Below, one piece after another: positions 1 to 64,000 of a stretch of DNA of 64,000 bases (its first letter is position 1; each line of letters opens with the position of its first letter). The DNA lies in NCBI RefSeq assembly GCF_024436435.1, contig NZ_JAFMZP010000008.1, positions 62,001 through 126,000 on the forward strand, read 5' to 3'. The stretch is from Desertivirga xinjiangensis. GTDB taxonomy: Bacteria > Bacteroidota > Bacteroidia > Sphingobacteriales > Sphingobacteriaceae. The position numbers and the translations under genes are program-made. The notes under the pieces are model-generated. The model was not told the DNA's origin. It ran no database searches and worked only from the letters and a program-made list of their open reading frames with translations.

Positions 1-33
1 CAATTCCACCCTTAGTTTTGAGTTTTTGTTTTT

Positions 34-495
34 ATGCATATTGGAGGAAAGCCTTTAAACCGATTACTGATATCCCTTACAAAGAAATACCTTAGTGTTT
101 ATTCGCAACAAACGAAAGGTCTGGATATTGACAGGTATCAGTATGTGCTTGTGCTGATCGACGACCATAAGGAAACTCTAACGCAAAAAGCACTCGCTGA
201 AAATCTGGAAGTAGATAAATCTTTCGTAGTGGGAATAATAAATTACCTTGAGGGAAACGGATATGTAACCCGGGAGACGAACGTTAATGATCGTCGTCAG
301 CAAGTGATCAAACTTACCGATAAAGCAAAGCCTGCGGTGACCAAGATCAGAGAGGTTACCGAAGAGCTCAACAAAAAGTCGTTAGCGAATCTAACAAACA
401 CACAAATAAATACTTTTTTGGAAGTTATCAATCAAATTGAGAGTAATTTGGTTGATATTAAGCCATTTAATATTATCATCAATTATAAAAAATAG
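34..495 (+). CDS. MarR family transcriptional regulator
   Basis: A 153-residue protein with the length and layout of MarR-type dimeric winged-helix repressors. The helix-turn-helix lies around residues 48-72 (LTQKALAENLEVDKS) and the wing follows around 78-95, with the DRR motif typical of MarR wings. It sits 9 bases upstream of an RND efflux operon on the same strand, so it probably controls that operon in response to a toxic small molecule. The ligand cannot be read from the sequence. The ATG start has a purine-poor upstream region, and only 33 bases of 5' sequence are in the window. Confidence 0.85.
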   Translation: MHIGGKPLNRLLISLTKKYLSVYSQQTKGLDIDRYQYVLVLIDDHKETLTQKALAENLEVDKSFVVGIINYLEGNGYVTRETNVNDRRQQVIKLTDKAKPAVTKIREVTEELNKKSLANLTNTQINTFLEVINQIESNLVDIKPFNIIINYKK

Positions 496-504
496 CACTT
501 AGAT

Positions 505-1575
505 ATGAAATTAAAGTACATTATTTACACGTTGCTTGTTGTCGGTTTCGGCTCTCTGATTGTGTACCGGATCGTTAGCAATAAGGGCGGAGGTAAAGGG
601 GCTTCGGCGAAAACCGGCAAAGCGGGAGGACAACCTATGCGCGTAGATGGTGTGGTAGTAGAACCGAGAAATTTTTCAAACTCGCTTGCTGTTACGGGTA
701 CGATAGAGGCGAATGAACAGGTTCAGCTGAGAAGTGAGATATCAGGATTGATCAGAGGGATCTATTTCAGGGAAGGAAGTAATGTTACCAGGGGGCAAAC
801 TTTGTTGACAATTGATGATTCCGAATTAAGGGCACAGCTTGCCCAGGCGGTAACAAAACAGAATCTGGCTGGAGAAAACGAAAAACGAGCCCGGCTGCTT
901 TTGCAAAAGGAAGCTATCAGCAGGGAAGAATATGATGCTTCTTTAGCCGAATTCCGTTCCTTACGTTCCCAGACTGCATTGGTGAAGGCGCAATTGGCAA
1001 AAACGGTAATAAAAGCTCCTTTCAACGGGAAGATAGGACTTAGAGCCGTGTCTGTTGGTGAGTATCTTGTGCCTACAACAGTGGTTGCAAATCTGGTGAA
1101 TACAAATCCGGTAAAGATCACTTTTAACGTTCCGGAAAAATATGCTATGGATGTGAAAGTAAATACAGATGTCGACTTTACTGTATCCGGACTGGAAAAG
1201 AAATATACTGCAAAAGTATACGCTATTGAACCTCAGGTTGAGACCAATACCCGCACTCTGAGACTGAGAGCGCGCGCCGAAAACCCGGGGGGAGGTTTGG
1301 TTCCTGGCTTATTTGCAAATATCCAGCTTCCGCTATCTAATATTGAGAAAGCTATATTAGTGCCAACTGAGGCTATTATACCTGAACAGGAAGGTAAAAA
1401 GGTTTTAGTGTCTAAGAATGGTAAAGCGGAAGAAGTTAAAGTTGCGACCTCTACACGTACAGAAAAAGAAATACTGATCACCTCAGGGTTGAAAGCCGGT
1501 GATACGGTATTAACTACAGGAATTATGGCCCTAAAGGCTGGTAGTCCGGTTCAGGTGAAAATAGATAACAAGTAG
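505..1575 (+). CDS. RND efflux periplasmic adaptor subunit (HlyD/MFP family)
   Basis: A 356-residue membrane fusion protein. An N-terminal membrane anchor (about residues 5-25) is followed by a Gly/Ala/Lys-rich linker. Next come a lipoyl-like half (about 60-100), an alpha-helical hairpin (about 105-165), the second lipoyl half with KAPFNGKIGL around 170, and beta-barrel and membrane-proximal domains to the end. In this family the adaptor links the inner-membrane pump to the TolC channel across the periplasm. It lies between the MarR gene and the pump gene with gaps of 9 and 14 bases, so co-transcription is likely. The drug substrate is unknown. Confidence 0.92.
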   Translation: MKLKYIIYTLLVVGFGSLIVYRIVSNKGGGKGASAKTGKAGGQPMRVDGVVVEPRNFSNSLAVTGTIEANEQVQLRSEISGLIRGIYFREGSNVTRGQTLLTIDDSELRAQLAQAVTKQNLAGENEKRARLLLQKEAISREEYDASLAEFRSLRSQTALVKAQLAKTVIKAPFNGKIGLRAVSVGEYLVPTTVVANLVNTNPVKITFNVPEKYAMDVKVNTDVDFTVSGLEKKYTAKVYAIEPQVETNTRTLRLRARAENPGGGLVPGLFANIQLPLSNIEKAILVPTEAIIPEQEGKKVLVSKNGKAEEVKVATSTRTEKEILITSGLKAGDTVLTTGIMALKAGSPVQVKIDNK

Positions 1576-1589
1576 AATAGGAGGCAGAG

Positions 1590-4500
1590 ATGAGTTTATC
1601 AACCACCAGTATTAAGCGGCCAGTATTAACCATTGTGATCAATTTAATTTTGATTCTATTTGGTTTAATAGGCTTTTCTTTTTTAGGGATCCGGGAATAT
1701 CCCTCGATTGATCCTGCAATCGTATCAGTGCGAACAAATTATTCAGGTGCAAATGCCGACATCATTGAGTCGCAAATTACAGAGCCCTTAGAAAAGGCCA
1801 TTAATTCTATTGATGGTATCCGGAATATTTCATCGACCAGTAACCAAGGCTCAAGCTCAATAAATATTGAGTTTAACCTTGAGAAAAACCTTGAAGAGGC
1901 AGCAAACGATGTGAGAGACAAAGTATCGGAAGCTTTGCGCCAGCTACCAGAGGACATCGATACCCCTCCTGTGGTATCTAAAGCCGATGCTGATTCTGAG
2001 CCTATTATAACTATGACGGTAAGAAGCAGTACGAGAGACCAGCTGCAATTGAGCGATTATGCTGAAAACGTTATCTCTCAGCGGCTGCAAACGATTCCTG
2101 GTGTGAGCAGTATCCAGATCTGGGGTCAGAAAAGATATGCCATGCGTTTATGGCTTAACCCTGTAAAGCTTGCCTCTTATGGCCTGACCGTATCGGATGT
2201 AAGGAATGCCTTGAATAGTCAGAACGTTGAATTACCTTCAGGCAAAGTAAGTGGGGAAAATACTGAACTGGTTGTGAAGACTCTGGGAAATCTTTCTTCC
2301 GAGGAGCAGTTTAACAATCTTATCGTAAAATCGGACGCCACCAATATCATTCGGTTTAGTGATGTGGGAAAGGCAGAGCTTGGACCCGAAGATCTTGAAA
2401 AGAAAATGACCGAATCGGGCCAGCCTATGGTGGGTTTGGCTGTAATCCCACAGCCAGGAACAAACTATCTTGATATCGCAGATAAGTTCTATAAGGAATT
2501 CGATAAATTAAAGGCTGAATTACCAAAAGACTTACAGCTTAATATCGCGATGGATAACACCTCTTTTATCAGGGCGTCGGTTATTGAAGTAGCTGAAACT
2601 ATTCTGATAGCTCTTGTACTGGTTATTCTAATCATTTATTTGTTCTTTAGAGATTGGGGTATTGCCTTCAGGCCATTAATAGATATCCCGGTTTCACTTA
2701 TAGCTACGTTCTTTATCATGTATCTCGCTGGTTTTTCGGTGAACGTGCTGACCCTGCTTGCCATAGTCCTGGCTACCGGGCTGGTGGTAGACGATGGTAT
2801 TGTGGTAACAGAGAACATTTACAAAAAGGTTGAAGAAGGGATGTCTCCGATTGAGGCTGCTGTAAAAGGATCCAACGAAATCTTTATGGCGGTTATTTCA
2901 ATTTCAATCACATTGGCAGCTGTTTTTCTTCCGGTTATATTTTTAGAAGGCTTTGTTGGCCGCTTGTTCCGGGAGTTCGGTGTGGTAATAGGGGCTGCGG
3001 TATTGATTTCTGCGTTCGTTTCCCTAACGCTGACACCGATGCTTAACGCGTACTTAATGAAAGGCGGTGTTCAAAAGCATTCTAAATTTTATCTCTGGTC
3101 AGAGCCTTACTTCGAAAGGATGAACAAAGGTTATGCTGAAGCCCTTGGCAGCTTCATGAAAAAGAAATACCTGAGTTACCCGATAATTCTTGCCTGTCTT
3201 GGCCTGATATTCCTTTTCTTTAAAATTTTGCAGAAAGAAACCGCACCCTACGACGACAGGAGCATGCTGAGGGTGCAGGTAACTGCGCCCGAGGGTTCCT
3301 CTTTTGAATATACTGATCGATTTATGAAAGAACTGACCGAGATGGTTAACGACTCTGTTCCTGAGAAGGCCGTTAACCTGGTTCTTACTTCTCCGAATTT
3401 CGGTGGTGCAGGTTCTGTAAATAACGGGATGATGCGTATAGCACTTAAACCGGTAAAAGAGCGGGAGCGTTCTCAAAAGGAGGTTGCCGATTATCTGACT
3501 AAGGTAACTAAAAAATACTCTGAGGCACGTACAAACGTGGTGCAGCAGCCTACGATCTCAGTGAACCGAAGAGGCGGGCAGCCTATTCAGTATATTATAC
3601 AGGCTCAGACTTTTGATAAGTTAGAGGAAAAGATCCCTGTATTTATGAACGCAGTTAATGAAGATCCCACATTCAGTGTTTCGGATGTGAATTTAAAATT
3701 TAACAAGCCTGAGATCAATATCTCTATCGACCGGGAGAAAGCACAAAGTCTGGGAGTATCTGTGATTGATGTTGCACAAACCTTGCAACTGTCTTTGAGC
3801 GGCCAGCGTTTCGGATACTTTATCATGAACGGACGTCAATATCAGGTAATGGGACAGTTTGCACGTGCAGACAGGAATGATCCCTTAGATCTGACATCAT
3901 TATTTGTACGAAGCAGCACCGGAAAGTTAATTCAGCTCGACAATCTCGTAACGCTCGAAGAACGCAGTAGTCCGCCACAGCTGTATCATAACAACCGGTA
4001 TATGTCAGCAACAGTGTCGGCAGGTCTGGCTCCGGGTAAAAGTATTGGTGATGGTATTGAAGCAATGGATAGAATTGCTGAAAAAGTACTGGATGATACC
4101 TTTACAACTGATCTCGGCGGAGAATCGCGCGACTTTGTGGAAAGTAGCTCTAATACTTTGTTTGCATTTGGCTTAGCGCTACTTTTAATCTATCTCATTC
4201 TGGCCGCCCAGTTCGAAAGCTTTCTCGATCCACTTATAATCATCCTTACGGTTCCGATGGCTGTAGCAGGCGCCATGTTGTCTCTGTGGCTTTTTGGACA
4301 AACATGGAATATTTTCAGTCAGATAGGCACTATTATGCTAATAGGGCTGGTGACGAAGAACGGAATTTTGATTGTGGAGTTTGCAAACCAGCTCAGAGAA
4401 CAGGGTAAGCCCAAAATGGAGGCTATTATGGAGGCTGCCGAAGCGCGTTTACGGCCGATCTTAATGACAAGTCTGGCTATCGCCCTGGGAGCTTTACCTA

Positions 4501-4700
4501 TCGCTATGGCCCTGGGGGCGGCAGCTCAAAGCCGGATGGGTATGGGCATTGTAATTGTTGGTGGCACTATATTCTCTCTCATACTCACTCTGTTCGTGAT
4601 TCCAGCCATATATTCCATGTGGTCAAAAGAACGGAAACATCGTCCTGAATTTGATAATATTGAAGCATTTGAAAAAGAGGAACTGGTAACCAGCCATTAA
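1590..4700 (+). CDS. RND family efflux pump, inner-membrane permease (AcrB/MexF-like)
   Basis: At 1036 residues this has the usual length of hydrophobe/amphiphile RND pumps (HAE-1). The first transmembrane helix is at about 12-32, followed by a large periplasmic loop. A membrane block at about 335-495 contains the proton-relay motif VVDDGIVVTENI near residue 400. A second periplasmic loop (about 555-860) and a final membrane block with GLVTKNGILIVEFAN complete the fold. It works as a trimer, driving drug export with proton influx through the adaptor and the TolC-like protein encoded on either side. The start follows a GGAGG-like ribosome site (aggaggcag) at 1578-1586. Confidence 0.95.
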   Translation: MSLSTTSIKRPVLTIVINLILILFGLIGFSFLGIREYPSIDPAIVSVRTNYSGANADIIESQITEPLEKAINSIDGIRNISSTSNQGSSSINIEFNLEKNLEEAANDVRDKVSEALRQLPEDIDTPPVVSKADADSEPIITMTVRSSTRDQLQLSDYAENVISQRLQTIPGVSSIQIWGQKRYAMRLWLNPVKLASYGLTVSDVRNALNSQNVELPSGKVSGENTELVVKTLGNLSSEEQFNNLIVKSDATNIIRFSDVGKAELGPEDLEKKMTESGQPMVGLAVIPQPGTNYLDIADKFYKEFDKLKAELPKDLQLNIAMDNTSFIRASVIEVAETILIALVLVILIIYLFFRDWGIAFRPLIDIPVSLIATFFIMYLAGFSVNVLTLLAIVLATGLVVDDGIVVTENIYKKVEEGMSPIEAAVKGSNEIFMAVISISITLAAVFLPVIFLEGFVGRLFREFGVVIGAAVLISAFVSLTLTPMLNAYLMKGGVQKHSKFYLWSEPYFERMNKGYAEALGSFMKKKYLSYPIILACLGLIFLFFKILQKETAPYDDRSMLRVQVTAPEGSSFEYTDRFMKELTEMVNDSVPEKAVNLVLTSPNFGGAGSVNNGMMRIALKPVKERERSQKEVADYLTKVTKKYSEARTNVVQQPTISVNRRGGQPIQYIIQAQTFDKLEEKIPVFMNAVNEDPTFSVSDVNLKFNKPEINISIDREKAQSLGVSVIDVAQTLQLSLSGQRFGYFIMNGRQYQVMGQFARADRNDPLDLTSLFVRSSTGKLIQLDNLVTLEERSSPPQLYHNNRYMSATVSAGLAPGKSIGDGIEAMDRIAEKVLDDTFTTDLGGESRDFVESSSNTLFAFGLALLLIYLILAAQFESFLDPLIIILTVPMAVAGAMLSLWLFGQTWNIFSQIGTIMLIGLVTKNGILIVEFANQLREQGKPKMEAIMEAAEARLRPILMTSLAIALGALPIAMALGAAAQSRMGMGIVIVGGTIFSLILTLFVIPAIYSMWSKERKHRPEFDNIEAFEKEELVTSH

Positions 4701-4709
4701 TTTATTTAT

Positions 4710-6020
4710 ATGAAGTATAAAGCAGTGTTGTTTTTGCTACTGGTGATTTGTTGTATTTCAATCAGGGCACAAGAACGATTAACACTTGAACAAGCTGTAG
4801 CGATAGCACTTGAAAATAATTTTAATATCCGTATCGTTAAAAATGATGTTGAAGTAAGTGAAAATAATGTCAGCCTGGCAAATGCCGGAATGATTCCTTC
4901 TGTAGAAGGTGTACTGGCGAACAACAACACCATTCAGAATAGTTCACAGACAAGGTCGACCGGAGAAGTCACCGAAAGAAACAACGCCAAGGGGGCAACC
5001 TTAAATTATGGGGTAAGTCTTAACTGGACAGTATTTGACGGATTTGGCATGTTTGCCAGGTATGACCAGTTACAAGAACTGCAAAAGCTAGGAGAAACCA
5101 ATCTCAGGCTTACCGTGTTGAGTACATTGGGTGACGTAATTACCCGTTATTACGATCTTGTACAGCAGCAACAGCAACTGAAGGCTTATGATACAGCTGT
5201 CGACCTCTCACATCAGCGTGTATTAACAGCCCAGAACCGTTTTGAAATTGGTAAGTCGGCAAGACTTGAAGTTTTGAATGCTCAGGTGGATTATAATACC
5301 GATACCACCAATCTTTTAAAACAACAGGAACTGTATCGCAATACTCAGATCGATTTAAACAATTTGATGGGCAGGGATGTGAATATTCATTTTACGGTTG
5401 CGGATGATTTTCCAATCAACGATGACCTTTCCCTGGCTGAACTTAAAACCGCAGCTCTAAGTCAGAATCCATCACTAAAAGCTGCTTTGATAAGTAAGCG
5501 GCTTGCGGAGCTTGATCTGAAACAGGTTAAGGCGGCCAGGTACCCCGTTATTGGAGTAAATACCGGCTATAATTTCAATCGTACCGAATCGGCCCTTGGT
5601 TTCTCCACGTTGAACACGGGGCGGGGATTTAACTACGGGATCTCTGCATCGATCAACATATTCAACGGCTTTCTGCAAAAGCGAAATGAAAAGAATGCTG
5701 CGATAGCTATAGAGAGCGCCGGCCTTGATTATGAAAGGATTAATCAAAGCGTTAATGCGCAGCTTTCCAGTGCTTTTCAGACCTATAGAACTAACCTTAG
5801 TCTTTTGGAGCTTGAAGAAAAAAATCAGCAGATTGCAAGACAAAATCTGGACATTACTATGGAGAAATACCGACTTGGAAGTATTAGCCAGGTTGAAATC
5901 CGGGATGCCCAATTGAATTATGTAAATGCAAGTGTAAGGTTCAGCAATGCACAGTACCAGGCGAAGCTTGCTGAAATAACGTTAAAGGAGATTTCTGGTA
6001 ATCTTGATTTAATAAATTAA
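4710..6020 (+). CDS. TolC family outer-membrane efflux channel
   Basis: A 436-residue protein with a cleavable signal peptide (hydrophobic stretch at about 5-18 ending near IRAQ). It has two outer-membrane efflux protein repeats rich in coiled-coil helix, around 25-220 and 240-430. It would form the trimeric channel completing the tripartite pump with the two genes just upstream (9-base gap). The last 50 bases of the coding region are the first copy of a tandem repeat continuing past the stop codon, so the C-terminal residues AEITLKEISGNLDLIN plus stop are encoded again in frame-local copies downstream. Confidence 0.92.
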   Translation: MKYKAVLFLLLVICCISIRAQERLTLEQAVAIALENNFNIRIVKNDVEVSENNVSLANAGMIPSVEGVLANNNTIQNSSQTRSTGEVTERNNAKGATLNYGVSLNWTVFDGFGMFARYDQLQELQKLGETNLRLTVLSTLGDVITRYYDLVQQQQQLKAYDTAVDLSHQRVLTAQNRFEIGKSARLEVLNAQVDYNTDTTNLLKQQELYRNTQIDLNNLMGRDVNIHFTVADDFPINDDLSLAELKTAALSQNPSLKAALISKRLAELDLKQVKAARYPVIGVNTGYNFNRTESALGFSTLNTGRGFNYGISASINIFNGFLQKRNEKNAAIAIESAGLDYERINQSVNAQLSSAFQTYRTNLSLLELEEKNQQIARQNLDITMEKYRLGSISQVEIRDAQLNYVNASVRFSNAQYQAKLAEITLKEISGNLDLIN

Positions 6021-6218
6021 ATCTTTTTGTATTTGCTGAAATAACGTTAAAGGAGATTTCTGGTAATCTTGATTTAATAAATTAAATCTTTTTGTACTTG
6101 CTGAAATAATGTTAAAGGAGATTTTTGGTAATCTGAAATCTTTTTGTACTTGCTGAAATAACATTAAAGGAGATTTCTGGTAATCTTAATTTAATAAATT
6201 AATTCTTTTTGTACTTTT
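5971..6218 (+). repeat. Tandem repeat of the tolC 3' end, four copies
   Basis: The unit begins ctgaaataacgttaaaggag and starts at 5971, 6036, 6101 and 6153. The period is 65, 65, then 52, because the third copy lacks 13 bases. Copy 1 contains the end of the TolC-like gene and its TAA. Copies 2 to 4 are non-coding, with a few point changes and an A/T-rich tail (ctttttgta). The last copy ends in TACTTTTA (6212-6219), close to a Bacteroidota -7 element, and may serve as promoter for the next gene. Slipped-strand duplication is the simplest origin. Confidence 0.9.
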
Positions 6219-6284
6219 AGCAAAAGTTTATAGAACCTTAAGTAATTCGGCGCGTATAATGTCACCAGAAAGCCGGGGATAAAT

Positions 6285-6674
6285 ATGAGGGATTCAAAAT
6301 ATAGATCTGTTTTGTTGATTGATGATAGTTACATCGACAATCTGATTAATCGCAAGATATTAGAAAACTGTATGTTTGCTGATGATGTTGTGGTTATGGA
6401 TTCCCCTGTTGCAGCGATTGAGTATTTAAACAAATGCTACAATGAGCAAACCTTGCCGGAGGTGATTTTTCTGGATATTCGTATGCCTGAAATGAACGGA
6501 TTCGAGTTTTTACAAAAATTAAAAGAGATAACTACCGAAGACAGTAAACTTAAAATTTTTGTTCTTTCGTCATCTTTGGATCCTAGTGACCTTAGAAGGG
6601 TTGAAGGTAACAGTCTTGTAACCAAATTTATTGGGAAACCACTAACGGTTAGTGTTCTTGAAGATATAAGATAA
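6285..6674 (+). CDS. Stand-alone response regulator receiver protein
   Basis: A 129-residue single REC domain with no output domain. The acidic pocket is in LLIDDSY near residue 12. The phosphoacceptor Asp is in FLDIRMPEMNGF around residue 63, the conserved Ser is in VLSSS near 96, and Lys is in IGKPL near 119. It would pass a phosphoryl signal by protein-protein contact or phosphotransfer. No histidine kinase is adjacent. Its stop codon overlaps the start of the next gene (TAATG), so the two are translationally linked. Confidence 0.88.
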   Translation: MRDSKYRSVLLIDDSYIDNLINRKILENCMFADDVVVMDSPVAAIEYLNKCYNEQTLPEVIFLDIRMPEMNGFEFLQKLKEITTEDSKLKIFVLSSSLDPSDLRRVEGNSLVTKFIGKPLTVSVLEDIR

Positions 6675-7519
6675 TGATTTTAATTGCCGATAGCGGTTCA
6701 ACTAAAACAGACTGGATATTAAAATTTAACGACTCTGAGTACCTTGAATTTACCACTAAAGGAATAAATCCTTATTTTGTTAATGATAAGGAAATTTGTA
6801 AGGTATTGTCGGCCTATGACGAGATCCAGGAATTTAACTCCCGCATAAAAGAGGTGCATTTTTTTGGAGAGGGCTGCTCTACGCCCGATAAAAGGGAGAT
6901 AGTGTCAAACGGCCTTTCGAAGGTTTTTTCTAAAGCGTATATAAACGTTGAAAATGACGCATTAGGTTCCGCATATGCTACTTGTGGCAATAGCAGTGGG
7001 TTCACATGTATCTTAGGAACATCCTCCAATATCGCCTTTTATAATGGAAAGGAAGTTCAGGAAAGTGTTCATGGGCTTGGTTTTATTCTGGGAGATGAAG
7101 GATCTGGTACCTATTTTGGCAGGGCACTGATTACTTCCTGTTTATACGATACGATGCCTGCAGGCCTAAAGGCGTCATTTTTGAAAGAATATCCTATCTC
7201 AAAAGACAGTATCATTAAGAATGTCTATCAGGAGCCGCTTCCTAATTTTTATATTGCTTCTTTCAGTAAGTTCCTTAGTGGGCACCGTTCTGAACCGTTT
7301 GTTGAAGACCTATTATATAAGGGCTTTGATTTATTTATAAATTCTCATTTATTGCCTTATCCCGGACATCAATCTCACCCCTGTCATTTTGTAGGTTCTA
7401 TTGCTTATTATTTTCAGGACGTATTGGCTTCTGTTTGTTCTGCGTATAGAATTAAAATGGGGAAGGTCTTGTCTAAACCTATAAGAGATCTAGCCGATTT
7501 CATCATAAAGAAATCTTAG
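6674..7519 (+). CDS. BadF/BadG/BcrA/BcrD-type ATPase, N-acetylglucosamine kinase-like
   Basis: A 281-residue member of the actin/Hsp70/sugar-kinase fold. The N-terminal phosphate-1 motif is ADSGSTKTDW (residues 4-13), and the second phosphate motif is the CILGTSSNIAFY region near 110-121. GFILGDEGSGTYFG near 136-149 is typical of the GlcNAc-kinase-like branch. The likely role is phosphorylation of an amino sugar during cell-wall recycling. That would fit the N-acetylmuramic acid 6-phosphate etherase encoded at 40.8 kb, but this link is inference. It overlaps the upstream response regulator by one base. Confidence 0.82.
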   Translation: MILIADSGSTKTDWILKFNDSEYLEFTTKGINPYFVNDKEICKVLSAYDEIQEFNSRIKEVHFFGEGCSTPDKREIVSNGLSKVFSKAYINVENDALGSAYATCGNSSGFTCILGTSSNIAFYNGKEVQESVHGLGFILGDEGSGTYFGRALITSCLYDTMPAGLKASFLKEYPISKDSIIKNVYQEPLPNFYIASFSKFLSGHRSEPFVEDLLYKGFDLFINSHLLPYPGHQSHPCHFVGSIAYYFQDVLASVCSAYRIKMGKVLSKPIRDLADFIIKKS

Positions 7520-7619
7520 TAAAAAAAATCAATTCTCAGTGAATACTGTTTATTCTATGCAATGAATATATTAATATTTGCATTTATAAGTCAGTAAATA
7601 TATCTTCGTGTTAATAAGG

Positions 7620-7668
7620 CAAGACTATACCAGCTACAAGGCAGGTGTAGTCTTGTTTGTTTTTTATA
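7620..7668 (+). terminator. Rho-independent terminator-like hairpin in the greA leader
   Basis: A 12-base-pair stem, CAAGACTATACC (7620-7631) against GGTGTAGTCTTG (7644-7655) with one G-U pair, is followed by a T-rich tract. It lies 100 bases after the kinase gene and 24 bases before the greA start. Near -7 elements lie on both sides: AATATTTG at about 7573-7580 and TATCTTCG at 7600-7607 upstream, and TACACTTG at about 7668 downstream. It could end the upstream transcript or act as a leader attenuator for greA. Confidence 0.7.
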
Positions 7669-7691
7669 CACTTGAACCAAAAACATGCAAA

Positions 7692-8165
7692 ATGGCTGAG
7701 ATAACTTATTATAGTAAAGAGGGATTAGAAAAACTGAAGGAAGAGTTACATTTTTTAAAAACTGAAGGGCGTGCACAAATTGCCAAAGCTATTGCCGAAG
7801 CCCGTGATAAAGGCGACCTTTCTGAGAACGCCGAGTACGATGCAGCAAAAGAAGCGCAAGGTCATCACGAAACAAAAATTGCGAAGCTAGAGGATACGCT
7901 TGCTCATGCCAGGCTTATTGACGAATCGAAATTGGATACGTCCAAAGTATTGGCCTTGTCTATCGTTAAAATAAAAAATACAAAAAACGGCGCTACCATG
8001 ACATATCAATTGGTTTCTGAAACGGAAGCAGACCTGAAGTCAGGTAAGATTTCTGTTAAGTCTCCCATTGCGAAAGGACTACTTGGGAAGTCGGTAGGAG
8101 AAAGGGCTGAAATAGCAGTACCGGCAGGTAGCATGGAGTTTGAAATTCTGGAGATCTCAAGGTAG
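7692..8165 (+). CDS. greA: Transcription elongation factor GreA
   Basis: A 157-residue protein, the standard GreA length, starting at the ATG that begins MAEITYYSKEGLEKL. A longer reading frame upstream only reads through the terminator hairpin. The N-terminal coiled coil (about 10-75) carries the conserved tip GDLSENAEYDAAKEAQ. The C-terminal FKBP-like domain covers about 85-157, with SPIAKGLLGKSVGE. GreA rescues backtracked RNA polymerase by stimulating transcript cleavage. A HIT-family gene follows 3 bases later and is probably co-transcribed. Confidence 0.95.
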   Translation: MAEITYYSKEGLEKLKEELHFLKTEGRAQIAKAIAEARDKGDLSENAEYDAAKEAQGHHETKIAKLEDTLAHARLIDESKLDTSKVLALSIVKIKNTKNGATMTYQLVSETEADLKSGKISVKSPIAKGLLGKSVGERAEIAVPAGSMEFEILEISR

Positions 8166-8168
8166 TTT

Positions 8169-8567
8169 ATGGCATCGATCTTTTCAAAAATAGTTGCAGG
8201 AGAGATTCCTTGTCATAAAGTGGCTGAGGATGAAAAACATCTCGCCTTTCTGGATATAAGCCCGCTCGTTATGGGGCATGTACTGGTAATCCCCAAAAAG
8301 GAGGTTGATTACATCTTCGACATGGATGATGAAAGTTATCTCGATCTGCAAGCCTTTGTTAAGAAAGTAGCCTCGGGATTGAAGAAGGCAATTCCTTGTG
8401 AAAGAATCGGAATTACCGTTATGGGTTTGGAAGTGCCGCATACACACGTTCATCTCATTCCATTTACGTCTATTGACGATATGAACTTTTCAAGACCGAA
8501 GCTCAAGCTTTCGGCAGAACAGTTAGACGATATAGCACAGAAAATATCCACAGAAATGGCGTTGTAA
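8169..8567 (+). CDS. HIT family protein (histidine triad nucleotide hydrolase)
   Basis: A 132-residue HIT-fold protein. The N-terminal part has FSKIVAGEIPCHKVAED and the family motif with spaced histidines is near residues 97-104 (PHTHVHLIPF). Members hydrolyse nucleoside 5'-phosphoramidates or dinucleoside polyphosphates in the cytoplasm. The exact substrate is not predictable. It directly follows greA with a 3-base gap. The stop codon lies in the loop of a 14-bp hairpin shared with the converging ruvC gene. Confidence 0.9.
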   Translation: MASIFSKIVAGEIPCHKVAEDEKHLAFLDISPLVMGHVLVIPKKEVDYIFDMDDESYLDLQAFVKKVASGLKKAIPCERIGITVMGLEVPHTHVHLIPFTSIDDMNFSRPKLKLSAEQLDDIAQKISTEMAL

Positions 8568-8583
8568 ATGCCATTTCTGTGGA
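8547..8583. terminator. Hairpin between convergent HIT gene and ruvC
   Basis: A perfect 14-bp inverted repeat, TCCACAGAAATGGC (8547-8560) and GCCATTTCTGTGGA (8570-8583), with a 9-base loop that holds the stop codon of the HIT gene. It lies one base from the ruvC stop codon. The U-tracts on both sides are weak, so it may act as a bidirectional terminator or as an mRNA 3'-end stabiliser. Confidence 0.65.
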
Positions 8584-8584
8584 A

Positions 8585-9157
8585 CTATTTTACAATTCGC
8601 TTTTGATTATCTTTAACAAAAGTATCCCATCCTGAATAGCTTTTTTTTGCACTTCCTCCGCTGGAGATCCGTTGAAAGGAATGGCAAACTGCTACTGCCA
8701 AACCATCTGTGGCATCAAGGAATTGCGGAGTTTCAGTAAACTTTAGCAGGGTTTGAAGCATCGCGGCCACTTGTTCTTTTGTTGCACTGCCGTTTCCTGT
8801 TATAGACTGTTTAATCTTTCTTGGCGAATACTCGAAGATGGGAAGACTACGGGACAGGGCCGCAGCCATTGCCACTCCCTGGGCTCTGCCGAGTTTTAAC
8901 ATTACCTGGATGTTTTTTCCATAGAAAGGCGCTTCAATGGCAAGACAATCCGGATGATATTCATCAATTAGAGCTACAGTTTTTTCAAAGATGTGATTTA
9001 GTTTTAAAGGATGGTCGTCCAGATGGTCCAGTTTTACAACACCTAAACAAATCAGCCCTGTACTGTTTCCAGTCTCTTTCACAATACCATATCCCATTAT
9101 GGAAGTGCCCGGGTCAATTCCCAGTATAATTCGCTCTTTCGATTTTTCTTTCAGCAT
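8585..9157 (-). CDS. ruvC: Crossover junction endodeoxyribonuclease RuvC
   Basis: I place the start at the ATG giving MLKEKSKERIILGIDPGTS (190 residues), the normal RuvC length. An upstream in-frame ATG would add 23 atypical residues. The acidic residues of the catalytic site are recognisable: Asp in GIDPGTS, Glu in AIEAPFYGKN, and the late pair in DATDGLAVAVCH. RuvC resolves Holliday junctions as a dimer together with RuvAB, which is not in this window. It is transcribed towards greA-HIT. Confidence 0.95.
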   Translation of the reverse strand: MLKEKSKERIILGIDPGTSIMGYGIVKETGNSTGLICLGVVKLDHLDDHPLKLNHIFEKTVALIDEYHPDCLAIEAPFYGKNIQVMLKLGRAQGVAMAAALSRSLPIFEYSPRKIKQSITGNGSATKEQVAAMLQTLLKFTETPQFLDATDGLAVAVCHSFQRISSGGSAKKSYSGWDTFVKDNQKRIVK

Positions 9158-9243
9158 CCAAACAATTATACGGCTTTTAAAGTTCAAATGCCATTTACCC
9201 TTTACATTAATTGTTTTGCGTAACATTGCAAAAAGTTTAGAGC

Positions 9244-10215
9244 TTGGCTTACAAAAATAAAAAGCACCTTAGTATCCTTTTAAAAGTTATCATTTTGGTT
9301 TTAGCTGCTGTATTTATATATCATAAGATCAGCAATAACACGAACCTTAGGAATTTCAAAGCTTTAACTCACTCTCTTGCAGTAACAAAGATCTATATCA
9401 CGCTCTCCCTGGTGTTTTTACTGATGTTCATAAATTGGTTGCTGGAAGCTCTGAAATGGCGGTATCTGGTCAGAGAGATAGAGCAGATCTCTGTTTGGAA
9501 ATCTATAGAATCGGTGTTCTGCGGACTTACGCTTGCTGTATTTACACCCAATAGAATAGGCGAGTATGGCGGGAGGGTTTTTTTCTTATCTCCTAAAAGA
9601 AGGATCCTGGGCATTGTTGCCATGGCGGTTGGCTCTGTGGGACAAATGGTAGTTACAAACGTCTTAGGCGCATTGGCTGTCTTATGGTTCTTAAAAAAAT
9701 TCGTTGAAATGGACGACTCTATATACACGGCATTCTTTATTGGCGGATTGGGTTTTTGTGCCTTTTTTATCCTTTTTTATTTTAAAATACGCTGGCTGCT
9801 GGACTTACTTACAAATATTTCATTTTTAAAACGATTCAAAAAATTCTTTGTGATCCTGGCGAGATATAAGACCTCATCGTTGTTCCGGGTTTTCTTGTAT
9901 TGTATCGCCCGATTTGTTGTCTTTACATCGCAATATTGTCTTTTGATAAGTATGTTAATACCCCAAATTCCGGTTTTCCAAATGGCCATGATGGTATGTA
10001 TTCTGTTCTTTATACAGTCTGCATTACCTTCATTAGATTTGCTTGACGTTGGCGTCAGGACGCTTACGGCAAGTTTTTTCTTTAGTTATATTACTCATCA
10101 GGAGGTGGCCATTATAGCAGCGACGGCATTTATTTGGTTGGTAAATCTTATCATTCCTGCTATTTTAGGCTCCGCATTCGTGTTTAAACTCAATTTCTTT
10201 GGTACTAATAATTAG
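9244..10215 (+). CDS. Lysylphosphatidylglycerol synthase TM region-like / flippase-like membrane protein
   Basis: A 323-residue polytopic membrane protein of the UPF0104/AglD-type family, with about eight hydrophobic helices beginning at residue 10. A conserved motif lies around residues 97-108 (FTPNRIGEYGGR). Family members are thought to move lipids or lipid-linked sugars across membranes. The start is TTG: an in-frame TAG stands directly upstream at 9238-9240 and the next Met is inside the second helix. The gene overlaps the following glycosyltransferase by 17 bases, so the two probably cooperate on a lipid-linked glycan. Confidence 0.75.
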   Translation: MAYKNKKHLSILLKVIILVLAAVFIYHKISNNTNLRNFKALTHSLAVTKIYITLSLVFLLMFINWLLEALKWRYLVREIEQISVWKSIESVFCGLTLAVFTPNRIGEYGGRVFFLSPKRRILGIVAMAVGSVGQMVVTNVLGALAVLWFLKKFVEMDDSIYTAFFIGGLGFCAFFILFYFKIRWLLDLLTNISFLKRFKKFFVILARYKTSSLFRVFLYCIARFVVFTSQYCLLISMLIPQIPVFQMAMMVCILFFIQSALPSLDLLDVGVRTLTASFFFSYITHQEVAIIAATAFIWLVNLIIPAILGSAFVFKLNFFGTNN

Positions 10216-11329
10216 TTTTATTTCTCTTCTGTTTACAGTTGTTTATGTAGCAGTGGTTTTTTATTTAAGAAGAGGCTGGTTTCAGTTACCAGTCTTCAGG
10301 TCTGGTCAGGCGCTGCCAGTAAGTAAGGTAAGTATTTTGATCGCTGCACGAAACGAGGAAGATAAAATACCCTTTACTATAGAAGACATACTGAAGCAAA
10401 ATTATCCTTCAGGGCTTGTTGAATTAATAATAGTCGACGATCATTCAACAGATCGCACTTCCGCTATTGTAGAATCTTATGCTGATAAGGGTGTAAAACT
10501 TTTAAGGTTAAATGAAGATAGGGCTTTAAATTCCTATAAAAAGAAAGCGATTACGGAAGCGATTAATTTAGCGCAGGGCGAAATAATAATTACGACCGAT
10601 GCCGACTGCCGTATGGGATCAGAGTGGCTAAGAACAATTGTTGCTTTTTTCGAGGAAAATAACTGTAAAATGGTCTCCTCGCCGGTATCTTATTTTAACG
10701 AAAAGGGGCTTTTTGAGCGACTTCAGACGCTTGAGTTCTTATATCTTATCGGTTTAGGTGCCTCATCCATCGGAAACAAAATGCCATCCACCTGTAATGG
10801 TGCTAACCTGGCTTACCGTCGCGACGTTTTTTTCGAGCTGCAAGGATTTCATGGAATTGATGATCTCGCATCGGGCGACGATGAACTGTTTCTGCATAAA
10901 GTTGCGTCAAGATACCCCGAAGGAATAGGTTTTTGCAAATCGCGGTTAGCAATAGTTTTCACTGATGCGAAGCCGAATTTAAGAGAGTTTATCAGGCAGC
11001 GTAAGCGTTGGGCATCTAAAAGTACACGATATAAGAACAAAAAGATAGTAGCATTGGGGATAACCATCTGGCTCTTTAATGTCAATATTATTTTAAATGC
11101 AATCCTGGCAATATTCCAGCCATCCATGAGCATTGCTTTTGCATTCATGCTGACAGCTAAATTAATTTCGGAATTTTTCTTTTTAAAGGAAGTGACACAA
11201 TTTGCCAAAAGAGCGGAATTGCTAAAACTTCTTCCGTTGCTAACTATTATACATACAGTTTACATGATATATATTGGAGTCGCTGGAAATACCGGCAAAT
11301 ATATCTGGAAAGGCCGCCTGGTTCGCTGA
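10199..11329 (+). CDS. Membrane glycosyltransferase, family 2
   Basis: A 376-residue GT-A fold enzyme. It has an N-terminal membrane helix (about 3-23), nucleotide-sugar binding residues in SILIAARNEEDKI and IIVDDHSTDRT, and the DxD-type motif TTDADCRMGS near 133-142. The acceptor-side motif is QRKRWASK near 265, followed by two or three C-terminal membrane helices. It resembles processive or lipid-directed GT2 enzymes. The TTG start overlaps the end of the flippase-like gene, which argues for translational coupling. Donor and product are unknown. Confidence 0.85.
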   Translation: MVLIISFISLLFTVVYVAVVFYLRRGWFQLPVFRSGQALPVSKVSILIAARNEEDKIPFTIEDILKQNYPSGLVELIIVDDHSTDRTSAIVESYADKGVKLLRLNEDRALNSYKKKAITEAINLAQGEIIITTDADCRMGSEWLRTIVAFFEENNCKMVSSPVSYFNEKGLFERLQTLEFLYLIGLGASSIGNKMPSTCNGANLAYRRDVFFELQGFHGIDDLASGDDELFLHKVASRYPEGIGFCKSRLAIVFTDAKPNLREFIRQRKRWASKSTRYKNKKIVALGITIWLFNVNIILNAILAIFQPSMSIAFAFMLTAKLISEFFFLKEVTQFAKRAELLKLLPLLTIIHTVYMIYIGVAGNTGKYIWKGRLVR

Positions 11330-11427
11330 ACCATTCGTCTCAAAAAGTATTATTAAATATATTTTGAGGCATAAATGTAAATTCGTTATTTGGAGAAATA
11401 TTATTATACAGCATTTAAATAAGCATT

Positions 11428-12675
11428 TTGGTACCAGGAAGAAGCTTGGATAAAGAAACAGCGGAAAACGATTTAATACAGCTATTGCTAAAAAGACAGG
11501 CTGAGTTGAACGCGTTACTTGAGGTAACATTAGCGATTAATAAAAATAGTGCCGCATCTGTATTGTTTGAAATGCTGGAGGTGATTTTGCGGGTAAACCT
11601 GAATGTTGGAAAAATGCGGCTTCTTGTGCGGGAGAACAAGCAGTTTGTTTGTGTTTCAAGTTATGGTGGGGAGATTGAGTCTTCAGCCTCTTTGCTTAAA
11701 ATTTATCCTATTCTGGAGCCGATAAAATCGATCACAGCTCTTAATACTCATCCAGATGAGATTCTCAGTCGCTTTGATTTTTATGTGCCGGTACGTCATA
11801 AAAACAGCACGCTTGCCTTCGTTCTTATAGGCGATTTCAATACGCGGCCCGAATTGCTTAGCCACGAACTAAATTTCATTCAAACGCTTATTAATATTAT
11901 CATCGTTGCTTTAGAAAATAAAAAACTCTTCAAAGAGAGAGTTCAGCGGGAGAGAATGCAGCGAGATATGGAGCTAGCCAGTGAAGTTCAAAGTATGCTC
12001 GTGCCTTTGCGTCTGCCTAAAAGTGAGGCCTTTGAGATTTCGGCAACTTATCTGCCTCACGAAAATATCGGAGGTGATTATTTCGACTTTATAAGGTTAA
12101 ATAAGCATGAGTTTATATGGTGTATCGCCGATGTGTCGGGGAAAGGCGTATCGGCTGCGTTGCTTATGGCTAATCTTCAGGCTAGTTTGCGTGCCTGGGC
12201 GTCGGTAGAACGCGATCTTGAAAAAGTGATCAGGAAACTTAACGAACTTGTGACGAGCAACACCAAAGGCGAACGATTTATAACACTCTTCCTGGGACGC
12301 TATAATGAGCAAACGCGCGAACTCGAATTTGTGAATGCCGGGCACAATTCACCCATCGTAGTTTCTGAGGATTCTGTGCAATACCTGAAGGAGGGAACTA
12401 CAATGCTTGGAATATTCGATGAACTTCCGTTTGTTAATACGGGTGAGTTAACAATGCCACCCAATGCTCTGATTTTTAATTATACAGATGGGCTGATTGA
12501 AAGCCCCGATGAAGAAGTGTTTATTATGGAGGACCAGCTTGTGTCTCTACTGAAGTCTCACATAACCTTGCATGTCGACGAAATCAACACCAATATATTG
12601 TCAGATATCCAGCAGTTTTATAATGCTAAAATGAATTCAGACGACATCACCTTATTGACATTGAAAGTACATTAG
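11428..12675 (+). CDS. PP2C-type (SpoIIE family) serine/threonine phosphatase with GAF-like sensor
   Basis: A 415-residue protein. Residues of about 15-165 look like a GAF-type sensor domain. A short coiled linker (about 165-185, ERVQRERMQRDMELA) leads into a SpoIIE/RsbU phosphatase domain (about 190-412) with metal-binding Asp in ENIGGDYFDF and CIADVSGKGVSAAL, and further motifs NAGHNSP and NYTDGL. Such proteins dephosphorylate anti-sigma-factor antagonists in partner switching, but no such partner is encoded nearby. The likely start is a TTG codon. Confidence 0.85.
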   Translation: MVPGRSLDKETAENDLIQLLLKRQAELNALLEVTLAINKNSAASVLFEMLEVILRVNLNVGKMRLLVRENKQFVCVSSYGGEIESSASLLKIYPILEPIKSITALNTHPDEILSRFDFYVPVRHKNSTLAFVLIGDFNTRPELLSHELNFIQTLINIIIVALENKKLFKERVQRERMQRDMELASEVQSMLVPLRLPKSEAFEISATYLPHENIGGDYFDFIRLNKHEFIWCIADVSGKGVSAALLMANLQASLRAWASVERDLEKVIRKLNELVTSNTKGERFITLFLGRYNEQTRELEFVNAGHNSPIVVSEDSVQYLKEGTTMLGIFDELPFVNTGELTMPPNALIFNYTDGLIESPDEEVFIMEDQLVSLLKSHITLHVDEINTNILSDIQQFYNAKMNSDDITLLTLKVH

Positions 12676-12699
12676 TTTTTTAAAATAGATCCTATTTAA

Positions 12700-12707
12700 T
12701 ATCTTTG
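12700..12707 (+). promoter_or_regulatory. Bacteroidota -7 promoter element upstream of rnhB
   Basis: TATCTTTG is a perfect match to TAnnTTTG and lies 26 bases before the ATG at 12733. Transcription starting a few bases downstream would leave a short leader and favours the ATG over the TTG three codons upstream. Confidence 0.6.
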
Positions 12708-12732
12708 GTCCAGGCTTTAAAAATTGGTTAAT

Positions 12733-13365
12733 ATGCTTTTTCCGTTTTATCAGGATGAATTTGTGGAGGCTGGATGTGATGAAGCGGGTAGAGGCTGTCT
12801 GGCAGGACCGGTATTTGCCGCGGCTGTAATATTGCCTAAAAATTTTAAACACAAGCTTCTTACCGATTCAAAACAGTTAAAAGAAGAAGAACGCTATAGT
12901 CTCAGAAAGCTGATCGAAAAGAAAGCTATAGCATGGGCGGTGGCTCAGGTTGATCATGAAGAGATCGACAGAATTAACATTTTAAATGCTTCATTTCTGG
13001 CCATGCACCGTGCCCTGGATCAGTTAAAAGTTTCCCCAGGATTCATTCTTGTCGATGGTAACCGATTTAAATCCTATCAGGAAACACCTCATGCATGTAT
13101 CATTAAAGGCGATGGGAAGTACTATTCAATTGCTGCTGCTTCTATTCTGGCAAAAACATACCGCGACGATTTCATGCATAACATCGCTGCGATGCATCCT
13201 GAGTATGAATGGGCCAGCAACAAGGGTTATCCTACGATAAAGCATAGAAATGCAGTGCTTAAGCACGGATTTTCTCCTTATCACAGGCGCACTTTCAGGG
13301 TTACAGATCCTCAGCTTGATTTGTTTTCTGAAACTGAAGAGATGGATGAACTGATCTCTGCCTGA
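12733..13365 (+). CDS. rnhB: Ribonuclease HII
   Basis: A 210-residue RNase HII from the ATG at 12733. The catalytic DE pair is in AGCDEAGRGCLAGP (residues 16-17), the third acidic residue is in ILVDGNRF near 110, and a fourth is in ASILAKTYRDDFM near 140. KGYPTIKH and the C-terminal helix FSPYHRRTFRV are also typical. It removes ribonucleotides and RNA primers from DNA-RNA hybrids. It stands as a single gene with its own -7 element between the phosphatase gene and gcvT. Confidence 0.95.
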   Translation: MLFPFYQDEFVEAGCDEAGRGCLAGPVFAAAVILPKNFKHKLLTDSKQLKEEERYSLRKLIEKKAIAWAVAQVDHEEIDRINILNASFLAMHRALDQLKVSPGFILVDGNRFKSYQETPHACIIKGDGKYYSIAAASILAKTYRDDFMHNIAAMHPEYEWASNKGYPTIKHRNAVLKHGFSPYHRRTFRVTDPQLDLFSETEEMDELISA

Positions 13366-13381
13366 TTTTACCATTTTTTTT

Positions 13382-13389
13382 TACTTTTG
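13382..13389 (+). promoter_or_regulatory. -7 promoter element upstream of gcvT
   Basis: TACTTTTG fits TAnnTTTG exactly and lies 68 bases upstream of the gcvT ATG, in the short gap after rnhB. No convincing -33 TTG was found at the usual distance. Confidence 0.5.
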
Positions 13390-13457
13390 CCACCTGATGC
13401 CAGATATTGAGAGTTTCCAAGACTCAAGATTTCACAAAGCACGTAAAATAACTATTC

Positions 13458-14540
13458 ATGAAAAATACCGCATTAACTGAAACTCATATTTCTCTGGGCG
13501 CTAAAATGGTTCCTTTTGCCGGATATAGTATGCCTGTGCAATACGAAGGTATTAATGCCGAACATCAGGTAGTTAGAAATTCAGTTGGTGTTTTTGATGT
13601 AAGCCATATGGGCGAATTTATCCTCAAAGGTGAAAGAGCTCTCGAGTTAATCCAAAAAGTCACGTCGAACGATGCTTCAAAACTGGTGGAAGGTAAAGTC
13701 CAATATTCCTGTCTTCCAAACGAAACGGGCGGCATAGTGGACGATTTACTGGTGTACCGGATCGACAGTAACACTTATATGTTGGTGGTGAACGCCTCGA
13801 ATATCGAGAAAGACTGGAACTGGATATCAAAGTTTAATACTTACGGTGTCGAGCTGAAAGACATATCCGAAAGAACCGCATTACTTGCTGTCCAGGGACC
13901 TAAAGCCGCCGAAGCTTTACAAAGCTTAACAGAAACGGACCTGTCTTCAATGGAGTATTATTCTTTTAAAAAAGGCAAGTTCGCAGGGATTGAAAATGTG
14001 CTTATTTCGGCTACCGGATATACCGGAGCAGGAGGCTTTGAGTTGTACTTTGATTCAAGTCATGCAGAAGAGGTCTGGAGGGCTATTTTTGAGGCCGGTG
14101 CTCCATATGGCATCAGACCAATTGGATTGGGTGCTCGTGATACTCTGCGATTGGAAATGGGCTTTTGTCTTTATGGTAATGATATCGATGATTATACGTC
14201 GCCTCTTGAAGCAGGTCTTGGCTGGATCACCAAGTTTAATAAGGACTTTGTTAATGCAGCGCAGCTGGCAGAGCAAAAGCAAAATAAGCCTGCGCGTAAA
14301 CTTATAGGTTTTGAAATGATCGACCGGGGAATCCCGCGTCATGATTATGAAATTGTGGATAGGAGTGGCAATAACATCGGAAAAGTTACTTCGGGGACCC
14401 AATCGCCATCGCTGCAAAAGGCAATAGGCTTAGGCTATGTTAAACCTGAGTTTTCGACCGTAGGTTCAGAGATATTCATTAATATCCGTAATAATCCAGT
14501 TAAAGCTCAGGTGGTGAAACTTCCATTTTATAAAGGCTAA
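13458..14540 (+). CDS. gcvT: Glycine cleavage system aminomethyltransferase (T protein)
   Basis: A 360-residue protein, the usual GcvT length. The N-terminal folate-binding part includes [10 protein letters not shown] and VTSNDASKL. The central part has [17 protein letters not shown], and [12 protein letters not shown] lies near 190. [18 protein letters not shown] and a C-terminal beta-barrel with [10 protein letters not shown] follow. It transfers the methylene group from aminomethyl-lipoyl H protein to tetrahydrofolate. The P and H protein genes are not in the window. The folate products would feed metF and metH at 35-40 kb. Confidence 0.95.
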
Positions 14541-14545
14541 ACGAT

Positions 14546-15277
14546 TTGAAAGTAGTTCAATTAACATCAGAAAGAAAAAAGATAGAAGTTTGTCTTACTC
14601 CGGCCTTGCTTCCTTTATACGATATTGAAAGTAGTATAGTGGTTGTGATTGATATTTTTCGCGCAACCTCATCTATCTGCTATGGTATAGAAAACGGCGC
14701 TGAAGCCATTATTCCTGTTTCTCAAGTTGAAGAATGTGTAGCCTACAGTGGCAAAGGCTTTTTGATAGCTGCAGAACGGAACGGCGAAGTTGTGGAAGGG
14801 TTTGATTTCGGAAATTCTCCTTTTTCTTACACCGCAGAAAAGGTGGCAGGTAAAACTGTGGTGCTTACCACGACAAACGGAACCCATGCTTTGCATCTTT
14901 CAAGGAAGGCAAAAAGTATTGTAGTTGGTTCATTTTTAAATCTTACGGCCCTTTCAAACTGGCTTCGCCTGCAAAATGAAAACATACTTTTAGTTTGTGC
15001 TGGGTGGAAGAACAAGTTTAATCTTGAGGACACGATCTTTGCAGGCGCAGTGGTTCAGCAGCTAAAAGGCGATGCCTTTAAACTGGATGATTCTGCAGTT
15101 GCTGCGGAAGATCTGTACACACTGGCTAAAGACGATCTCGGAGTTTATATGAGCAAATCATCACATAGTGACCGTTTGAAGAAACTAGGCATAGAAGAGG
15201 ATATAGCTTTTTGCCTTAACGTAGACATTACCACTGCTATCCCTGTTTTAGATGGCGACAGGCTGGTGAAGCTTTAA
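14546..15277 (+). CDS. 2-phosphosulfolactate phosphatase family protein (ComB-like)
   Basis: A 243-residue protein with the ComB family core: VVIDIFRATSSI near residue 34, AAERNGEVVEGFDFGNSP near 73-90, and TTTNGTHAL near 110. It starts at TTG five bases after gcvT, so it is probably co-transcribed. In methanogens ComB makes sulfolactate for coenzyme M. ComA- and ComC-like genes are absent here, so the real substrate in this organism is uncertain. Its stop overlaps the stop of the converging mazG-type gene by four bases. Confidence 0.8.
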   Translation: MKVVQLTSERKKIEVCLTPALLPLYDIESSIVVVIDIFRATSSICYGIENGAEAIIPVSQVEECVAYSGKGFLIAAERNGEVVEGFDFGNSPFSYTAEKVAGKTVVLTTTNGTHALHLSRKAKSIVVGSFLNLTALSNWLRLQNENILLVCAGWKNKFNLEDTIFAGAVVQQLKGDAFKLDDSAVAAEDLYTLAKDDLGVYMSKSSHSDRLKKLGIEEDIAFCLNVDITTAIPVLDGDRLVKL

Positions 15278-15609
15278 TCTTCCGATTTCAGCTTTTCATT
15301 GTTTTTGTGCCTGTCGGCATCCCGGATGTTCTTCTTTTCCAGGTTCTTATTTAGTGCTTGTGTCAGGTCGATACCCGTTTGGTTTGCCAAACAAATAAGT
15401 ACAAAAAGTACGTCGGCCATCTCATCTCCAAGATCTACCGCTTTATCTGATTCTTTGAAGGATTGTTCGCCATATTTTCTTGACATAATTCTGGCGACTT
15501 CTCCAACTTCCTCCATCAGGATAGCGGTATTAGTAAGTTCGTTGAAGTAACGCACGCCGGTGGTCGTTATCCACTTGTCTACAAGTTTTTGAGCTTCCTC
15601 TATGGTCAT
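15274..15609 (-). CDS. MazG-like nucleotide pyrophosphohydrolase
   Basis: A 111-residue all-alpha NTP pyrophosphatase. The metal-binding ExxE pattern is in LMEEVGEVARIM (residues 31-42) and the second acidic site is in DLGDEMADVLFV (about 80-91). Family members hydrolyse non-canonical or surplus NTPs to NMP and pyrophosphate. Its ATG overlaps the dtd stop (ATGA), making it the last gene of an rsgA-dtd-mazG operon. Confidence 0.85.
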   Translation of the reverse strand: MTIEEAQKLVDKWITTTGVRYFNELTNTAILMEEVGEVARIMSRKYGEQSFKESDKAVDLGDEMADVLFVLICLANQTGIDLTQALNKNLEKKNIRDADRHKNNEKLKSED

Positions 15610-16058
15610 TCTTTATGTTTAGTGTCAAGGATTATAGTTACAGGTCCGTCGTTTATTAAATGTATTTTCATGTCCGCACCAAAGATCCCTGTTTCGGTGT
15701 TTTTTCCTGTTAAACCGTTTATCTCGCTGATCATTTTTTCGTAAAAGGGAATAGCAACAGGAGGTTTTGCAGCTTTTGTAAATCCTGGCCGGTTTCCCTT
15801 TTTCGTGGAAGCAAACAAGGTGAACTGAGAAATTAACAGGATCTGCCCATTAATTTCCATGACTGATTTATTCATTAGTCCCTGGTCGTCGCCGAAGATC
15901 CGCATGTTTACGATCTTTTGTGCCAGCCATTTCAAATCTTCTTCAGTATCTGCATCTTCAATGCCAAGCAGGATCAGAAGGCCAGTTTGTATCTGCCCGG
16001 TGACTTGTCCCTCTACCATGCAGGAGGCTTCTGTTACTCGTTGTATAACTGCGCGCAT
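15606..16058 (-). CDS. dtd: D-aminoacyl-tRNA deacylase
   Basis: A 150-residue protein with the two DTD signatures: SQFTLFA near residues 77-83 and the Gly-Pro motif in NDGPVTIIL near 136-144. It hydrolyses D-aminoacyl-tRNAs, recycling tRNA and excluding D-amino acids from proteins. It lies 18 bases downstream of rsgA and overlaps the mazG-like gene by four bases, which argues for one transcript. Confidence 0.94.
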   Translation of the reverse strand: MRAVIQRVTEASCMVEGQVTGQIQTGLLILLGIEDADTEEDLKWLAQKIVNMRIFGDDQGLMNKSVMEINGQILLISQFTLFASTKKGNRPGFTKAAKPPVAIPFYEKMISEINGLTGKNTETGIFGADMKIHLINDGPVTIILDTKHKE

Positions 16059-16076
16059 AGATAAGGCTGATATGGA

Positions 16077-16997
16077 TTAATTTCTGGTATCATTCCCATG
16101 ATAAATACTCAGATAGCTTTCGTATCGGGATTGATCAATTTCGCCATCTTCTACAGCAAGTAAAACGGCACAGCCAGGTTCATTGATATGCCGGCAATTA
16201 TGGAAACGACATTCGTTCATCAATGCTCTGAACTCGGGTAAAAAATGTGCAAGCTCCTCCTTTTTAATATCAATTATGCCCAGTTCCCGGATTCCCGGGG
16301 TATCAATGAGGTAGCCCCCTTGCGGGAGCTTATGCATTTCCGCGAAAGTAGTGGTATGCTGGCCCTTATCGCTCCAATCGGAGATCTTTCCTGTTTTCAG
16401 TTCGATATCAGGGATCAGCTTATTGATCAGAGTTGATTTGCCGACACCAGAATGGCCAGAAAACAGCGTTACTTTATCTTTCAGAAGCTCTTCAATGTCC
16501 GGGAGATTCGTTCCCTCAATAGCCGATACTTCATAGCATGGATAACCAATACGTTTATAGATTTCTTCATAGTCTGCCAGGATCTCTATGCCTTCCTCAC
16601 TAAATAGGTCAAGCTTGTTAAATATCAATCCGGCTGGAATATCATAGGCCTCTGCAGTAATGAGGAACCGGTCAATAAATCCTAAAGACGTGCGGGGAGA
16701 AGCCAGTGTTACAATAAGAAATGCCTGATCTAAGTTAGCCGCAATAATCTGGGCTTGTTTCGAAAGATTAACGGACTTTCGGATAATGTAATTTTTACGT
16801 TCATGAAGCCTGTATATAACGCCGGTTTCCTGGTCGGGCTCCAGTTCAATAGTAACAATATCGCCAACAGCTACCGGATTAGTAGTTTGAATGTCTTTTG
16901 TGCGAAATTTACCTTTAATGCGGCAATCCACCACCTTGCCGTCATTAGCAGCCACCTGGTACCAGCTTCCTGTCGATTTTATAACTAGTCCTTGCAT
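16077..16997 (-). CDS. rsgA: Ribosome small subunit-dependent GTPase A
   Basis: A 306-residue circularly permuted GTPase. An N-terminal OB fold (about 1-70) is followed by the permuted order of G motifs: NKLD near 125, then GHSGVGKSTL near 181, then DTPG near 221. A C-terminal zinc-binding domain shows the Cys/His set in CRFHNCRHINEPGC. RsgA tests and matures the 30S subunit. It is the first gene of the minus-strand operon with dtd and mazG. Confidence 0.95.
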   Translation of the reverse strand: MQGLVIKSTGSWYQVAANDGKVVDCRIKGKFRTKDIQTTNPVAVGDIVTIELEPDQETGVIYRLHERKNYIIRKSVNLSKQAQIIAANLDQAFLIVTLASPRTSLGFIDRFLITAEAYDIPAGLIFNKLDLFSEEGIEILADYEEIYKRIGYPCYEVSAIEGTNLPDIEELLKDKVTLFSGHSGVGKSTLINKLIPDIELKTGKISDWSDKGQHTTTFAEMHKLPQGGYLIDTPGIRELGIIDIKKEELAHFLPEFRALMNECRFHNCRHINEPGCAVLLAVEDGEIDQSRYESYLSIYHGNDTRN

Positions 16998-17100
16998 GAA
17001 GGGGTAAAGTTAACAAAATGCAGCTTTTCGGGTTTTGTTTTTTGCGGTTTCGTATTTATTGGGAACCAGGATTTGATGAAAAGGTATAAAAAATATTTTT

Positions 17101-17133
17101 TTTGCGATTTTTAAATTTTACTGCGTACTTTAC
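17101..17133 (+). promoter_or_regulatory. Putative promoter of the threonine operon
   Basis: TTTG at 17101-17104 and TACTTTAC at 17126-17133 are separated by 21 bases, the spacing of Bacteroidota promoters. The -7 element matches six of the eight positions, counting the two free ones. Transcription would begin near 17138, shortly before the leader peptide ATG at 17150. Confidence 0.45.
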
Positions 17134-17149
17134 GAACGATTTAGAAAAC

Positions 17150-17230
17150 ATGATTAAGTTTACTTATACCATTACAACCACAATTATTTCCACCAGGCTA
17201 TATGCTGGAGGAAGATCGTGCATGGTGTAA
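17150..17230 (+). CDS. thrL: Threonine operon leader peptide
   Basis: A 26-residue open frame beginning MIKFTYTITTTIIST. Six of the first fifteen codons are Thr and four are Ile, the amino acids whose charged tRNAs would report the output of this pathway. The frame ends before a hairpin terminator that precedes thrA. Ribosome stalling at codons 7-15 would cover the segment at 17190-17196. This is the classic arrangement for transcription attenuation; the peptide itself needs no further function. Confidence 0.85.
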   Translation: MIKFTYTITTTIISTRLYAGGRSCMV

Positions 17231-17288
17231 TCGAAAATATAAAGAAACCATAAAGCGCCTTCCTCCCACAAGGGGAAGGCGCTTTTGT
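17190..17288 (+). promoter_or_regulatory. Threonine attenuator: alternative antiterminator and terminator
   Basis: Segment 1 (CCACCAG, 17190-17196) can pair with segment 2 (CTGGAGG, 17205-17211) with one mismatch. Segment 2 also contains GGAGGAAG (17207-17214), perfectly complementary to CTTCCTCC (17258-17265) in the 5' arm of the terminator. The terminator is an 11-bp stem, 17253-17263 with 17274-17284, followed by TTTTGTTT. When Thr or Ile is short the stalled ribosome would mask segment 1, freeing segment 2 to disrupt the terminator. Confidence 0.85.
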
Positions 17289-17305
17289 TTAAAATTACGT
17301 AATTA

Positions 17306-19753
17306 ATGAATATTTTAAAGTTTGGCGGCACTTCTGTAGGATCAGTAGAAAGTATCCGTTCGCTGATGAAAATCCTTCAAAAAGAAAAAGATAAGCATGG
17401 AAATCCTGTGGTTGTTCTGTCGGCAATGGGCGGAGTAACCAACTTATTGGTGTCTATGGCCGACAAGGCGGCAGCAGGAGAAGACTTTTCTACTTATCTG
17501 GCAGAGCTCGAAAGTCGCCATTTTGAGGTTGTTAAGGCGTTGCTTGAAGTTCCGAGACAAAATCCCGTCTTTACAAAGCTTAAGATATTTTTTAATCAGA
17601 TCGAGGATCTTTTGCAAGGTGTATCAAGCCTAAAAGAACTTACACCCCGCACGCGTGATCTGATATTAAGTTATGGAGAGCGTTGTTCCACCTTTATGGC
17701 CAGCAGGATCGCTGATCAGTATCTGGGAGATGCAGTGTTTGCCGATGCGTCCGAGTTAATAAAAACCGATAGTAATTTCGGAAATGCCAAAGTTCACACT
17801 GAAGTTACAAATCTGCTGATCCGTGGATTCTATGAAGAGAATAAAGGGAGGCTGATCTTTGTAACCGGCTTTATTGGAAGTAACGAAGAGGGGCGGATCA
17901 CTACACTTGGCCGGGGAGGGAGTGATTACACAGCTGCCATATTTGGAGCTGCCTTAAATTGCGATGCTATAGAAATATGGACGGACGTTAACGGAATGAT
18001 GACAGCTGATCCAAGAATAGTAAAAAAAGCTTTCCCTTTAGCGGAGCTTTCGTATACTGAAGCAATGGAATTGTCTTATTTCGGAGCCAGGGTTATTTAT
18101 CCACCAACAATGATTCCTGCGTTTTTGAAGAAGATCCCAATCGTGATCAGGAATACTTTCGAGCCTGATTTTAGTGGTACTGTAATTAGTCATGAAGCGA
18201 AAAAGTCACCGCATAGTGTTAAAGGGATTTCGTCAATTAACGAGATCAGTGTTATCAATCTTACCGGAAGTGGTATGGTTGGTAAAGCCGGGTTCAGCGG
18301 CCGTTTATTTTCACTTTTAGCGAGAGAACAGATCAACGTTATCCTGATCACTCAGTCGTCTTCTGAACATAGCATAACCTTTGCGGTAAACCCAGCTGAT
18401 GCCCTGAAGGCAAAACAACTGATCGAAATTGAGTTCGAACTCGAACTTGAAGCAAAAAAAATTGAAATACCAGTGATAGAGGATAGTTTGTCGGTACTTG
18501 CCATAGTTGGCGAAAATATGAAAGAGACACCTGGAATATCAGGTACCCTGTTTCATTCATTGGGCCGGAACGGAGTTAATGTCCGTGCAATTGCGCAAGG
18601 CTCTTCAGAATATAATATCTCTGTGATCATATCCCGTTATGACTTGTCGAAGGCATTAAATGCGGTTCATGACGCTTTCTATACTGATCTCAAAAAAACG
18701 TTAAATATCTTCTGTTTAGGAACCGGTAATATTGGAAAAACGCTATTCCGTCAGCTTGAAGAGCACAGGGAATTTCTTAAACAGCAAAACGGTATTCTGA
18801 TAAATGTTATTGGGATAAGTAACAGCCGCAAGATGGTTTTTGAGGAGGGTGGTTTATCACTGCAAAACTGGGAGGAAACTCTAAATAACTCATCGGAAGA
18901 TGCCGATCTGGATGCCTTTATCTCCAGAATGAAAGAATTAAATCTTCCGAATGCCGTTTTTGTTGATAATACAGCCAGTCCGGCCCCAATTTCGAGATAT
19001 GCGGAAGTGTTGGATGCGACCATTTCTGTAGTTACTTGCAATAAGATAGGAAATTCTTCTTCCTATGCCCAATATAAAACTTTCAAAGATCTGGCGCATC
19101 AGCACGGTGTTGATTTTTACTATGAAACGAATGTTGGTGCAGGATTACCGATCATTCGTACTTTAAAAGATCTGATGCTGAGTGGCGACCGGGTAATCCG
19201 TATTGAAGCGATTCTGTCGGGTACCATCTCCTTTATTTTTAACAATTTTAAAGGGGATCTGACATTTCACGATGTTGTAAAGATGGCTCAGGAAAAAGGT
19301 TATACCGAACCGGATCCTCGCGACGATCTGCGTGGTACAGACTTCATGCGTAAGATGCTTATCCTTGCACGTGATGCCGGCTATCCTCTGGAACCTGACG
19401 ATGTAAGAATACAGAGCATGTTGCCTGAAGCTTGCCTGACTGCCAATTCGGTAGATGACTTTTATGCGCAATTAATTGAAAATAACGACTTCTTCGAAAA
19501 GTTGAAGCATGAGGCCGAAAGCAGCGGGAAGGTTTTACGTTATATCGGCAAACTTGAGCGGGGCGATGTATCAATCTCGCTCGAAATGGTTGATGATAGT
19601 CATCCGTTCTACATGCTTTCAGGGAGCGACAACATAATCTCGTTCACTACAGACCGCTATAAAGAGCGCCCCTTAGTAGTGAAGGGGCCTGGGGCAGGCG
19701 CAGAGGTGACTGCTGCGGGTGTATTTGCTGATATTGTAAATGTAGGGGCATAG
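17306..19753 (+). CDS. thrA: Bifunctional aspartate kinase / homoserine dehydrogenase
   Basis: An 815-residue fusion. The aspartokinase domain (about 1-290) begins with KFGGTSVGS and contains the GRGGSDYTAA substrate motif near 202. Two ACT-type regulatory repeats cover about 310-455. The homoserine dehydrogenase domain (about 465-810) has the nucleotide motif LGTGNIGKTL and the catalytic region ILSGTISFIFNNF and ARDAGYPLE. It performs the first and third steps from aspartate to threonine and would be feedback-inhibited through the ACT repeats. It is the first gene after the attenuator. Confidence 0.96.
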   Translation: MNILKFGGTSVGSVESIRSLMKILQKEKDKHGNPVVVLSAMGGVTNLLVSMADKAAAGEDFSTYLAELESRHFEVVKALLEVPRQNPVFTKLKIFFNQIEDLLQGVSSLKELTPRTRDLILSYGERCSTFMASRIADQYLGDAVFADASELIKTDSNFGNAKVHTEVTNLLIRGFYEENKGRLIFVTGFIGSNEEGRITTLGRGGSDYTAAIFGAALNCDAIEIWTDVNGMMTADPRIVKKAFPLAELSYTEAMELSYFGARVIYPPTMIPAFLKKIPIVIRNTFEPDFSGTVISHEAKKSPHSVKGISSINEISVINLTGSGMVGKAGFSGRLFSLLAREQINVILITQSSSEHSITFAVNPADALKAKQLIEIEFELELEAKKIEIPVIEDSLSVLAIVGENMKETPGISGTLFHSLGRNGVNVRAIAQGSSEYNISVIISRYDLSKALNAVHDAFYTDLKKTLNIFCLGTGNIGKTLFRQLEEHREFLKQQNGILINVIGISNSRKMVFEEGGLSLQNWEETLNNSSEDADLDAFISRMKELNLPNAVFVDNTASPAPISRYAEVLDATISVVTCNKIGNSSSYAQYKTFKDLAHQHGVDFYYETNVGAGLPIIRTLKDLMLSGDRVIRIEAILSGTISFIFNNFKGDLTFHDVVKMAQEKGYTEPDPRDDLRGTDFMRKMLILARDAGYPLEPDDVRIQSMLPEACLTANSVDDFYAQLIENNDFFEKLKHEAESSGKVLRYIGKLERGDVSISLEMVDDSHPFYMLSGSDNIISFTTDRYKERPLVVKGPGAGAEVTAAGVFADIVNVGA

Positions 19754-19781
19754 AGGCCTGTTCGGATTTCCGAAATAAGAT

Positions 19782-20717
19782 ATGAGAGAATCAATAAGAG
19801 TTTTCGCTCCTGCAACCGTAGCCAATGTGGTTTGTGGTTTCGATGTATTGGGCTTAGCCGTTGACGCTCCGGGTGATGAAGTGATCATGCGCCGGAAGGC
19901 GGAACCAGGAGTGGTAATAACCAGGATTACCGGAGATGATGGCCGGTTACCGTTGGATGCATCCAGAAACACAGCCAGTGCCTGCGTTCAAATGTATTTG
20001 CAGGAAATTGGTCGCACTGATATAGGAGTAGAAATAGAGTTGCACAAGAAAATGCCAATTGGAAGTGGCTTGGGCTCCAGCTCGGCAAGTACCGTTGCGG
20101 GACTTTTTGCTATCAATTCATTATTAGATAATCCTCTTAAACAGGCAGATCTGCTGCCTTTCGCAATGAGAGGTGAGGAGTTAGCCTGTGGATTCGGGCA
20201 TGCGGATAATGTGGCACCTGCTTTACTTGGAGGATTTATACTGGTACGTAGCTACAATCCGCTGGATGTAATTAAGCTTCCGTATCCGGAAGAACTTCAT
20301 ACAGCTATTGTATTTCCGGAAGTGGACGTTCCTACCCGTGATGCACGACAAATGATAAGGAGTAAAGTTTTGCTTAAGGATGCGGTAACCCAATGGGGAA
20401 ATGTCGCTGGCCTTGTAAGCGGATTATTTATGAAAGACATGGATCTGATAGGGAGGAGCATGATAGATGTCCTTGTTGAGCCGGTGAGATCCATATTAAT
20501 TCCGGACTTTTATAAGATGCGTGAGATCGCCATGAACTTAGGAGCATTAAGTTTTGGTATTTCCGGATCTGGCCCATCGGTATTTTCTTTTACACGTGAC
20601 AGGGAAACTGCGGAAAGGATAACAGCTGCTGTCCAGAAACATCTTTCGACTCTGGATATTGGCAGTCTGGGCTATGTTTCAAAGGTTAATGCAAACGGCC
20701 CTGTCATACTTGATTAA
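19782..20717 (+). CDS. thrB: Homoserine kinase
   Basis: A 311-residue GHMP kinase. The ATP-binding motif PIGSGLGSSSAS is near residues 90-101, and the C-terminal GISGSGPSVFSF motif is near 263. It phosphorylates homoserine to O-phosphohomoserine. It lies 28 bases after thrA and 41 bases before thrC on the same strand, so it is part of the attenuated operon. Confidence 0.95.
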   Translation: MRESIRVFAPATVANVVCGFDVLGLAVDAPGDEVIMRRKAEPGVVITRITGDDGRLPLDASRNTASACVQMYLQEIGRTDIGVEIELHKKMPIGSGLGSSSASTVAGLFAINSLLDNPLKQADLLPFAMRGEELACGFGHADNVAPALLGGFILVRSYNPLDVIKLPYPEELHTAIVFPEVDVPTRDARQMIRSKVLLKDAVTQWGNVAGLVSGLFMKDMDLIGRSMIDVLVEPVRSILIPDFYKMREIAMNLGALSFGISGSGPSVFSFTRDRETAERITAAVQKHLSTLDIGSLGYVSKVNANGPVILD

Positions 20718-20758
20718 ATTAAAATCGTAATTCGTAAATCTCCAAAACGCAAATTCAA

Positions 20759-22066
20759 GTGAAATTATATAGTACAAATAACCCAGCTTTATCGGTAGAT
20801 TTTAAAGAAGCAGTATTTAATAGCTTGCCCCAGGATAAGGGTTTATATATGCCGCATGAGATTCCGGCTCTGGAACAGGATTTCATAGATAATATTGATA
20901 GCTATTCGCTGCCGGAAATTGCATTTAAGGTAGCCAAAAACATCCTTCAGAATGCGATGCCCGACGAAGATCTGAAATCAATCATAGATGACGCCATAGA
21001 TTTCCCCGCCCCTGTAGTAAAGTTAAATGACAATACATATGTATTGGAGTTGTTTCATGGCCCGTCTTTAGCATTTAAAGATTTCGGTGCGCGCTTCATG
21101 AGCCGGATCATGAGTCACTTCCTTGAGGAGGGGGAGAAAACTCTGAATGTATTGGTGGCTACATCTGGTGATACAGGTGGTGCAGTAGCCCTGGGCTTTT
21201 TAGGTGTACCCAATACACAGGTCACTATTTTATACCCTAAAGGGAAGGTTAGCCCCATCCAGGAGTTGCAATTGACCACCAATGGTCAAAATATTAGGGC
21301 TATTGAAATTGACGGAACATTTGACGATTGCCAGGCTTTAGTGAAACAGGCTTTTGTAGATGCGGAATTGAATGAACGATTCCGCCTGACCTCCGCAAAC
21401 TCTATTAATATATCCAGGTTAATTCCTCAGACGTTCTACTATTTCAATGCTTATGCACAGTTAAAGAAAGAAGGCAAAAGCGATGTGATCTTTTCCGTTC
21501 CAAGTGGAAACTTCGGAAATATAGGCGCAGGGTTGCTGGCATGGAAAATGGGTTTGCCTGTTAAGCAATTCATAGCAGCTACCAATGTGAATGATACGGT
21601 TCCTGCCTTTTTCAAATCAGGCCTGTACGAACCAAAGCCTTCTATAGCCACTCTTTCAAATGCCATGGATGTTGGAAATCCAAGCAACTGGGTGCGGATT
21701 ATGACTTTATTCAAAAATGAATTAGATGAAGTTAAAAGGGTGGTTAGCGCGGAAAGTTTTACAGATGAACAAACACGTGTAGCTGTTCAGGAGGTTTTTG
21801 AAAAGTTTGACTACGTGGTTTGCCCTCATACAGCTATAGCCTGGTTGGCTGTTGAAGACTATCGGAAGGTTTCAGGAGACTATAGCAGTGCCGGAGTATT
21901 CCTGTCTACCGCTCATCCCTGCAAGTTTCCTGATGTATATGAGGGTGCAATTGCATTAAAGGTAGAAATCCCTGAGCAAGTGCGTTCCCTTGAGGGGAAA
22001 CCCAAACAGGCCGTCGAAATGGGAGCTGACTTTGACGTATTTAAATCTTATTTATTATCAAATTAG
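20759..22066 (+). CDS. thrC: Threonine synthase
   Basis: A 435-residue PLP enzyme starting at GTG (first residues MKLYSTNN, typical of the family). The Schiff-base lysine is in LAFKDFGARF near residue 106. The phosphate-binding loop is TSGDTGGAVALGF near 130, and SVPSGNFGN lies near 245. It converts O-phosphohomoserine to threonine. The upstream 41-base gap has no evident terminator. A HAD hydrolase gene follows after 5 bases. Confidence 0.95.
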   Translation: MKLYSTNNPALSVDFKEAVFNSLPQDKGLYMPHEIPALEQDFIDNIDSYSLPEIAFKVAKNILQNAMPDEDLKSIIDDAIDFPAPVVKLNDNTYVLELFHGPSLAFKDFGARFMSRIMSHFLEEGEKTLNVLVATSGDTGGAVALGFLGVPNTQVTILYPKGKVSPIQELQLTTNGQNIRAIEIDGTFDDCQALVKQAFVDAELNERFRLTSANSINISRLIPQTFYYFNAYAQLKKEGKSDVIFSVPSGNFGNIGAGLLAWKMGLPVKQFIAATNVNDTVPAFFKSGLYEPKPSIATLSNAMDVGNPSNWVRIMTLFKNELDEVKRVVSAESFTDEQTRVAVQEVFEKFDYVVCPHTAIAWLAVEDYRKVSGDYSSAGVFLSTAHPCKFPDVYEGAIALKVEIPEQVRSLEGKPKQAVEMGADFDVFKSYLLSN

Positions 22067-22071
22067 CGAAT

Positions 22072-22677
22072 ATGATTAATACCATAATTTTTGACTTGGG
22101 GGCGGTATTGATCAACTGGCACCCGCATCATTTATATAAAAAGATATTTTCTGATGAGTCGGAAATGCATCATTTTATTGAGAATGTATGTACCGGCGAT
22201 TGGAATGAAGAACAGGATGGGGGAAGGACCCTGGCTGAAGGTACAGAAGTGCTAGTTAAGCAATTTCCGGAACATGAAGACAATATCAGGGCTTACTACG
22301 GACGTTGGGAAGAAATGCTCGACGGGCCAATACAAGGAACAGTCGATCTTTTCAAGGCTTTAAAAGATAGCGGTAGTTATAAAATATATGCCTTAACCAA
22401 TTGGTCGGCTGAAACATACCCAATAGCGCAGGGGAAGTTTGATTTTTTAAATTGGTTTGATGGCGTGGTCGTGTCGGGGACAGAAAAGCTTCGTAAGCCT
22501 TTTCCTGAGTTTTACCAGATACTTTTAGACCGGTATAAAGTAAAGCCCGAAAACGCACTTTTTATCGATGATAACTTAAGGAATGTCGAGGCTGCAAGGA
22601 TGCTTGGAATTGAGAGTATTCATTTCACCAATCCGCAGGACTTAGAGGCGGAATTAGTGAAAAGAGGTTTGTTGTAA
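22072..22677 (+). CDS. HAD superfamily hydrolase (HAD-IA, subfamily variant 3)
   Basis: A 201-residue protein with HAD motif I at the N-terminus (IIFDLGAVLINW, where the second Asp of the usual DxD is replaced). Motif II is LTNWSAET near 108, the motif III lysine is in KLRKPFPEFY near 140, and motif IV is FIDDNLRNVEAA near 164. Relatives include phosphatases of small sugars and nucleotides and haloacid dehalogenase-like enzymes. Its close position behind thrC suggests co-transcription but not necessarily a role in threonine synthesis. Confidence 0.85.
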   Translation: MINTIIFDLGAVLINWHPHHLYKKIFSDESEMHHFIENVCTGDWNEEQDGGRTLAEGTEVLVKQFPEHEDNIRAYYGRWEEMLDGPIQGTVDLFKALKDSGSYKIYALTNWSAETYPIAQGKFDFLNWFDGVVVSGTEKLRKPFPEFYQILLDRYKVKPENALFIDDNLRNVEAARMLGIESIHFTNPQDLEAELVKRGLL

Positions 22678-22759
22678 TTTTTTTTGCTTGACAGCCATTA
22701 GGTTAGCAATCTGTTTAACATGATATGCTAAAACCTGCTGCTTTGAATGCAAAAAAATT

Positions 22760-22767
22760 TAAATTTG
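22760..22767 (+). promoter_or_regulatory. -7 promoter element of tRNA-Thr
   Basis: TAAATTTG matches TAnnTTTG exactly and is 12 bases before the mature tRNA 5' end. Confidence 0.6.
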
Positions 22768-22778
22768 CATCATCAAAA

Positions 22779-22851
<73 letters not shown>

Positions 22852-22856
22852 CTTAA

Positions 22857-22888
22857 AAAGAGAGTGTTGAAAAACACTCTCTTTTTTT
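22857..22888 (+). terminator. Rho-independent terminator after tRNA-Thr
   Basis: Perfect 12-bp stem AAAGAGAGTGTT / AACACTCTCTTT closed by a GAAA tetraloop and followed by a run of T. Confidence 0.9.
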
Positions 22889-23117
22889 GTGAAAGTCTTT
22901 TTAGGCACACGCGGGCATGCATGCGCCAGCATACGGCCTGAACCCTCCAAGTCAAAAACTTATTAAAGTTTCTCAAAAAATATTAATTTAGATCTTTATA
23001 GTAGATACTTTTCGATTATGATAGACATCGGGCAGTTCAAATGAAAAGAGTTTTCGTCAAACTGTCGGTTCCCGCTAGGTTTTTTAAGTACTTAACATAC
23101 TGTTAACGCTCGATTTT

Positions 23118-23125
23118 TACATTTG
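23118..23125 (+). promoter_or_regulatory. -7 promoter element of the ECF sigma gene
   Basis: TACATTTG, a perfect TAnnTTTG. Transcription from it would begin near 23131, after the upstream GTG at 23130. This supports the ATG at 23166 as the real start of the sigma factor. Confidence 0.6.
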
Positions 23126-23165
23126 CAGCGTGCTCGAACAAGATGCAGGGATAATTTATAAAAAG

Positions 23166-23732
23166 ATGGAAATATGTAGTCAGGTACGTCAGAATCTTAG
23201 AAGCGGAGACCGTTCCGCTTTCAAGCTTGTATTTGATACATACAGCCCGGGTATTTTTGAGCTTTCCTATAAGATTCTTAAGAGCAGGGAGCTGGCGGAA
23301 GAGATCGTGCAGGATACTTTTATAAAACTTTGGTTGTCGCGCGAGAACATCGACATATCCCGAAACTTATGGTCCTTAATATACGTTATCGCGAAACGCT
23401 TATGTTTCAATAAGCTTCGATCCGCCAAGTACGACATCCTGCTGCAGCAAGAGCTGGTACATCATATGTCACTTGCTGTTGAGGATAGCACAACTCAGGT
23501 CAATGAGCTGGAACAGCTTTTGAAACATTCAGTAGGTCTTCTTCCCGCCAGGCAGCGTGAGGTCTGGCAACTGAGCAGGGAAGAGGGGCTATCACATAAA
23601 GAAATTGCAGACCACTTAGGTATATCTCCCAATACCGTTAAGAATAGCCTCGTACAAACTCTAAAGTACCTCCGTCAGCACTTTAAAAAAGCCGACTACC
23701 TTTATTTTTTTATTTTTTTATATTTCTTATAG
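23166..23732 (+). CDS. ECF-type RNA polymerase sigma factor
   Basis: A 188-residue ECF sigma factor from the ATG at 23166; a GTG 36 bases upstream is possible but lies at the predicted transcription start. The sigma-2 region (about 15-85) includes ELSYKILKSRELAEEIVQDT and the sigma-4 helix-turn-helix covers about 125-175 (SHKEIADHLGISPNTVKNSL). Members of this Bacteroidota group are held by FecR-type anti-sigma factors and switch on adjacent SusC/SusD transport genes. The very hydrophobic last ten residues (YLYFFIFLYFL) are odd for a cytoplasmic sigma factor. Confidence 0.92.
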   Translation: MEICSQVRQNLRSGDRSAFKLVFDTYSPGIFELSYKILKSRELAEEIVQDTFIKLWLSRENIDISRNLWSLIYVIAKRLCFNKLRSAKYDILLQQELVHHMSLAVEDSTTQVNELEQLLKHSVGLLPARQREVWQLSREEGLSHKEIADHLGISPNTVKNSLVQTLKYLRQHFKKADYLYFFIFLYFL

Positions 23733-23786
23733 TCCTATCGGGAACTTCGTGTGTACATCAGGTAATAAAAAACAATTTATTACTTA

Positions 23787-24944
23787 GTGGATAAAGACCG
23801 ATTTAAACAACTAGCAAAAAGATATTTTGAGGACAATCTTTCGGAGGAAGAACTTAAAGAATTTCTTAACCTGCTGGAAAGTCAGGAGGACGCCTTTTAC
23901 GAAGCTGTGGACGAAAAGATTACCCTCGGTCACGTTACAGACTTTGAAAAAGAAACAGCGTTCGAAAAGCTGGCACAGGACGAAAGGTTCGCTGGAACCA
24001 AAGTTCGCCGCCTGATACCTTATGCCTTCACTGCTGTTGCATGCTCCATCTTAATCACGCTTGGATTCGTGCTTTACTTTAATCAGGAGGTTTTACAGGG
24101 GCCGAATCAGAAGAAAACTACCGCCCGGCAAAGGAAGACTGTATCGAAACAGGAAGAGCAATATGCCGTCATACGTTTAGCCAACGGCACGCAGTTGGCT
24201 TTGGCTGATATTTCTGAAACCGGGCTCAATTATGATGGTGTAAGGCTTTCTAAGATCTCCGGTAATTTGTATAAGATCACCTTAGACCCGAAAAGCCAGG
24301 ACTTCAAACTTCCCTATCACGAGTTTACCACCGGAAAGGGAATTAGCTATTCCTTACTATTGCCCGATGGATCTAAAGTGGATTTAAACTCTGGAACTAT
24401 TCTGAGGTTAGATCCCAGCTTCAATGTATCAAACCGTGATTGTGAGCTAACGGGAGAGGCTTATTTTGATGTGAAGCGAAATGAATCCATGGCCTTCCGG
24501 GTGAAAACGCGTGACTATGATGTTAAGGTGCTTGGAACCCAGTTCAACATAAAAAGCTATCCTCATAACAATTATTCGCAGACAGCTCTGGTAAAAGGAA
24601 ATGTTCATGTGACCAGGGAACAAAGACAAATCAACCTCTTACCGGGCGATCAGGTGCGCGCAGAAGCCGGCGTCCTGCAAAATAAAAGCAAAGCTAACTT
24701 CAGAGAGGTACTTGCATGGAAGGAAGGTTACTTTCGTTTTACGGATGCTAATATCAAGGATATTATGGGCGATATAGTGACTTGGTATGCTATCAGCGAT
24801 ATCGAATACCAGTATAATTCAAATGAGTCTTTTACAGGCTCCATTGTACGCACAAGAAGCCTGGAGGAAGTTCTGGCAAGCATAGAGAAAATTTCTAACC
24901 TGCGATTTGAAATTAAAGAAGGGAGGGTGATAGTGAGGAAGTAA
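23787..24944 (+). CDS. FecR family anti-sigma factor
   Basis: A 385-residue single-pass membrane regulator. The N-terminal cytoplasmic part (about 1-70) should bind the sigma factor. One transmembrane helix is near 72-92 (FTAVACSILITLGFVLYF). The periplasmic FecR domain is at about 175-275 (LPDGSKVDLNSGT) and a C-terminal DUF4974 domain at about 310-385. It starts at GTG. It should pass a signal from the STN domain of the SusC-like receptor encoded next to the sigma factor encoded before it. Confidence 0.92.
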   Translation: MDKDRFKQLAKRYFEDNLSEEELKEFLNLLESQEDAFYEAVDEKITLGHVTDFEKETAFEKLAQDERFAGTKVRRLIPYAFTAVACSILITLGFVLYFNQEVLQGPNQKKTTARQRKTVSKQEEQYAVIRLANGTQLALADISETGLNYDGVRLSKISGNLYKITLDPKSQDFKLPYHEFTTGKGISYSLLLPDGSKVDLNSGTILRLDPSFNVSNRDCELTGEAYFDVKRNESMAFRVKTRDYDVKVLGTQFNIKSYPHNNYSQTALVKGNVHVTREQRQINLLPGDQVRAEAGVLQNKSKANFREVLAWKEGYFRFTDANIKDIMGDIVTWYAISDIEYQYNSNESFTGSIVRTRSLEEVLASIEKISNLRFEIKEGRVIVRK

Positions 24945-24958
24945 AACTTAAAAAAAGC

Positions 24959-24986
24959 AATCGGAAGCGTTGCCGCGCTCCCGATT
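24959..24986 (+). terminator. Hairpin between fecR-like gene and susC-like gene
   Basis: Interrupted stem AATCGG..AGCG (24959-24969) with CGCT..CCGATT (24976-24986), followed by only a short T stretch. It could reduce read-through from the regulator genes into the transporter genes or mark an RNA processing point. The evidence is structural only. Confidence 0.4.
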
Positions 24987-25039
24987 TGTCGTACGGATAT
25001 AAAACCTAATAACAGTATTAATTACCCTATACTAATCAA

Positions 25040-28000
25040 ATGTATCGATTTTTTATCATACCCCCTTGTTTCATATCGGCGGGGGTAAAAAAACTATTGC
25101 TAATTATGAAGTTGGTTTCTTTGTTGTTGCTCGGAACCATGCTCCACGCCAGTGCAGCTACCTTCGGACAAAAGATCTCAATACACGCCAAACAAGCAAA
25201 CATACAAGACATATTGGTAGATATTCAAAAACAAACCAACTATGATTTCCTGTATAACAATGCGCATTTAAAGGGCTTGGGAAAGGTCAGTGTCTTTTTG
25301 CACAAAAAGGAAGTTACCGAAGTGCTGAACACTGTGCTTACGCCGCACGGCCTGGTATACGTTTTGGAGAACAATATGGTGCTGATCAAGTCCAGTGCAG
25401 AGATGAGGAACGCTGCGGAAGCAGTACAAAGCGTTGTGGAAGGCTACGTGAAAGACGAGTTGGGCAATGTCATTGCGGGTGCGTCGGTAAGGTTGGCCAA
25501 TAGTAATCTGGGTACAGCAACAGACGCCAGAGGATACTTTAAGCTACTGAGTCCAGCAGTTAAAAATACGATAACGGTCACTGCCGTAGGTTTTGAGCCG
25601 TTTACCATTGAGGTCGCGGAAGGACAAGTGCTACAAATTGCACTGAAAGAGCAGATCAGCGATCTGAATGAAGTTGTAGTAGTTGGTTACGGCGTACAGA
25701 AGCGGGCAAACCTGACAGGCGCAGTTGCCCAGATAAATGCGGCAGACATCGCCTTGCGTCCTGATGCGAATATTTCGACAACCTTACAAGGCCTGATGCC
25801 CGGTTTGAATATTCAGATGAACAATGGTGATCCGTCAGCGACGCCAGACATTAATGTACGGGGTTTTAACTCCATCAACGGCGGTAGCCCTTTGGTGTTG
25901 ATTGACGGTATCGAGGGAAATATTACCCGGGTTAACCCCAATGATATCGAAACCGTGACCGTATTGAAGGATGCTGCCTCTGCTGCCATCTATGGTGCCC
26001 GCGGCGCTTTTGGCGTCATCCTGATCACTACAAAGTCGGGTAAAGCGGGAACAACAATAGTTTCTTACAGTAACAACTTCGGATGGACAACGCCTACTGC
26101 CCGAACAGATTATATTTCAGATCCATACATATATGGCAAAACGGTGGATGCTGCCCTTTACGGGTATAACGGGTCTTCGTATACCAGGTATAATGAAATG
26201 GACTGGGAAACCATTAAGATGGTGGCCAATGGTGAGATAGAGCCTTTTCATGAATTGCAATCAGATGGTTCTTATAAGTTCTTTCACAAGACCAACTGGT
26301 GGGATACCATATTTCGTAAGTATCAGGCATCTAATTTTCACAATGTGTCAATTTCCGGGGGTAGCGATAAGCTAAGAGGTTATTTGTCTGGCAGAATCTT
26401 CGAACGCCAGAGCATCAATAATATCAATAAAGATGCTGACATGGATCGCCAGAACCTCAAGGCAAACCTCGTATTTACACCCAAGCCCTGGCTTGAGATT
26501 TCTAATAACATCCAGTTCATCAATGAAGAGGATAAAGACTACGGTGGTTATACTAATGGATTTGGAGGCTTATGGAGTACTACAACATGGTATAACCTGA
26601 TGGCTTTTTACCCGAATATGGTCAATGGCGTTCCTGCAGATATCGGTACAGGAACCGGTGGTCAGGGCGGGAATGCCGGTCTTTATTCCGGAAAAACATG
26701 GCGCCTGTTCAATAATGAAGAGTTTACCAATACTTTCCGTGTGAACGCTAAGCCAGTTAAAGGCCTTCAGATAAACTTCGATTATAGCAACCGAATTGAA
26801 AATACAAGCAGAAGCTTTCGTCTAAATCCCTTCAACTATCTGGCGGGTAATAAGCTGGACCTCCGTACAGTAGGGTTAAACCGTCTGAGTGAATACCGCT
26901 GGAAGGACAAGTACAATGTGTTGAATCTGTTTGCAACCTATAGCAAGACAATTGCTTCTGACCATCATGTGAAATTACTTGCCGGTCTTAACCGTGAAAG
27001 CTTTGATCGCGACCGTGTGGCAGCAGAGGCCGACAACCTACTGATCGAAGATCTGTCTAATCTTTCTCTGGCTACTGCCATGAACAGCATTGCAGGCTCC
27101 GCAACGAATTGGGCAGTACAAGGCTACTTCGGCCGCCTAAACTACGACTTCAGAAATAAATACCTTCTTGAAGTTAACGCCCGGTATGATGGCTCTTCAC
27201 GTTTTCCTGCCGACAGCCGTTGGGGACTATTTCCTTCTGTTTCGTTAGGCTGGCAGATAGATCGTGAAGATTTCTGGGATCCTATCAGCTCCGTCCTGCC
27301 CTCTGTCAAGCTTAGAGGTTCTTATGGAAAGCTAGGTAACCAAACGGTGGATGTAAATACTTTCAAAGAATTGATGACAGTGGGAATATCGCCATGGTTA
27401 AACGGAGGCAACCGCCTTACCTATGCCTCAATGCCGTCACCGCTACCTAACGTGGTCACCTGGGAAACCACCAAGAGTATCAACCTGGGACTTGATCTCG
27501 GCTTACTCCAGAACAGGATTTTTGTCAACTTTGATTGGTACCGCAAAAACGTAGAAGGTATGTACCTTCCGGGAGAGCCTTTACCGGCCGTATTCGGTGC
27601 TAACGAACCGAAAGAAAATTATGCGGCATTAAGAAATGAGGGCTATGAGCTGAATGTAACCTACCAGGATAAATTCAAGGTTGGGGGATCACCACTGACT
27701 TTCAGCGTATCAGCAAACGTTTCCAACTTCAAGGGTATCATTACCCGTTATAATAATCCTAACGGCTTGTTAAGCTCTTATTATGAAGGGAAGCGACTGG
27801 GCGAAATATGGGGTTTCCGTACCGATGGCCAGTTCCAGTCGGACGAAGAGGCCATGGCTTATCAGAACTCCTTCGCTAACCCATCGAACAATCTCTCCTT
27901 TGTCTACAATGACATCCTGAATGTCATGCAGAACAGTGAATGGAACCACCTGCGTGCCGGAGACGTGAAATACCTTGATGTGAATGGCGATGGGAAGATC

Positions 28001-28606
28001 GACAAAGGGGATAATACCTTAGCTAATCATGGCGATTTACAGCGTATAGGTAACGCAATGCCTAGATTTCCTTTCGGCCTGAACATAAACGCAAAATGGA
28101 AATTTCTCGATATGTCTGTTGCTCTTGCAGGTGTGGCGAGTCAGGATTGGTATCCTACAGGTGACCTGTACTGGGGTACCTATCAGCGTCCATATCTATC
28201 CTTCCTTCGTAAGGATCTCATAGACAATGCATGGAGACCAGACGAGAATGGCAAATATCCGCAGATCTATCGTGGTTACTCTTCATTACAATCCGGACGC
28301 TCATTATATGAGCTCAACGACTATTATCTTGAAAACGTAGGCTATTTGAGAGTGAAAAATTTCAGTTTAGGATATACTCTCCCGCAGAATTGGACAAGGA
28401 GAGCTAATATTGAGAAGCTGCGTGTCTTCTTCAGTGGAGAAAATATGTTCACCTGGAGTTTTGGTGGTTTGACCAGGTATATCGATCCGGAACAGGCCGG
28501 TTCGGCAATAAGCTATTCATCACCAGCGACAGCTGACGACCGTGGCGATCTGCGGGACTATCCGATGGGTAAGACCTATTCTTTTGGTGTAATGTTAAAC
28601 TTATAA
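25040..28606 (+). CDS. SusC/RagA family TonB-dependent outer-membrane transporter with STN domain
   Basis: A 1188-residue receptor. A signal peptide (about 17-45) is followed by a secretin/TonB N-terminal (STN) domain at about 48-115, the mark of receptors that signal to a FecR protein. Then come a carboxypeptidase-regulatory-like beta-sandwich (about 130-205), a TonB box region (DLNEVVVVGYGVQKR) and the plug (about 225-345, with GARGAFGVILITTK). A long beta-barrel runs to the C-terminus. It would import an oligosaccharide captured by the SusD-like lipoprotein encoded 12 bases downstream, using TonB energy. Confidence 0.96.
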   Translation: MYRFFIIPPCFISAGVKKLLLIMKLVSLLLLGTMLHASAATFGQKISIHAKQANIQDILVDIQKQTNYDFLYNNAHLKGLGKVSVFLHKKEVTEVLNTVLTPHGLVYVLENNMVLIKSSAEMRNAAEAVQSVVEGYVKDELGNVIAGASVRLANSNLGTATDARGYFKLLSPAVKNTITVTAVGFEPFTIEVAEGQVLQIALKEQISDLNEVVVVGYGVQKRANLTGAVAQINAADIALRPDANISTTLQGLMPGLNIQMNNGDPSATPDINVRGFNSINGGSPLVLIDGIEGNITRVNPNDIETVTVLKDAASAAIYGARGAFGVILITTKSGKAGTTIVSYSNNFGWTTPTARTDYISDPYIYGKTVDAALYGYNGSSYTRYNEMDWETIKMVANGEIEPFHELQSDGSYKFFHKTNWWDTIFRKYQASNFHNVSISGGSDKLRGYLSGRIFERQSINNINKDADMDRQNLKANLVFTPKPWLEISNNIQFINEEDKDYGGYTNGFGGLWSTTTWYNLMAFYPNMVNGVPADIGTGTGGQGGNAGLYSGKTWRLFNNEEFTNTFRVNAKPVKGLQINFDYSNRIENTSRSFRLNPFNYLAGNKLDLRTVGLNRLSEYRWKDKYNVLNLFATYSKTIASDHHVKLLAGLNRESFDRDRVAAEADNLLIEDLSNLSLATAMNSIAGSATNWAVQGYFGRLNYDFRNKYLLEVNARYDGSSRFPADSRWGLFPSVSLGWQIDREDFWDPISSVLPSVKLRGSYGKLGNQTVDVNTFKELMTVGISPWLNGGNRLTYASMPSPLPNVVTWETTKSINLGLDLGLLQNRIFVNFDWYRKNVEGMYLPGEPLPAVFGANEPKENYAALRNEGYELNVTYQDKFKVGGSPLTFSVSANVSNFKGIITRYNNPNGLLSSYYEGKRLGEIWGFRTDGQFQSDEEAMAYQNSFANPSNNLSFVYNDILNVMQNSEWNHLRAGDVKYLDVNGDGKIDKGDNTLANHGDLQRIGNAMPRFPFGLNINAKWKFLDMSVALAGVASQDWYPTGDLYWGTYQRPYLSFLRKDLIDNAWRPDENGKYPQIYRGYSSLQSGRSLYELNDYYLENVGYLRVKNFSLGYTLPQNWTRRANIEKLRVFFSGENMFTWSFGGLTRYIDPEQAGSAISYSSPATADDRGDLRDYPMGKTYSFGVMLNL

Positions 28607-28618
28607 CGATTGTAAACG

Positions 28619-30391
28619 ATGAAAATGAATAAAGTCATCCTGTATTATATATGCGGTGTTGCAGGCCTTGCTTCCCTGTCATCCTGTAATAAAGATTATC
28701 TGGACCGTCCTTCAGAAGATCAGGTCGAAGCTCCTTATTTCTTCAATACGGCTAAAGATCTTGAAGTAGCTACTAACGACTTCTATACCATGCTGCCGGG
28801 AACAGAAGTTTACTCTGACGACGCTGCTTCAGATAACCTGATGCCGCTAAATCCGGCTAACCAGGTAAAAGGAACTCGCATCGTTCCAGTAGCCAGCGGC
28901 AGCGGCGGCTGGTCATGGGGCAACCTCAGAAAGATTAACTACTTCCTCGAGAACTATCACAAGGTAAAAGATGAGGCAGCAAAAGCTAAATACAGCGGTA
29001 TTGCCAGGTTCTACAGAGCGCTTTTCTATTACGATAAGGTGAAGACCTTTGGAGATGTGCCTTGGTATAACAAAGTGCTGGGAGCTAAAGATCCGGATAT
29101 TTACAAAGCGCGCGATTCCCGTATCCTGGTTATGGATTCCGTACTGGCAGATTTGGATTATGCCATTGCGAATATCCCGCCCGAGAAACAAATGTACCTC
29201 ATTACTAAACATACTGCGTTATTGCTTAAAGCCAGGGTGGCGCTCTTCGAAGGCACGTTTCGTAAATATCACCAGATAGAAGGTTACCAGAAGTTCCTAA
29301 ATGAAGCGGTATCAGCCTCTAACGAACTGATCGGGTCTGGAGCTTACACGCTTTATTCCGCCGGAGGGACATCGGCTGCATATCGCAATCTGTTTGCGCG
29401 CGACAATCAGGATAACGTGGAAACTATCCTGGCAGCAGATTACCAGTTGGGGCTGAAAGTGCAAAACCTCGCTTATACATTCACCTCCGCAACCGCCGGA
29501 TCTTACGGACTTACCAAAGACATGGTTAACAGTTACCTGATGAATGATGGCTCGCGGTTAACCGATAAACCCAATTATCAGACTATGTCTTATTATCAGG
29601 AGATGCAGAACAGGGATCCTCGTTTGACGCAAACTACTGCAGGACCTGACTTTAGAGTTAACGGAGCAACAAGCAACGAACCTGTGTCATTGAACATCAC
29701 CACAACCGGTTATCGCTTAATCAAAGCCCTGCCCGATCGCGCCCAATGGGCAACCTCTGCTTCAGTATTTGATATTATCATTTTTCGTTATGCAGAGGCT
29801 TTGCTGGTATATGCAGAAGCAAAGGCAGAGCTGGGTACGCTTACGCAGGCTGATTTAGACCTTTCGATCAACAAGCTGCGTGCGCGTGTTGGCATGCCCA
29901 ACTTAAATCTGGCGCAAGCCAACACTAACCCGGACCCCTACCTTTTGGCCCAGTATGTGAATGTTGACAAGGGAGCCAATAAAGGAGTGATCTTAGAGAT
30001 CCGTCGCGAAAGAAGGATTGAGTTATTTAATGAAGGTCAGCGCTGGGATGACCTTATGCGCTGGAAGGAAGGACAGAAGCTTACCCAGCCGATGGTTGGG
30101 GTTTACTTTTCAGGTACCGGGTCACACGACTTTACGGGAGATGGCACTGCCGATGTATTCCTTCATACGGGTTCCACCACTTCAGCGCCTGCGTCTGTAA
30201 CTTCGTTTATCAATATCAATCAGCGTACGCTGCGCAATCCTGTCACTGGACAACAGAATGCAACATCAGGCAATCTGGATCCATTCCCGCAGGGAGGCGG
30301 TTTTGATGAAAACAGGGACTATTATGCACCAATCCCTTCCGAGGATCTGATCTTAAACAAAAAATTAATACAAAATCCGGAGTGGAAATAG
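28619..30391 (+). CDS. SusD/RagB family glycan-binding lipoprotein
   Basis: A 590-residue surface lipoprotein. The signal sequence ends in a lipobox (SLSSC, Cys near residue 23) followed by NKDYLDRPSED, typical of SusD proteins. TPR-like helices surround the binding face, and the family motif LEIRRERRIELFNEGQRWDD is near 460-480. It partners the SusC-like porin as a lid over the transport channel. The ligand cannot be deduced. Confidence 0.95.
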   Translation: MKMNKVILYYICGVAGLASLSSCNKDYLDRPSEDQVEAPYFFNTAKDLEVATNDFYTMLPGTEVYSDDAASDNLMPLNPANQVKGTRIVPVASGSGGWSWGNLRKINYFLENYHKVKDEAAKAKYSGIARFYRALFYYDKVKTFGDVPWYNKVLGAKDPDIYKARDSRILVMDSVLADLDYAIANIPPEKQMYLITKHTALLLKARVALFEGTFRKYHQIEGYQKFLNEAVSASNELIGSGAYTLYSAGGTSAAYRNLFARDNQDNVETILAADYQLGLKVQNLAYTFTSATAGSYGLTKDMVNSYLMNDGSRLTDKPNYQTMSYYQEMQNRDPRLTQTTAGPDFRVNGATSNEPVSLNITTTGYRLIKALPDRAQWATSASVFDIIIFRYAEALLVYAEAKAELGTLTQADLDLSINKLRARVGMPNLNLAQANTNPDPYLLAQYVNVDKGANKGVILEIRRERRIELFNEGQRWDDLMRWKEGQKLTQPMVGVYFSGTGSHDFTGDGTADVFLHTGSTTSAPASVTSFININQRTLRNPVTGQQNATSGNLDPFPQGGGFDENRDYYAPIPSEDLILNKKLIQNPEWK

Positions 30392-30392
30392 T

Positions 30393-31325
30393 ATGAATAA
30401 GGTAGTTATAGCACTTTGCGTTTTTCTTGTCGGGAGCGTATGTAAATCAAGGGGGCAATCAAGCTCTGGTAAATATCCACTGGGCTACTCTGTCGACATC
30501 GGCAAAATAACCAGTGAGAAGATGCAGTATGCAAAATCCCTGGGTATTACGCATATCGAGCTCGCGGGAATCGGCGCCATCCTCGACAAAAAACTCGACA
30601 CCATTGAGGTCTCTGTTAAATGGAAAGATCACATACAATCTGTAAAGACAATACTTGCTAATAGCGGTATTAAAGTATGGTCGATACATATGCCGTTCAG
30701 TCAGAACTTTGATATATCCCTTACGAATGAGGCCAGGCGTCAGCGAGTCGTAGCGGCGCACCGGAATATCCTGAAAGCGCTGCTAGTACTTAGCCCCGAG
30801 ATCATTCTTTTTCATCCATCGTACTATCTGGGACTGAACGAGCGTGAAGCCAGGGCCAAGCAGATGACTAAGTCTGTGAATGAGCTTTATAAAATTGTCA
30901 GTGGCTATAAAAGGCAGATGGTTGTTGAGAATATGCTCGGCCCCGCCCTGCGAAAAGGCGATGTAGAACGACCGCTGATGCGTAGTGTAGAGGAATGCCA
31001 GAAGCTGTTTTCAAATTTTCCAGGGAAAGTAGGTATTGGTGTAGACATGTGTCATATAGCAGAGCCTCAAAAGCTGCTGCTTGCATTCGGTTCACGGGTT
31101 AAAACTGTACATGTATCTAATGGTACGGGTGAGGCAGAAAATCATTATCTGCCTTGTGATGCACGCGGAAAGAATGATTGGAACGCCATTTTTGCTGCCC
31201 TGCAAAAGATAAAATATAAAGGTCCCTTCATGCATGAATCAAAATATAAAGATGAAAAGGAGCTGGCCGAGTGCTATAACTCCATATGGGAAAATTACCA
31301 GGTAAGCTTAACAAAGAAAAAATAA
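30393..31325 (+). CDS. Secreted sugar phosphate isomerase/epimerase-like TIM barrel
   Basis: A 310-residue protein with an N-terminal signal peptide (about 1-22) and a xylose-isomerase-like TIM barrel. Possible metal ligands are Glu in HIELAGIG, His in LFHPSYY, Glu in VVENMLG, Asp and His in GVDMCHIAEP, and His in HESKY. It starts one base after susD. The family contains isomerases, epimerases and sugar dehydratases. An exported member in a glycan locus suggests action on an imported or freed sugar in the periplasm, which is inference. Confidence 0.8.
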   Translation: MNKVVIALCVFLVGSVCKSRGQSSSGKYPLGYSVDIGKITSEKMQYAKSLGITHIELAGIGAILDKKLDTIEVSVKWKDHIQSVKTILANSGIKVWSIHMPFSQNFDISLTNEARRQRVVAAHRNILKALLVLSPEIILFHPSYYLGLNEREARAKQMTKSVNELYKIVSGYKRQMVVENMLGPALRKGDVERPLMRSVEECQKLFSNFPGKVGIGVDMCHIAEPQKLLLAFGSRVKTVHVSNGTGEAENHYLPCDARGKNDWNAIFAALQKIKYKGPFMHESKYKDEKELAECYNSIWENYQVSLTKKK

Positions 31326-31402
31326 CGATAAACATCGTGTGCATTCTGCTCAACGATAGCAGTGAACATGTGATGATAGCTTTATTACCATTAAGAAATA
31401 TT

Positions 31403-33100
31403 ATGAAGAATATACTTTTTTCTCTAGTTGCCATGCTGTACTTATGGTTTGTAAGTAGCTGTAAAAAGGATGATTCTGCCCTGCAAGAGAAGTTGCTGGC
31501 CGGAACTGAACTTATTGAAGCAGGAAGTAAAGCAGGATCTTATCAGTTTGATGTGCTTTCCAATGTCGATATGACGGTAGAATCTGATGTTGACTGGATT
31601 ACCCTGGATTCCACAGTTTACCCAAAAGGTAAGCGGAAAATTACCTTTGAAGTTGTCAGCAATGAAGATGATGAGCGCTCGGGCGTCATCAGTGTCCGTA
31701 TAAATGACAATATGGTTAAGCAGGTCCTCGTTGCGCAGGAGTCCGGTAAAGTTCCGGTATTCTATGTAAGCCCCGACGGAACAGGAGAGGGGGACTCATG
31801 GAACGCACCGACCGACTTCGCTACAGCAATGGAGAAAGCAACAACCGGAAGCACCATTTATATGATGGAAGGGACCTACTACCCGACGAAAACTATCCGC
31901 AATGGCGAATCCACAGAAGAATCAGATAATACCTTCGAGATCTCCAAAAATATATCCGTGATAGGAGGTTTTTCAAGTGATGCCATGCCGGGAGCTACAC
32001 CAAACGCAGAACTGTACAAGACCATTCTTCAGGGCAGGATGCAAAGCGGCAAGCAGGCTTTCCATACGGTTACAGTCACCGCCAATAACGAAGCCGATTC
32101 GAAGGTCTACCTGGAAGGATTAATCATCACAGGAGGCAACGCTACCGACAGAGGTACCAATATCACGATCAACAGTGTCAGATATAGTCGTGGACAAGGA
32201 GGTGGCATTGCAATTGGGCCCGCTCAGGTTCACATGAAATACGTTAACATCATTGACAATAAGGCAACCGCAGACAAAGGAACAGCTGGTTTTGCAGCAG
32301 GCTTGTATGCCTTCTCAAACGCCAAGGTTACGATGGAAAACTGCAAGGTTAACAATAATCAAAATACTTCTAACAACGGAGGAGGAGTATGGATCTATGC
32401 ATCGTCGTTAACGGCCTATAACACACAATTCAATGGCAATAGCGCCAGAGGAACAGCGGGTGGGGTGCACGGCTACCCGGATGCAACTATCATACTTTAT
32501 AACTCTGAAGTGATGAACAACAGCAATACATCGTATGGCGCAGGACTCTACATGCGGGAAAGATCAAAAGCTATTTTAGTGAACTGCCTGCTTACAGGCA
32601 ATACCAGCACATCGGTAAATGGAGGAGGTGCAGTAATGCTGTATGATAATTCAAAGGCCGATATCATCAGTTGTACTATTACAGACAATCAGGTAGCAGG
32701 TCCTGGCGCCGGCGTTTACAGACGTATGAATGTAAACAATCTGACTGTTATCAACTCGGTTATTTCCGGTAACAGGCAAGCCAGCACTTCCACCGATGTA
32801 GATGCCTTTACAGATAATGCAGCGGTTACCCCTGTGTTTAAGAATGCTGTGATTGCAAGTGCGGTATATGGTGATGGCGGAACAGTTGTAGCAGGGCTTT
32901 CTTTCAATCCGGCCACTATGTTCAGTAGCTCTTTTAGGCTAACAGGGGCTAATAACCCAGCTCTAACAAACGGTTTGAATGAGAACGCACTTTCTGCTTT
33001 AGGACTGACCTATGTGCCGCCTCTGGAAAGCTCGCTGATCAGCAAGGATAAAAATAGTGCAGCACGCACAGGATCCATTATGGGAGCCCTGACAAACTGA
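31403..33100 (+). CDS. BACON-domain lipoprotein with parallel beta-helix repeats
   Basis: A 565-residue lipoprotein from the ATG at 31403, giving a signal peptide and lipobox (FVSSC); upstream in-frame codons would put a non-signal sequence in front. Residues of about 25-115 resemble a BACON domain (ESDVDWITLD, VLVAQES), a carbohydrate- or mucin-associated fold in Bacteroidota. The rest holds right-handed beta-helix turns rich in Asn (NNNQNTSNNGGG, GNSARGTAGG), like DUF1565/pectin-lyase-like proteins. It may be a surface glycan binder or a polysaccharide lyase; no catalytic residues can be assigned. Confidence 0.8.
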   Translation: MKNILFSLVAMLYLWFVSSCKKDDSALQEKLLAGTELIEAGSKAGSYQFDVLSNVDMTVESDVDWITLDSTVYPKGKRKITFEVVSNEDDERSGVISVRINDNMVKQVLVAQESGKVPVFYVSPDGTGEGDSWNAPTDFATAMEKATTGSTIYMMEGTYYPTKTIRNGESTEESDNTFEISKNISVIGGFSSDAMPGATPNAELYKTILQGRMQSGKQAFHTVTVTANNEADSKVYLEGLIITGGNATDRGTNITINSVRYSRGQGGGIAIGPAQVHMKYVNIIDNKATADKGTAGFAAGLYAFSNAKVTMENCKVNNNQNTSNNGGGVWIYASSLTAYNTQFNGNSARGTAGGVHGYPDATIILYNSEVMNNSNTSYGAGLYMRERSKAILVNCLLTGNTSTSVNGGGAVMLYDNSKADIISCTITDNQVAGPGAGVYRRMNVNNLTVINSVISGNRQASTSTDVDAFTDNAAVTPVFKNAVIASAVYGDGGTVVAGLSFNPATMFSSSFRLTGANNPALTNGLNENALSALGLTYVPPLESSLISKDKNSAARTGSIMGALTN

Positions 33101-33121
33101 TAACAGATAAGCTAATAAAGG

Positions 33122-34264
33122 ATGAAGAGGATTATCTCACTTTGCTTTTTATTGGCAGGCTGGCATTGTTTGCTTGCCAGCCCGCCTAAAACCATTATGC
33201 TGATCCTGGGCTCTGCAGATCCGGTGGTGTTGCAAAACAGGATGGATATAGCTATTCGTTTATATCAAAAACAAAGCTTCGATAAGATCATCGTTTCAGG
33301 AGGCTGCGCCGCACATGGCTCATCCATCTGTGAGGCGTCCTTCATGAGCGATGCCCTGCTTAAGAGCGGTGTTCCCGGGAAGATAATCTATAAAGAGGAG
33401 AACTCGAAAACGACGGTCCAGAACTATATTTTCAGCAGGAAGCTGGAAGAAGCGGACGGCACACCAGTTATACTGCCAGGGGATACTGTATTTGTTGTAT
33501 CAGACCATTGGCATGCCATTTCCGTAGCTGCACGACTAAGGAAGTACGATAAAGTAGAGGCGAAGTTCTATATTGAAGGCAGCATAGACCCCAAACCTTC
33601 AGATAAGCTGGACTATGGTTCTATTTTCAACGGAGAACCAGATAATGAGAAGTTCATACTGAAGGGGACCTGGCTGACCCCCGAGGCAGTCTGGCGGCAG
33701 GCCGACTCGATATATTACCTCACGGGCTCCCTGGTTTATGTTACAGACCGTCAGAATACTCGCTTTAGTTACTACCCTCGCGGTAAGTTTTTCCCTGCCC
33801 TGGAAGATTACGCGGTACAAAAGGAGCTACGCTTTATAGATGCGGGGTCCCACTGGTATGTATGGAATGGAGAGCAGCTGCTAAACATAAATAAGCAAGA
33901 CAAGAAAATAAAAGGAGTTTCAGATCTAAGCACCCTGATCCCAAACGTGCCTGCAAAGTGGAAGAATAGCCTGAAAGCCGGATTCATTGATGGTGATAAG
34001 CTGCTATTGTTCTCGGATACCGGAGTACTCGTTGGCCGGAAGAAAGGCAAGATCTTCGTCATCGAACAAGAAGCAAGCGCGCCAAACTATTTCACTGGCT
34101 GGCCCTATGCCTGGGGACAAGGAAATGTTAGCGCTGTGATGGTTGACGCTGCTAACCGAAAGCTTTATGTGTACCGGAACCAGGAATATATGGAACTGGG
34201 TGGTGGGCTGAAAATACTTGAAGGCCCTAAGTCTTTAAGACTAAAATGGATTGATTTAAAATAA
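33122..34264 (+). CDS. DUF218/YdcF-like secreted protein with extra C-terminal beta domain
   Basis: A 380-residue exported protein with a signal peptide (about 1-19). Residues of about 22-165 form a DUF218 (ElyC/SanA/YdcF) domain: LILGSADPVVLQNR, IIVSGGCAAHG, YKEENSKTTVQN and VVSDHWHAISVA. The remaining 210 residues contain three or four repeated beta units (IYYLTGSLVYV, WYVWNGEQLLNI, LLLFSDTGVLVG, KLYVYRNQEYMEL) that resemble a small propeller or hemopexin-like fold. DUF218 proteins are linked to envelope polysaccharide or lipid carrier metabolism. The C-terminal half is unusual for that family. Confidence 0.7.
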   Translation: MKRIISLCFLLAGWHCLLASPPKTIMLILGSADPVVLQNRMDIAIRLYQKQSFDKIIVSGGCAAHGSSICEASFMSDALLKSGVPGKIIYKEENSKTTVQNYIFSRKLEEADGTPVILPGDTVFVVSDHWHAISVAARLRKYDKVEAKFYIEGSIDPKPSDKLDYGSIFNGEPDNEKFILKGTWLTPEAVWRQADSIYYLTGSLVYVTDRQNTRFSYYPRGKFFPALEDYAVQKELRFIDAGSHWYVWNGEQLLNINKQDKKIKGVSDLSTLIPNVPAKWKNSLKAGFIDGDKLLLFSDTGVLVGRKKGKIFVIEQEASAPNYFTGWPYAWGQGNVSAVMVDAANRKLYVYRNQEYMELGGGLKILEGPKSLRLKWIDLK

Positions 34265-34271
34265 TTACTCA

Positions 34272-35153
34272 ATGAAAAAGAAGAATTTTTTATATAGTTT
34301 AATGCTTCTGTTCCTGCTTGTATCCTGCTCTAAGCAGGATGACGGGGTACAATTGCCCTATGATTACTCCGTTGTACAGGAGCAGGATATTAAGGAAGTT
34401 GTTGAGTCGGCCGCCTGGAAAAGTAAAATCGTTGCCGATGGGATTACCTGGAAGTACTATCAATTTCCCCAGATATTTGAATCGCGCCAGTATGTTAACA
34501 TGTTTGAGATCGATCTCTCAAAGGGATATAAAATAGAAATACCGTATGTAAGATCGGGTTTTCTGAAAACAAGTGAGGCAGCGACTGCAAAGGATGCCCT
34601 TATTGCATTTAACGGGAGCTTTTTTAACACCACGAGTGGCGGATCCACTACTTTCTTTAAGAGTGAAGGTCAGGTAGTTAACCAAACAGTAAGCGGCTTT
34701 ACGCCGTACCGGGAAAATGGAGCCGTAACAATTGATGCTTCGGGAAGACCGAACATAGTTCAAAAACCGTCCGGGGGATGGTCTGCAGTAGTAGAACCGG
34801 TAGCCCTGGCTGGCGGTCCTTTAATGATATTGGACGGTAAGGAGCTTTCGCAACAGGATGTGGATTTCAATTCAAACAGGCATCCTCGTACAGCAGTAGG
34901 GCTGACATCTAGCGGGAAAATGATCGTAGTAGTTGTTGATGGCAGATCTTCGCAGTCACAGGGATTGACCATCCCTCAGTTGTCGCAATTAATGGCCGCT
35001 TTAGGTTGTACTTCTGCGTTGAACTATGATGGAGGTGGGTCTTCTACCGCCTGGGTTAAAGGTAGTGGGGTTGTGAATTATCCTTCTGATAATGGGAAAT
35101 TTGATCATGAAGGGGAACGTGGTGTAGCCACTGTTTTTACAGTCAAGAATTAA
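34272..35153 (+). CDS. Phosphodiester glycosidase family lipoprotein (NAGPA domain)
   Basis: A 293-residue lipoprotein (lipobox LLVSC) with a NAGPA/DUF2233 domain at about 90-290. The diagnostic motifs are AFNGSFFNT near 115, GGPLMILDG near 180, RHPRTAVGL near 202 and NYDGGGSSTAW near 255. The human relative removes GlcNAc from a GlcNAc-1-phosphodiester on mannose-6-phosphate glycans. A bacterial homologue in a SusC/SusD locus suggests attack on phosphodiester-linked glycans such as teichoic acids, capsules or phosphorylated N-glycans. It ends the locus, 8 bases after the DUF218 gene. Confidence 0.88.
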   Translation: MKKKNFLYSLMLLFLLVSCSKQDDGVQLPYDYSVVQEQDIKEVVESAAWKSKIVADGITWKYYQFPQIFESRQYVNMFEIDLSKGYKIEIPYVRSGFLKTSEAATAKDALIAFNGSFFNTTSGGSTTFFKSEGQVVNQTVSGFTPYRENGAVTIDASGRPNIVQKPSGGWSAVVEPVALAGGPLMILDGKELSQQDVDFNSNRHPRTAVGLTSSGKMIVVVVDGRSSQSQGLTIPQLSQLMAALGCTSALNYDGGGSSTAWVKGSGVVNYPSDNGKFDHEGERGVATVFTVKN

Positions 35154-35175
35154 CCTGCAGGTCAGGGCTTTTAAA

Positions 35176-35213
35176 AAGAATGGGGCAGGAAATCACTTTG
35201 CCCCCTTCTTTCT
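35176..35213. terminator. Bidirectional terminator between glycan locus and metF
   Basis: Stem AAGAA-GGGGCA against TGCCCC-TTCTT with one internal mismatch, flanked by A/T tracts on both sides, between two convergent genes. Confidence 0.75.
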
Positions 35214-35215
35214 CT

Positions 35216-36169
35216 TTAAAATATCGCTTCTGCAATTCTTTTTGTTGGCGCTGGATTACTCATGGTATAAAAATGCAATACCGGGGCTCCAAAGCTCATC
35301 AGTTCCTTGCATTGCTGGATCATAAATTCGATCCCTACTTCTTTAACATCTTTTTCAGATTTACAAGCCAGCACTGCTTCACTTAAATCTTCAGGAATGT
35401 CAATATGGAAGATCTTTGGCAGGCTGACAAGCTGCTTCGAAGATGTGATAGGCTTTAATCCTGGTATAACAGGGACGTTAATATCGTTTTCACGACAAAG
35501 TTTTACAAAGTCGAAATACTTCTGGTTATCGTAAAACATTTGTGTTACAATGAAGTCTGCCCCCATCTCCACTTTCTTTTTCAGATACCTGAAATCAGTT
35601 TTCAGGTTAGGTGCTTCAAAGTGTTTCTCAGGATAAGCTGCCACTCCTATACAAAAGTCGGATTTATTGGCATCGTTATGTTCATGAAGATACTTCCCGT
35701 TATTCATATCCACAACCTGTGCCAGCAGATCGGTTGCATAGGCATGTCCGCCCGGGGTAGGAATAAACGAAGGATCAGCTTTTCGGGCATCTCCGCGCAA
35801 TACCAGCACATTATCTATGCCCAAAAACTGCAGGTCGATCAATGCATTTTCAGTTTCTTCTTTCGTGAAGCCCCCGCAGATCAAATGAGGAACCGCATCA
35901 ACCTTATACCGGTTAATTATGGAGGCACATATTGCTACAGTTCCGGGCCGTTTGCGGTAAGAGATCTGTTCAAGCAGGCCAGAGGAGTGCTGTTTGTAAA
36001 TATAATCCTCACGATGATAAGTTACATCGATGAACGGAGGCTTGAACTCCATTAACGGGTCGATGGCATTATAAATACTTTGTATGCTTTGTCCCTTAAC
36101 AGGCGGTAATAGTTCAAAAGAAAAAAGAGTTTTGCCATTGGCATTCCCTATATGATCAATTATCTTCAT
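35216..36169 (-). CDS. metF: Methylenetetrahydrofolate reductase
   Basis: A 317-residue TIM-barrel flavoprotein. It has FELLPPVKGQ near residue 18 (catalytic Glu region), DVTYHRED near 48, LVLRGDARK near 120 and QMFYDNQKYF near 208. It makes 5-methyltetrahydrofolate, the methyl donor for MetH. Its ATG lies one base after the stop of metH on the minus strand, so the two enzymes acting in sequence are encoded together. Confidence 0.95.
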   Translation of the reverse strand: MKIIDHIGNANGKTLFSFELLPPVKGQSIQSIYNAIDPLMEFKPPFIDVTYHREDYIYKQHSSGLLEQISYRKRPGTVAICASIINRYKVDAVPHLICGGFTKEETENALIDLQFLGIDNVLVLRGDARKADPSFIPTPGGHAYATDLLAQVVDMNNGKYLHEHNDANKSDFCIGVAAYPEKHFEAPNLKTDFRYLKKKVEMGADFIVTQMFYDNQKYFDFVKLCRENDINVPVIPGLKPITSSKQLVSLPKIFHIDIPEDLSEAVLACKSEKDVKEVGIEFMIQQCKELMSFGAPVLHFYTMSNPAPTKRIAEAIF

Positions 36170-36170
36170 A

Positions 36171-39100
36171 TTAATACCCCAAATTAGGACTTAGCCATCT
36201 TTCAACGTCCTCTAATGGCTGGTTTTTACGTTTTGCGTAATCTTCTACCTGGTCTTTACTTATTTTCCCCAGTCCAAAATACCGCGATTCAGGATGCGAA
36301 AAATAGAACCCGCTAACTGATGCAGCAGGATACATTGCGAAACTTTCCGTCAAATGAATACCTGTGGCCTCTTCTGCTTTTAAAAGGTCAAACAAAGTGC
36401 GCTTTTCAGTATGATCTGGACAAGCAGGGTAGCCTGGTGCGGGGCGGATTCCCTGGTACTTCTCTTTTATCAGGTCCTCATTACTTAGGCCTTCTGTTTG
36501 TGCATAACCCCAGTATTCTTTCCGCACAAGTTCATGCATTTTTTCAGCGAAAGCTTCAGCAAAACGGTCAGCTATTGCTTTGGTCATGATGCTGTTGTAA
36601 TCGTCATGATTTTTTTCAAACTCCGCAACCAGCTCATCGCACCCTATTCCGGCTGTAACTGCAAAGCCGCCGAAGTAGTCGTCAATGCCCGATTCTTGCG
36701 GAGCGATAAAGTCAGATAAAGCATAATACGGTTCCCCTGCTACTTTTTCTGTTTGCTGACGAAGCGTATGTATGGTTACTGGCCCCTGATCTTCTGTTTC
36801 GAGCACAATGTCGTCACATACAGATTTTGCTTTCCAGAAGCCGATGACAGCTTTTGCTCTGAGAAGTTTCTCAACGACAATACGGTTCAACAGTTTCTGA
36901 GCATCATCAAATAACTTTTTTGCTTCAATGCCTACAATTTTATCTTCAAATATCCGCGGATAGCTGCCCCGAAGTTCCCATGTATGGAAAAAAGGTGTCC
37001 AGTCGATATACGGGACCAGGTCCTCCAGCGGGAAGTCTTCGAATACTTTTGTTCCCAGAAGTTTCGGCGCTGGTGCTACAGAACCGTTTAGGTTAATCTG
37101 ATATTTGTCAGCCCTTGCCTCTTCGATAGTTTTATAACGTTTATCTGAGCGTTTATTTAAATGTGCCTCTCGTGCCTTGGCATATTCATCCTTTATACCT
37201 TTGATATAGGTGTCACGAAACTCTCCGTTCATTAAACTGCTGCATACGGTAACACTCCTGGAGGCATCCAGAACATGAATGGCAGGCCCTGAATAGTTAG
37301 GGTCGATTTTTACTGCCGCATGGATGCGGGAAGTAGTTGCTCCGCCGATCAGTAAAGGTATAGTGAAGCCTTCACGCTCCATTTCTTTAGCGAAATGTAC
37401 CATTTCATCAAGGGAAGGGGTTATCAGGCCGCTTAAACCAATGATATCAACATTCTCTTCCCGTGCTTTTTTGATGATAGCCTGTGCTGGCACCATCACA
37501 CCCATATCGATCACCTCAAAATTATTGCATGCCAGCACAACCCCAACGATGTTTTTGCCGATATCGTGAACATCTCCTTTAACGGTCGCCATTAGAACCT
37601 TGCCTGCAGAACTTGATCCGCCATCCTGAGGGTTTTTGAGTTTCTCCTCTTCAATAAAAGGCAGCAAGTAAGCAACCGCTTTTTTCATTACCCGGGCTGA
37701 TTTTACAACCTGGGGAAGGAACATCTTTCCTGCGCCGAATAGATCTCCCACCACATTCATGCCCTCCATTAAGGGGCCTTCAATCACCTGCAGGGGTTTA
37801 TCATATTTTTGCCGGGCTTCTTCAACATCAGCGTCCAGATATTCAACGATACCTTTAACCAGCGCATGCGAAAGACGCTCCTCAACGCTTCCTTTCCGCC
37901 ATTCTTCATCCCTTACAACCTCTTTTCCCTTACTTTTTATCGTGTCTGCGTATTCAACCAGGCGTTCAGTGGCATCATCACGGCGGTTTAACAGGACATC
38001 TTCTACTTTATCAAGCAGTTCTTTTGGGATCTGCTCGTACACCTCAAGCATACCAGCGTTTACGATTCCCATGTCTAAGCCTGCTTTGATGGCGTGATAT
38101 AGAAATGCTGAGTGCATGGCCTCGCGAACTACATTATTTCCCCTGAAAGAGAAAGAAATGTTAGATACACCGCCGCTTACTTTTGCATACGGCAGATTTT
38201 CTTTAATCCATCGGGTAGCATTGATAAAGTCTACCGCATAGTTATTATGCTCTTCGAGCCCTGTAGCTACAGTTAAAATGTTAGGGTCAAAAATAATATC
38301 CTGTGGGGGGAAGCCAACCTTATCGACCAATATGTCGTAGGAGCGCTTGCATATCACCGTGCGGCGTTCGTAGTTGTCGGCCTGACCTTGTTCGTCAAAA
38401 GCCATCACAACTACAGCTGCGCCATAATTTAAGATCTTCCGGGCACTTTCAATGAACTTTTCCTCCCCCTCTTTTAAAGAGATGGAGTTCACAATTCCTT
38501 TACCCTGCAGGCACTTTAAGCCAGTTTCAATAACAGACCATTTCGAAGAGTCTACCATGATCGGGAGCTTAGCTATATCAGGCTCTGAGGCAATAAGATT
38601 AAGGAACTTTGTCATTGCAGCTTCCGAATCTAGCATGCCCTCGTCCATGTTTACGTCAATGATCTGAGCGCCGCCCTCTACCTGCTGACGTGCAACAGCC
38701 AGTGCAGCTTCATAATCGCCGCCGAGGATAAGTTTTGAAAATTTAGGTGATCCGGTGATGTTGGTCCGTTCCCCAATGTTGACAAAAATACTTTCAGGAG
38801 TTATTGTTACCGGTTCCAGTCCGCTTAGACGGAGGTATGGCTCCACTTTTGGAATCTTACGAGGCTGAGACTTTGCTGCCTTTGCTGCGATACATCCAAT
38901 ATGTTCGGGAGTAGTGCCACAGCAGCCACCCACTATATTGACAAATCCGCTGGATATGAAATCGCCTACTAAATGCGCTGTTTCATGCGGTTGTTCATCG
39001 TACGCACCGAATTCGTTAGGCAGACCGGCGTTTGGATAAGCTGATACATAACAAGGCGCTTTTTTAGCAAGTTCTTCAATATGCGGACGCATTTCTTTTG

Positions 39101-39836
39101 CACCAAGCGCACAATTGAACCCAATGCTTAGGATATTGGCATGAGTAAGTGAGTTCAAAAAGGCTTCAGCTGTTTGCCCCGATAGCGTTCTTCCGCTGGC
39201 ATCAGTAATGGTCCCCGAGATCATGATCTCGATCTTTCGCCCAATTTCCTGTTCGTATTTTTTGACGGAGAATAAGCCGGCTTTGGTGATCAGTGTATCG
39301 GTGATGGTTTCAAAAAGCAACACGTCAGCGCCACCGTCTACCAGCCCACGGACCTGCTCATCAAAAGCTGCAGTCAATTCGTCGAAGGTCACAGCCCTGT
39401 ATCCAGGATCATTTACATCAGGAGACATAGATGCCATTTTGGTGGTAGGCCCTATAGCGCCCGCGACAAAGCGTGGTTTATCAGGATTTTTCGCAGTAAA
39501 CTCCAGGGACACCTCTTTGGCTATCTTTGCACCTTCAAAGCTCATTTCATATGAAAGATCTTCCATCTGGTAATCCGCCATAGAAATGCGCTGCGTACTG
39601 AAAGTATTCGTTTCGATAATATCGGCACCAGCCTCCAGGTATTCGGCATGAATGGCTTTGATAATATCAGGACGGGTGATGTTTAAAAGATCATTATTTC
39701 CTTTTAGATCACAAGGGTGATTTTTAAATCTCTCACCGCGGAAATCCTCTTCTGTCAGCTGGTAGCGTTGGATCATTGTCCCCATTGCTCCATCTATCAC
39801 CAGGATGCGTTTTTCAAGCTCTTTTCTAATGTCCAT
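36171..39836 (-). CDS. metH: Cobalamin-dependent methionine synthase
   Basis: A 1221-residue four-module enzyme. The homocysteine-binding domain (about 1-325) has the zinc-binding CC in [10 protein letters not shown]. The pterin-binding domain (about 345-620) contains [11 protein letters not shown]. The B12 cap and binding domains (about 640-890) carry the cobalt-ligating His in [10 protein letters not shown]. The S-adenosylmethionine reactivation domain covers about 910-1215. It needs vitamin B12; no cobalamin riboswitch could be recognised upstream. Confidence 0.96.
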
Positions 39837-40171
39837 TTTAGAATTGTTATTTTAAGCTTTAAGCTATAAGTAATGCGCTGCATTTGCTCACCTTAACACA
39901 AACTCAAAAAGTATATAACTTAAACATGCTTATTTTCGAAAAGTCGGTCTCCGGCTTTTTGACTTTCACTTATCTGTTCCAAATTCCCGGGTACGGATTC
40001 GGATAGAATTTAGCACCTTGTAAGCACAGGTTGCTAAGACTTCGTAGGGTCTAGTCCCTCCGTCTTTCTGAATAAGCTTGGCAAAAATCGTAAATAATTG
40101 GGGGAATTGCAAATAAGAAAGGAAGGAGCTGGTGAAAACAGCTATTATGGGATTGACGTGATAGTTTATTG
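39837..40171. other. Gap between metH and a hypothetical gene
   Basis: 335 bases without a supportable gene. On the minus strand a TATACTTTTTG element (39904-39914) resembles a -7 site for metH with one extra base. A stretch at about 40000-40065 has a tRNA-like 3' half (agggtctagtccct) and a hairpin TTAGCACC/GGTTGCTAA, but no complete cloverleaf. I see no riboswitch. Confidence 0.4.
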
Positions 40172-40738
40172 TCAGGTAAGCCGTTTGGTCAATTGTTCCT
40201 CGATCCTTTTGAAAAACTGGATTGGCTTTAAATTTCGCCACTGCATTTCATCGAGCGAGCCACCAAAGTTGATATAATAATCGATGTTATTACGTTTGAA
40301 CTCATCTATTACATGTTCGCGGAAATTCACTCCAGCAATCCAGCCATCTTCCACGTCCTGGAACCATTCTTCATAATAGGAATCATCAGACGAGTGGAAG
40401 TTCAGAATATTTTCTCCTATTAAAATGAATTTGTTTATTCCTTCATGCATCATTAACTCAATAATCTCCCGCTTTAATAACATGATGTCATTATAAAGGG
40501 TGTCGTTCCATTCGCCAAGAAATTCTATTATTGAGTATTGTTTGTCGTAGTCTACAAAGAGGATCTTCATATACAGTGTCTGAGATCCAAAATAATCCCA
40601 CTGAGGGTGGATATAATAGTTGTAGATCATTTTGTCAAACTCGAATTCACTGTACTCGGTTTGAAAAAATGGTGAACGATCATCTTCGGCGGCTATATAG
40701 TCGTCGCGCCAGCGGTAATATGGTTCAATGTCGTGCAT
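40172..40738 (-). CDS. Conserved hypothetical protein
   Basis: A 188-residue acidic, aromatic-rich soluble protein with no signal peptide or membrane helix. It has repeated Tyr/Asp/Trp clusters (YYRWRDDY, SSDDSYYEEWFQDVEDG) and a predicted alternating alpha/beta core (NKFILIGENIL, DYYINFGGS). I do not recognise the family. It lies 36 bases downstream of murQ on the same strand and is probably co-transcribed with it, but a functional link is unproven. Confidence 0.75.
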   Translation of the reverse strand: MHDIEPYYRWRDDYIAAEDDRSPFFQTEYSEFEFDKMIYNYYIHPQWDYFGSQTLYMKILFVDYDKQYSIIEFLGEWNDTLYNDIMLLKREIIELMMHEGINKFILIGENILNFHSSDDSYYEEWFQDVEDGWIAGVNFREHVIDEFKRNNIDYYINFGGSLDEMQWRNLKPIQFFKRIEEQLTKRLT

Positions 40739-40774
40739 TAAGTTTTCCTCTAAGCCCTATGTCTGGAGATCAAT

Positions 40775-41587
40775 TTAATCAGTGCTTTTGTAAGCGTCAA
40801 CAGCAGCACGGACGTTTCCATGCTTATCAAGCAGTTTCTGTGCCGTTTCTTTATCTATCCCGGTTGCTTCGATAATCATTTTTACGGCCCTGTTTAATAA
40901 TTTGTTATTACTTAACTGCATATCAAACATTTTATTTCCTTTTACTCTGCCAAGCTGAATCATTACGGCAGTGCTAATCATATTTAATACGAGTTTTTGT
41001 GCTGTCCCCGATTTCATACGGGTAGATCCCGTCACAAATTCGGGCCCAACAATTACTTCAACCGGGTATTGGGCAAGGGAAGCAATAGGGCTACCATCAT
41101 TGCAAACAATACAACCAGTTACCAGTCCAGCCTCATTAGCCTTCTGTAGGCCGCCTATAACGTAAGGTGTGGTTCCTGAAGCCGCAATTCCCACAAGGGC
41201 ATCTTTTTTAGAGATATTATATTGCAGCAGATCTTTCCATGCCTGTTGCGGATCATCTTCCGCAAATTCAACCGCTTTTCTAATTGCAGTGTCGCCACCG
41301 GCAATAATTCCTATTACCCATTCGTCGGGAATACCATAGGTTGGGGGGCATTCTGAAGCGTCAACAATGCCTAACCTTCCACTGGTTCCTGCTCCGATAT
41401 AAAAAAGCCGTCCGCCTTCCCTCATTTTGTCAGAGATTGCGACTACCAGCTTTTCAATTTGTGGTATCGCTCTTTCGATAGCAAAAGGTACGGTTTTGTC
41501 TTCGTTATTTATTCCTTGAAGAAGACTTTTTACAGACATCTTTTCAAGATCATTATATAAAGAGTCCTTTTCGGTGGTTCTTTCCAT
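40775..41587 (-). CDS. murQ: N-acetylmuramic acid 6-phosphate etherase
   Basis: A 270-residue SIS-domain protein. The sugar-phosphate motif is YIGAGTSGRLGIVDASECPPT near 62-82 and the catalytic Glu is in that segment. GIAASGTTPYVIGGL is near 132 and TRMKSGTAQKLVLNMIST near 185. It cleaves the lactyl ether of MurNAc-6-phosphate to give GlcNAc-6-phosphate during peptidoglycan recycling. It is divergent from the S41 peptidase gene. Confidence 0.95.
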   Translation of the reverse strand: MERTTEKDSLYNDLEKMSVKSLLQGINNEDKTVPFAIERAIPQIEKLVVAISDKMREGGRLFYIGAGTSGRLGIVDASECPPTYGIPDEWVIGIIAGGDTAIRKAVEFAEDDPQQAWKDLLQYNISKKDALVGIAASGTTPYVIGGLQKANEAGLVTGCIVCNDGSPIASLAQYPVEVIVGPEFVTGSTRMKSGTAQKLVLNMISTAVMIQLGRVKGNKMFDMQLSNNKLLNRAVKMIIEATGIDKETAQKLLDKHGNVRAAVDAYKSTD

Positions 41588-41732
41588 AGCGGGGCAAATG
41601 TCTGAAATTTTTAGTTAGCCAGGGATGATATTTGCCAGGTTAAATTTTTAGTCTAACAAGACAAAACTTCTCAATAATCTTAAAACGGCATTTTTATGAC
41701 ATTTTAAGAACTAAACAAAGCAATTGATGTAT

Positions 41733-41740
41733 TAAATTTA
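41733..41740 (+). promoter_or_regulatory. -7-like element upstream of the S41 peptidase gene
   Basis: TAAATTTA matches TAnnTTTG in all but the last base and lies 16 bases before the ATG. Confidence 0.4.
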
Positions 41741-41755
41741 GCAGTCTGATTACGC

Positions 41756-43360
41756 ATGCAACCATCTACCAGGAGAAATCTCACTATTGCCGGTCTCTAT
41801 ACAGGAACTCTGATCTTAGGAATGATCATAGGGCCGAAGTTTCAAAAAGAACATGCACAAAAACGTGCTGAAAACTCCCAGCAATTTTTAACGGAAACCC
41901 GTGTTGAAAAAGTTGATCGTGTATTAAATATTATAGAGGAAAATTATGTTGACCCAGTAAAGGTTGATTCAATGCAGAACCTTGCAATTAACCAGATCCT
42001 TAAGAAACTGGACCCTCATTCAGCATACCTGCCGCCGGTTGCTGCCCGCCGTCAGTTTGAAGATCTGGATGGAAATTATAATGGCATAGGCGTTGAATAC
42101 CAATTCTTAAATGATACAGTTAGTATACTTTCAGTGCATAAAGGAGGCCCTGCAGAAAAATCGGGAATTAAAGCAGGCGACCAAATTCTGAAGGTAGGTG
42201 CAGAGGCGATTACAGGGCCGCAGACTAATCCTCAAAAAATAATTTCTTTGATCAAGGGACGAAATGGAACTGCGGTGGAGTTGCTTTTAAAGCGAAACAG
42301 CAGTTTGAAAAAAGTTTCTGTAAAACGTGACAAGATCGTAGTCAGTAGTATCGATGCAGCCTATTTTCTTGAAGATCATACCGGTTATATAAAGATCAGT
42401 AAATTTGGCGCCCGGACTGACGACGATTTCGCCTTTGAAATTAACCGGATGCGAAAGAGAGGCTTATATAATCTGGTGCTCGATTTAAGAGCCAACGGCG
42501 GGGGCTATCTGAATGCGGCCACAGCTTTGGCAGACCAGTTTCTTCCCGATAAAAAACTTATTGTTTATACAAAGGGAGAGCATGAACCCCGAACCGACTA
42601 TTTCGCAACCCCAAAAGGTGTATTTGAAAAAGGGAAGCTAGTTGTCCTTATTGATGAACACTCTGCGTCTGCCAGTGAGGTTTTCGCCGGTGCCATCCAG
42701 GATCTTGATCGCGGACTAATAATTGGCCGCCGGTCTTTTGGCAAGGGCTTGGTGCAGGAGCAATTTAATTTCGGAGACGGTTCTGCACTTAATTTAACAG
42801 TGGCACGTTACTATACTCCTTCCGGCCGTTCCATTCAACGCGCCTATAACAATGGGTCAGATAAGTACTATCAGGAGATTGAGAACCGGCTTCACAAAGG
42901 AGAAGTTACAGGAAAGCAAACTGACACTCTGCAAAAACATAAGAAATACAAAACTGCCTCAGGACGGGTGATTTATGACGGGGGCGGAATTACTCCAGAC
43001 ATCTTTGTACCTGTGGATACCTCGTCCTACAACAATTACTATTACGCTTTAAACGCGAGGGGTATCTTATTAGAGTTTGTTTATAAAAACCTGGTTAAAC
43101 AGATAAGCCCCATGTCTTTAGATCATTTCATCGCCAACTTTCAGATAAGCGAAGATCAGTATAAAAAGCTACGGGATATTGCTGCTTTAAGAGCCGTTAA
43201 GTTTGATCAAAAGGAGGCAATAAAAGCCAGGCCGGCAATCCAGGCGCAGGTAAAAGCTTTGGCTGCACGCTATTATTTTGGTAACGAGGGTTTTTTCAGG
43301 GTCCGCAATGGAGGCGACAAAGTAATAGCCAGGGCTCTTGAATCACTAAAGAAGTCCTGA
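41756..43360 (+). CDS. S41 family carboxyl-terminal processing peptidase
   Basis: A 534-residue envelope protease with an N-terminal signal anchor (about 8-27). The PDZ domain is at about 90-180 (GPAEKSGIKAGDQIL). The S41 protease core covers about 190-375, with the catalytic Ser in DEHSASASEVFAGA near 305 and the Lys in RRSFGKGLVQ near 330. CtpA-like enzymes trim or degrade periplasmic proteins. The last 100 residues after the core match longer Bacteroidota members. Confidence 0.93.
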   Translation: MQPSTRRNLTIAGLYTGTLILGMIIGPKFQKEHAQKRAENSQQFLTETRVEKVDRVLNIIEENYVDPVKVDSMQNLAINQILKKLDPHSAYLPPVAARRQFEDLDGNYNGIGVEYQFLNDTVSILSVHKGGPAEKSGIKAGDQILKVGAEAITGPQTNPQKIISLIKGRNGTAVELLLKRNSSLKKVSVKRDKIVVSSIDAAYFLEDHTGYIKISKFGARTDDDFAFEINRMRKRGLYNLVLDLRANGGGYLNAATALADQFLPDKKLIVYTKGEHEPRTDYFATPKGVFEKGKLVVLIDEHSASASEVFAGAIQDLDRGLIIGRRSFGKGLVQEQFNFGDGSALNLTVARYYTPSGRSIQRAYNNGSDKYYQEIENRLHKGEVTGKQTDTLQKHKKYKTASGRVIYDGGGITPDIFVPVDTSSYNNYYYALNARGILLEFVYKNLVKQISPMSLDHFIANFQISEDQYKKLRDIAALRAVKFDQKEAIKARPAIQAQVKALAARYYFGNEGFFRVRNGGDKVIARALESLKKS

Positions 43361-43373
43361 CTATTATATTTTT

Positions 43374-43550
43374 TTATTGCTGGCGGTGCACAGTATCGGC
43401 CTTAGTAGCATCTAGACTGTCCTCCATAAGAGACCGCTCAGTCTTATTAGCATTAATCGTGTCTTTATCGTCGCTGTCAGAATCGCCGCGGGTGTTACAG
43501 GCGACGAATGCACAAATGGCAATTGATAAGATCCAAAGTTTTTTTCTCAT
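43374..43550 (-). CDS. Small lipoprotein, hypothetical
   Basis: A 58-residue protein from the ATG giving MRKKLWILSIAICAF with a lipobox (FVAC). The mature part is short, very acidic and rich in Asp, Ser and Thr, with no predicted fold. An upstream in-frame ATG adds 20 residues before the signal sequence and is unlikely. It starts 13 bases downstream of der on the same strand. Confidence 0.65.
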   Translation of the reverse strand: MRKKLWILSIAICAFVACNTRGDSDSDDKDTINANKTERSLMEDSLDATKADTVHRQQ

Positions 43551-43563
43551 GGTGTTATAATTC

Positions 43564-44865
43564 TTACTTCTGTCGGAAGTATATTTGTATTGGAACACCA
43601 CTGAAATCAAAATGTTCTCTCAATTTATTTTCGATGAATCTTTTATAAGGATCTTTGATATATTGAGGCAGATTACAGAAGAAGGCGAACATCGGAGAGC
43701 TTGCATTAATCTGCGTAATGTACTTGATCTTAATATACTTTCCTTTTAGGGACGGAGGTGGATAATTCTCAATAATAGGAAGCAATACATCGTTTAGTTT
43801 GGATGTAGGTATTTTCTTTAATTTATTTTCATAAACCTTGGAAGCGGCCTCCACTGCTTTAAAAATACGTTGCTTTTCGGTTACTGATGTAAAAATGATG
43901 GGCACGTCTGAAAAAGGTGCAATCTTTTCACGGATAAGATCTTCATAAACTTTGGTGGTTTTGTGGTTCTTTTCAATTAAGTCCCACTTATTAACCAGTA
44001 TTACTACCCCTTTTTTATTCTTCTCAGCAAGATGGAAGATATTAATGTCTTGTGATTCGAGACCCTCAACCGCATCAATCATTAAGATAATTACATCGGC
44101 TTCTTCTAAGGCTTTGATAGTTCGCATTACCGAATAAAACTCGATGTTCTCCTTTACCTTCGTTTTTTTTCGAAGACCAGCAGTGTCGATCAGCATAAAC
44201 TCATGACCAAACTGGTTGTAATGGATATGAATGGAATCTCTGGTTGTGCCGGCGATCGGCGTAACAATGTTACGTTCTTTGCCGATCAGGGCGTTGATCA
44301 TCGATGACTTACCAACGTTAGGTCTTCCTACAATAGCATATTTGGGAATAGTAGTATCATCCGGTTCATCTTCCTGGAAATGGGTGATCACCTGGTCGAG
44401 CAATTCTCCTGTACCAGAGCCTGTCATAGAAGAGATCGCATAGATGTCGCCTAATCCAAAGCTGTAAAAGATCGGCACTTCACTTACCAGCTGATTGTTG
44501 TCAAGCTTATTCGCTACAACAAAAACAGGCTTCTTACTCCTGCGAAGGATGTCCGCAATGCTGTCGTCAAGATCCGTGATGCCGGTTGTAACATCCACCA
44601 TAAAGAGGATCACTGTCGCTTCCTCAATAGCGATTAATACTTGTTCACGTATAGCCGATTCAAAAACATCTTCCGAATGCGCTACATATCCGCCTGTGTC
44701 TATAACTGTAAAAGTCTTTCCAACCCACTCAGCTACCCCGTAATGTCTATCACGTGTTACACCGCTCATGTCATCAACAATCGCCTTCCGTGTTTCGGTC
44801 AGTCGGTTATATAATGTAGACTTTCCTACGTTTGGTCGCCCTACTATTGCTACTATATTACTCAT
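43564..44865 (-). CDS. der: Ribosome biogenesis GTPase Der (EngA)
   Basis: A 433-residue protein with two tandem GTPase domains. The first P-loop is [10 protein letters not shown] near residue 8 with DTGG and NKLD. The second is [10 protein letters not shown] near 181 with DTAG and NKWD. A C-terminal KH-like domain begins near 350. Der is needed for assembly of the 50S subunit. era follows upstream on the same strand after a 170-base gap. Confidence 0.96.
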
Positions 44866-45038
44866 TTTAATTTACGATTTTTGAAGTTACGAATTACGGT
44901 TTCCCTTGTGGGCCTTCTTCTTCTTCCAATTAAGCTCCATTCAAGAGCTTCTTTTTTAATTAATGATCAATCTTCTGTTTCGATTCACAATTGATCACGT
45001 GCAAAAACGTAAATCTAAAATCGTAAATCGTATTTTTA

Positions 45039-45917
45039 CTAATCTTCGTATCCGAACCTTTTCAGGTAGTTTTTCCTGTTTCTCCAATCGGGGAGCACTT
45101 TCACGAACATTTCAAGAAAAACCTTCTTTTGGAGAAATTCCTCAATATCTTTGCGTGCATAGGTCCCAACCTTTTTTATCATTTCGCCACCTGTACCAAT
45201 AAGGATGTTCTTTTGTGAATCTCTTTCCACGATGATCTCTGCACTGATGCGGTTAATGATCTCTTCTTCTTTGAAAGCGGTGATGATAACCTCAGTGCTG
45301 TATGGGATCTCTTTTTCATACAATCTAAAGATCTTTTCTCTTATGATCTCTGAAACAAAAAAGCGTTCAGTCCGGTCGGTCAAAGTTTCTTTGTCATAGA
45401 AAGCAGGATGTTCCGGCAGCTTCTGCAGTATAAAATCCATTACCGGTTCAATATTGTACTCCTTAAGTGCAGAAGTGGCAAATATTGCGTTTGGGTTTAA
45501 AGTATCTATCCAGTATTGAATTTTAGCTTCTACCTGTTCCTGGGTCGACTTGTCGATTTTGTTTATTATTACAGCAAAAGGGGAGGCTGTATTTTTTAAT
45601 TTTTCAATAACATCACTTTCATCGTAACGCTCATTTATATCAGTTACAAGAAGAATAATGTCGGCATCAACCAAAGAATCGTTCACTGCACCCATCATAC
45701 TTTCCTGCAAACCATATACAGGTTTGATCACACCGGGGGTGTCTGAAAAGACAATTTGGTATTCTTCTTCATTCACTATACCCAGTATCCGATGGCGCGT
45801 AGTTTGCGCTTTCGGTGTTATAATCGACATTTTCTCGCCCACAAGCGCATTCATCAGGGTTGATTTTCCTGCATTTGGCTTGCCAACAATACTCACAAAT
45901 CCAGCTTTATGCGACAT
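45039..45917 (-). CDS. era: GTPase Era
   Basis: A 292-residue protein starting at MSHKAGFVSIVG; an in-frame ATG 28 codons upstream gives an atypical extension. The P-loop GKPNAGKSTL is near residue 14, followed by DTPG and NKID. The C-terminal KH domain (about 205-290) contains the GGEMIKKVGTYARKDIE RNA-binding motif. Era binds the 3' end of 16S rRNA during 30S maturation. Confidence 0.95.
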   Translation of the reverse strand: MSHKAGFVSIVGKPNAGKSTLMNALVGEKMSIITPKAQTTRHRILGIVNEEEYQIVFSDTPGVIKPVYGLQESMMGAVNDSLVDADIILLVTDINERYDESDVIEKLKNTASPFAVIINKIDKSTQEQVEAKIQYWIDTLNPNAIFATSALKEYNIEPVMDFILQKLPEHPAFYDKETLTDRTERFFVSEIIREKIFRLYEKEIPYSTEVIITAFKEEEIINRISAEIIVERDSQKNILIGTGGEMIKKVGTYARKDIEEFLQKKVFLEMFVKVLPDWRNRKNYLKRFGYED

Positions 45918-46028
45918 GTAAATTTTTTTTAAAAAAGATTTGGACTGCAAAGAAACGAAATATATCTTTGCAGTCCAATTCGGGGGGTAAGTATTTAACA
46001 AAAGAAAGCTTTACAGGATTGTCAAAAG

Positions 46029-46104
<76 letters not shown>

Positions 46105-46130
46105 AAAAGAAGATGGAAGACTCTTCAAAT

Positions 46131-46202
46131 GGCCCGTTCGTCTAGGGGTTAGGACGCCAGATTTTCATTCTGGAAACAGGGGTTCGATTCCCCTACGGGC
46201 TA
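46131..46202 (+). tRNA. tRNA-Glu (anticodon TTC), copy 1
   Basis: Acceptor GGCCCGT/ACGGGCT, anticodon loop TTTTCAT with anticodon TTC, and T arm GGGGTTCGATTCCCC. CCA is not encoded. It lies 26 bases after tRNA-fMet copy 1. Confidence 0.95.
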
Positions 46203-46204
46203 CG

Positions 46205-46232
46205 CAAGCGGATTAAATGACCCGCTTTTTTT
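46205..46232 (+). terminator. Weak terminator after tRNA copy 1
   Basis: AAGCGG and CCGCTT pair over a short loop and are followed by TTTTTT, between the first and second copies of the tRNA pair. Confidence 0.55.
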
Positions 46233-46278
46233 ATGTCTCAGATGAGATTTATCGGGGCTTGAAAGATTGAAAAAACAG

Positions 46279-46354
<76 letters not shown>

Positions 46355-46380
46355 AAAGAAGATGGAAGACTCTTCAAATT

Positions 46381-46452
46381 GGCCCGTTCGTCTAGGGGTT
46401 AGGACGCCAGATTTTCATTCTGGAAACAGGGGTTCGATTCCCCTACGGGCTA
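46381..46452 (+). tRNA. tRNA-Glu (anticodon TTC), copy 2
   Basis: Identical to the first copy. A strong terminator begins three bases later. Confidence 0.95.
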
Positions 46453-46454
46453 CG

Positions 46455-46487
46455 ATCCCGCTTTACTTGAAGTAGAGCGGGATTTTT
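46455..46487 (+). terminator. Rho-independent terminator after the tRNA cluster
   Basis: Stem ATCCCGCT / AGCGGGAT, extended by the partial pairing TTAC/GTAG around a TTGA loop, then TTTTT. Confidence 0.85.
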
Positions 46488-46527
46488 AGTTTTAGCAAAA
46501 CTCGATTTTACGAACCAAACGAAGGTT

Positions 46528-46736
46528 GATCGAGCGGAAAAGGGATCAAGCGGAAAAGTTGGGGGGATGTTCTTTCCTTCGTCATCCTGAACTTGTTTCA
46601 GGACCTCTTGCTTAAGCATGTCCTTTATAGTCCAAGAGTTGCCGAATTGAATTCGGCATGACGACCGTTTTAAAAAGTTTGGCACTAATGCGCTTAGCCG
46701 CCCCCAACTTTTCCACTTGATCCCGGAAAAGTTGGG
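46528..46736. repeat. REP-like repeats with a nested palindromic element
   Basis: The motif GATCAAGCGGAAAAGTTGGGG occurs at 46544-46564, inverted with one change at 46702-46722, and truncated at 46528-46542 and 46724-46736. The inverted pair encloses a second element (46580-46663) bounded by CGTCAT and ATGACG. That element has internal hairpins CCTGAACTTGTTTCAGG and GCCGAATTGAATTCGGC, a type of intergenic repeat common in many genomes. Non-coding. Confidence 0.75.
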
Positions 46737-46744
46737 GTCAGTAC

Positions 46745-46966
46745 CAAAATCTGTGGACTAAGCAAAAATCTTCATAAGTCTAAGAGGAAAAAATTGACAT
46801 TTCCTACGCCTCTATACTGAGCTCTGAATGCTTTGATCTTTGCATTGAAAGATTCGGCCGATGCGTTGGTACTTCGGGTATCAAAATAGTTAAGGATATT
46901 GTTGTGGTGCAGATTAATTGTTAAGTAACTTAGCCCACTCAGCCTTCTCTGTAGTCTAATTATCAC
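46745..46966 (-). pseudogene. Transposase remnant (C-terminal piece, ISL3-like)
   Basis: A 64-residue frame containing STNASAESFNAKIKAFRAQ followed by RGVGNVNFFLL, the C-terminal signature of ISL3-type DDE transposases. The N-terminal catalytic part is missing and the frame stops a few residues early. The adjacent CCACAGATTTTGGTACTGAC (on the minus strand, ending about 46738) may be the old element end. Not functional. Confidence 0.75.
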
Positions 46967-47039
46967 AGTCTTTTAAAGCAGATAGCGGCTTCTGGCCAGT
47001 AGTTGTTTTAATGTGTCGCCATTGTCCAGTAACTCCGGT

Positions 47040-47245
47040 GGTGAGCGGGTTTATCTCACCAAGGGGGAACTAGATACGATGCACAGAAAGAAAATCAGCA
47101 TGGAGCGTCTGGCCCAGGTGCGCGACATTTTTCTTTTCTGCTGCTATACAGGTTTGGCTTACGCTGATATTAAAAAGTTAAAGCGCTCCGAGATTGGAGT
47201 GGGAGTTGACAGCGAAGCCTGGATCTTCACTAAACTGGCATTTCC
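47040..47245 (+). pseudogene. Tyrosine recombinase (integrase) fragment
   Basis: The frame encodes RVYLTKGELDTMHRKKISM followed by FLFCCYTGLAYADIKKLKRS, the start of the catalytic domain of Bacteroidota phage/conjugative-element integrases. The similarity stops at about 47230 (EAWIFTK), after which the sequence becomes the complement of a radC-like fragment. Both the N-terminal half and the catalytic C-terminus with the Tyr are lost. Confidence 0.8.
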
Positions 47246-47528
47246 TTTCAAAGCGGTAGCAAATATCACTTTAGGTCTGGAACAGTACCAGCTACACCTC
47301 CGGTTGAGACAGTGAAGATTCCCAGGATTTTATTTGCACAGTTTAACAGCATTATCTTAAACTGCTCAATCATTTCAATGCGGGTATTATCCCAGTTATG
47401 AAAGAAGAAGTTGTAGACGTCTTTTGAACTTGATACAGTTGGCCTTTCTGAAGCTTTGAACTTAGGCTGATAACTTACTGTAATTTCAGCAACCTGGAAT
47501 AGTGCGATTTAACTTGATACCTTTCCAT
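47234..47528 (-). pseudogene. RadC-like (JAB domain) gene fragment with frameshifts
   Basis: Reading the minus strand from an ATG at 47528 gives MERYQVKSHYSR. A frame change then leads to VAEITVSYQPKFKASERP and MIEQFKIMLLNCANKILGI, then TVSTGGVAGTV. A second frame change leads to PKVIFATALKGNAS, where the fragment ends against the integrase remnant. This is the N-terminal part of the RadC family found on mobile elements; the metal-binding JAMM motif is missing. Confidence 0.75.
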
Positions 47529-47995
47529 AATCCTAGATTTAATTAATTATGGCGCTCTCATCGGCTGTAAACTGGACAAAGGGCAAAGTGGATTTAAAAA
47601 ATGTGGACGCTCCGCCCTTCAGCGGATACCGATTTGTATACTACTGTGACACAGCGGGCCAGTGTTCAGTTCATTGCAAAAATTGCAGAGAATTAAACAA
47701 GGGCGCATTTGAAAAAACCACTTAGCAATCCGTCATCTACAAGAAGTTTTAGTAGGGTGTAAACAGGCTGAACAAACTGTTGAAGGTCATCATGAGTATT
47801 GTCTTTCTTCTTTAGCCGCTATAAGCCTTAGTTTCAAGACGTTGTTATGCTAAACAACAAAAGTCTCCATAAAAACCATGAATTACGCAGAAAATGAAAC
47901 GTAACGTTAATGTATAGGTAATGTGCGGTTTTCTAGGTTTGTGGCCTGTACTGGAGAGCAAATGAAACTTACCTCACATAACAAACACAAATAAA
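47529..47995. other. Decayed intergenic stretch before a small lipoprotein gene
   Basis: About 470 bases with no convincing gene. A 31-codon open frame at 47601-47696 matches nothing I recognise. A perfect -7 element TAGGTTTG is present at 47934-47941, about 55 bases before the next gene. Otherwise I see nothing. Confidence 0.5.
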
Positions 47996-48190
47996 ATGGA
48001 ATTTATTTTTAAAAAGTCCTTGCGGATGGCATTCGTTGTCGGCGCACTTGTTTCTGCTAGCTGTAACAAACATGAAAATGCGCCTGCCGACAATTCGTCA
48101 GACGAGATTAGCAGTTCGTCTAGAAGTACATCAAAAGTGTCTGTTGCCGCTGGAGCGTTTCTTCTTCCTGCCTTTCCGGATACACAGTGA
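47996..48190 (+). CDS. Small lipoprotein, possibly truncated
   Basis: A 64-residue frame with a lysine-rich N-terminus, a hydrophobic segment and a lipobox (SASC near residue 23), then a Ser/Asp-rich stretch. Directly after the stop, another frame carries on as VRTGMATQVMAEKIL with its own stop at about 48231, so the gene may be frameshifted and once have been about 15 residues longer. A perfect -7 element lies 55 bases upstream and a strong terminator follows. Function unknown. Confidence 0.55.
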   Translation: MEFIFKKSLRMAFVVGALVSASCNKHENAPADNSSDEISSSSRSTSKVSVAAGAFLLPAFPDTQ

Positions 48191-48235
48191 GAACAGGTAT
48201 GGCAACGCAGGTAATGGCTGAGAAGATCTTATAAG

Positions 48236-48272
48236 AAGAAGCCGCAGCTATTTAAGTCTGCGGCTTCTTTGT
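48236..48272 (+). terminator. Rho-independent terminator
   Basis: Perfect 12-bp stem AAGAAGCCGCAG / CTGCGGCTTCTT with a 10-base loop, then a short T-rich tail. Confidence 0.8.
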
Positions 48273-48432
48273 TACTCAGACTGTTAGGGAAGAAATTTAT
48301 AAAAATCCAACAATTCATCATTCACAGGAGCCGCAATCAATCCGCCGTATTAATGGCTTTTGCCGACCCACGTCACTGTAGGATCTATGTTGGCACAAGT
48401 CTAAACTCTAAATCAACTTAGTCATCTAAAGG

Positions 48433-49572
48433 ATGAAAAAATTCATTTTGTACCTCTTGGTTTTTACCGCAGTATCCCTGCGCTCTCAGTCTCAAACTCT
48501 AACACTTCCGGATTCCATTTATTCAGGTAAGCAGGGTAAATTTCACGTGCAAGGCATTGTGGTGGATAAAGCGAATGCTTGGGTCTACTTCTCATTTACT
48601 GATAGGTTGATCAAAACTGACTTCTCGGGAAATTTAATAGGTAGTGTGACTGGCTTTGTCGGTCACCTCGGCGATCTGGCTTTTGGTGATGACGGGAAGA
48701 TATACGGGTCGCTAGAATACAAAAACGATGCAATAGGAAAAGGCATTACAAGACAATTAGGAGGTAAAACGGCGAGCGAGGATGGATTTTACATTGCAAT
48801 TTTCGATGGGTCGCGTATTGTACGTGCAAACATGGATGCAGAAAAAGAAGATGTATTAAATACTGTTTATATCAGGGAGGCAGTAAAGGATTATGCGGCG
48901 ACGGTAAAAGATGGGGATAGAGTAAGGGCGCATCGGTTTGCCTGTTCAGGAATAGACGGAGTTGCTTTTGGCCCGGCTATAGGGAGATCCAATCCTACTA
49001 AAAAGTTTTTGTACGTAGCATACGGCATTTATGGTGATACAACACGAAGTGATAATGACCATCAGGTTATCTTGAAATACGACGTTAGTGATTGGAAGCA
49101 GTATGCGCAAAAACTATCACAGAACAAGCTACACCATTCAGGACCCAAAAAGCCCCTCGAAAATTATTTCTTAAAAACAGGAAATACCCGGTATGGCATT
49201 CAGAACTTGGCTTATGATCCATACACAGGAAATTTGTTCGCTGCAGTGTACAAGGGATCTAAGTCTCATTTTCCAAACTATGATCTCTTTGTCATTGATG
49301 GAAAAAGAAAGCCGATTAAAAGTTACATAAGATCTGAAAATAAGAAGTTTAAAGTCGAAACACTTTCTTTGCTAGAAGCCGGCTCCAAAGATCCGGTATC
49401 AGGCATTAGGGGTTGGTCTTTTAAGTGGGGAGCTACGGGTATGTGCCCTTTAGGCGATGGATTATTTTATATTTCACATAGCAGCAAGGATAAAGACGGA
49501 CAACAACAAAGTACTATTCATTTGTACAAATGGATAGGAAGTGATCATCAAGCATTTGCGTTATTAAAATAA
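48433..49572 (+). CDS. Secreted beta-propeller-like protein, function unknown
   Basis: A 379-residue exported protein with a signal peptide (about 1-21). Repeated beta units of the kind seen in lactonase/NHL-like propellers follow: VQGIVVDKANAWVYFSF, DLAFGDDGKIYGSLEY, KKFLYVAYGIYGDT, NLAYDPYTGNLFAAVY and GLFYISHSSK. I do not recognise a named family. It may bind or hydrolyse a ligand in the envelope. It lies alone after the mobile-element debris and overlaps the 3' end of the convergent HxlR gene by 25 bases. Confidence 0.75.
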   Translation: MKKFILYLLVFTAVSLRSQSQTLTLPDSIYSGKQGKFHVQGIVVDKANAWVYFSFTDRLIKTDFSGNLIGSVTGFVGHLGDLAFGDDGKIYGSLEYKNDAIGKGITRQLGGKTASEDGFYIAIFDGSRIVRANMDAEKEDVLNTVYIREAVKDYAATVKDGDRVRAHRFACSGIDGVAFGPAIGRSNPTKKFLYVAYGIYGDTTRSDNDHQVILKYDVSDWKQYAQKLSQNKLHHSGPKKPLENYFLKTGNTRYGIQNLAYDPYTGNLFAAVYKGSKSHFPNYDLFVIDGKRKPIKSYIRSENKKFKVETLSLLEAGSKDPVSGIRGWSFKWGATGMCPLGDGLFYISHSSKDKDGQQQSTIHLYKWIGSDHQAFALLK

Positions 49573-49913
49573 ATAACCCTCTCTAATTCTTCGCGATGTG
49601 CATCACCCCAGTCTCCGATCGTTCTTATAACCGGAACCAAACTCTCTCCAAGTTCTGTGAGATAATATTCAACCTTAGGGGGGAGTTGCTTAAAAATCTT
49701 CTTCTTAACCAGTTCGTAATTTTCTAACTGGTTTAACTGGATATTCAATACTCTGCGCGATGCTTCAGGTATACTTCTCTGCAAAGCACCTGGGCGCTTT
49801 ATACCTTCTGAGATATAATATAACAATGCAATTTTCCATTTCCCATTGAGAACCTCTCTGAAAAGATCTAAACCGCAATCCATCGAAATCGGAATCTTTC
49901 TTTCATATGCCAT
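49548..49913 (-). CDS. HxlR family transcriptional regulator
   Basis: A 121-residue winged-helix protein starting at MAYERKIP, with five residues less than the longest frame. The HxlR features are CGLDLFREVLNGKWKIALLYY near 15-35, RVLNIQLNQLENYELVKKK near 55-75 and YYLTELGESLVPVI near 90. Such regulators usually sense quinones, aldehydes or redox stress and control a neighbouring oxidoreductase. The nearest candidate upstream is a decayed azoreductase gene. Confidence 0.85.
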   Translation of the reverse strand: MAYERKIPISMDCGLDLFREVLNGKWKIALLYYISEGIKRPGALQRSIPEASRRVLNIQLNQLENYELVKKKIFKQLPPKVEYYLTELGESLVPVIRTIGDWGDAHREELERVIYFNNANA

Positions 49914-50059
49914 AAACAAAAATAACACATATGGATTTGAACCGCTATACGGAATAATTCTTCCCTGCCTTATCGCTAGCTAAAGGTGCTCTCATCGCAA
50001 AAAAGAAAACATCCTCATGGGAAGAATATGCAGACACACTGCTTTTTGTCAATCCGCTA

Positions 50060-50503
50060 GCCTGCTTTCAGGCGGATCATGGTAGTACTGCCAGATACAC
50101 TTTTTTTATTTTTTCACCAATCCCTCCGGACCGCCCTCTTTGTAGGAAAAGGTTTTTCCTGCTCGAACAACATGATCAATCCAGGTTTTAAGGGCAGAAT
50201 GTATCGTGAAGTTATAAAGAGGTGCACCTATTACGATAAAGTCGGCGCTTTGCAGCTGTCCAATCCACTTATCCGAGAATTGAATAGCCACCTTATCTGT
50301 GGCACTTAACTGATCGGGAGGGGTAAAGAATGCCTGAAGGTGCGACCCATCAAGATGAGGGTTTCTTCAGCGATCAGGTCCAGTTCCTCAAGCACAGCAT
50401 CAGGATAGGTTTCAGTAATCTGGGCTACAATTGCCCTGCCAAGTTTGATACTTTAAGAAGCGTCTTTTCTCGGGCTGGATATTAAATGAAGGATCTTTTT
50501 CAA
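50060..50503 (-). pseudogene. FMN-dependent azoreductase pseudogene (azoR-like)
   Basis: The minus strand from about 50503 encodes KKILHLISSPRKDAS, an in-frame TAA, then SIKLGRAIVAQITETYPDA. A frameshift follows, then VAIQFSDKWIGQLQSADFIV and GAPLYNFTIHSALKTWIDHV to FSYKEGGPEG. A final frameshift in an A-run leads to VYLAV and a stop. These are the AzoR FMN-binding motifs in order, broken by at least three lesions, with the C-terminal quarter missing. It diverges from a broken hxlR gene. Confidence 0.85.
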
Positions 50504-50568
50504 AAAATCATTTTGGTCCAAAAGTATAGGCAGTAACCATCGAAAAAACCTTACTATCCTTCAGGAAA

Positions 50569-50980
50569 GTGGTATCTTTAAGGAAAGTTGACAGATTTGA
50601 CTCTATCAAATTAGCTGAGAATGAGGAGCTTATTAAGGAAGAGGAATGTCTGAGTAGTGTGAATGCCATTCAAGACGCCTTATATGTGCTTAACGGTAAA
50701 TGGAAGTTGCCACTGATTTATACGTTGATCGAAAAGCCGCGACGGTTTAACGAGATTCAGCAGGCTATACAGGGCATTACCCCAAAGAACCTTTCTCGCC
50801 AGTTAAAAGAGTTGGAAATGAATGGATTTTGAAAAGAACTATAACACCATCCACTCCGATCACCATCGTCTATGAGGTTACACTCATAGTGAATCATTGA
50901 AGACCGTCCTTTTGGGGCTAAAATCCTGGGCCTTACAACACCGAGAGATGATAAGATATAGCATGCGCAAAGCTAAATAG
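50569..50980 (+). pseudogene. HxlR family regulator pseudogene
   Basis: The first 87 codons read as a normal HxlR protein (ALYVLNGKWKLPLIYTLIEK and NLSRQLKELEMNGF). A premature stop at 50830-50832 follows. Beyond it the rest of the domain can still be read (KRTITPSTPITIVYEVT) and, after another frameshift, SESLKTVLLGLKSWALQHRE to a stop at 50978-50980. It is divergent from the azoR pseudogene, a common regulator-target pair, and both are decayed. Confidence 0.85.
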
Positions 50981-51026
50981 GGCAGATAGCATGTGAAAGC
51001 CTTTATATGGTATCCATGTAAGCCAA

Positions 51027-51069
51027 ATACCAAATAAAAAGACAATGCCCTTGTCTTTTTATTTGGTAT
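51027..51069. terminator. Perfect 19-bp inverted repeat downstream of yceI
   Basis: ATACCAAATAAAAAGACAA, five loop bases TGCCC, and the exact reverse complement. The arm includes A- and T-runs on both sides, so it can end transcription from either strand. It lies 12 bases from the yceI stop. Confidence 0.8.
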
Positions 51070-51080
51070 ATTTTATGAAT

Positions 51081-51626
51081 CTAAGCTGATTTTTGCAATT
51101 GAATGTTGGCAATCAACTTGATATTTTCTCCAATCGCCAGTCCCCCTGTTTCTGTAAGGGCGTTGTAAGTTAATCCAAACTCTTTTCGGTTTATCGTTCC
51201 CGTAACTTCGAACCCGATCTTCTGATTGCCGTATGCATCTTTCTCCGTGCCGCCATATTCGGCATTTACCTCCACTAGTTTGGTTACTCCTTTGATCGTA
51301 AGGTTACCGAGTAAGCTGTAATTCTCTTCGTCTCTTTTAATGAATGACACCGATTGGAAGTTGATGGTCGGAAAGCTCTCTGCATCAAAGAAGTCGGCAG
51401 ACTTGAGATGCGCATCGCGTTGCTGCTGGTTAGTGTCGATGCTATCAACATCAATTGAAAAACTGATTTCTGCCCCTTCTAGCGATTCCTCTGGAAGGGT
51501 TACAGATCCATTAAACGATTTAAACGAGCCTGTCACAGTTGAGATAACCAGGTGTTTAACTTTGAATAAGACCTCTGAGTGCATGTTGTCGATAGTCCAT
51601 TTTACTGCTTGTTGTGTAGTTTCCAT
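51081..51626 (-). CDS. YceI family protein
   Basis: A 181-residue lipocalin-like beta-barrel: WTIDNMHSEVLFKVKHL at the N-terminus, FDAESFPTINFQSVSF near 80-95, and GTINRKEFGLTYN near 140. YceI proteins bind isoprenoid quinones or similar lipids. Unlike E. coli YceI it has no signal peptide and may be cytoplasmic. Its promoter carries the same operator and spacing as four other promoters in this region, so it is probably a member of the Crp/Fnr-like regulon. Confidence 0.9.
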   Translation of the reverse strand: METTQQAVKWTIDNMHSEVLFKVKHLVISTVTGSFKSFNGSVTLPEESLEGAEISFSIDVDSIDTNQQQRDAHLKSADFFDAESFPTINFQSVSFIKRDEENYSLLGNLTIKGVTKLVEVNAEYGGTEKDAYGNQKIGFEVTGTINRKEFGLTYNALTETGGLAIGENIKLIANIQLQKSA

Positions 51627-51669
51627 GATTATAATTTTTAAGTTTTAAAATTTCGTTTTGTGAACACAA

Positions 51670-51677
51670 CAAAGATG
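51670..51677 (-). promoter_or_regulatory. -7 element of yceI
   Basis: On the minus strand CATCTTTG, one change from TAnnTTTG. It starts exactly 45 bases after the operator. A block GTCAATGTGTAGCAG (51690-51704) lies between them and recurs at the pirin promoter. Confidence 0.65.
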
Positions 51678-51722
51678 GAGAGGTAGCAACTGCTACACAT
51701 TGACATAAGATAAAAAGCACAA

Positions 51723-51736
51723 TTGACAAATGTCAA
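51723..51736 (-). promoter_or_regulatory. FNR-like operator of yceI (TTGACATTTGTCAA)
   Basis: A 14-bp palindrome TTGACA-NN-TGTCAA. Its distance of 45 bases to the -7 element places its centre near -64 relative to the expected transcription start, the usual region for class I activation by Crp/Fnr proteins. Confidence 0.8.
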
Positions 51737-51796
51737 GTCCTCGCGATCCGTCCTTAACACCTTTAAGAAAATGAAATGTACCTCCTTCCCAGGCAC

Positions 51797-51810
51797 TTGA
51801 TTTTTGTCAA
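51797..51810 (+). promoter_or_regulatory. FNR-like operator of the BamA-like operon (TTGATTTTTGTCAA)
   Basis: TTGAT-N4-GTCAA, with one change from a perfect palindrome. It lies 45 bases before GACTTTTG (51856-51863). Confidence 0.75.
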
Positions 51811-51855
51811 TCCAATTTCTTAGCAAAGCTCATGAGACAGCTTTTTAGCAATCGT

Positions 51856-51863
51856 GACTTTTG
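51856..51863 (+). promoter_or_regulatory. -7 element of the BamA-like operon
   Basis: GACTTTTG, one change from TAnnTTTG. The ATG follows 34 bases later. Confidence 0.6.
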
Positions 51864-51897
51864 ATGCCAAGGTTCACAAGCTAAAACAAGAGTTATC

Positions 51898-54525
51898 ATG
51901 AATACAAACAATCATAGTAGCAAAATCAAAAGAATGGCTACTACCACAAAGTTGAAGTCAGCAAAAGGAAGCGACGAACAAGACCACCTTTTCACGTTCG
52001 TATTCTCTTTATTAATTATCCTCACGTTAATACTTCATGCAAGCACATCCTTTGCTCAGGACAGCGTTATCGTGAAAGCTCATGCCTCGTATAACAAACC
52101 AGGGAAGTTTCACCGGAAACTATTCGGTGAGAACTATCGTGAAGAATGGGCTGCAGACACCAAGGTTCCAATAATAAAAATCTCAGAGCTTAATGGAGGC
52201 CTTACCCCCACCAGACGCGGGGGTGGGCATCAAAGTCATTCACTCCGGCTTAAGGATAAGCAGGGCAAGGAATACGTACTTCGAAGCGTAGAGAAATACC
52301 CGGAGGTTTTAATCCCGGAAGTAATCAGAAATACTTTTGCAAAAGACTGGGTAGACGATAATATGTCGGCGCAGCACCCCTACGCAGCTCTAATAGTACC
52401 GGTTCTAGCGAAGGCAACGGGAGTGCCTCATACAAATCCAGTTGTTGGATTGGTAGCTCCAGACCCCGCACTTGGTGAATTTGCTTCCACTTTTGAAAAC
52501 ACGCTAGTCCTTTTAGAAGAAAGAGAACCGCTCGGGAAATCAGACAACACACCAGAAATGTTTGCCGCTCTGGATGAAGACAGTGGCAACAAGGTAGAGG
52601 CCGAAGGCTTTCTGAGAGCGACATTGCTGGATATATTGATCGGCGACTGGGACCGGCACGTGGACCAATGGAGATGGAAAGATATCCAGGAGGGTAAAGG
52701 GAAAAAATACATCGCCGTTCCCCGGGATCGTGATCAGGTATTCTACTTGAATCAAGGTCTGTTCCCTAACCTGGCCTCGCGCTCATGGCTTCTGCCTTTT
52801 CTTCAGGGTTACGACCATGAGGTAAGGAACATCAATACCTATCTCTGGGAAAGCCGGCTGATGGTGTCAAGAATACTAAACGAGATGAGCTATGAAGAGT
52901 GGATGAGGATTACCAGCGAGTTCGTTTCGGCTGTGCCCGATGAGGTGCTGGAAACTTCTTTACGACGTTTACCTGCATCATCTTACGAACTCCGCCACGA
53001 TGAATTGTTGTCTAAAATGAGAAGTCAACGATCCAGGCTATTAGAAGAGTCAGAAAAATTCTACTTCTTCCTTAACGAGATCGTAGAGGTAAAAGCTTCA
53101 GACAAGAACGAACAGATTAAGTTTAGCGGCAACAACAAACAACTAACATTGGAGATATTCCGGCTAAAAGCACAGGGGGACAAACAACTGGTTTTTAGCA
53201 AAACGATGGACCCGCAGGTTACTAAAGAGGTTTGGGTATATACAGGAAAAGGCGCAGATAACATCAGTATCAATACAAAATCCTCCATTCAGATTCGACT
53301 CATAGCAGCAGACGGTGAAAAAGTCTTCGATGCGCAGCAATCGACCAGGAAAGTGCGAGTATTTGCCAGAGAAACTAACGTAACTTTCAGGGATACCAAC
53401 AACGTGTTCAGGACTCGCTTATCAAACGATTCTTCACACTCAAGATACATTCCTATAAACCGCTATAATATTAACATGCCTCTTGTAAGTGGCGGCTATA
53501 ACCAGGATGATGGATTCATGTTAGGCTTGGGAATAAAGCATAAGCGTACAGGCTTCCGTAAATTGCCCTACGCCAGCGAACACCAGTTTAGTGTGTCCCG
53601 GTCCTTTTCAACACGTGCTTTTAAAGTAAGATATAGTGGCGACTGGACCGATGTTGTCGGAAAGGCTAACTTTTTCGTAAACGCTTCAGTTCTGGGCCCG
53701 AATAACACCATAAACTTTTATGGCCGCGGTAACGAAACCCAGAGATTGAAGGGAAGCCGTTCTGATCTTTTTTATAGGGCCAGGTTCAACCAGGTACAGC
53801 TTGAAAGTGGCCTAAAGTGGGACCTTGATAATCGGCTTAGTATAAGTACCGGAGCTACTTTTCAATACTATTCCTATCAGGTTTCAGATAACACAGGCCG
53901 CTTTATAACTGAATCAGGCGCTGTTGGTTCTTACGATAGTTTAAGCCTTAACAAAGACAAGCTGCATACAGGCTTGAGTGTAAATTTGAGCAGAGATACG
54001 CGCAGCAACCAGATACTACCCAGCTTTGGAAGCTATTTAAAAATTGGTATTCAAGGCTCGACAGGGCTTAATAGAAATTCCAGGTCTTTCATACAAATCA
54101 AACCAGAATTTAGATTTTATCGAAAACTTTCAAAAGACTCCAGTTTGGTGCTTGCAGAACGCGTGGGAGCTGGTCTAACGCTTGGGAATACAGCCTTCTA
54201 CCAATCAATGTTCCTCGGCGGCCATGATAATCTTTACGGTTTTCGGCAGTACAGGTTCGCCGGTCAGCATCTATTTTATAACAACCTCGACCTGCGCTTG
54301 AGATTAGCCCGGTTGGCCAGCTATATTCTACCTGGGGAAATCGGAATCAATGCGTTTTACGACATCGGCCGGGTTTGGGAGAAGGGAGAGAAATCCAGCA
54401 AATGGCACCAGGGCTATGGCGGCGGCGCTTATTTTTCGCCCGCGAACTATGCAGTCATCCAATTGATTGGGGGGCACTCCTCCGAAGGCTGGTACCCCTA
54501 TTTAAAACTTAACATGCGTTTCTAA
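51898..54525 (+). CDS. Outer-membrane BamA/surface-antigen-like barrel with kinase-like N-terminal domain
   Basis: An 875-residue protein. A hydrophobic export segment is at about 33-50 (LLIILTLILHASTSFAQ). Residues of about 85-330 hold motifs that recall the atypical kinases FAM20C/HipA: GGGHQSHSLRL (108-118), a candidate ATP lysine in YVLRSVEK (126-133), the catalytic-loop-like GDWDRHVDQW (249-258) and PRDRDQVF (275 onward). A middle beta domain and a C-terminal BamA-like barrel (about 530-875, ending in a terminal Phe) follow. It is the first gene of an operon with HD-PycTM and ppk1 genes. The barrel call is firm; the kinase reading is inference. Confidence 0.8.
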   Translation: MNTNNHSSKIKRMATTTKLKSAKGSDEQDHLFTFVFSLLIILTLILHASTSFAQDSVIVKAHASYNKPGKFHRKLFGENYREEWAADTKVPIIKISELNGGLTPTRRGGGHQSHSLRLKDKQGKEYVLRSVEKYPEVLIPEVIRNTFAKDWVDDNMSAQHPYAALIVPVLAKATGVPHTNPVVGLVAPDPALGEFASTFENTLVLLEEREPLGKSDNTPEMFAALDEDSGNKVEAEGFLRATLLDILIGDWDRHVDQWRWKDIQEGKGKKYIAVPRDRDQVFYLNQGLFPNLASRSWLLPFLQGYDHEVRNINTYLWESRLMVSRILNEMSYEEWMRITSEFVSAVPDEVLETSLRRLPASSYELRHDELLSKMRSQRSRLLEESEKFYFFLNEIVEVKASDKNEQIKFSGNNKQLTLEIFRLKAQGDKQLVFSKTMDPQVTKEVWVYTGKGADNISINTKSSIQIRLIAADGEKVFDAQQSTRKVRVFARETNVTFRDTNNVFRTRLSNDSSHSRYIPINRYNINMPLVSGGYNQDDGFMLGLGIKHKRTGFRKLPYASEHQFSVSRSFSTRAFKVRYSGDWTDVVGKANFFVNASVLGPNNTINFYGRGNETQRLKGSRSDLFYRARFNQVQLESGLKWDLDNRLSISTGATFQYYSYQVSDNTGRFITESGAVGSYDSLSLNKDKLHTGLSVNLSRDTRSNQILPSFGSYLKIGIQGSTGLNRNSRSFIQIKPEFRFYRKLSKDSSLVLAERVGAGLTLGNTAFYQSMFLGGHDNLYGFRQYRFAGQHLFYNNLDLRLRLARLASYILPGEIGINAFYDIGRVWEKGEKSSKWHQGYGGGAYFSPANYAVIQLIGGHSSEGWYPYLKLNMRF

Positions 54526-54542
54526 CCTCAACAAGCAATATC

Positions 54543-55736
54543 ATGAACTACACCATACTACTTGAACAAATAAAAGAACACGTTACTGGTCTGTACAGGC
54601 TGAACGAGACCTCTAATCTCGTCTACCATAACTTATATCATACCGAAAAAATAGTTGCAAACGCCGGAATACTCAGCGAAAGCTACCAACTTGGACAAAA
54701 GGAAAGGTTTATTGTTGCGGCAGCCGCATGGTTTCACGACATCGGATACCTGTTTAACCCGGCTAATCATGAAACCGAGGGTGCTGAACGGGCTGAAAAG
54801 TTCCTGCTGGCTAAAGCAGTAGATCCGGAAATTACGCTTCAAGTAAAAAACGCAATCCTCGCCACCAAGCTGCCTCAGCTCGCAAATACAACAGTAGAAA
54901 AGATCGTAGCAGATGCCGACCTTTTTCATCTGGGTACACCCGAATTTGCCGACTTGAACAAACTCGTTCGCAAAGAAGCAGAGATGCTGTATGGTCAATC
55001 TATCAATAAAGAAGAATGGTTAAAGAGAACAGTGGTATTCCTGCAAAACCATGAATTCCAAACAGAATATGCCCGGAAACACTTGTCTGAACAAAAACAG
55101 CAAAATCTTAGTTCCCTGATAAAGAGACTGGAAAAGAAAGGGGGCTTGCCTGCTCTAGTGTCTCCCTTTGAACATGAGGAGGCCTCCCCGGAAAGGATCA
55201 GGGAAGACAAACCAACAAAAGGTATAGAGACTATGTTTAGGATCAGTTCACAGAACCATCAACGCCTCAGTGATATGGCTGACAACAAAGCGAACATCAT
55301 CATAACCGTTAACTCCATAATCCTTTCTGCTGTTCTAAGTTTCCTGATACAAAAGATCGACTCTGAAGTTTACCTTGCCTATCCCACTTACACTATACTA
55401 ATGGTAAGCCTCACTGCTATCATCTTTGCCATCCTTTCAACAAGACCGGCTATCACCCGCGGGCTGTTTAGTACTCAGGAGGTGGATCAAAAAAAGGCGA
55501 ACCTGTTGTTTTTTGGAAACTTTCATAGAATGAGCCTCGAAAACTATGCATCCTCTATGCAGGTGGCCATGGACGATAAACAATACCTCTACGGGATGCT
55601 GATAAAAGACCTCCATTCTCAGGGAGTGGTGCTCGGGAAAAAATACCGCCTGCTCAGAATCTCTTACAACGTCTTTATGTATGGTTTGATAGTTTCGGTT
55701 ATCTCTTTTTTAATTGCCTCATTAATATTTTCTTAA
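54543..55736 (+). CDS. HD-domain phosphohydrolase fused to PycTM (DUF5706) membrane domain
   Basis: A 397-residue fusion. Residues 20-190 form an HD domain with the metal ligands His33, His65-Asp66, His76 and Asp124 or Asp126 (YHTEKIV, WFHDIGY, ADADLFH). A linker leads to a PycTM-type domain at about 228-397: MADNKANIIITVNSIILS, two membrane helices, the SLENYASSMQ segment and a final helix. PycTM is the membrane effector domain of Pycsar anti-phage systems, but no nucleotide cyclase gene is nearby. It is 17 bases after the BamA-like gene and 9 bases before ppk1. Confidence 0.85.
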   Translation: MNYTILLEQIKEHVTGLYRLNETSNLVYHNLYHTEKIVANAGILSESYQLGQKERFIVAAAAWFHDIGYLFNPANHETEGAERAEKFLLAKAVDPEITLQVKNAILATKLPQLANTTVEKIVADADLFHLGTPEFADLNKLVRKEAEMLYGQSINKEEWLKRTVVFLQNHEFQTEYARKHLSEQKQQNLSSLIKRLEKKGGLPALVSPFEHEEASPERIREDKPTKGIETMFRISSQNHQRLSDMADNKANIIITVNSIILSAVLSFLIQKIDSEVYLAYPTYTILMVSLTAIIFAILSTRPAITRGLFSTQEVDQKKANLLFFGNFHRMSLENYASSMQVAMDDKQYLYGMLIKDLHSQGVVLGKKYRLLRISYNVFMYGLIVSVISFLIASLIFS

Positions 55737-55745
55737 GCATTTTTT

Positions 55746-57812
55746 ATGAACTCTCCCATGTCTTCGTTTTTCAATCGTGATATCAGCTGGTTGTCTTTCA
55801 ACGAACGCTTATTAACAGAAGCCGCAAAAGAGCATTTGCCTCTGCTCGAACGCTTGAAGTTTCTCTCTATATTCTCATCAAATCTGGACGAATTTTACCG
55901 CGTGAGAATGCCTGCCATCCGCGCCCTCCATCGCTTGAACAAGAAAAAGCAGGATAAGCAAGAGGTGATGTCACTTCCGGATGTCATCGAGGAGGTGAAT
56001 GAGACAATCAAAAATCACCAGCAACAATTTGGCGGGATTCTGTCACAACTTCTTCCATCGCTAAAAGAGTCAGGAGTTCAGCTAATTTATAACGAAGAGA
56101 TTCCTTTTCCCGTTCAAGAGGCTGCCAGCGATTATTTTTTCAGCCACTTACTTGCTTACCTGCATATCGTGGAGCTTACTAAAGACAGCTCGTTTTTCCC
56201 CGAGAACAACAAGTTGTATCAGCTCCTTATAGCGAAGCAAGAAACAAGGGAAGAAAGCCTTTATCTTGTTAACATACCATCCGATAGCCTTCCTAGATTT
56301 ATCAGTCTGAATGTTGATAATAAAGACTACATTCTCTTTATCGACGATATTCTGCGGCACAACCTTCGAAAGCTCCCGCAATTCTCCGGGCTTTCACATA
56401 TCTATTCTATGAAAGTGACACGTGACGCCGAATTGGAAATAGCAGATGAATATGAAGGAGACCTGGCTGAAAAGATAGAAAGGCAAATAGAAAAAAGGGA
56501 TTTCGGCTTTGCTACCCGACTTCTGTACGAAGGGGGAATGCCTCAGGAATACCTCGAGCAGGTAACTGCGATTCTAAAGCTTGAAAAAGCGACGCTGGTA
56601 GAAGGCGGCAGATACCATAATCTCAAAGATTTTTCAGATCTTCCTTTGAAGACCCCTTCTCTGTTCTATGAAAAGTGGTCGCCACTAGCTGTTAACGTCC
56701 CTCAGGGTAAAAGCCTGTTTGATAGCATCCAGGAACAGGATATCCTTATAAACAACCCCTATCAATCCTATGATTCAGTGATAAGATTCTTTAACGAAGC
56801 CGCTGTTAATCCGGATGTTGAAAATATTTACATCACAGTTTACCGCCTGGCTACTGATTCAAGAATAGCGAGTGCCCTAATAACGGCAGCAAAAAACGGA
56901 AAGAAAGTTTCAGTATTCGTAGAGCTTAAGGCCAGGTTTGACGAAGCAAACAATATCAAGTGGTCTAAGAAAATGAAGGCAGCCGGAATTAAAATCATCT
57001 ACAGTATTCCTACCCTGAAAGTCCACGCAAAAATTGCCTTAGTTACCCGGAAGAATGCACCGGCTCTGGGTATTTTCTCCACCGGAAACTTCAACGAAGT
57101 AACAGCGGCATTCTATACCGACCACGTACTTCTTACAGCCAATCACTCCCTGCTCGCAGAGGTAGAACAACTGTTTTACTTTCTGGAAAAGCGCAGGAAG
57201 CCAACAGGCCAGGATAACATTCATTTCAAACATCTCCTTGTGGCACAATTCAATCTCAAAGACCATTTTACACAGCTCATCGAACGGGAGATTGAAAACG
57301 CTTCAAAAGGATTAGAGTCAGGCATCACTATAAAGCTAAACAATCTTGAAGAAGAGAAAATGATATCTCTTCTTTATAAGGCCTCCCAGGCTGGTGTGAA
57401 AATCAAGCTCATAGTCAGAGGTATTTGCAGGCTTATTCCTGGCGTAGCCGGATTAAGCGAAAACATAAGCGTGATACGTATCATCGACCGTTATCTGGAA
57501 CATGGCCGCGTTTTTATTTTCTCGAACAACGGAAACACAGAGATGTACCTAGGATCTGCCGATTGGATGTACCGCAACATTTACCGTCGCATTGAGGTTT
57601 GTTTCCCTATTTACGATGTTGCCATTGCACAAACTCTTTTGAACTTGATCAATATCCAACTTCAAGACAATGTACAGGCAGTAAGTATAGATAGCCATGG
57701 AAAAAACTTACCCGTAGAGAATGGAACTGCGCGCACCAGCTCACAAGAGAAGATTTATCAAGCGCTTAAAATTCAGGCCGAAGCAGCACCGGTACCTGTA
57801 GTACCGCTCTAG
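55746..57812 (+). CDS. ppk1: Polyphosphate kinase 1
   Basis: A 688-residue PPK1. The N-terminal helical domain has NRDISWLSFNERLLTEA near 8-25. SNLDEFYRVRMP lies near 45 and QSYDSVIRFFNEAA near 340. The catalytic His is near 426 in KVHAKIALV, and the second PLD-like half carries VRGICRLIPG and the HGRVFIFSNN motif. It makes long-chain polyphosphate from ATP. As the third gene of the operon it should be co-regulated with the HD-PycTM and outer-membrane proteins. Confidence 0.96.
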   Translation: MNSPMSSFFNRDISWLSFNERLLTEAAKEHLPLLERLKFLSIFSSNLDEFYRVRMPAIRALHRLNKKKQDKQEVMSLPDVIEEVNETIKNHQQQFGGILSQLLPSLKESGVQLIYNEEIPFPVQEAASDYFFSHLLAYLHIVELTKDSSFFPENNKLYQLLIAKQETREESLYLVNIPSDSLPRFISLNVDNKDYILFIDDILRHNLRKLPQFSGLSHIYSMKVTRDAELEIADEYEGDLAEKIERQIEKRDFGFATRLLYEGGMPQEYLEQVTAILKLEKATLVEGGRYHNLKDFSDLPLKTPSLFYEKWSPLAVNVPQGKSLFDSIQEQDILINNPYQSYDSVIRFFNEAAVNPDVENIYITVYRLATDSRIASALITAAKNGKKVSVFVELKARFDEANNIKWSKKMKAAGIKIIYSIPTLKVHAKIALVTRKNAPALGIFSTGNFNEVTAAFYTDHVLLTANHSLLAEVEQLFYFLEKRRKPTGQDNIHFKHLLVAQFNLKDHFTQLIEREIENASKGLESGITIKLNNLEEEKMISLLYKASQAGVKIKLIVRGICRLIPGVAGLSENISVIRIIDRYLEHGRVFIFSNNGNTEMYLGSADWMYRNIYRRIEVCFPIYDVAIAQTLLNLINIQLQDNVQAVSIDSHGKNLPVENGTARTSSQEKIYQALKIQAEAAPVPVVPL

Positions 57813-57833
57813 TTACCCGCCCCCTTTCAGCTC

Positions 57834-57847
57834 TTGACATTTGTCAA
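57834..57847 (+). promoter_or_regulatory. FNR-like operator of the GAF-protein transcript (TTGACATTTGTCAA)
   Basis: A perfect outer palindrome, identical to the yceI and pirin operators, 45 bases before GAGATTTG at 57893-57900. Confidence 0.8.
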
Positions 57848-57892
57848 AGGTACTTTTTGACTTCTGATAAGAGCTGATTTCCTATCATAGGC

Positions 57893-57900
57893 GAGATTTG
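57893..57900 (+). promoter_or_regulatory. -7 element of the GAF-protein transcript
   Basis: GAGATTTG, one change from TAnnTTTG, at the same distance from its operator as in the other four promoters. Confidence 0.6.
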
Positions 57901-57925
57901 AGCTATTAACAAAATCATATTTATT

Positions 57926-58045
57926 ATGAAAGTAATAGCTTACCTCATCTCGCTGCACGTTCCCTACCTTAGTCCGCTTCAAGTGTCAGCCTCGATCTCC
58001 CTCAGCATCGCATATTGTAAAACTGCTCTGACCTTAGTCCGCTAA
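57926..58045 (+). CDS. Small open reading frame in the leader of the GAF-protein gene
   Basis: A 39-residue frame (begins MKVIAYLISLHVPYL). Its ATG lies 25 bases after the -7 element, where the other operons of this regulon have their first start codon, and 13 bases before the GAF-protein ATG it ends. It is hydrophobic with a basic C-terminus. A 13-base direct repeat ACCTTAGTCCGCT occurs at 57966-57978 and 58031-58043, inside the frame. It may be a small membrane protein, a regulatory upstream frame, or non-coding. Confidence 0.35.
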   Translation: MKVIAYLISLHVPYLSPLQVSASISLSIAYCKTALTLVR

Positions 58046-58058
58046 ATAAGTATCTATC

Positions 58059-60362
58059 ATGAGAACCGAAATTTACGATCTGAAGATTATCGACAAGCAA
58101 TTAAGCGCATTTGGAACCGAACTTACTTTCCGTCCCTTTATCGAATTCCTGAAAGAACGAATGAAGGAAGAATCAGTAAAAAGTGCTGTGTACCAAAACC
58201 TGGTATGGAAGTTTGAAAATGAACTTTCAGGTGCAGGGATTGACATACATGAGTCTGAAATGTATAAGGAGTTTTTGGATCTTGTTTACATGGTACTTAC
58301 ACCACTTGCTTCGAGTGAAGCCTCTCATCTTTGGGCTCTCAGTACCCCTGTTCCTTCAAAGATCTTCTATAGCACGAATGCCTTCGCCGACTTCCATATT
58401 TCTGAGACAGCTTGCTCGCTTGAAGGGGTTTTCGATACTAAATCGCTATTTTCCATTTCGCAAAAAGCGTTCATCTATCGCTTGGCCCTGAACAGGTTTT
58501 ATGATATTGATGCAGGACTTAGCAGCGAAAGTTTTATACAGGGAAAGCATCCCGAAACTGGTCAGCCCCTGTATTATAAGCTACATGTCGACACTCGCTT
58601 TATTCACATCGCCTATCATGGAACGCTTCCGGAACTGAACCGAAGCTTATTCGAGACAGGATTACTTAATCAGAAGGAAGAAGAATACCTGGAAGAGGAG
58701 CTGCCCTTATCTATGATTGAATTAAGCGGCTTTTCCATACTTGAGTTCACAGATGTTACAGCTCAGCATGCGGTAGAAAATTTAAAAGATTATTTGGTTG
58801 ACCAAACGGGCAATCCGGATTTCAAACAAGTAAACATCTCTCTGCAAAACTTGATCGGAAGTATGGACATAAACTTTGGTTTTATTCCATTTGCCAGATT
58901 AAATGGTCGTGCGGTTTACTTGCCTGAACGCAGCCACACAAGTGTTTTGCTGGCGCTAGCGAACCGCGAAGCTTTTGAAAGGCTGGTGCAGCATTATGAA
59001 AAGAATACAGATATAGCAATTTATCAGAAAGCCGCTGACCAAGCAACGTCCATGCCCTTTTTATTCAATATTCTCGATGATGCTCACATTCAGACCTATG
59101 TGCTTGTCCCGGTAGTTCAAAACAAAAACCTCCTCGGACTTCTGGAACTTCATTCTACAAAGGAGTTAAGTTTCACAAGAGCCATCCTATCGCGATTACA
59201 GCCTGCTATGCCCTATCTAACACAGTTAATGCAGCAGATTATCCAGGACTTCGAGAACTCCATCGAGCATGTGATTCATGAGAAGTTTACTTCCCTTAAA
59301 TCGGCCGTAAAGTGGAAGTTTAATGAGGCAGCCTGGCAGTATCTTCAGGACAGCGCAACTTCCGGGTTGAAGCCAGTTCCCCGAGTGAGCTTTCAACAAG
59401 TGTATCCCATTTACGGTGCAATAGATGTGAGGCACTCAACCCAGGAAAGAAATGAGGCGGTTTTCCTGGATTCAAGCGTCCATATCAGATGGATAGAAAA
59501 AACTTTAGACGCCTTGAAAGAATACTTGAAAGAAGAAGAACAAACGCAGCTGATAGAAAAGCGGATTAGCTGGGACAACGTGTTCAAATCCTATTTCGAA
59601 ACCAAAGATGAATTTAAATTAGTCCAGCTTATTCAAAGTGAAATAAATCCCTACTTTGATCAGATATACCATCGGTCTGCAGATACAGATCTGACAATAG
59701 ATGCATACTTTGCTGCATCCTCCTCTCAAACTGGAATAGTATATCGAAACAGGAGAGAACTGGAACTTTCCATGCAAAGAATCAACGATCAGATCAGCGT
59801 CAATCTGCTCGCTAGCCAAAAGGAGCTTCAACAGCTCTTTCCTCATTACTTCGAAAAGTTTAGAACAGACGGTGTAGAATACGACATCTACATGGGGCAA
59901 TCCATTGCTCCAGAGCAAAACTTCGAACAACATCATATAAGGACGGTAAGACTATGGCAATTGAAAAACATGGCCGAGATTGGCGCCTCGCTCAGAAATC
60001 TTAAACCCCATCTGCCAAAACCACTAAGTACCACACAACTCATTTATGTGCATTCTTCGCCAATTGATATCACCTTTAGAGACGATGAGAAACTCTTTGA
60101 TGTTGAAGGCGGGTATAGCATACGCTATGAAATTGTAAAGAAGCGAATTGATAAAGTACTTATAAAAGGTACCGGGGAACGACTTACTCAGCCAGAAAAA
60201 ATTGCAATAGTTTATATGAATGATGTAGAAAAGGAGGAATACCTGGACTATATCAGAGAGCTACAGGACCTTGAGGTGTTGAGGGATGACTTAGAATTGC
60301 TCGATCTTGAGGACTTACAGGGGGTAACAGGATTGAAGGCCTTCCGTATGGGAATTTCTTAA
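58059..60362 (+). CDS. GAF-domain protein of unknown function
   Basis: A 767-residue soluble protein with no signal peptide or membrane helix. A GAF-like domain is likely around 325-405 (IQTYVLVPVVQNKNLLGLLELH), preceded by an unassigned N-terminal region and followed by about 350 residues of mixed helical sequence. There is no histidine kinase, GGDEF or other known output motif. The family occurs in Bacteroidota without a known role. It has its own operator and -7 element, so it is a separate member of the regulon between ppk1 and the Crp/Fnr regulator gene. Confidence 0.75.
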   Translation: MRTEIYDLKIIDKQLSAFGTELTFRPFIEFLKERMKEESVKSAVYQNLVWKFENELSGAGIDIHESEMYKEFLDLVYMVLTPLASSEASHLWALSTPVPSKIFYSTNAFADFHISETACSLEGVFDTKSLFSISQKAFIYRLALNRFYDIDAGLSSESFIQGKHPETGQPLYYKLHVDTRFIHIAYHGTLPELNRSLFETGLLNQKEEEYLEEELPLSMIELSGFSILEFTDVTAQHAVENLKDYLVDQTGNPDFKQVNISLQNLIGSMDINFGFIPFARLNGRAVYLPERSHTSVLLALANREAFERLVQHYEKNTDIAIYQKAADQATSMPFLFNILDDAHIQTYVLVPVVQNKNLLGLLELHSTKELSFTRAILSRLQPAMPYLTQLMQQIIQDFENSIEHVIHEKFTSLKSAVKWKFNEAAWQYLQDSATSGLKPVPRVSFQQVYPIYGAIDVRHSTQERNEAVFLDSSVHIRWIEKTLDALKEYLKEEEQTQLIEKRISWDNVFKSYFETKDEFKLVQLIQSEINPYFDQIYHRSADTDLTIDAYFAASSSQTGIVYRNRRELELSMQRINDQISVNLLASQKELQQLFPHYFEKFRTDGVEYDIYMGQSIAPEQNFEQHHIRTVRLWQLKNMAEIGASLRNLKPHLPKPLSTTQLIYVHSSPIDITFRDDEKLFDVEGGYSIRYEIVKKRIDKVLIKGTGERLTQPEKIAIVYMNDVEKEEYLDYIRELQDLEVLRDDLELLDLEDLQGVTGLKAFRMGIS

Positions 60363-60453
60363 CTAAGGGCAGAAGCCGAAAAAGGTTGTAAAATATTATC
60401 TTAGCCTCTGGTTAGGGCACAATGTCCTGCATAGTTTAGTAAATTAGTCTGTA

Positions 60454-61050
60454 ATGTTCGAGAACCTTAAAAAATATATAGAGGACTACTCCTCAACAGC
60501 CGTTTCGGAAGAAGAATACACCCTTATTCAACAAAGCTTTAAGCCAAAAAAACTACGGAAGCGCCAGTACCTGTTACAGGAAGGCGATGTGTGCAAATAC
60601 ATGGCATTCATAACCCAGGGGAGTATGCGCCAATATTCAGTGGATGAGAGTGGGAACGAACACATCGTACGGTTGTGCATTGAAAACTGGTGGGTGGGCG
60701 ATTATGAAAGCTATGTGATGCTTACCCCAAGCAAATACAACATAGACGCGGTAGAAGATTCGGAATTACTGCTGGTAACCAACGAAATAATTCAGGATCT
60801 GAAGATGAAGGTTCCAGCTATTGCTAAAACCATTGCTAAAATGGATGAGCGTAATTTCATTGCCAGTCAGCGAAGATTACATGCTTCAATAAGCCTGTCT
60901 GCGGAGGAACGCTATCTCGAGTTACAGAAGTCGTATCCGGAACTTTTCCAGCGATTCCCTCAAACCATGATAGCTTCATACCTCGGCATCACCCCAGAAA
61001 CCTTGAGCAGAATCCGGAAACAGCTTCTATCGAAGCCGAAAAGCGCTTAA
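60454..61050 (+). CDS. Crp/Fnr family transcriptional regulator
   Basis: A 198-residue protein. The cyclic-nucleotide-binding-like beta-roll is at about 25-120 (YLLQEGDVCKYMAFITQGSM), the dimer helix at about 125-150, and the HTH at about 165-195. The recognition helix reads GITPETLSRIRKQ with Glu182, Ser185 and Arg186, the spacing by which FNR reads TTGA. The N-terminal Cys cluster of FNR is absent, so oxygen sensing through an iron-sulphur cluster is not expected. The gene has no operator of its own type and starts about 90 bases after the GAF-protein gene, with a TATCTTAG element between. Confidence 0.88.
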   Translation: MFENLKKYIEDYSSTAVSEEEYTLIQQSFKPKKLRKRQYLLQEGDVCKYMAFITQGSMRQYSVDESGNEHIVRLCIENWWVGDYESYVMLTPSKYNIDAVEDSELLLVTNEIIQDLKMKVPAIAKTIAKMDERNFIASQRRLHASISLSAEERYLELQKSYPELFQRFPQTMIASYLGITPETLSRIRKQLLSKPKSA

Positions 61051-61062
61051 TTCGCCCTTCAC

Positions 61063-61076
61063 TTGACATTTGTCAA
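61063..61076 (+). promoter_or_regulatory. FNR-like operator of the pirin gene (TTGACATTTGTCAA)
   Basis: Identical in sequence to the yceI and GAF-transcript operators. It is followed after 18 bases by GTCAATGTGTGGCAG (61095-61109), which differs from the yceI block in one base. Confidence 0.8.
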
Positions 61077-61121
61077 TGGCCTAATTTACCATACGTCAAT
61101 GTGTGGCAGACAAAGGAACCT

Positions 61122-61129
61122 CAACTTTG
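61122..61129 (+). promoter_or_regulatory. -7 element of the pirin gene
   Basis: CAACTTTG, one change from TAnnTTTG, 45 bases after the operator and 25 bases before the ATG. Confidence 0.65.
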
Positions 61130-61154
61130 AGTAGCATAAAAGCTAATCAAAGTT

Positions 61155-62048
61155 ATGAAAAAGAACATTGCTATAAGTTCCGGAGGTATCAATTCGAAAG
61201 TTGGAAAGCTGCTTGTTAACAGGTTAATGCCCAACAGGTATATTCCTAAAATTGGCCCCTTTGTATTTCTGGACCACCTCTATCCGACAGAAGTTAAACC
61301 CCAGGCTACAGTAAACCCCAGGTCAGGTGAATTTGCTCACCCGCATCGTGGAATTATCACTTTTACCTACATGTTTAGTGGCGAGATGGAACATTTCGAC
61401 AGCAAGGGCAATTATGGGCTTGTTGGAGCGGAAGGTGCACAGTGGATGAAATCAGGAAATGGAATTATTCACGATGAGGAACCTTCTCCTGAGATGCAAA
61501 AAAGTGGCGGACACTTACATGCCGTTCAATTCTGGATAAACCTGCCTTCAGCACAAAAGCAAGAAGAGGGTGCTTATCTGGCATTGCAGTCTTCCGACAT
61601 TCCAGTACTCGAATTACCCGAACAAGCTGGTAACCTCCGTTTAATAATAGGAAAACTGGGCGACAAGGAATCACCTGTAATCCGTTATACTGAACAGTTT
61701 ATCTACCACATCAAGCTAAACCCGAAATCCAGCTTTACGTTAACTGTCAATCCCGACTTAGAATACGCGGCCTTCGTTCCTCAAAAAGCAGTGTCAATAA
61801 ACCAGGTTGCCTATGAGAACAGTCAGCTAGTTGTATTCGAGCAGGGCGGCGATGAGATTATTTTCTCGAATGATGGAATTGAGCAAGCTGAGCTTCTGGT
61901 ATTTGGCGGCGAGAGGTATACCGAGCCTGTGGAAGCAGAGGGTCCCTTTGTAATGAACTCAAGAGCAGATATTGCAATTGCCTACCGGGATTTCTTCAAC
62001 GGAAAGTACGGAACTATCGACTATTCAATTGCAACAGCAGCGGTATAA
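61155..62048 (+). CDS. Pirin family protein
   Basis: A 297-residue bicupin. The N-terminal cupin carries the metal site with three His and one Glu in HPHRGIITFTYMFSGEMEHF (about residues 57-76). GAEGAQWMKSGNGIIHDE (about 87-104) is also typical. The C-terminal cupin covers about 170-285. Some bacterial pirins act as quercetinases or bind other enzymes; the substrate here is unknown. It follows its own operator and -7 element, so it is a regulon member. Confidence 0.92.
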   Translation: MKKNIAISSGGINSKVGKLLVNRLMPNRYIPKIGPFVFLDHLYPTEVKPQATVNPRSGEFAHPHRGIITFTYMFSGEMEHFDSKGNYGLVGAEGAQWMKSGNGIIHDEEPSPEMQKSGGHLHAVQFWINLPSAQKQEEGAYLALQSSDIPVLELPEQAGNLRLIIGKLGDKESPVIRYTEQFIYHIKLNPKSSFTLTVNPDLEYAAFVPQKAVSINQVAYENSQLVVFEQGGDEIIFSNDGIEQAELLVFGGERYTEPVEAEGPFVMNSRADIAIAYRDFFNGKYGTIDYSIATAAV

Positions 62049-62144
62049 GCCGGCTGTTCAATTTACTGGCAAGCATAAGCCTGTAGGTACCCCTGGCCTG
62101 CAGGCTTTTTTTGTGAACTGTTGCAGACCAGAGCCAAACCATGC

Positions 62145-62158
62145 TTGACTTTTATCAA
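62145..62158 (+). promoter_or_regulatory. FNR-like operator of the oxidoreductase/DoxX operon (TTGACTTTTATCAA)
   Basis: TTGAC-N4-ATCAA, one change from a perfect palindrome, 45 bases before the perfect -7 element TACCTTTG. Confidence 0.78.
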
Positions 62159-62203
62159 GTGTATTTCTTAATCGACCTCAATGTGCAGCCCCTGCCACCG
62201 CTC

Positions 62204-62211
62204 TACCTTTG
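62204..62211 (+). promoter_or_regulatory. -7 element of the oxidoreductase/DoxX operon
   Basis: TACCTTTG, an exact TAnnTTTG. It overlaps the first codons of the longest reading frame at 62209 and so supports the later ATG at 62236. Confidence 0.75.
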
Positions 62212-62235
62212 AGTATCAACAAAAAAGAAGAAAAC

Positions 62236-62838
62236 ATGAAAACAACATTCGGAATTATCGGAGCAGGAAACATAGGAAAAACAGTAGCTGCTCATTTACT
62301 TAAAGCTGGACATTCAGTAATACTAAGCAATAGCAGAGATCCTGAATCATTGTCGGGAACCATTGCTGAATTGGGCGCTGGAGCTAAAGCCGGAACCAGC
62401 AAGGAAGCCGCAGAAGCAGACATTGTATTACTAGCCCTGCCCTGGTCGCAACTGTCGACACTGAGCAATTTAACCGACTGGACAAATCGCATCGTGATTG
62501 ATGCTACCAATCATTTCATAACCTACGCACCCGAGTTTCGGCTTGCCGACTTAGGAGGCCGCGCATCATCCGAAGTGGTTGCAGATTTTGTTCCGGGTGC
62601 GAAGGTGGTGAAGGCCTTTAACACATTATACTTCAAGATACTTGAAAAGGATCCGGCAGAGGCAAACGGCCGGCGGGTGATCTTCATCTCCGGCAACGAA
62701 CCTGCGGCTAAACAGAGCGTGTCAGATGCTATCCAGTCTACCGGTTTCGCAGTGGTGGATTTAGGTGACTTAGCCACTGCCAGCAAATTGCAAGAACCCA
62801 AAGGAGCACTAGCAACGCTGAACCTCATCAAGAACTAA
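62236..62838 (+). CDS. NADPH-dependent F420 reductase-like oxidoreductase
   Basis: A 200-residue Rossmann protein beginning MKTTFGIIGAGNIGKTVA, with the dinucleotide motif GAGNIG at residues 9-14. A downstream NSRDPESL segment (about 32-39) hints at NADP preference. The C-terminal part contains KVVKAFNTLYFKIL near 126 and SGNEPAAKQSV near 154, as in F420:NADPH oxidoreductases and their relatives. Bacteroidota generally lack coenzyme F420, so the acceptor is probably different. A DoxX gene follows after 51 bases. Confidence 0.82.
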   Translation: MKTTFGIIGAGNIGKTVAAHLLKAGHSVILSNSRDPESLSGTIAELGAGAKAGTSKEAAEADIVLLALPWSQLSTLSNLTDWTNRIVIDATNHFITYAPEFRLADLGGRASSEVVADFVPGAKVVKAFNTLYFKILEKDPAEANGRRVIFISGNEPAAKQSVSDAIQSTGFAVVDLGDLATASKLQEPKGALATLNLIKN

Positions 62839-62889
62839 CAAGAAACCATTCAACAACAAATTATTCATTCACATTTTAAACTCACGATC

Positions 62890-63303
62890 ATGAACTATTT
62901 AAATTTCACAGCCCGCGTATTTTTCTCACTTATGTTTCTAATCTCAGGATTTTCTCACTTTTCAGCGCAAACAATAGCGTATGCTGCAAGCACGGGCCTG
63001 CCTTTTGCCAACTTGCTTGTACCTGCTTCAGGACTGCTGGCCATTGCAGGAGCGGTATCCATTATCACGGGCTACAAAGCCAAAATCGGTGCGCTGCTTA
63101 TCGTTCTCTTTCTTGTTCCAATTACGCTCACCATGCACCAGTTTTGGAAAGAGACAGACCCGATGCTTTATCAGATGCAGTTTATCAACTTTATGAAAAA
63201 TGTGTCAATACTCGGAGGAGCGCTGCTGGTAGTTGCACCTAAAGTTGGTAGCTTCAGCACCATCATTAAGAGCAATAGGTTTAAAGCAACAGAACTGGCT
63301 TAA
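62890..63303 (+). CDS. DoxX family membrane protein
   Basis: A 137-residue protein with four hydrophobic helices (about 5-23, 43-62, 70-88 and 102-120) and the family motifs FSLMFLISGFSHF near 12 and LTMHQFWKE near 82. DoxX-like proteins are linked to quinone or thiol redox chemistry at the membrane. It probably shares the operon of the upstream oxidoreductase and ends at a strong terminator. Confidence 0.88.
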   Translation: MNYLNFTARVFFSLMFLISGFSHFSAQTIAYAASTGLPFANLLVPASGLLAIAGAVSIITGYKAKIGALLIVLFLVPITLTMHQFWKETDPMLYQMQFINFMKNVSILGGALLVVAPKVGSFSTIIKSNRFKATELA

Positions 63304-63322
63304 GAGCAGCAACTATAGTAGG

Positions 63323-63354
63323 AAAAAGCCGTCCCGAAGAGGAGACGGCTTTTT
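63323..63354 (+). terminator. Rho-independent terminator after DoxX
   Basis: Perfect 11-bp stem AAAAAGCCGTC / GACGGCTTTTT with a 10-base loop and a T-rich end. Confidence 0.88.
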
Positions 63355-63874
63355 CTGTTCTTCAGCTACTTTTTGTATAGGTATTCAGATCGCTTCTCCA
63401 GTTTACAAAGAAGACTGCAACTTCTTATTTGCCTGGTACATTGACAGACGCGGGTGAAAGAACTCCGCTAATAACTAGAGCAGGCAAGAGTTTGTTAAGC
63501 GTTTCTCCTTCCTAATCAGGAATCCTATGAGGAAGTGCCACTGATGAATAAGCACTTAAATCAAAGAAAAGAACGCCTGCGGAGGAAGAAAACTTCATAT
63601 GGGATTTTGTTTAACATGATCACTACCTGGCAAGCAGACGGCTGCTAATCAGGAGAAGGATTTTGGCTTAAATTATAATTGATAGTGGCAAGTCGGAAGA
63701 AAATCATAAATATCCTGGGCGTCTCAGTACAAGGAAGACTAATAATTTTTGCTCCTCGCCACACGTCCAGAGCCTGATAAATTTAGGAAGTATGTATGTG
63801 GCAGTTTGCGCGGACAAGTCATTGAAGCGCTGTAAAAGCTCTGGCATTTACAACCAACCTAAAGGCATTTGCCC
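63355..63874. other. Intergenic stretch without recognisable genes
   Basis: About 520 bases between two terminators facing each other from opposite strands. Short open frames only, and no repeat or RNA gene that I can recognise. Confidence 0.5.
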
Positions 63875-63903
63875 GCAAAAAAAGCCTTCTCACGAAGGCT
63901 TAA
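63875..63903 (-). terminator. Terminator of the partial minus-strand gene
   Basis: Stem AAGCCTTC / GAAGGCTT with a 4-base loop; on the minus strand it is followed by seven T. It lies 27 bases after the stop codon of the gene that runs off the window. Confidence 0.8.
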
Positions 63904-63929
63904 AAACATTTTCAGAACGTTAAGGCAAG

Positions 63930-64000
63930 CTACAGCACAATACTGGCAATGCCATCTTCAAGTGCCTTCTCTTTCACATCAGAAAGCGCAAAGCCTTCTG
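63930..64000 (-). CDS. C-terminal end of a probable FMN-dependent azoreductase (partial)
   Basis: The last 22 codons of a minus-strand gene whose start is outside the window. The residues EGFALSDVKEKALEDGIASIVL before the stop resemble the C-terminus of Bacteroidota azoreductases. If so, this is an intact relative of the azoR pseudogene at 50.1-50.5 kb. With so little sequence the assignment is tentative. Confidence 0.45.
   Translation of the reverse strand, partial: EGFALSDVKEKALEDGIASIVL

Follow-up and report, generated by a model that had tools for sequence, protein, structure and literature searches.

An Omp85 barrel protein with a predicted atypical kinase domain in Desertivirga xinjiangensis and other Bacteroidota

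The stretch of Desertivirga xinjiangensis DNA analysed here, called the window (64,000 nucleotides), harbors a gene for an 875-aa protein in which a kinase-like domain precedes an outer-membrane barrel. Three further genes follow on the same strand. The features, with positions in the window, are:

51898..54525, forward strand: whole gene, 875 aa, comprising an export-like segment, a kinase-like domain, a beta-rich segment and an Omp85 barrel (ORF, Pfam and model)
51898..52059, forward strand: N-terminal export-like segment, residues 1-54, with the hydrophobic stretch FTFVFSLLIILTLILHASTSFAQ (by eye)
52066..53079, forward strand: predicted kinase-like domain, residues 57-394 (AlphaFold2 model; PDB matches cover model residues 1-338)
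52219..52239, forward strand: Gly-rich turn GGGHQSH, residues 108-114, between domain strands 1 and 2 (model residues 47-52 and 59-63)
52273..52296, forward strand: third strand YVLRSVEK, residues 126-133, with R129 and K133 (strand at model residues 69-74)
52642..52671, forward strand: catalytic-loop candidate GDWDRHVDQW, residues 249-258, with D252 and Q257 (after the helix at model residues 179-192; aligned with HipA_C and CotH loops)
52720..52737, forward strand: metal-site candidate PRDRDQ, residues 275-280, with D277 and D279 (after the strand at model residues 212-219; aligned with CotH iPyDyDntfG)
53080..53430, forward strand: beta-rich segment, residues 395-511, joining the kinase-like domain to the barrel (strands at model residues 339-453)
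53470..54522, forward strand: 16-strand Omp85/BamA-type barrel, residues 525-875 (model, BamA structural match, PF01103)
54543..55736, forward strand: protein with an HD domain and a PycTM membrane part (Pfam)
55746..57812, forward strand: polyphosphate kinase 1, ppk1 (TIGR03705, 663.9 bits)
58059..60362, forward strand: 767-aa protein with weak GAF similarity (Pfam GAF E 0.0057, below cut-off)

A first-pass annotation of the forward ORF 51898-54525 had singled out four motifs, GGGHQSHSLRL (residues 108-118), YVLRSVEK (126-133), GDWDRHVDQW (249-258) and PRDRDQ (275-280). They lie in the order it gave, its numbering of D252, D277 and D279 is correct, and the export signal it proposed is visible by eye as a hydrophobic, export-like N-terminus. 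It was also right about the C-terminal barrel. The protein belongs to the Omp85 superfamily: PF01103 matches at 61.2 bits (Pfam cut-off, 24), and the barrel has 16 strands, counted by hand with two 3-residue strands excluded. The count comes from a model of residues 57-875 (819 residues; mean pLDDT 91.7, pTM 0.85), built on an alignment of 58 rows, namely the window protein and 57 of 62 candidates. The modeled barrel superposes on the BamA barrel 9cs2_A with Z 26.1 over 310 residues (rmsd 3.2). Omp85 matches begin at residue 563 (Pfam) or 620 (NCBIfam), and the sole NCBIfam match, Omp85_fam, falls below its cut-off. The residues before the barrel match no Pfam or NCBIfam family at E <= 1. POTRA domains are absent by Pfam, Omp85 being the only match at E <= 1; the N-terminal part is kinase-like and is followed by an all-strand segment.

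The kinase-like character is clearest in the predicted fold. Residues 57-510 were modeled with AlphaFold2 (mean pLDDT 94.8, pTM 0.93) from an alignment of 70 rows, consisting of the window protein and 69 of 84 ORFs from 80 loci. A Foldseek search of the PDB with this model returned eight matches at E <= 0.001, all of them kinases: CtkA was the top match (five chains, best 1.4e-6), followed by PI4KIIa (1.5e-4), a chain of the HipS-HipT complex (4.1e-4) and CotH (4.6e-4). FAM20C stood at rank 30 (0.0082). By VIA, phosphatidylinositol 4-kinase type II (PI4KIIb) is the best match (Z 15.4, 262 residues, rmsd 4.7), and CotH (5jd9; Z 13.6, 245 residues, rmsd 4.2), CtkA (Z 13.4, 235 residues, rmsd 4.3), HipA (Z 10.8, 207 residues, rmsd 3.8) and FAM20C (4kqa; Z 10.3, 234 residues, rmsd 4.7) also match. 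The first-pass annotation had proposed a kinase of the FAM20C/HipA type; both families do match structurally, but PI4K type II is the best structural match, and FAM20C ranks lower. The order of elements in the model fits a kinase. Specifically, a strand, the Gly turn, a second strand, the R129-bearing strand, a D154-bearing helix and strands ending near E207 are followed by a helix, a long helix, the DRH loop, two strands and the DRD segment. A Gly loop, a basic third-strand residue, a catalytic-loop Asp and a metal Asp, the hallmarks of the protein-kinase-like superfamily, occur in that order. Residues 57-394 are accordingly predicted to form a two-lobed atypical kinase fold of this superfamily, and from the alignment register we infer that the key residues share one pocket. 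A Foldseek search of predicted viral proteins likewise gave mostly kinases, with an uncultured phage's PI3/4-kinase domain as the best match (6.4e-8); these matches say nothing further on function. A shared fold by itself shows no function. Our favored reading, which we hold to be probable, is that the 875-aa protein is an outer-membrane-anchored atypical kinase working in the cell envelope, its catalytic activity predicted from the features described below.

By profile comparison, the domain is distantly similar to CotH and HipA kinases, above decoys. In local hhalign mode, a 63-row domain profile scored 42.6 against CotH (E 2.6e-4, probability 42%) and 34.8 against HipA_C (E 1.2e-3, probability 19%), the comparison profiles being built from proteins of the phylum that match CotH (24) or HipA_C (25). 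Decoys, scored in the same local mode, reached 19.8 and 20.0 at most with 60 column shuffles per family (120 total), 16.0 and 15.7 with two reversed alignments, and 22.8 at most with four unrelated neighbor families. With the narrower A2 profile, the local CotH score holds (42.2) and the HipA score (19.0) lies inside the decoy range. Global alignment gave 25.8 for CotH (probability 35) and 21.0 for HipA (probability 13) with the 63-row profile, and probabilities of 4.0 and 0.2, respectively, with A2. D252 pairs with the loop Asp of both families, D277 and D279 with both Asp of the CotH segment, and Q257 with the HipA loop Asn; in HipA and CotH, the paired positions are catalytic or metal residues. 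Single Pfam matches, taken alone, are near chance. Among the 25 members of profile A1 (25 of 37 representatives, degenerate copies excluded), one each matches Fam20C (7.8e-4), CotH (0.015) and HipA_C (0.24), and we discount these because 16 unrelated families matched in the same scan, one at 0.0013. Pfam at E <= 0.1 assigned 13 families to 70 A2 members, none a kinase family. The window protein lies below the Pfam cut-offs for FAM20C (PF06702), CotH (PF08757) and HipA_C (PF07804), with no match to them at E <= 1, and a phmmer search of the PDB with the whole 875 aa returned a single chance match at 3.2.

Relatives are widespread. The D. xinjiangensis genome itself carries two paralogs, one of 857 aa (47% identity over query residues 32-491) and one of 1252 aa with a phosphatase-like start (32% identity over query residues 55-477). 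A single-domain query matched 53 of 148 genomes in an even sample of the phylum. Profile A1 matched 114 of 296 genomes and 62 of 140 genera in an even sample of Bacteroidota, a few of the 114 being weak partial matches (G013, G034, G131, G240). In a wider genome scan at least 597 stretches matched, 594 of which encode relatives; the best 80 of the at least 597 were retained as loci. The genera are, judging by their names, presumably Bacteroidota. One relative resides in a metagenome-assembled genome labeled Williamsia, a label we presume to be wrong. Viral contigs yielded no relative. Five plasmid records contain one, four times under genes annotated "hypothetical protein" and once under no annotated gene.

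We compared two sets of relatives: a similarity-found set of 63 distinct domains (63 of the 69 matches of the single-domain query), gathered by overall similarity with no motif filter, and a pattern-found set (80 loci, 83 proteins) retrieved by a DWDRH-type pattern. Three architectures emerge. In the similarity-found set, 34 of the 63 proteins (1198-1384 aa, the own-genome paralog included) join a purple-acid-phosphatase-like part to the kinase-like domain and barrel, 21 (852-962 aa) have the kinase-like domain and barrel, and 8 (423-570 aa) consist of the kinase-like domain alone. The corresponding pattern-found counts are 41, 39 and 3; of these last three, one lies at the edge of its contig (L137) and another is probably frameshifted (L133). 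By eye, stand-alone forms begin with hydrophobic or lipobox-like segments. The phosphatase part was assigned by phmmer relatedness to the PF00149 part of one 1202-aa relative (L086), which matches PF00149 at 2e-7 and tartrate-resistant acid phosphatase at 3.3e-5 and also has an Omp85 barrel. PF00149 is absent from the window protein (Pfam, E <= 1). In a tree of the 63 domains, which requires at least seven architecture changes, the window copy falls in a clade with phosphatase-bearing relatives (closest fork, 96/79), and because of this grouping it may have lost a phosphatase part. A metallophosphoesterase involved in R. anatipestifer virulence (Niu et al. 2021) was considered as a possible counterpart of the phosphatase form, but we do not equate the two; a review lists the R. 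anatipestifer protein as a T9SS effector.

How the putative active site is kept, and occasionally lost, is informative. Seven residues were scored: G109, R129, K133, E207, D252, D277 and D279. Among the 63 similarity-found domains, 52 keep all seven and five miss one, so the motifs read in the first-pass annotation are not a chance occurrence; the other six domains miss four (one domain), five (four) or seven (one). The degenerate class is defined by this very loss, and the finding is the gap between one and four misses. The division into 57 near-complete and six decayed sites is what one would expect if an active site is lost now and then. For D252, the pattern-found set provides no evidence, since that set was retrieved by its DWDRH-type pattern, and the invariant columns of A1 were not used because A1 omits degenerate copies. 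Pooling the two sets gave 146 distinct domains (18 of 164 removed as identical or contained). All 140 intact domains keep G108, G109, R129, D277 and D279, and 139 keep K133; the motif residues persist in intact copies down to ~27% identity with the window domain. The candidate ATP-binding Lys of the first-pass annotation, K133, is thereby well conserved, but R129, kept in 140 of 140, could equally well be the basic beta3 residue. None of the six degenerate domains keeps G108, G109, R129, H254 or D279, and two keep each of K133, D252, Q257 and D277. R253 survives in four and E207 and D154 in five, and the latter two may be structural for that reason. Elsewhere in the domain, L243, W260, G287, W335 and L381 are kept in all six, G77, P161, W258 and P359 in five, and R81 in four. 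Seven domains lack D252, and only two of the seven also lack D277 (Fisher p 0.011, uncorrected for kinship), a point against the kinase reading. The 857-aa paralog has Gly at position 252 but is otherwise complete in the residues listed.

Five degenerate copies cluster in the tree (86/79), and one (L054) lies elsewhere, adjoining an intact copy (99/60). Since they fall in two places, motif loss probably occurred at least twice, long branches permitting. One degenerate gene (L050) directly precedes an intact one. In the other five genomes, no further copy was found among the up to six candidates scored per genome, and the family thus has a noncatalytic role of some kind. The six degenerate copies, which retain the barrel along with the structural residues, lend themselves to a rival reading, as does the part that Omp85 proteins elsewhere play in protein assembly or translocation (PMC4104836): the domain would bind a nucleotide, lipid or polyphosphate noncatalytically and regulate a barrel that is itself an assembly or translocation factor. 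We regard this as unlikely, given the 57 of 63 domains that keep at least six of the seven key residues and the existence of stand-alone versions with no barrel to regulate. For the window copy in particular, a dead kinase, the other option named in the first-pass annotation, is unlikely, although degenerate relatives do exist.

The preferred reading, an anchored kinase, can be set against known kinase families. CotH is a phosphotransferase, and the window domain resembles it in fold and in the register of D252, D277 and D279; we know of no CotH fused to an Omp85 barrel. CtkA, HipA and HipT share the fold and the position of the catalytic loop, but HipA is a cytoplasmic kinase that works together with HipB, and the window domain has Gln (Q257) in place of the usual catalytic-loop Asn, five residues past the catalytic-Asp candidate D252. 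FAM20C, a secretory-pathway kinase with a DRH loop, acts outside the cytoplasm; its structural score is below those of PI4KII, CotH and CtkA, and its Pfam cut-off is passed by none of 118 phylum genomes. Phosphatidylinositol 4-kinase type II is a eukaryotic lipid kinase, 12% identical to the bacterial domain. Some kinase-fold proteins, such as SelO and SidJ, AMPylate or glutamylate, and such switches of activity within the superfamily, along with the Gln for Asn, make it conceivable that a kinase fold and conserved pocket perform AMPylation, glutamylation or a similar transfer on an envelope target. We give this little weight, as the DRH loop and DRD segment align with those of CotH. That the resemblance reflects chance short motifs on another fold is hardly credible, for although sequence searches of Pfam, NCBIfam and the PDB match nothing in the N-terminal part and hmmsearch of the PDB with A1 finds CtkA as its sole kinase at E 0.23, behind chance matches to two TatB and one Hook at 0.12-0.16, the fold searches and the decoy-controlled profile comparison speak against it.

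We return to the outer-membrane-anchored kinase. The notion is that the 16-strand barrel would sit in the outer membrane, with the kinase-like domain presumably hanging on its periplasmic side, in the position of the POTRA domains of BamA. The Gly-rich turn and R129/K133, perhaps with E207, would hold a phosphate donor, and acceptor activation would fall to D252 of the DRH loop, metal binding to D277/D279 together with Q257. The phosphorylated target would be an envelope protein, glycan or lipid. About half of the family could also take the phosphate off again, through the purple-acid-phosphatase-like domain carried by the same polypeptide; an analogous pair is human FAM20C and tartrate-resistant acid phosphatase, which share secreted protein targets. 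Abundant ATP is not known from the periplasm, and the kinase reading is weakest on the source of a donor beyond the cytoplasm.

The neighborhood offers a candidate donor. Taking phmmer E <= 1e-15 as relatedness, we examined 120 loci (40 selected from the 69 matches plus the 80 pattern-found; window excluded), which are not independent of one another. Relatives of the HD-PycTM protein occur in 55, of the GAF-like protein in 41 and of ppk1 in 28; some of these matches are cut off by the edge of the locus or come from shorter HD proteins. At L086, the GAF-like protein's relative matches Pfam GAF at 8.9e-5. Among pattern-found loci, the phosphatase form has HD-PycTM in 29/41, the GAF-like protein in 24/41, an SdiA-like propeller in 18/41 and ppk1 in 17/41. 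The respective figures are 8/37, 7/37, 4/37 and 6/37 for the kinase-like domain plus barrel, and 0/2 for each with the stand-alone form. The ppk1 linkage of the phosphatase form spans eight genus labels. Of 61 genomes, 58 have ppk1, 45 of them in single copy, and the chance of finding it in a random stretch of locus size is <1% (arithmetic estimate). Because ppk1 recurs as a neighbor, polyphosphate is a candidate donor. We speculate, with considerable doubt, that a FAM20C/CotH-type kinase, paired in half the family with a TRAP-type phosphatase, is an envelope phosphorylation switch fed by polyphosphate or another exported donor rather than ATP, which would explain the repeated ppk1 linkage. 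We also considered a role in defense. PADLOC labels the HD-PycTM neighbor PycTM (2e-14) and gives the kinase-like protein one weak match, PDC-M03A (0.0061, residues 232-275); in our judgment, the ppk1 linkage made housekeeping look likelier.

Part of this family has probably been encountered before. Heinz and Lithgow (2014; PMC4104836) describe an Omp85 "Metallo" subfamily carrying PF00149, there called a metalloprotease domain. The 1202-aa L086 relative shares this combination of PF00149 and barrel, whereas the window copy lacks PF00149. The text of PMC4104836 contains no word beginning "kinase," and the subfamily looks like our phosphatase form with the kinase-like domain overlooked. The part of a 2025 F. 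johnsoniae BAM paper available (PMC12611786) mentions neither kinase nor phosphatase. In titles and opening lines of abstracts among the matches listed from the open-licence literature, there is no prior description of an Omp85 protein that carries a kinase domain.

A barrel protein with a kinase-like half, often fused to a phosphatase, in many Bacteroidota suggests an unrecognized addition and removal of phosphate outside the cytoplasm, centered on an unannotated domain present in 114 of the 296 sampled genomes. A T9SS review (PMC10202324) notes that the gingipains of P. gingivalis are phosphorylated by a kinase yet to be identified. An active domain would mean that Bacteroidota possess a dedicated envelope kinase, held in the outer membrane and in many cases fused to a phosphatase, and it would represent a candidate type of enzyme for unexplained phosphorylation of exported proteins. 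Activity would also pose the problem of how a phosphate donor becomes available beyond the cytoplasm, and it would give a testable function to the Omp85 proteins that probably make up the "Metallo" subfamily.

Within the protein encoded by the kinase-like gene, a beta-rich segment containing GxGxD-like stretches (window 53080-53430) joins the kinase-like domain to the barrel. The D. xinjiangensis genome also carries an 857-aa paralog (locus L013, 6840-9413, minus strand), in which glycine replaces the catalytic-loop candidate D252 and the remaining motif residues are intact. Adjoining the paralog is a gene that, judged by eye, resembles a PAP2-type phosphatase (L013 6198-6830, minus strand).

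At locus L050 (G066:C79), a degenerate kinase-like+barrel gene (4476-7115), i.e., one that has lost at least four of seven key motif residues, is immediately followed by an intact one. The L050 tandem thereby resembles pseudokinase-kinase pairs, of which FAM20A and FAM20C are an example. Locus L046 harbors three mutually adjacent stand-alone kinase-like genes (6126-11151), two of which have lipobox-like starts, as judged by eye.

Gene neighborhoods offer further associations. At locus L086, an SdiA-regulated/phytase-like propeller gene (3938-4819; PF06977, 7.2e-9) lies between ppk1 and a phosphatase+kinase-like+barrel gene; relatives of this propeller occur in 18 of the 41 named-set loci possessing the phosphatase+kinase-like+barrel form. 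A 767-aa protein with weak GAF similarity, otherwise lacking annotation, is encoded at window 58059-60362; of the 120 loci surveyed, 41 have a relative of it close to the kinase-like gene. Finally, the gene adjoining ppk1 at window 54543-55736 specifies a protein in which an HD domain is joined to a membrane part of the PycTM (Pycsar effector) type. The survey of 120 loci reveals the HD-PycTM gene to be a repeated neighbor of the kinase-like family. Perhaps a part known from defense is here in housekeeping use.
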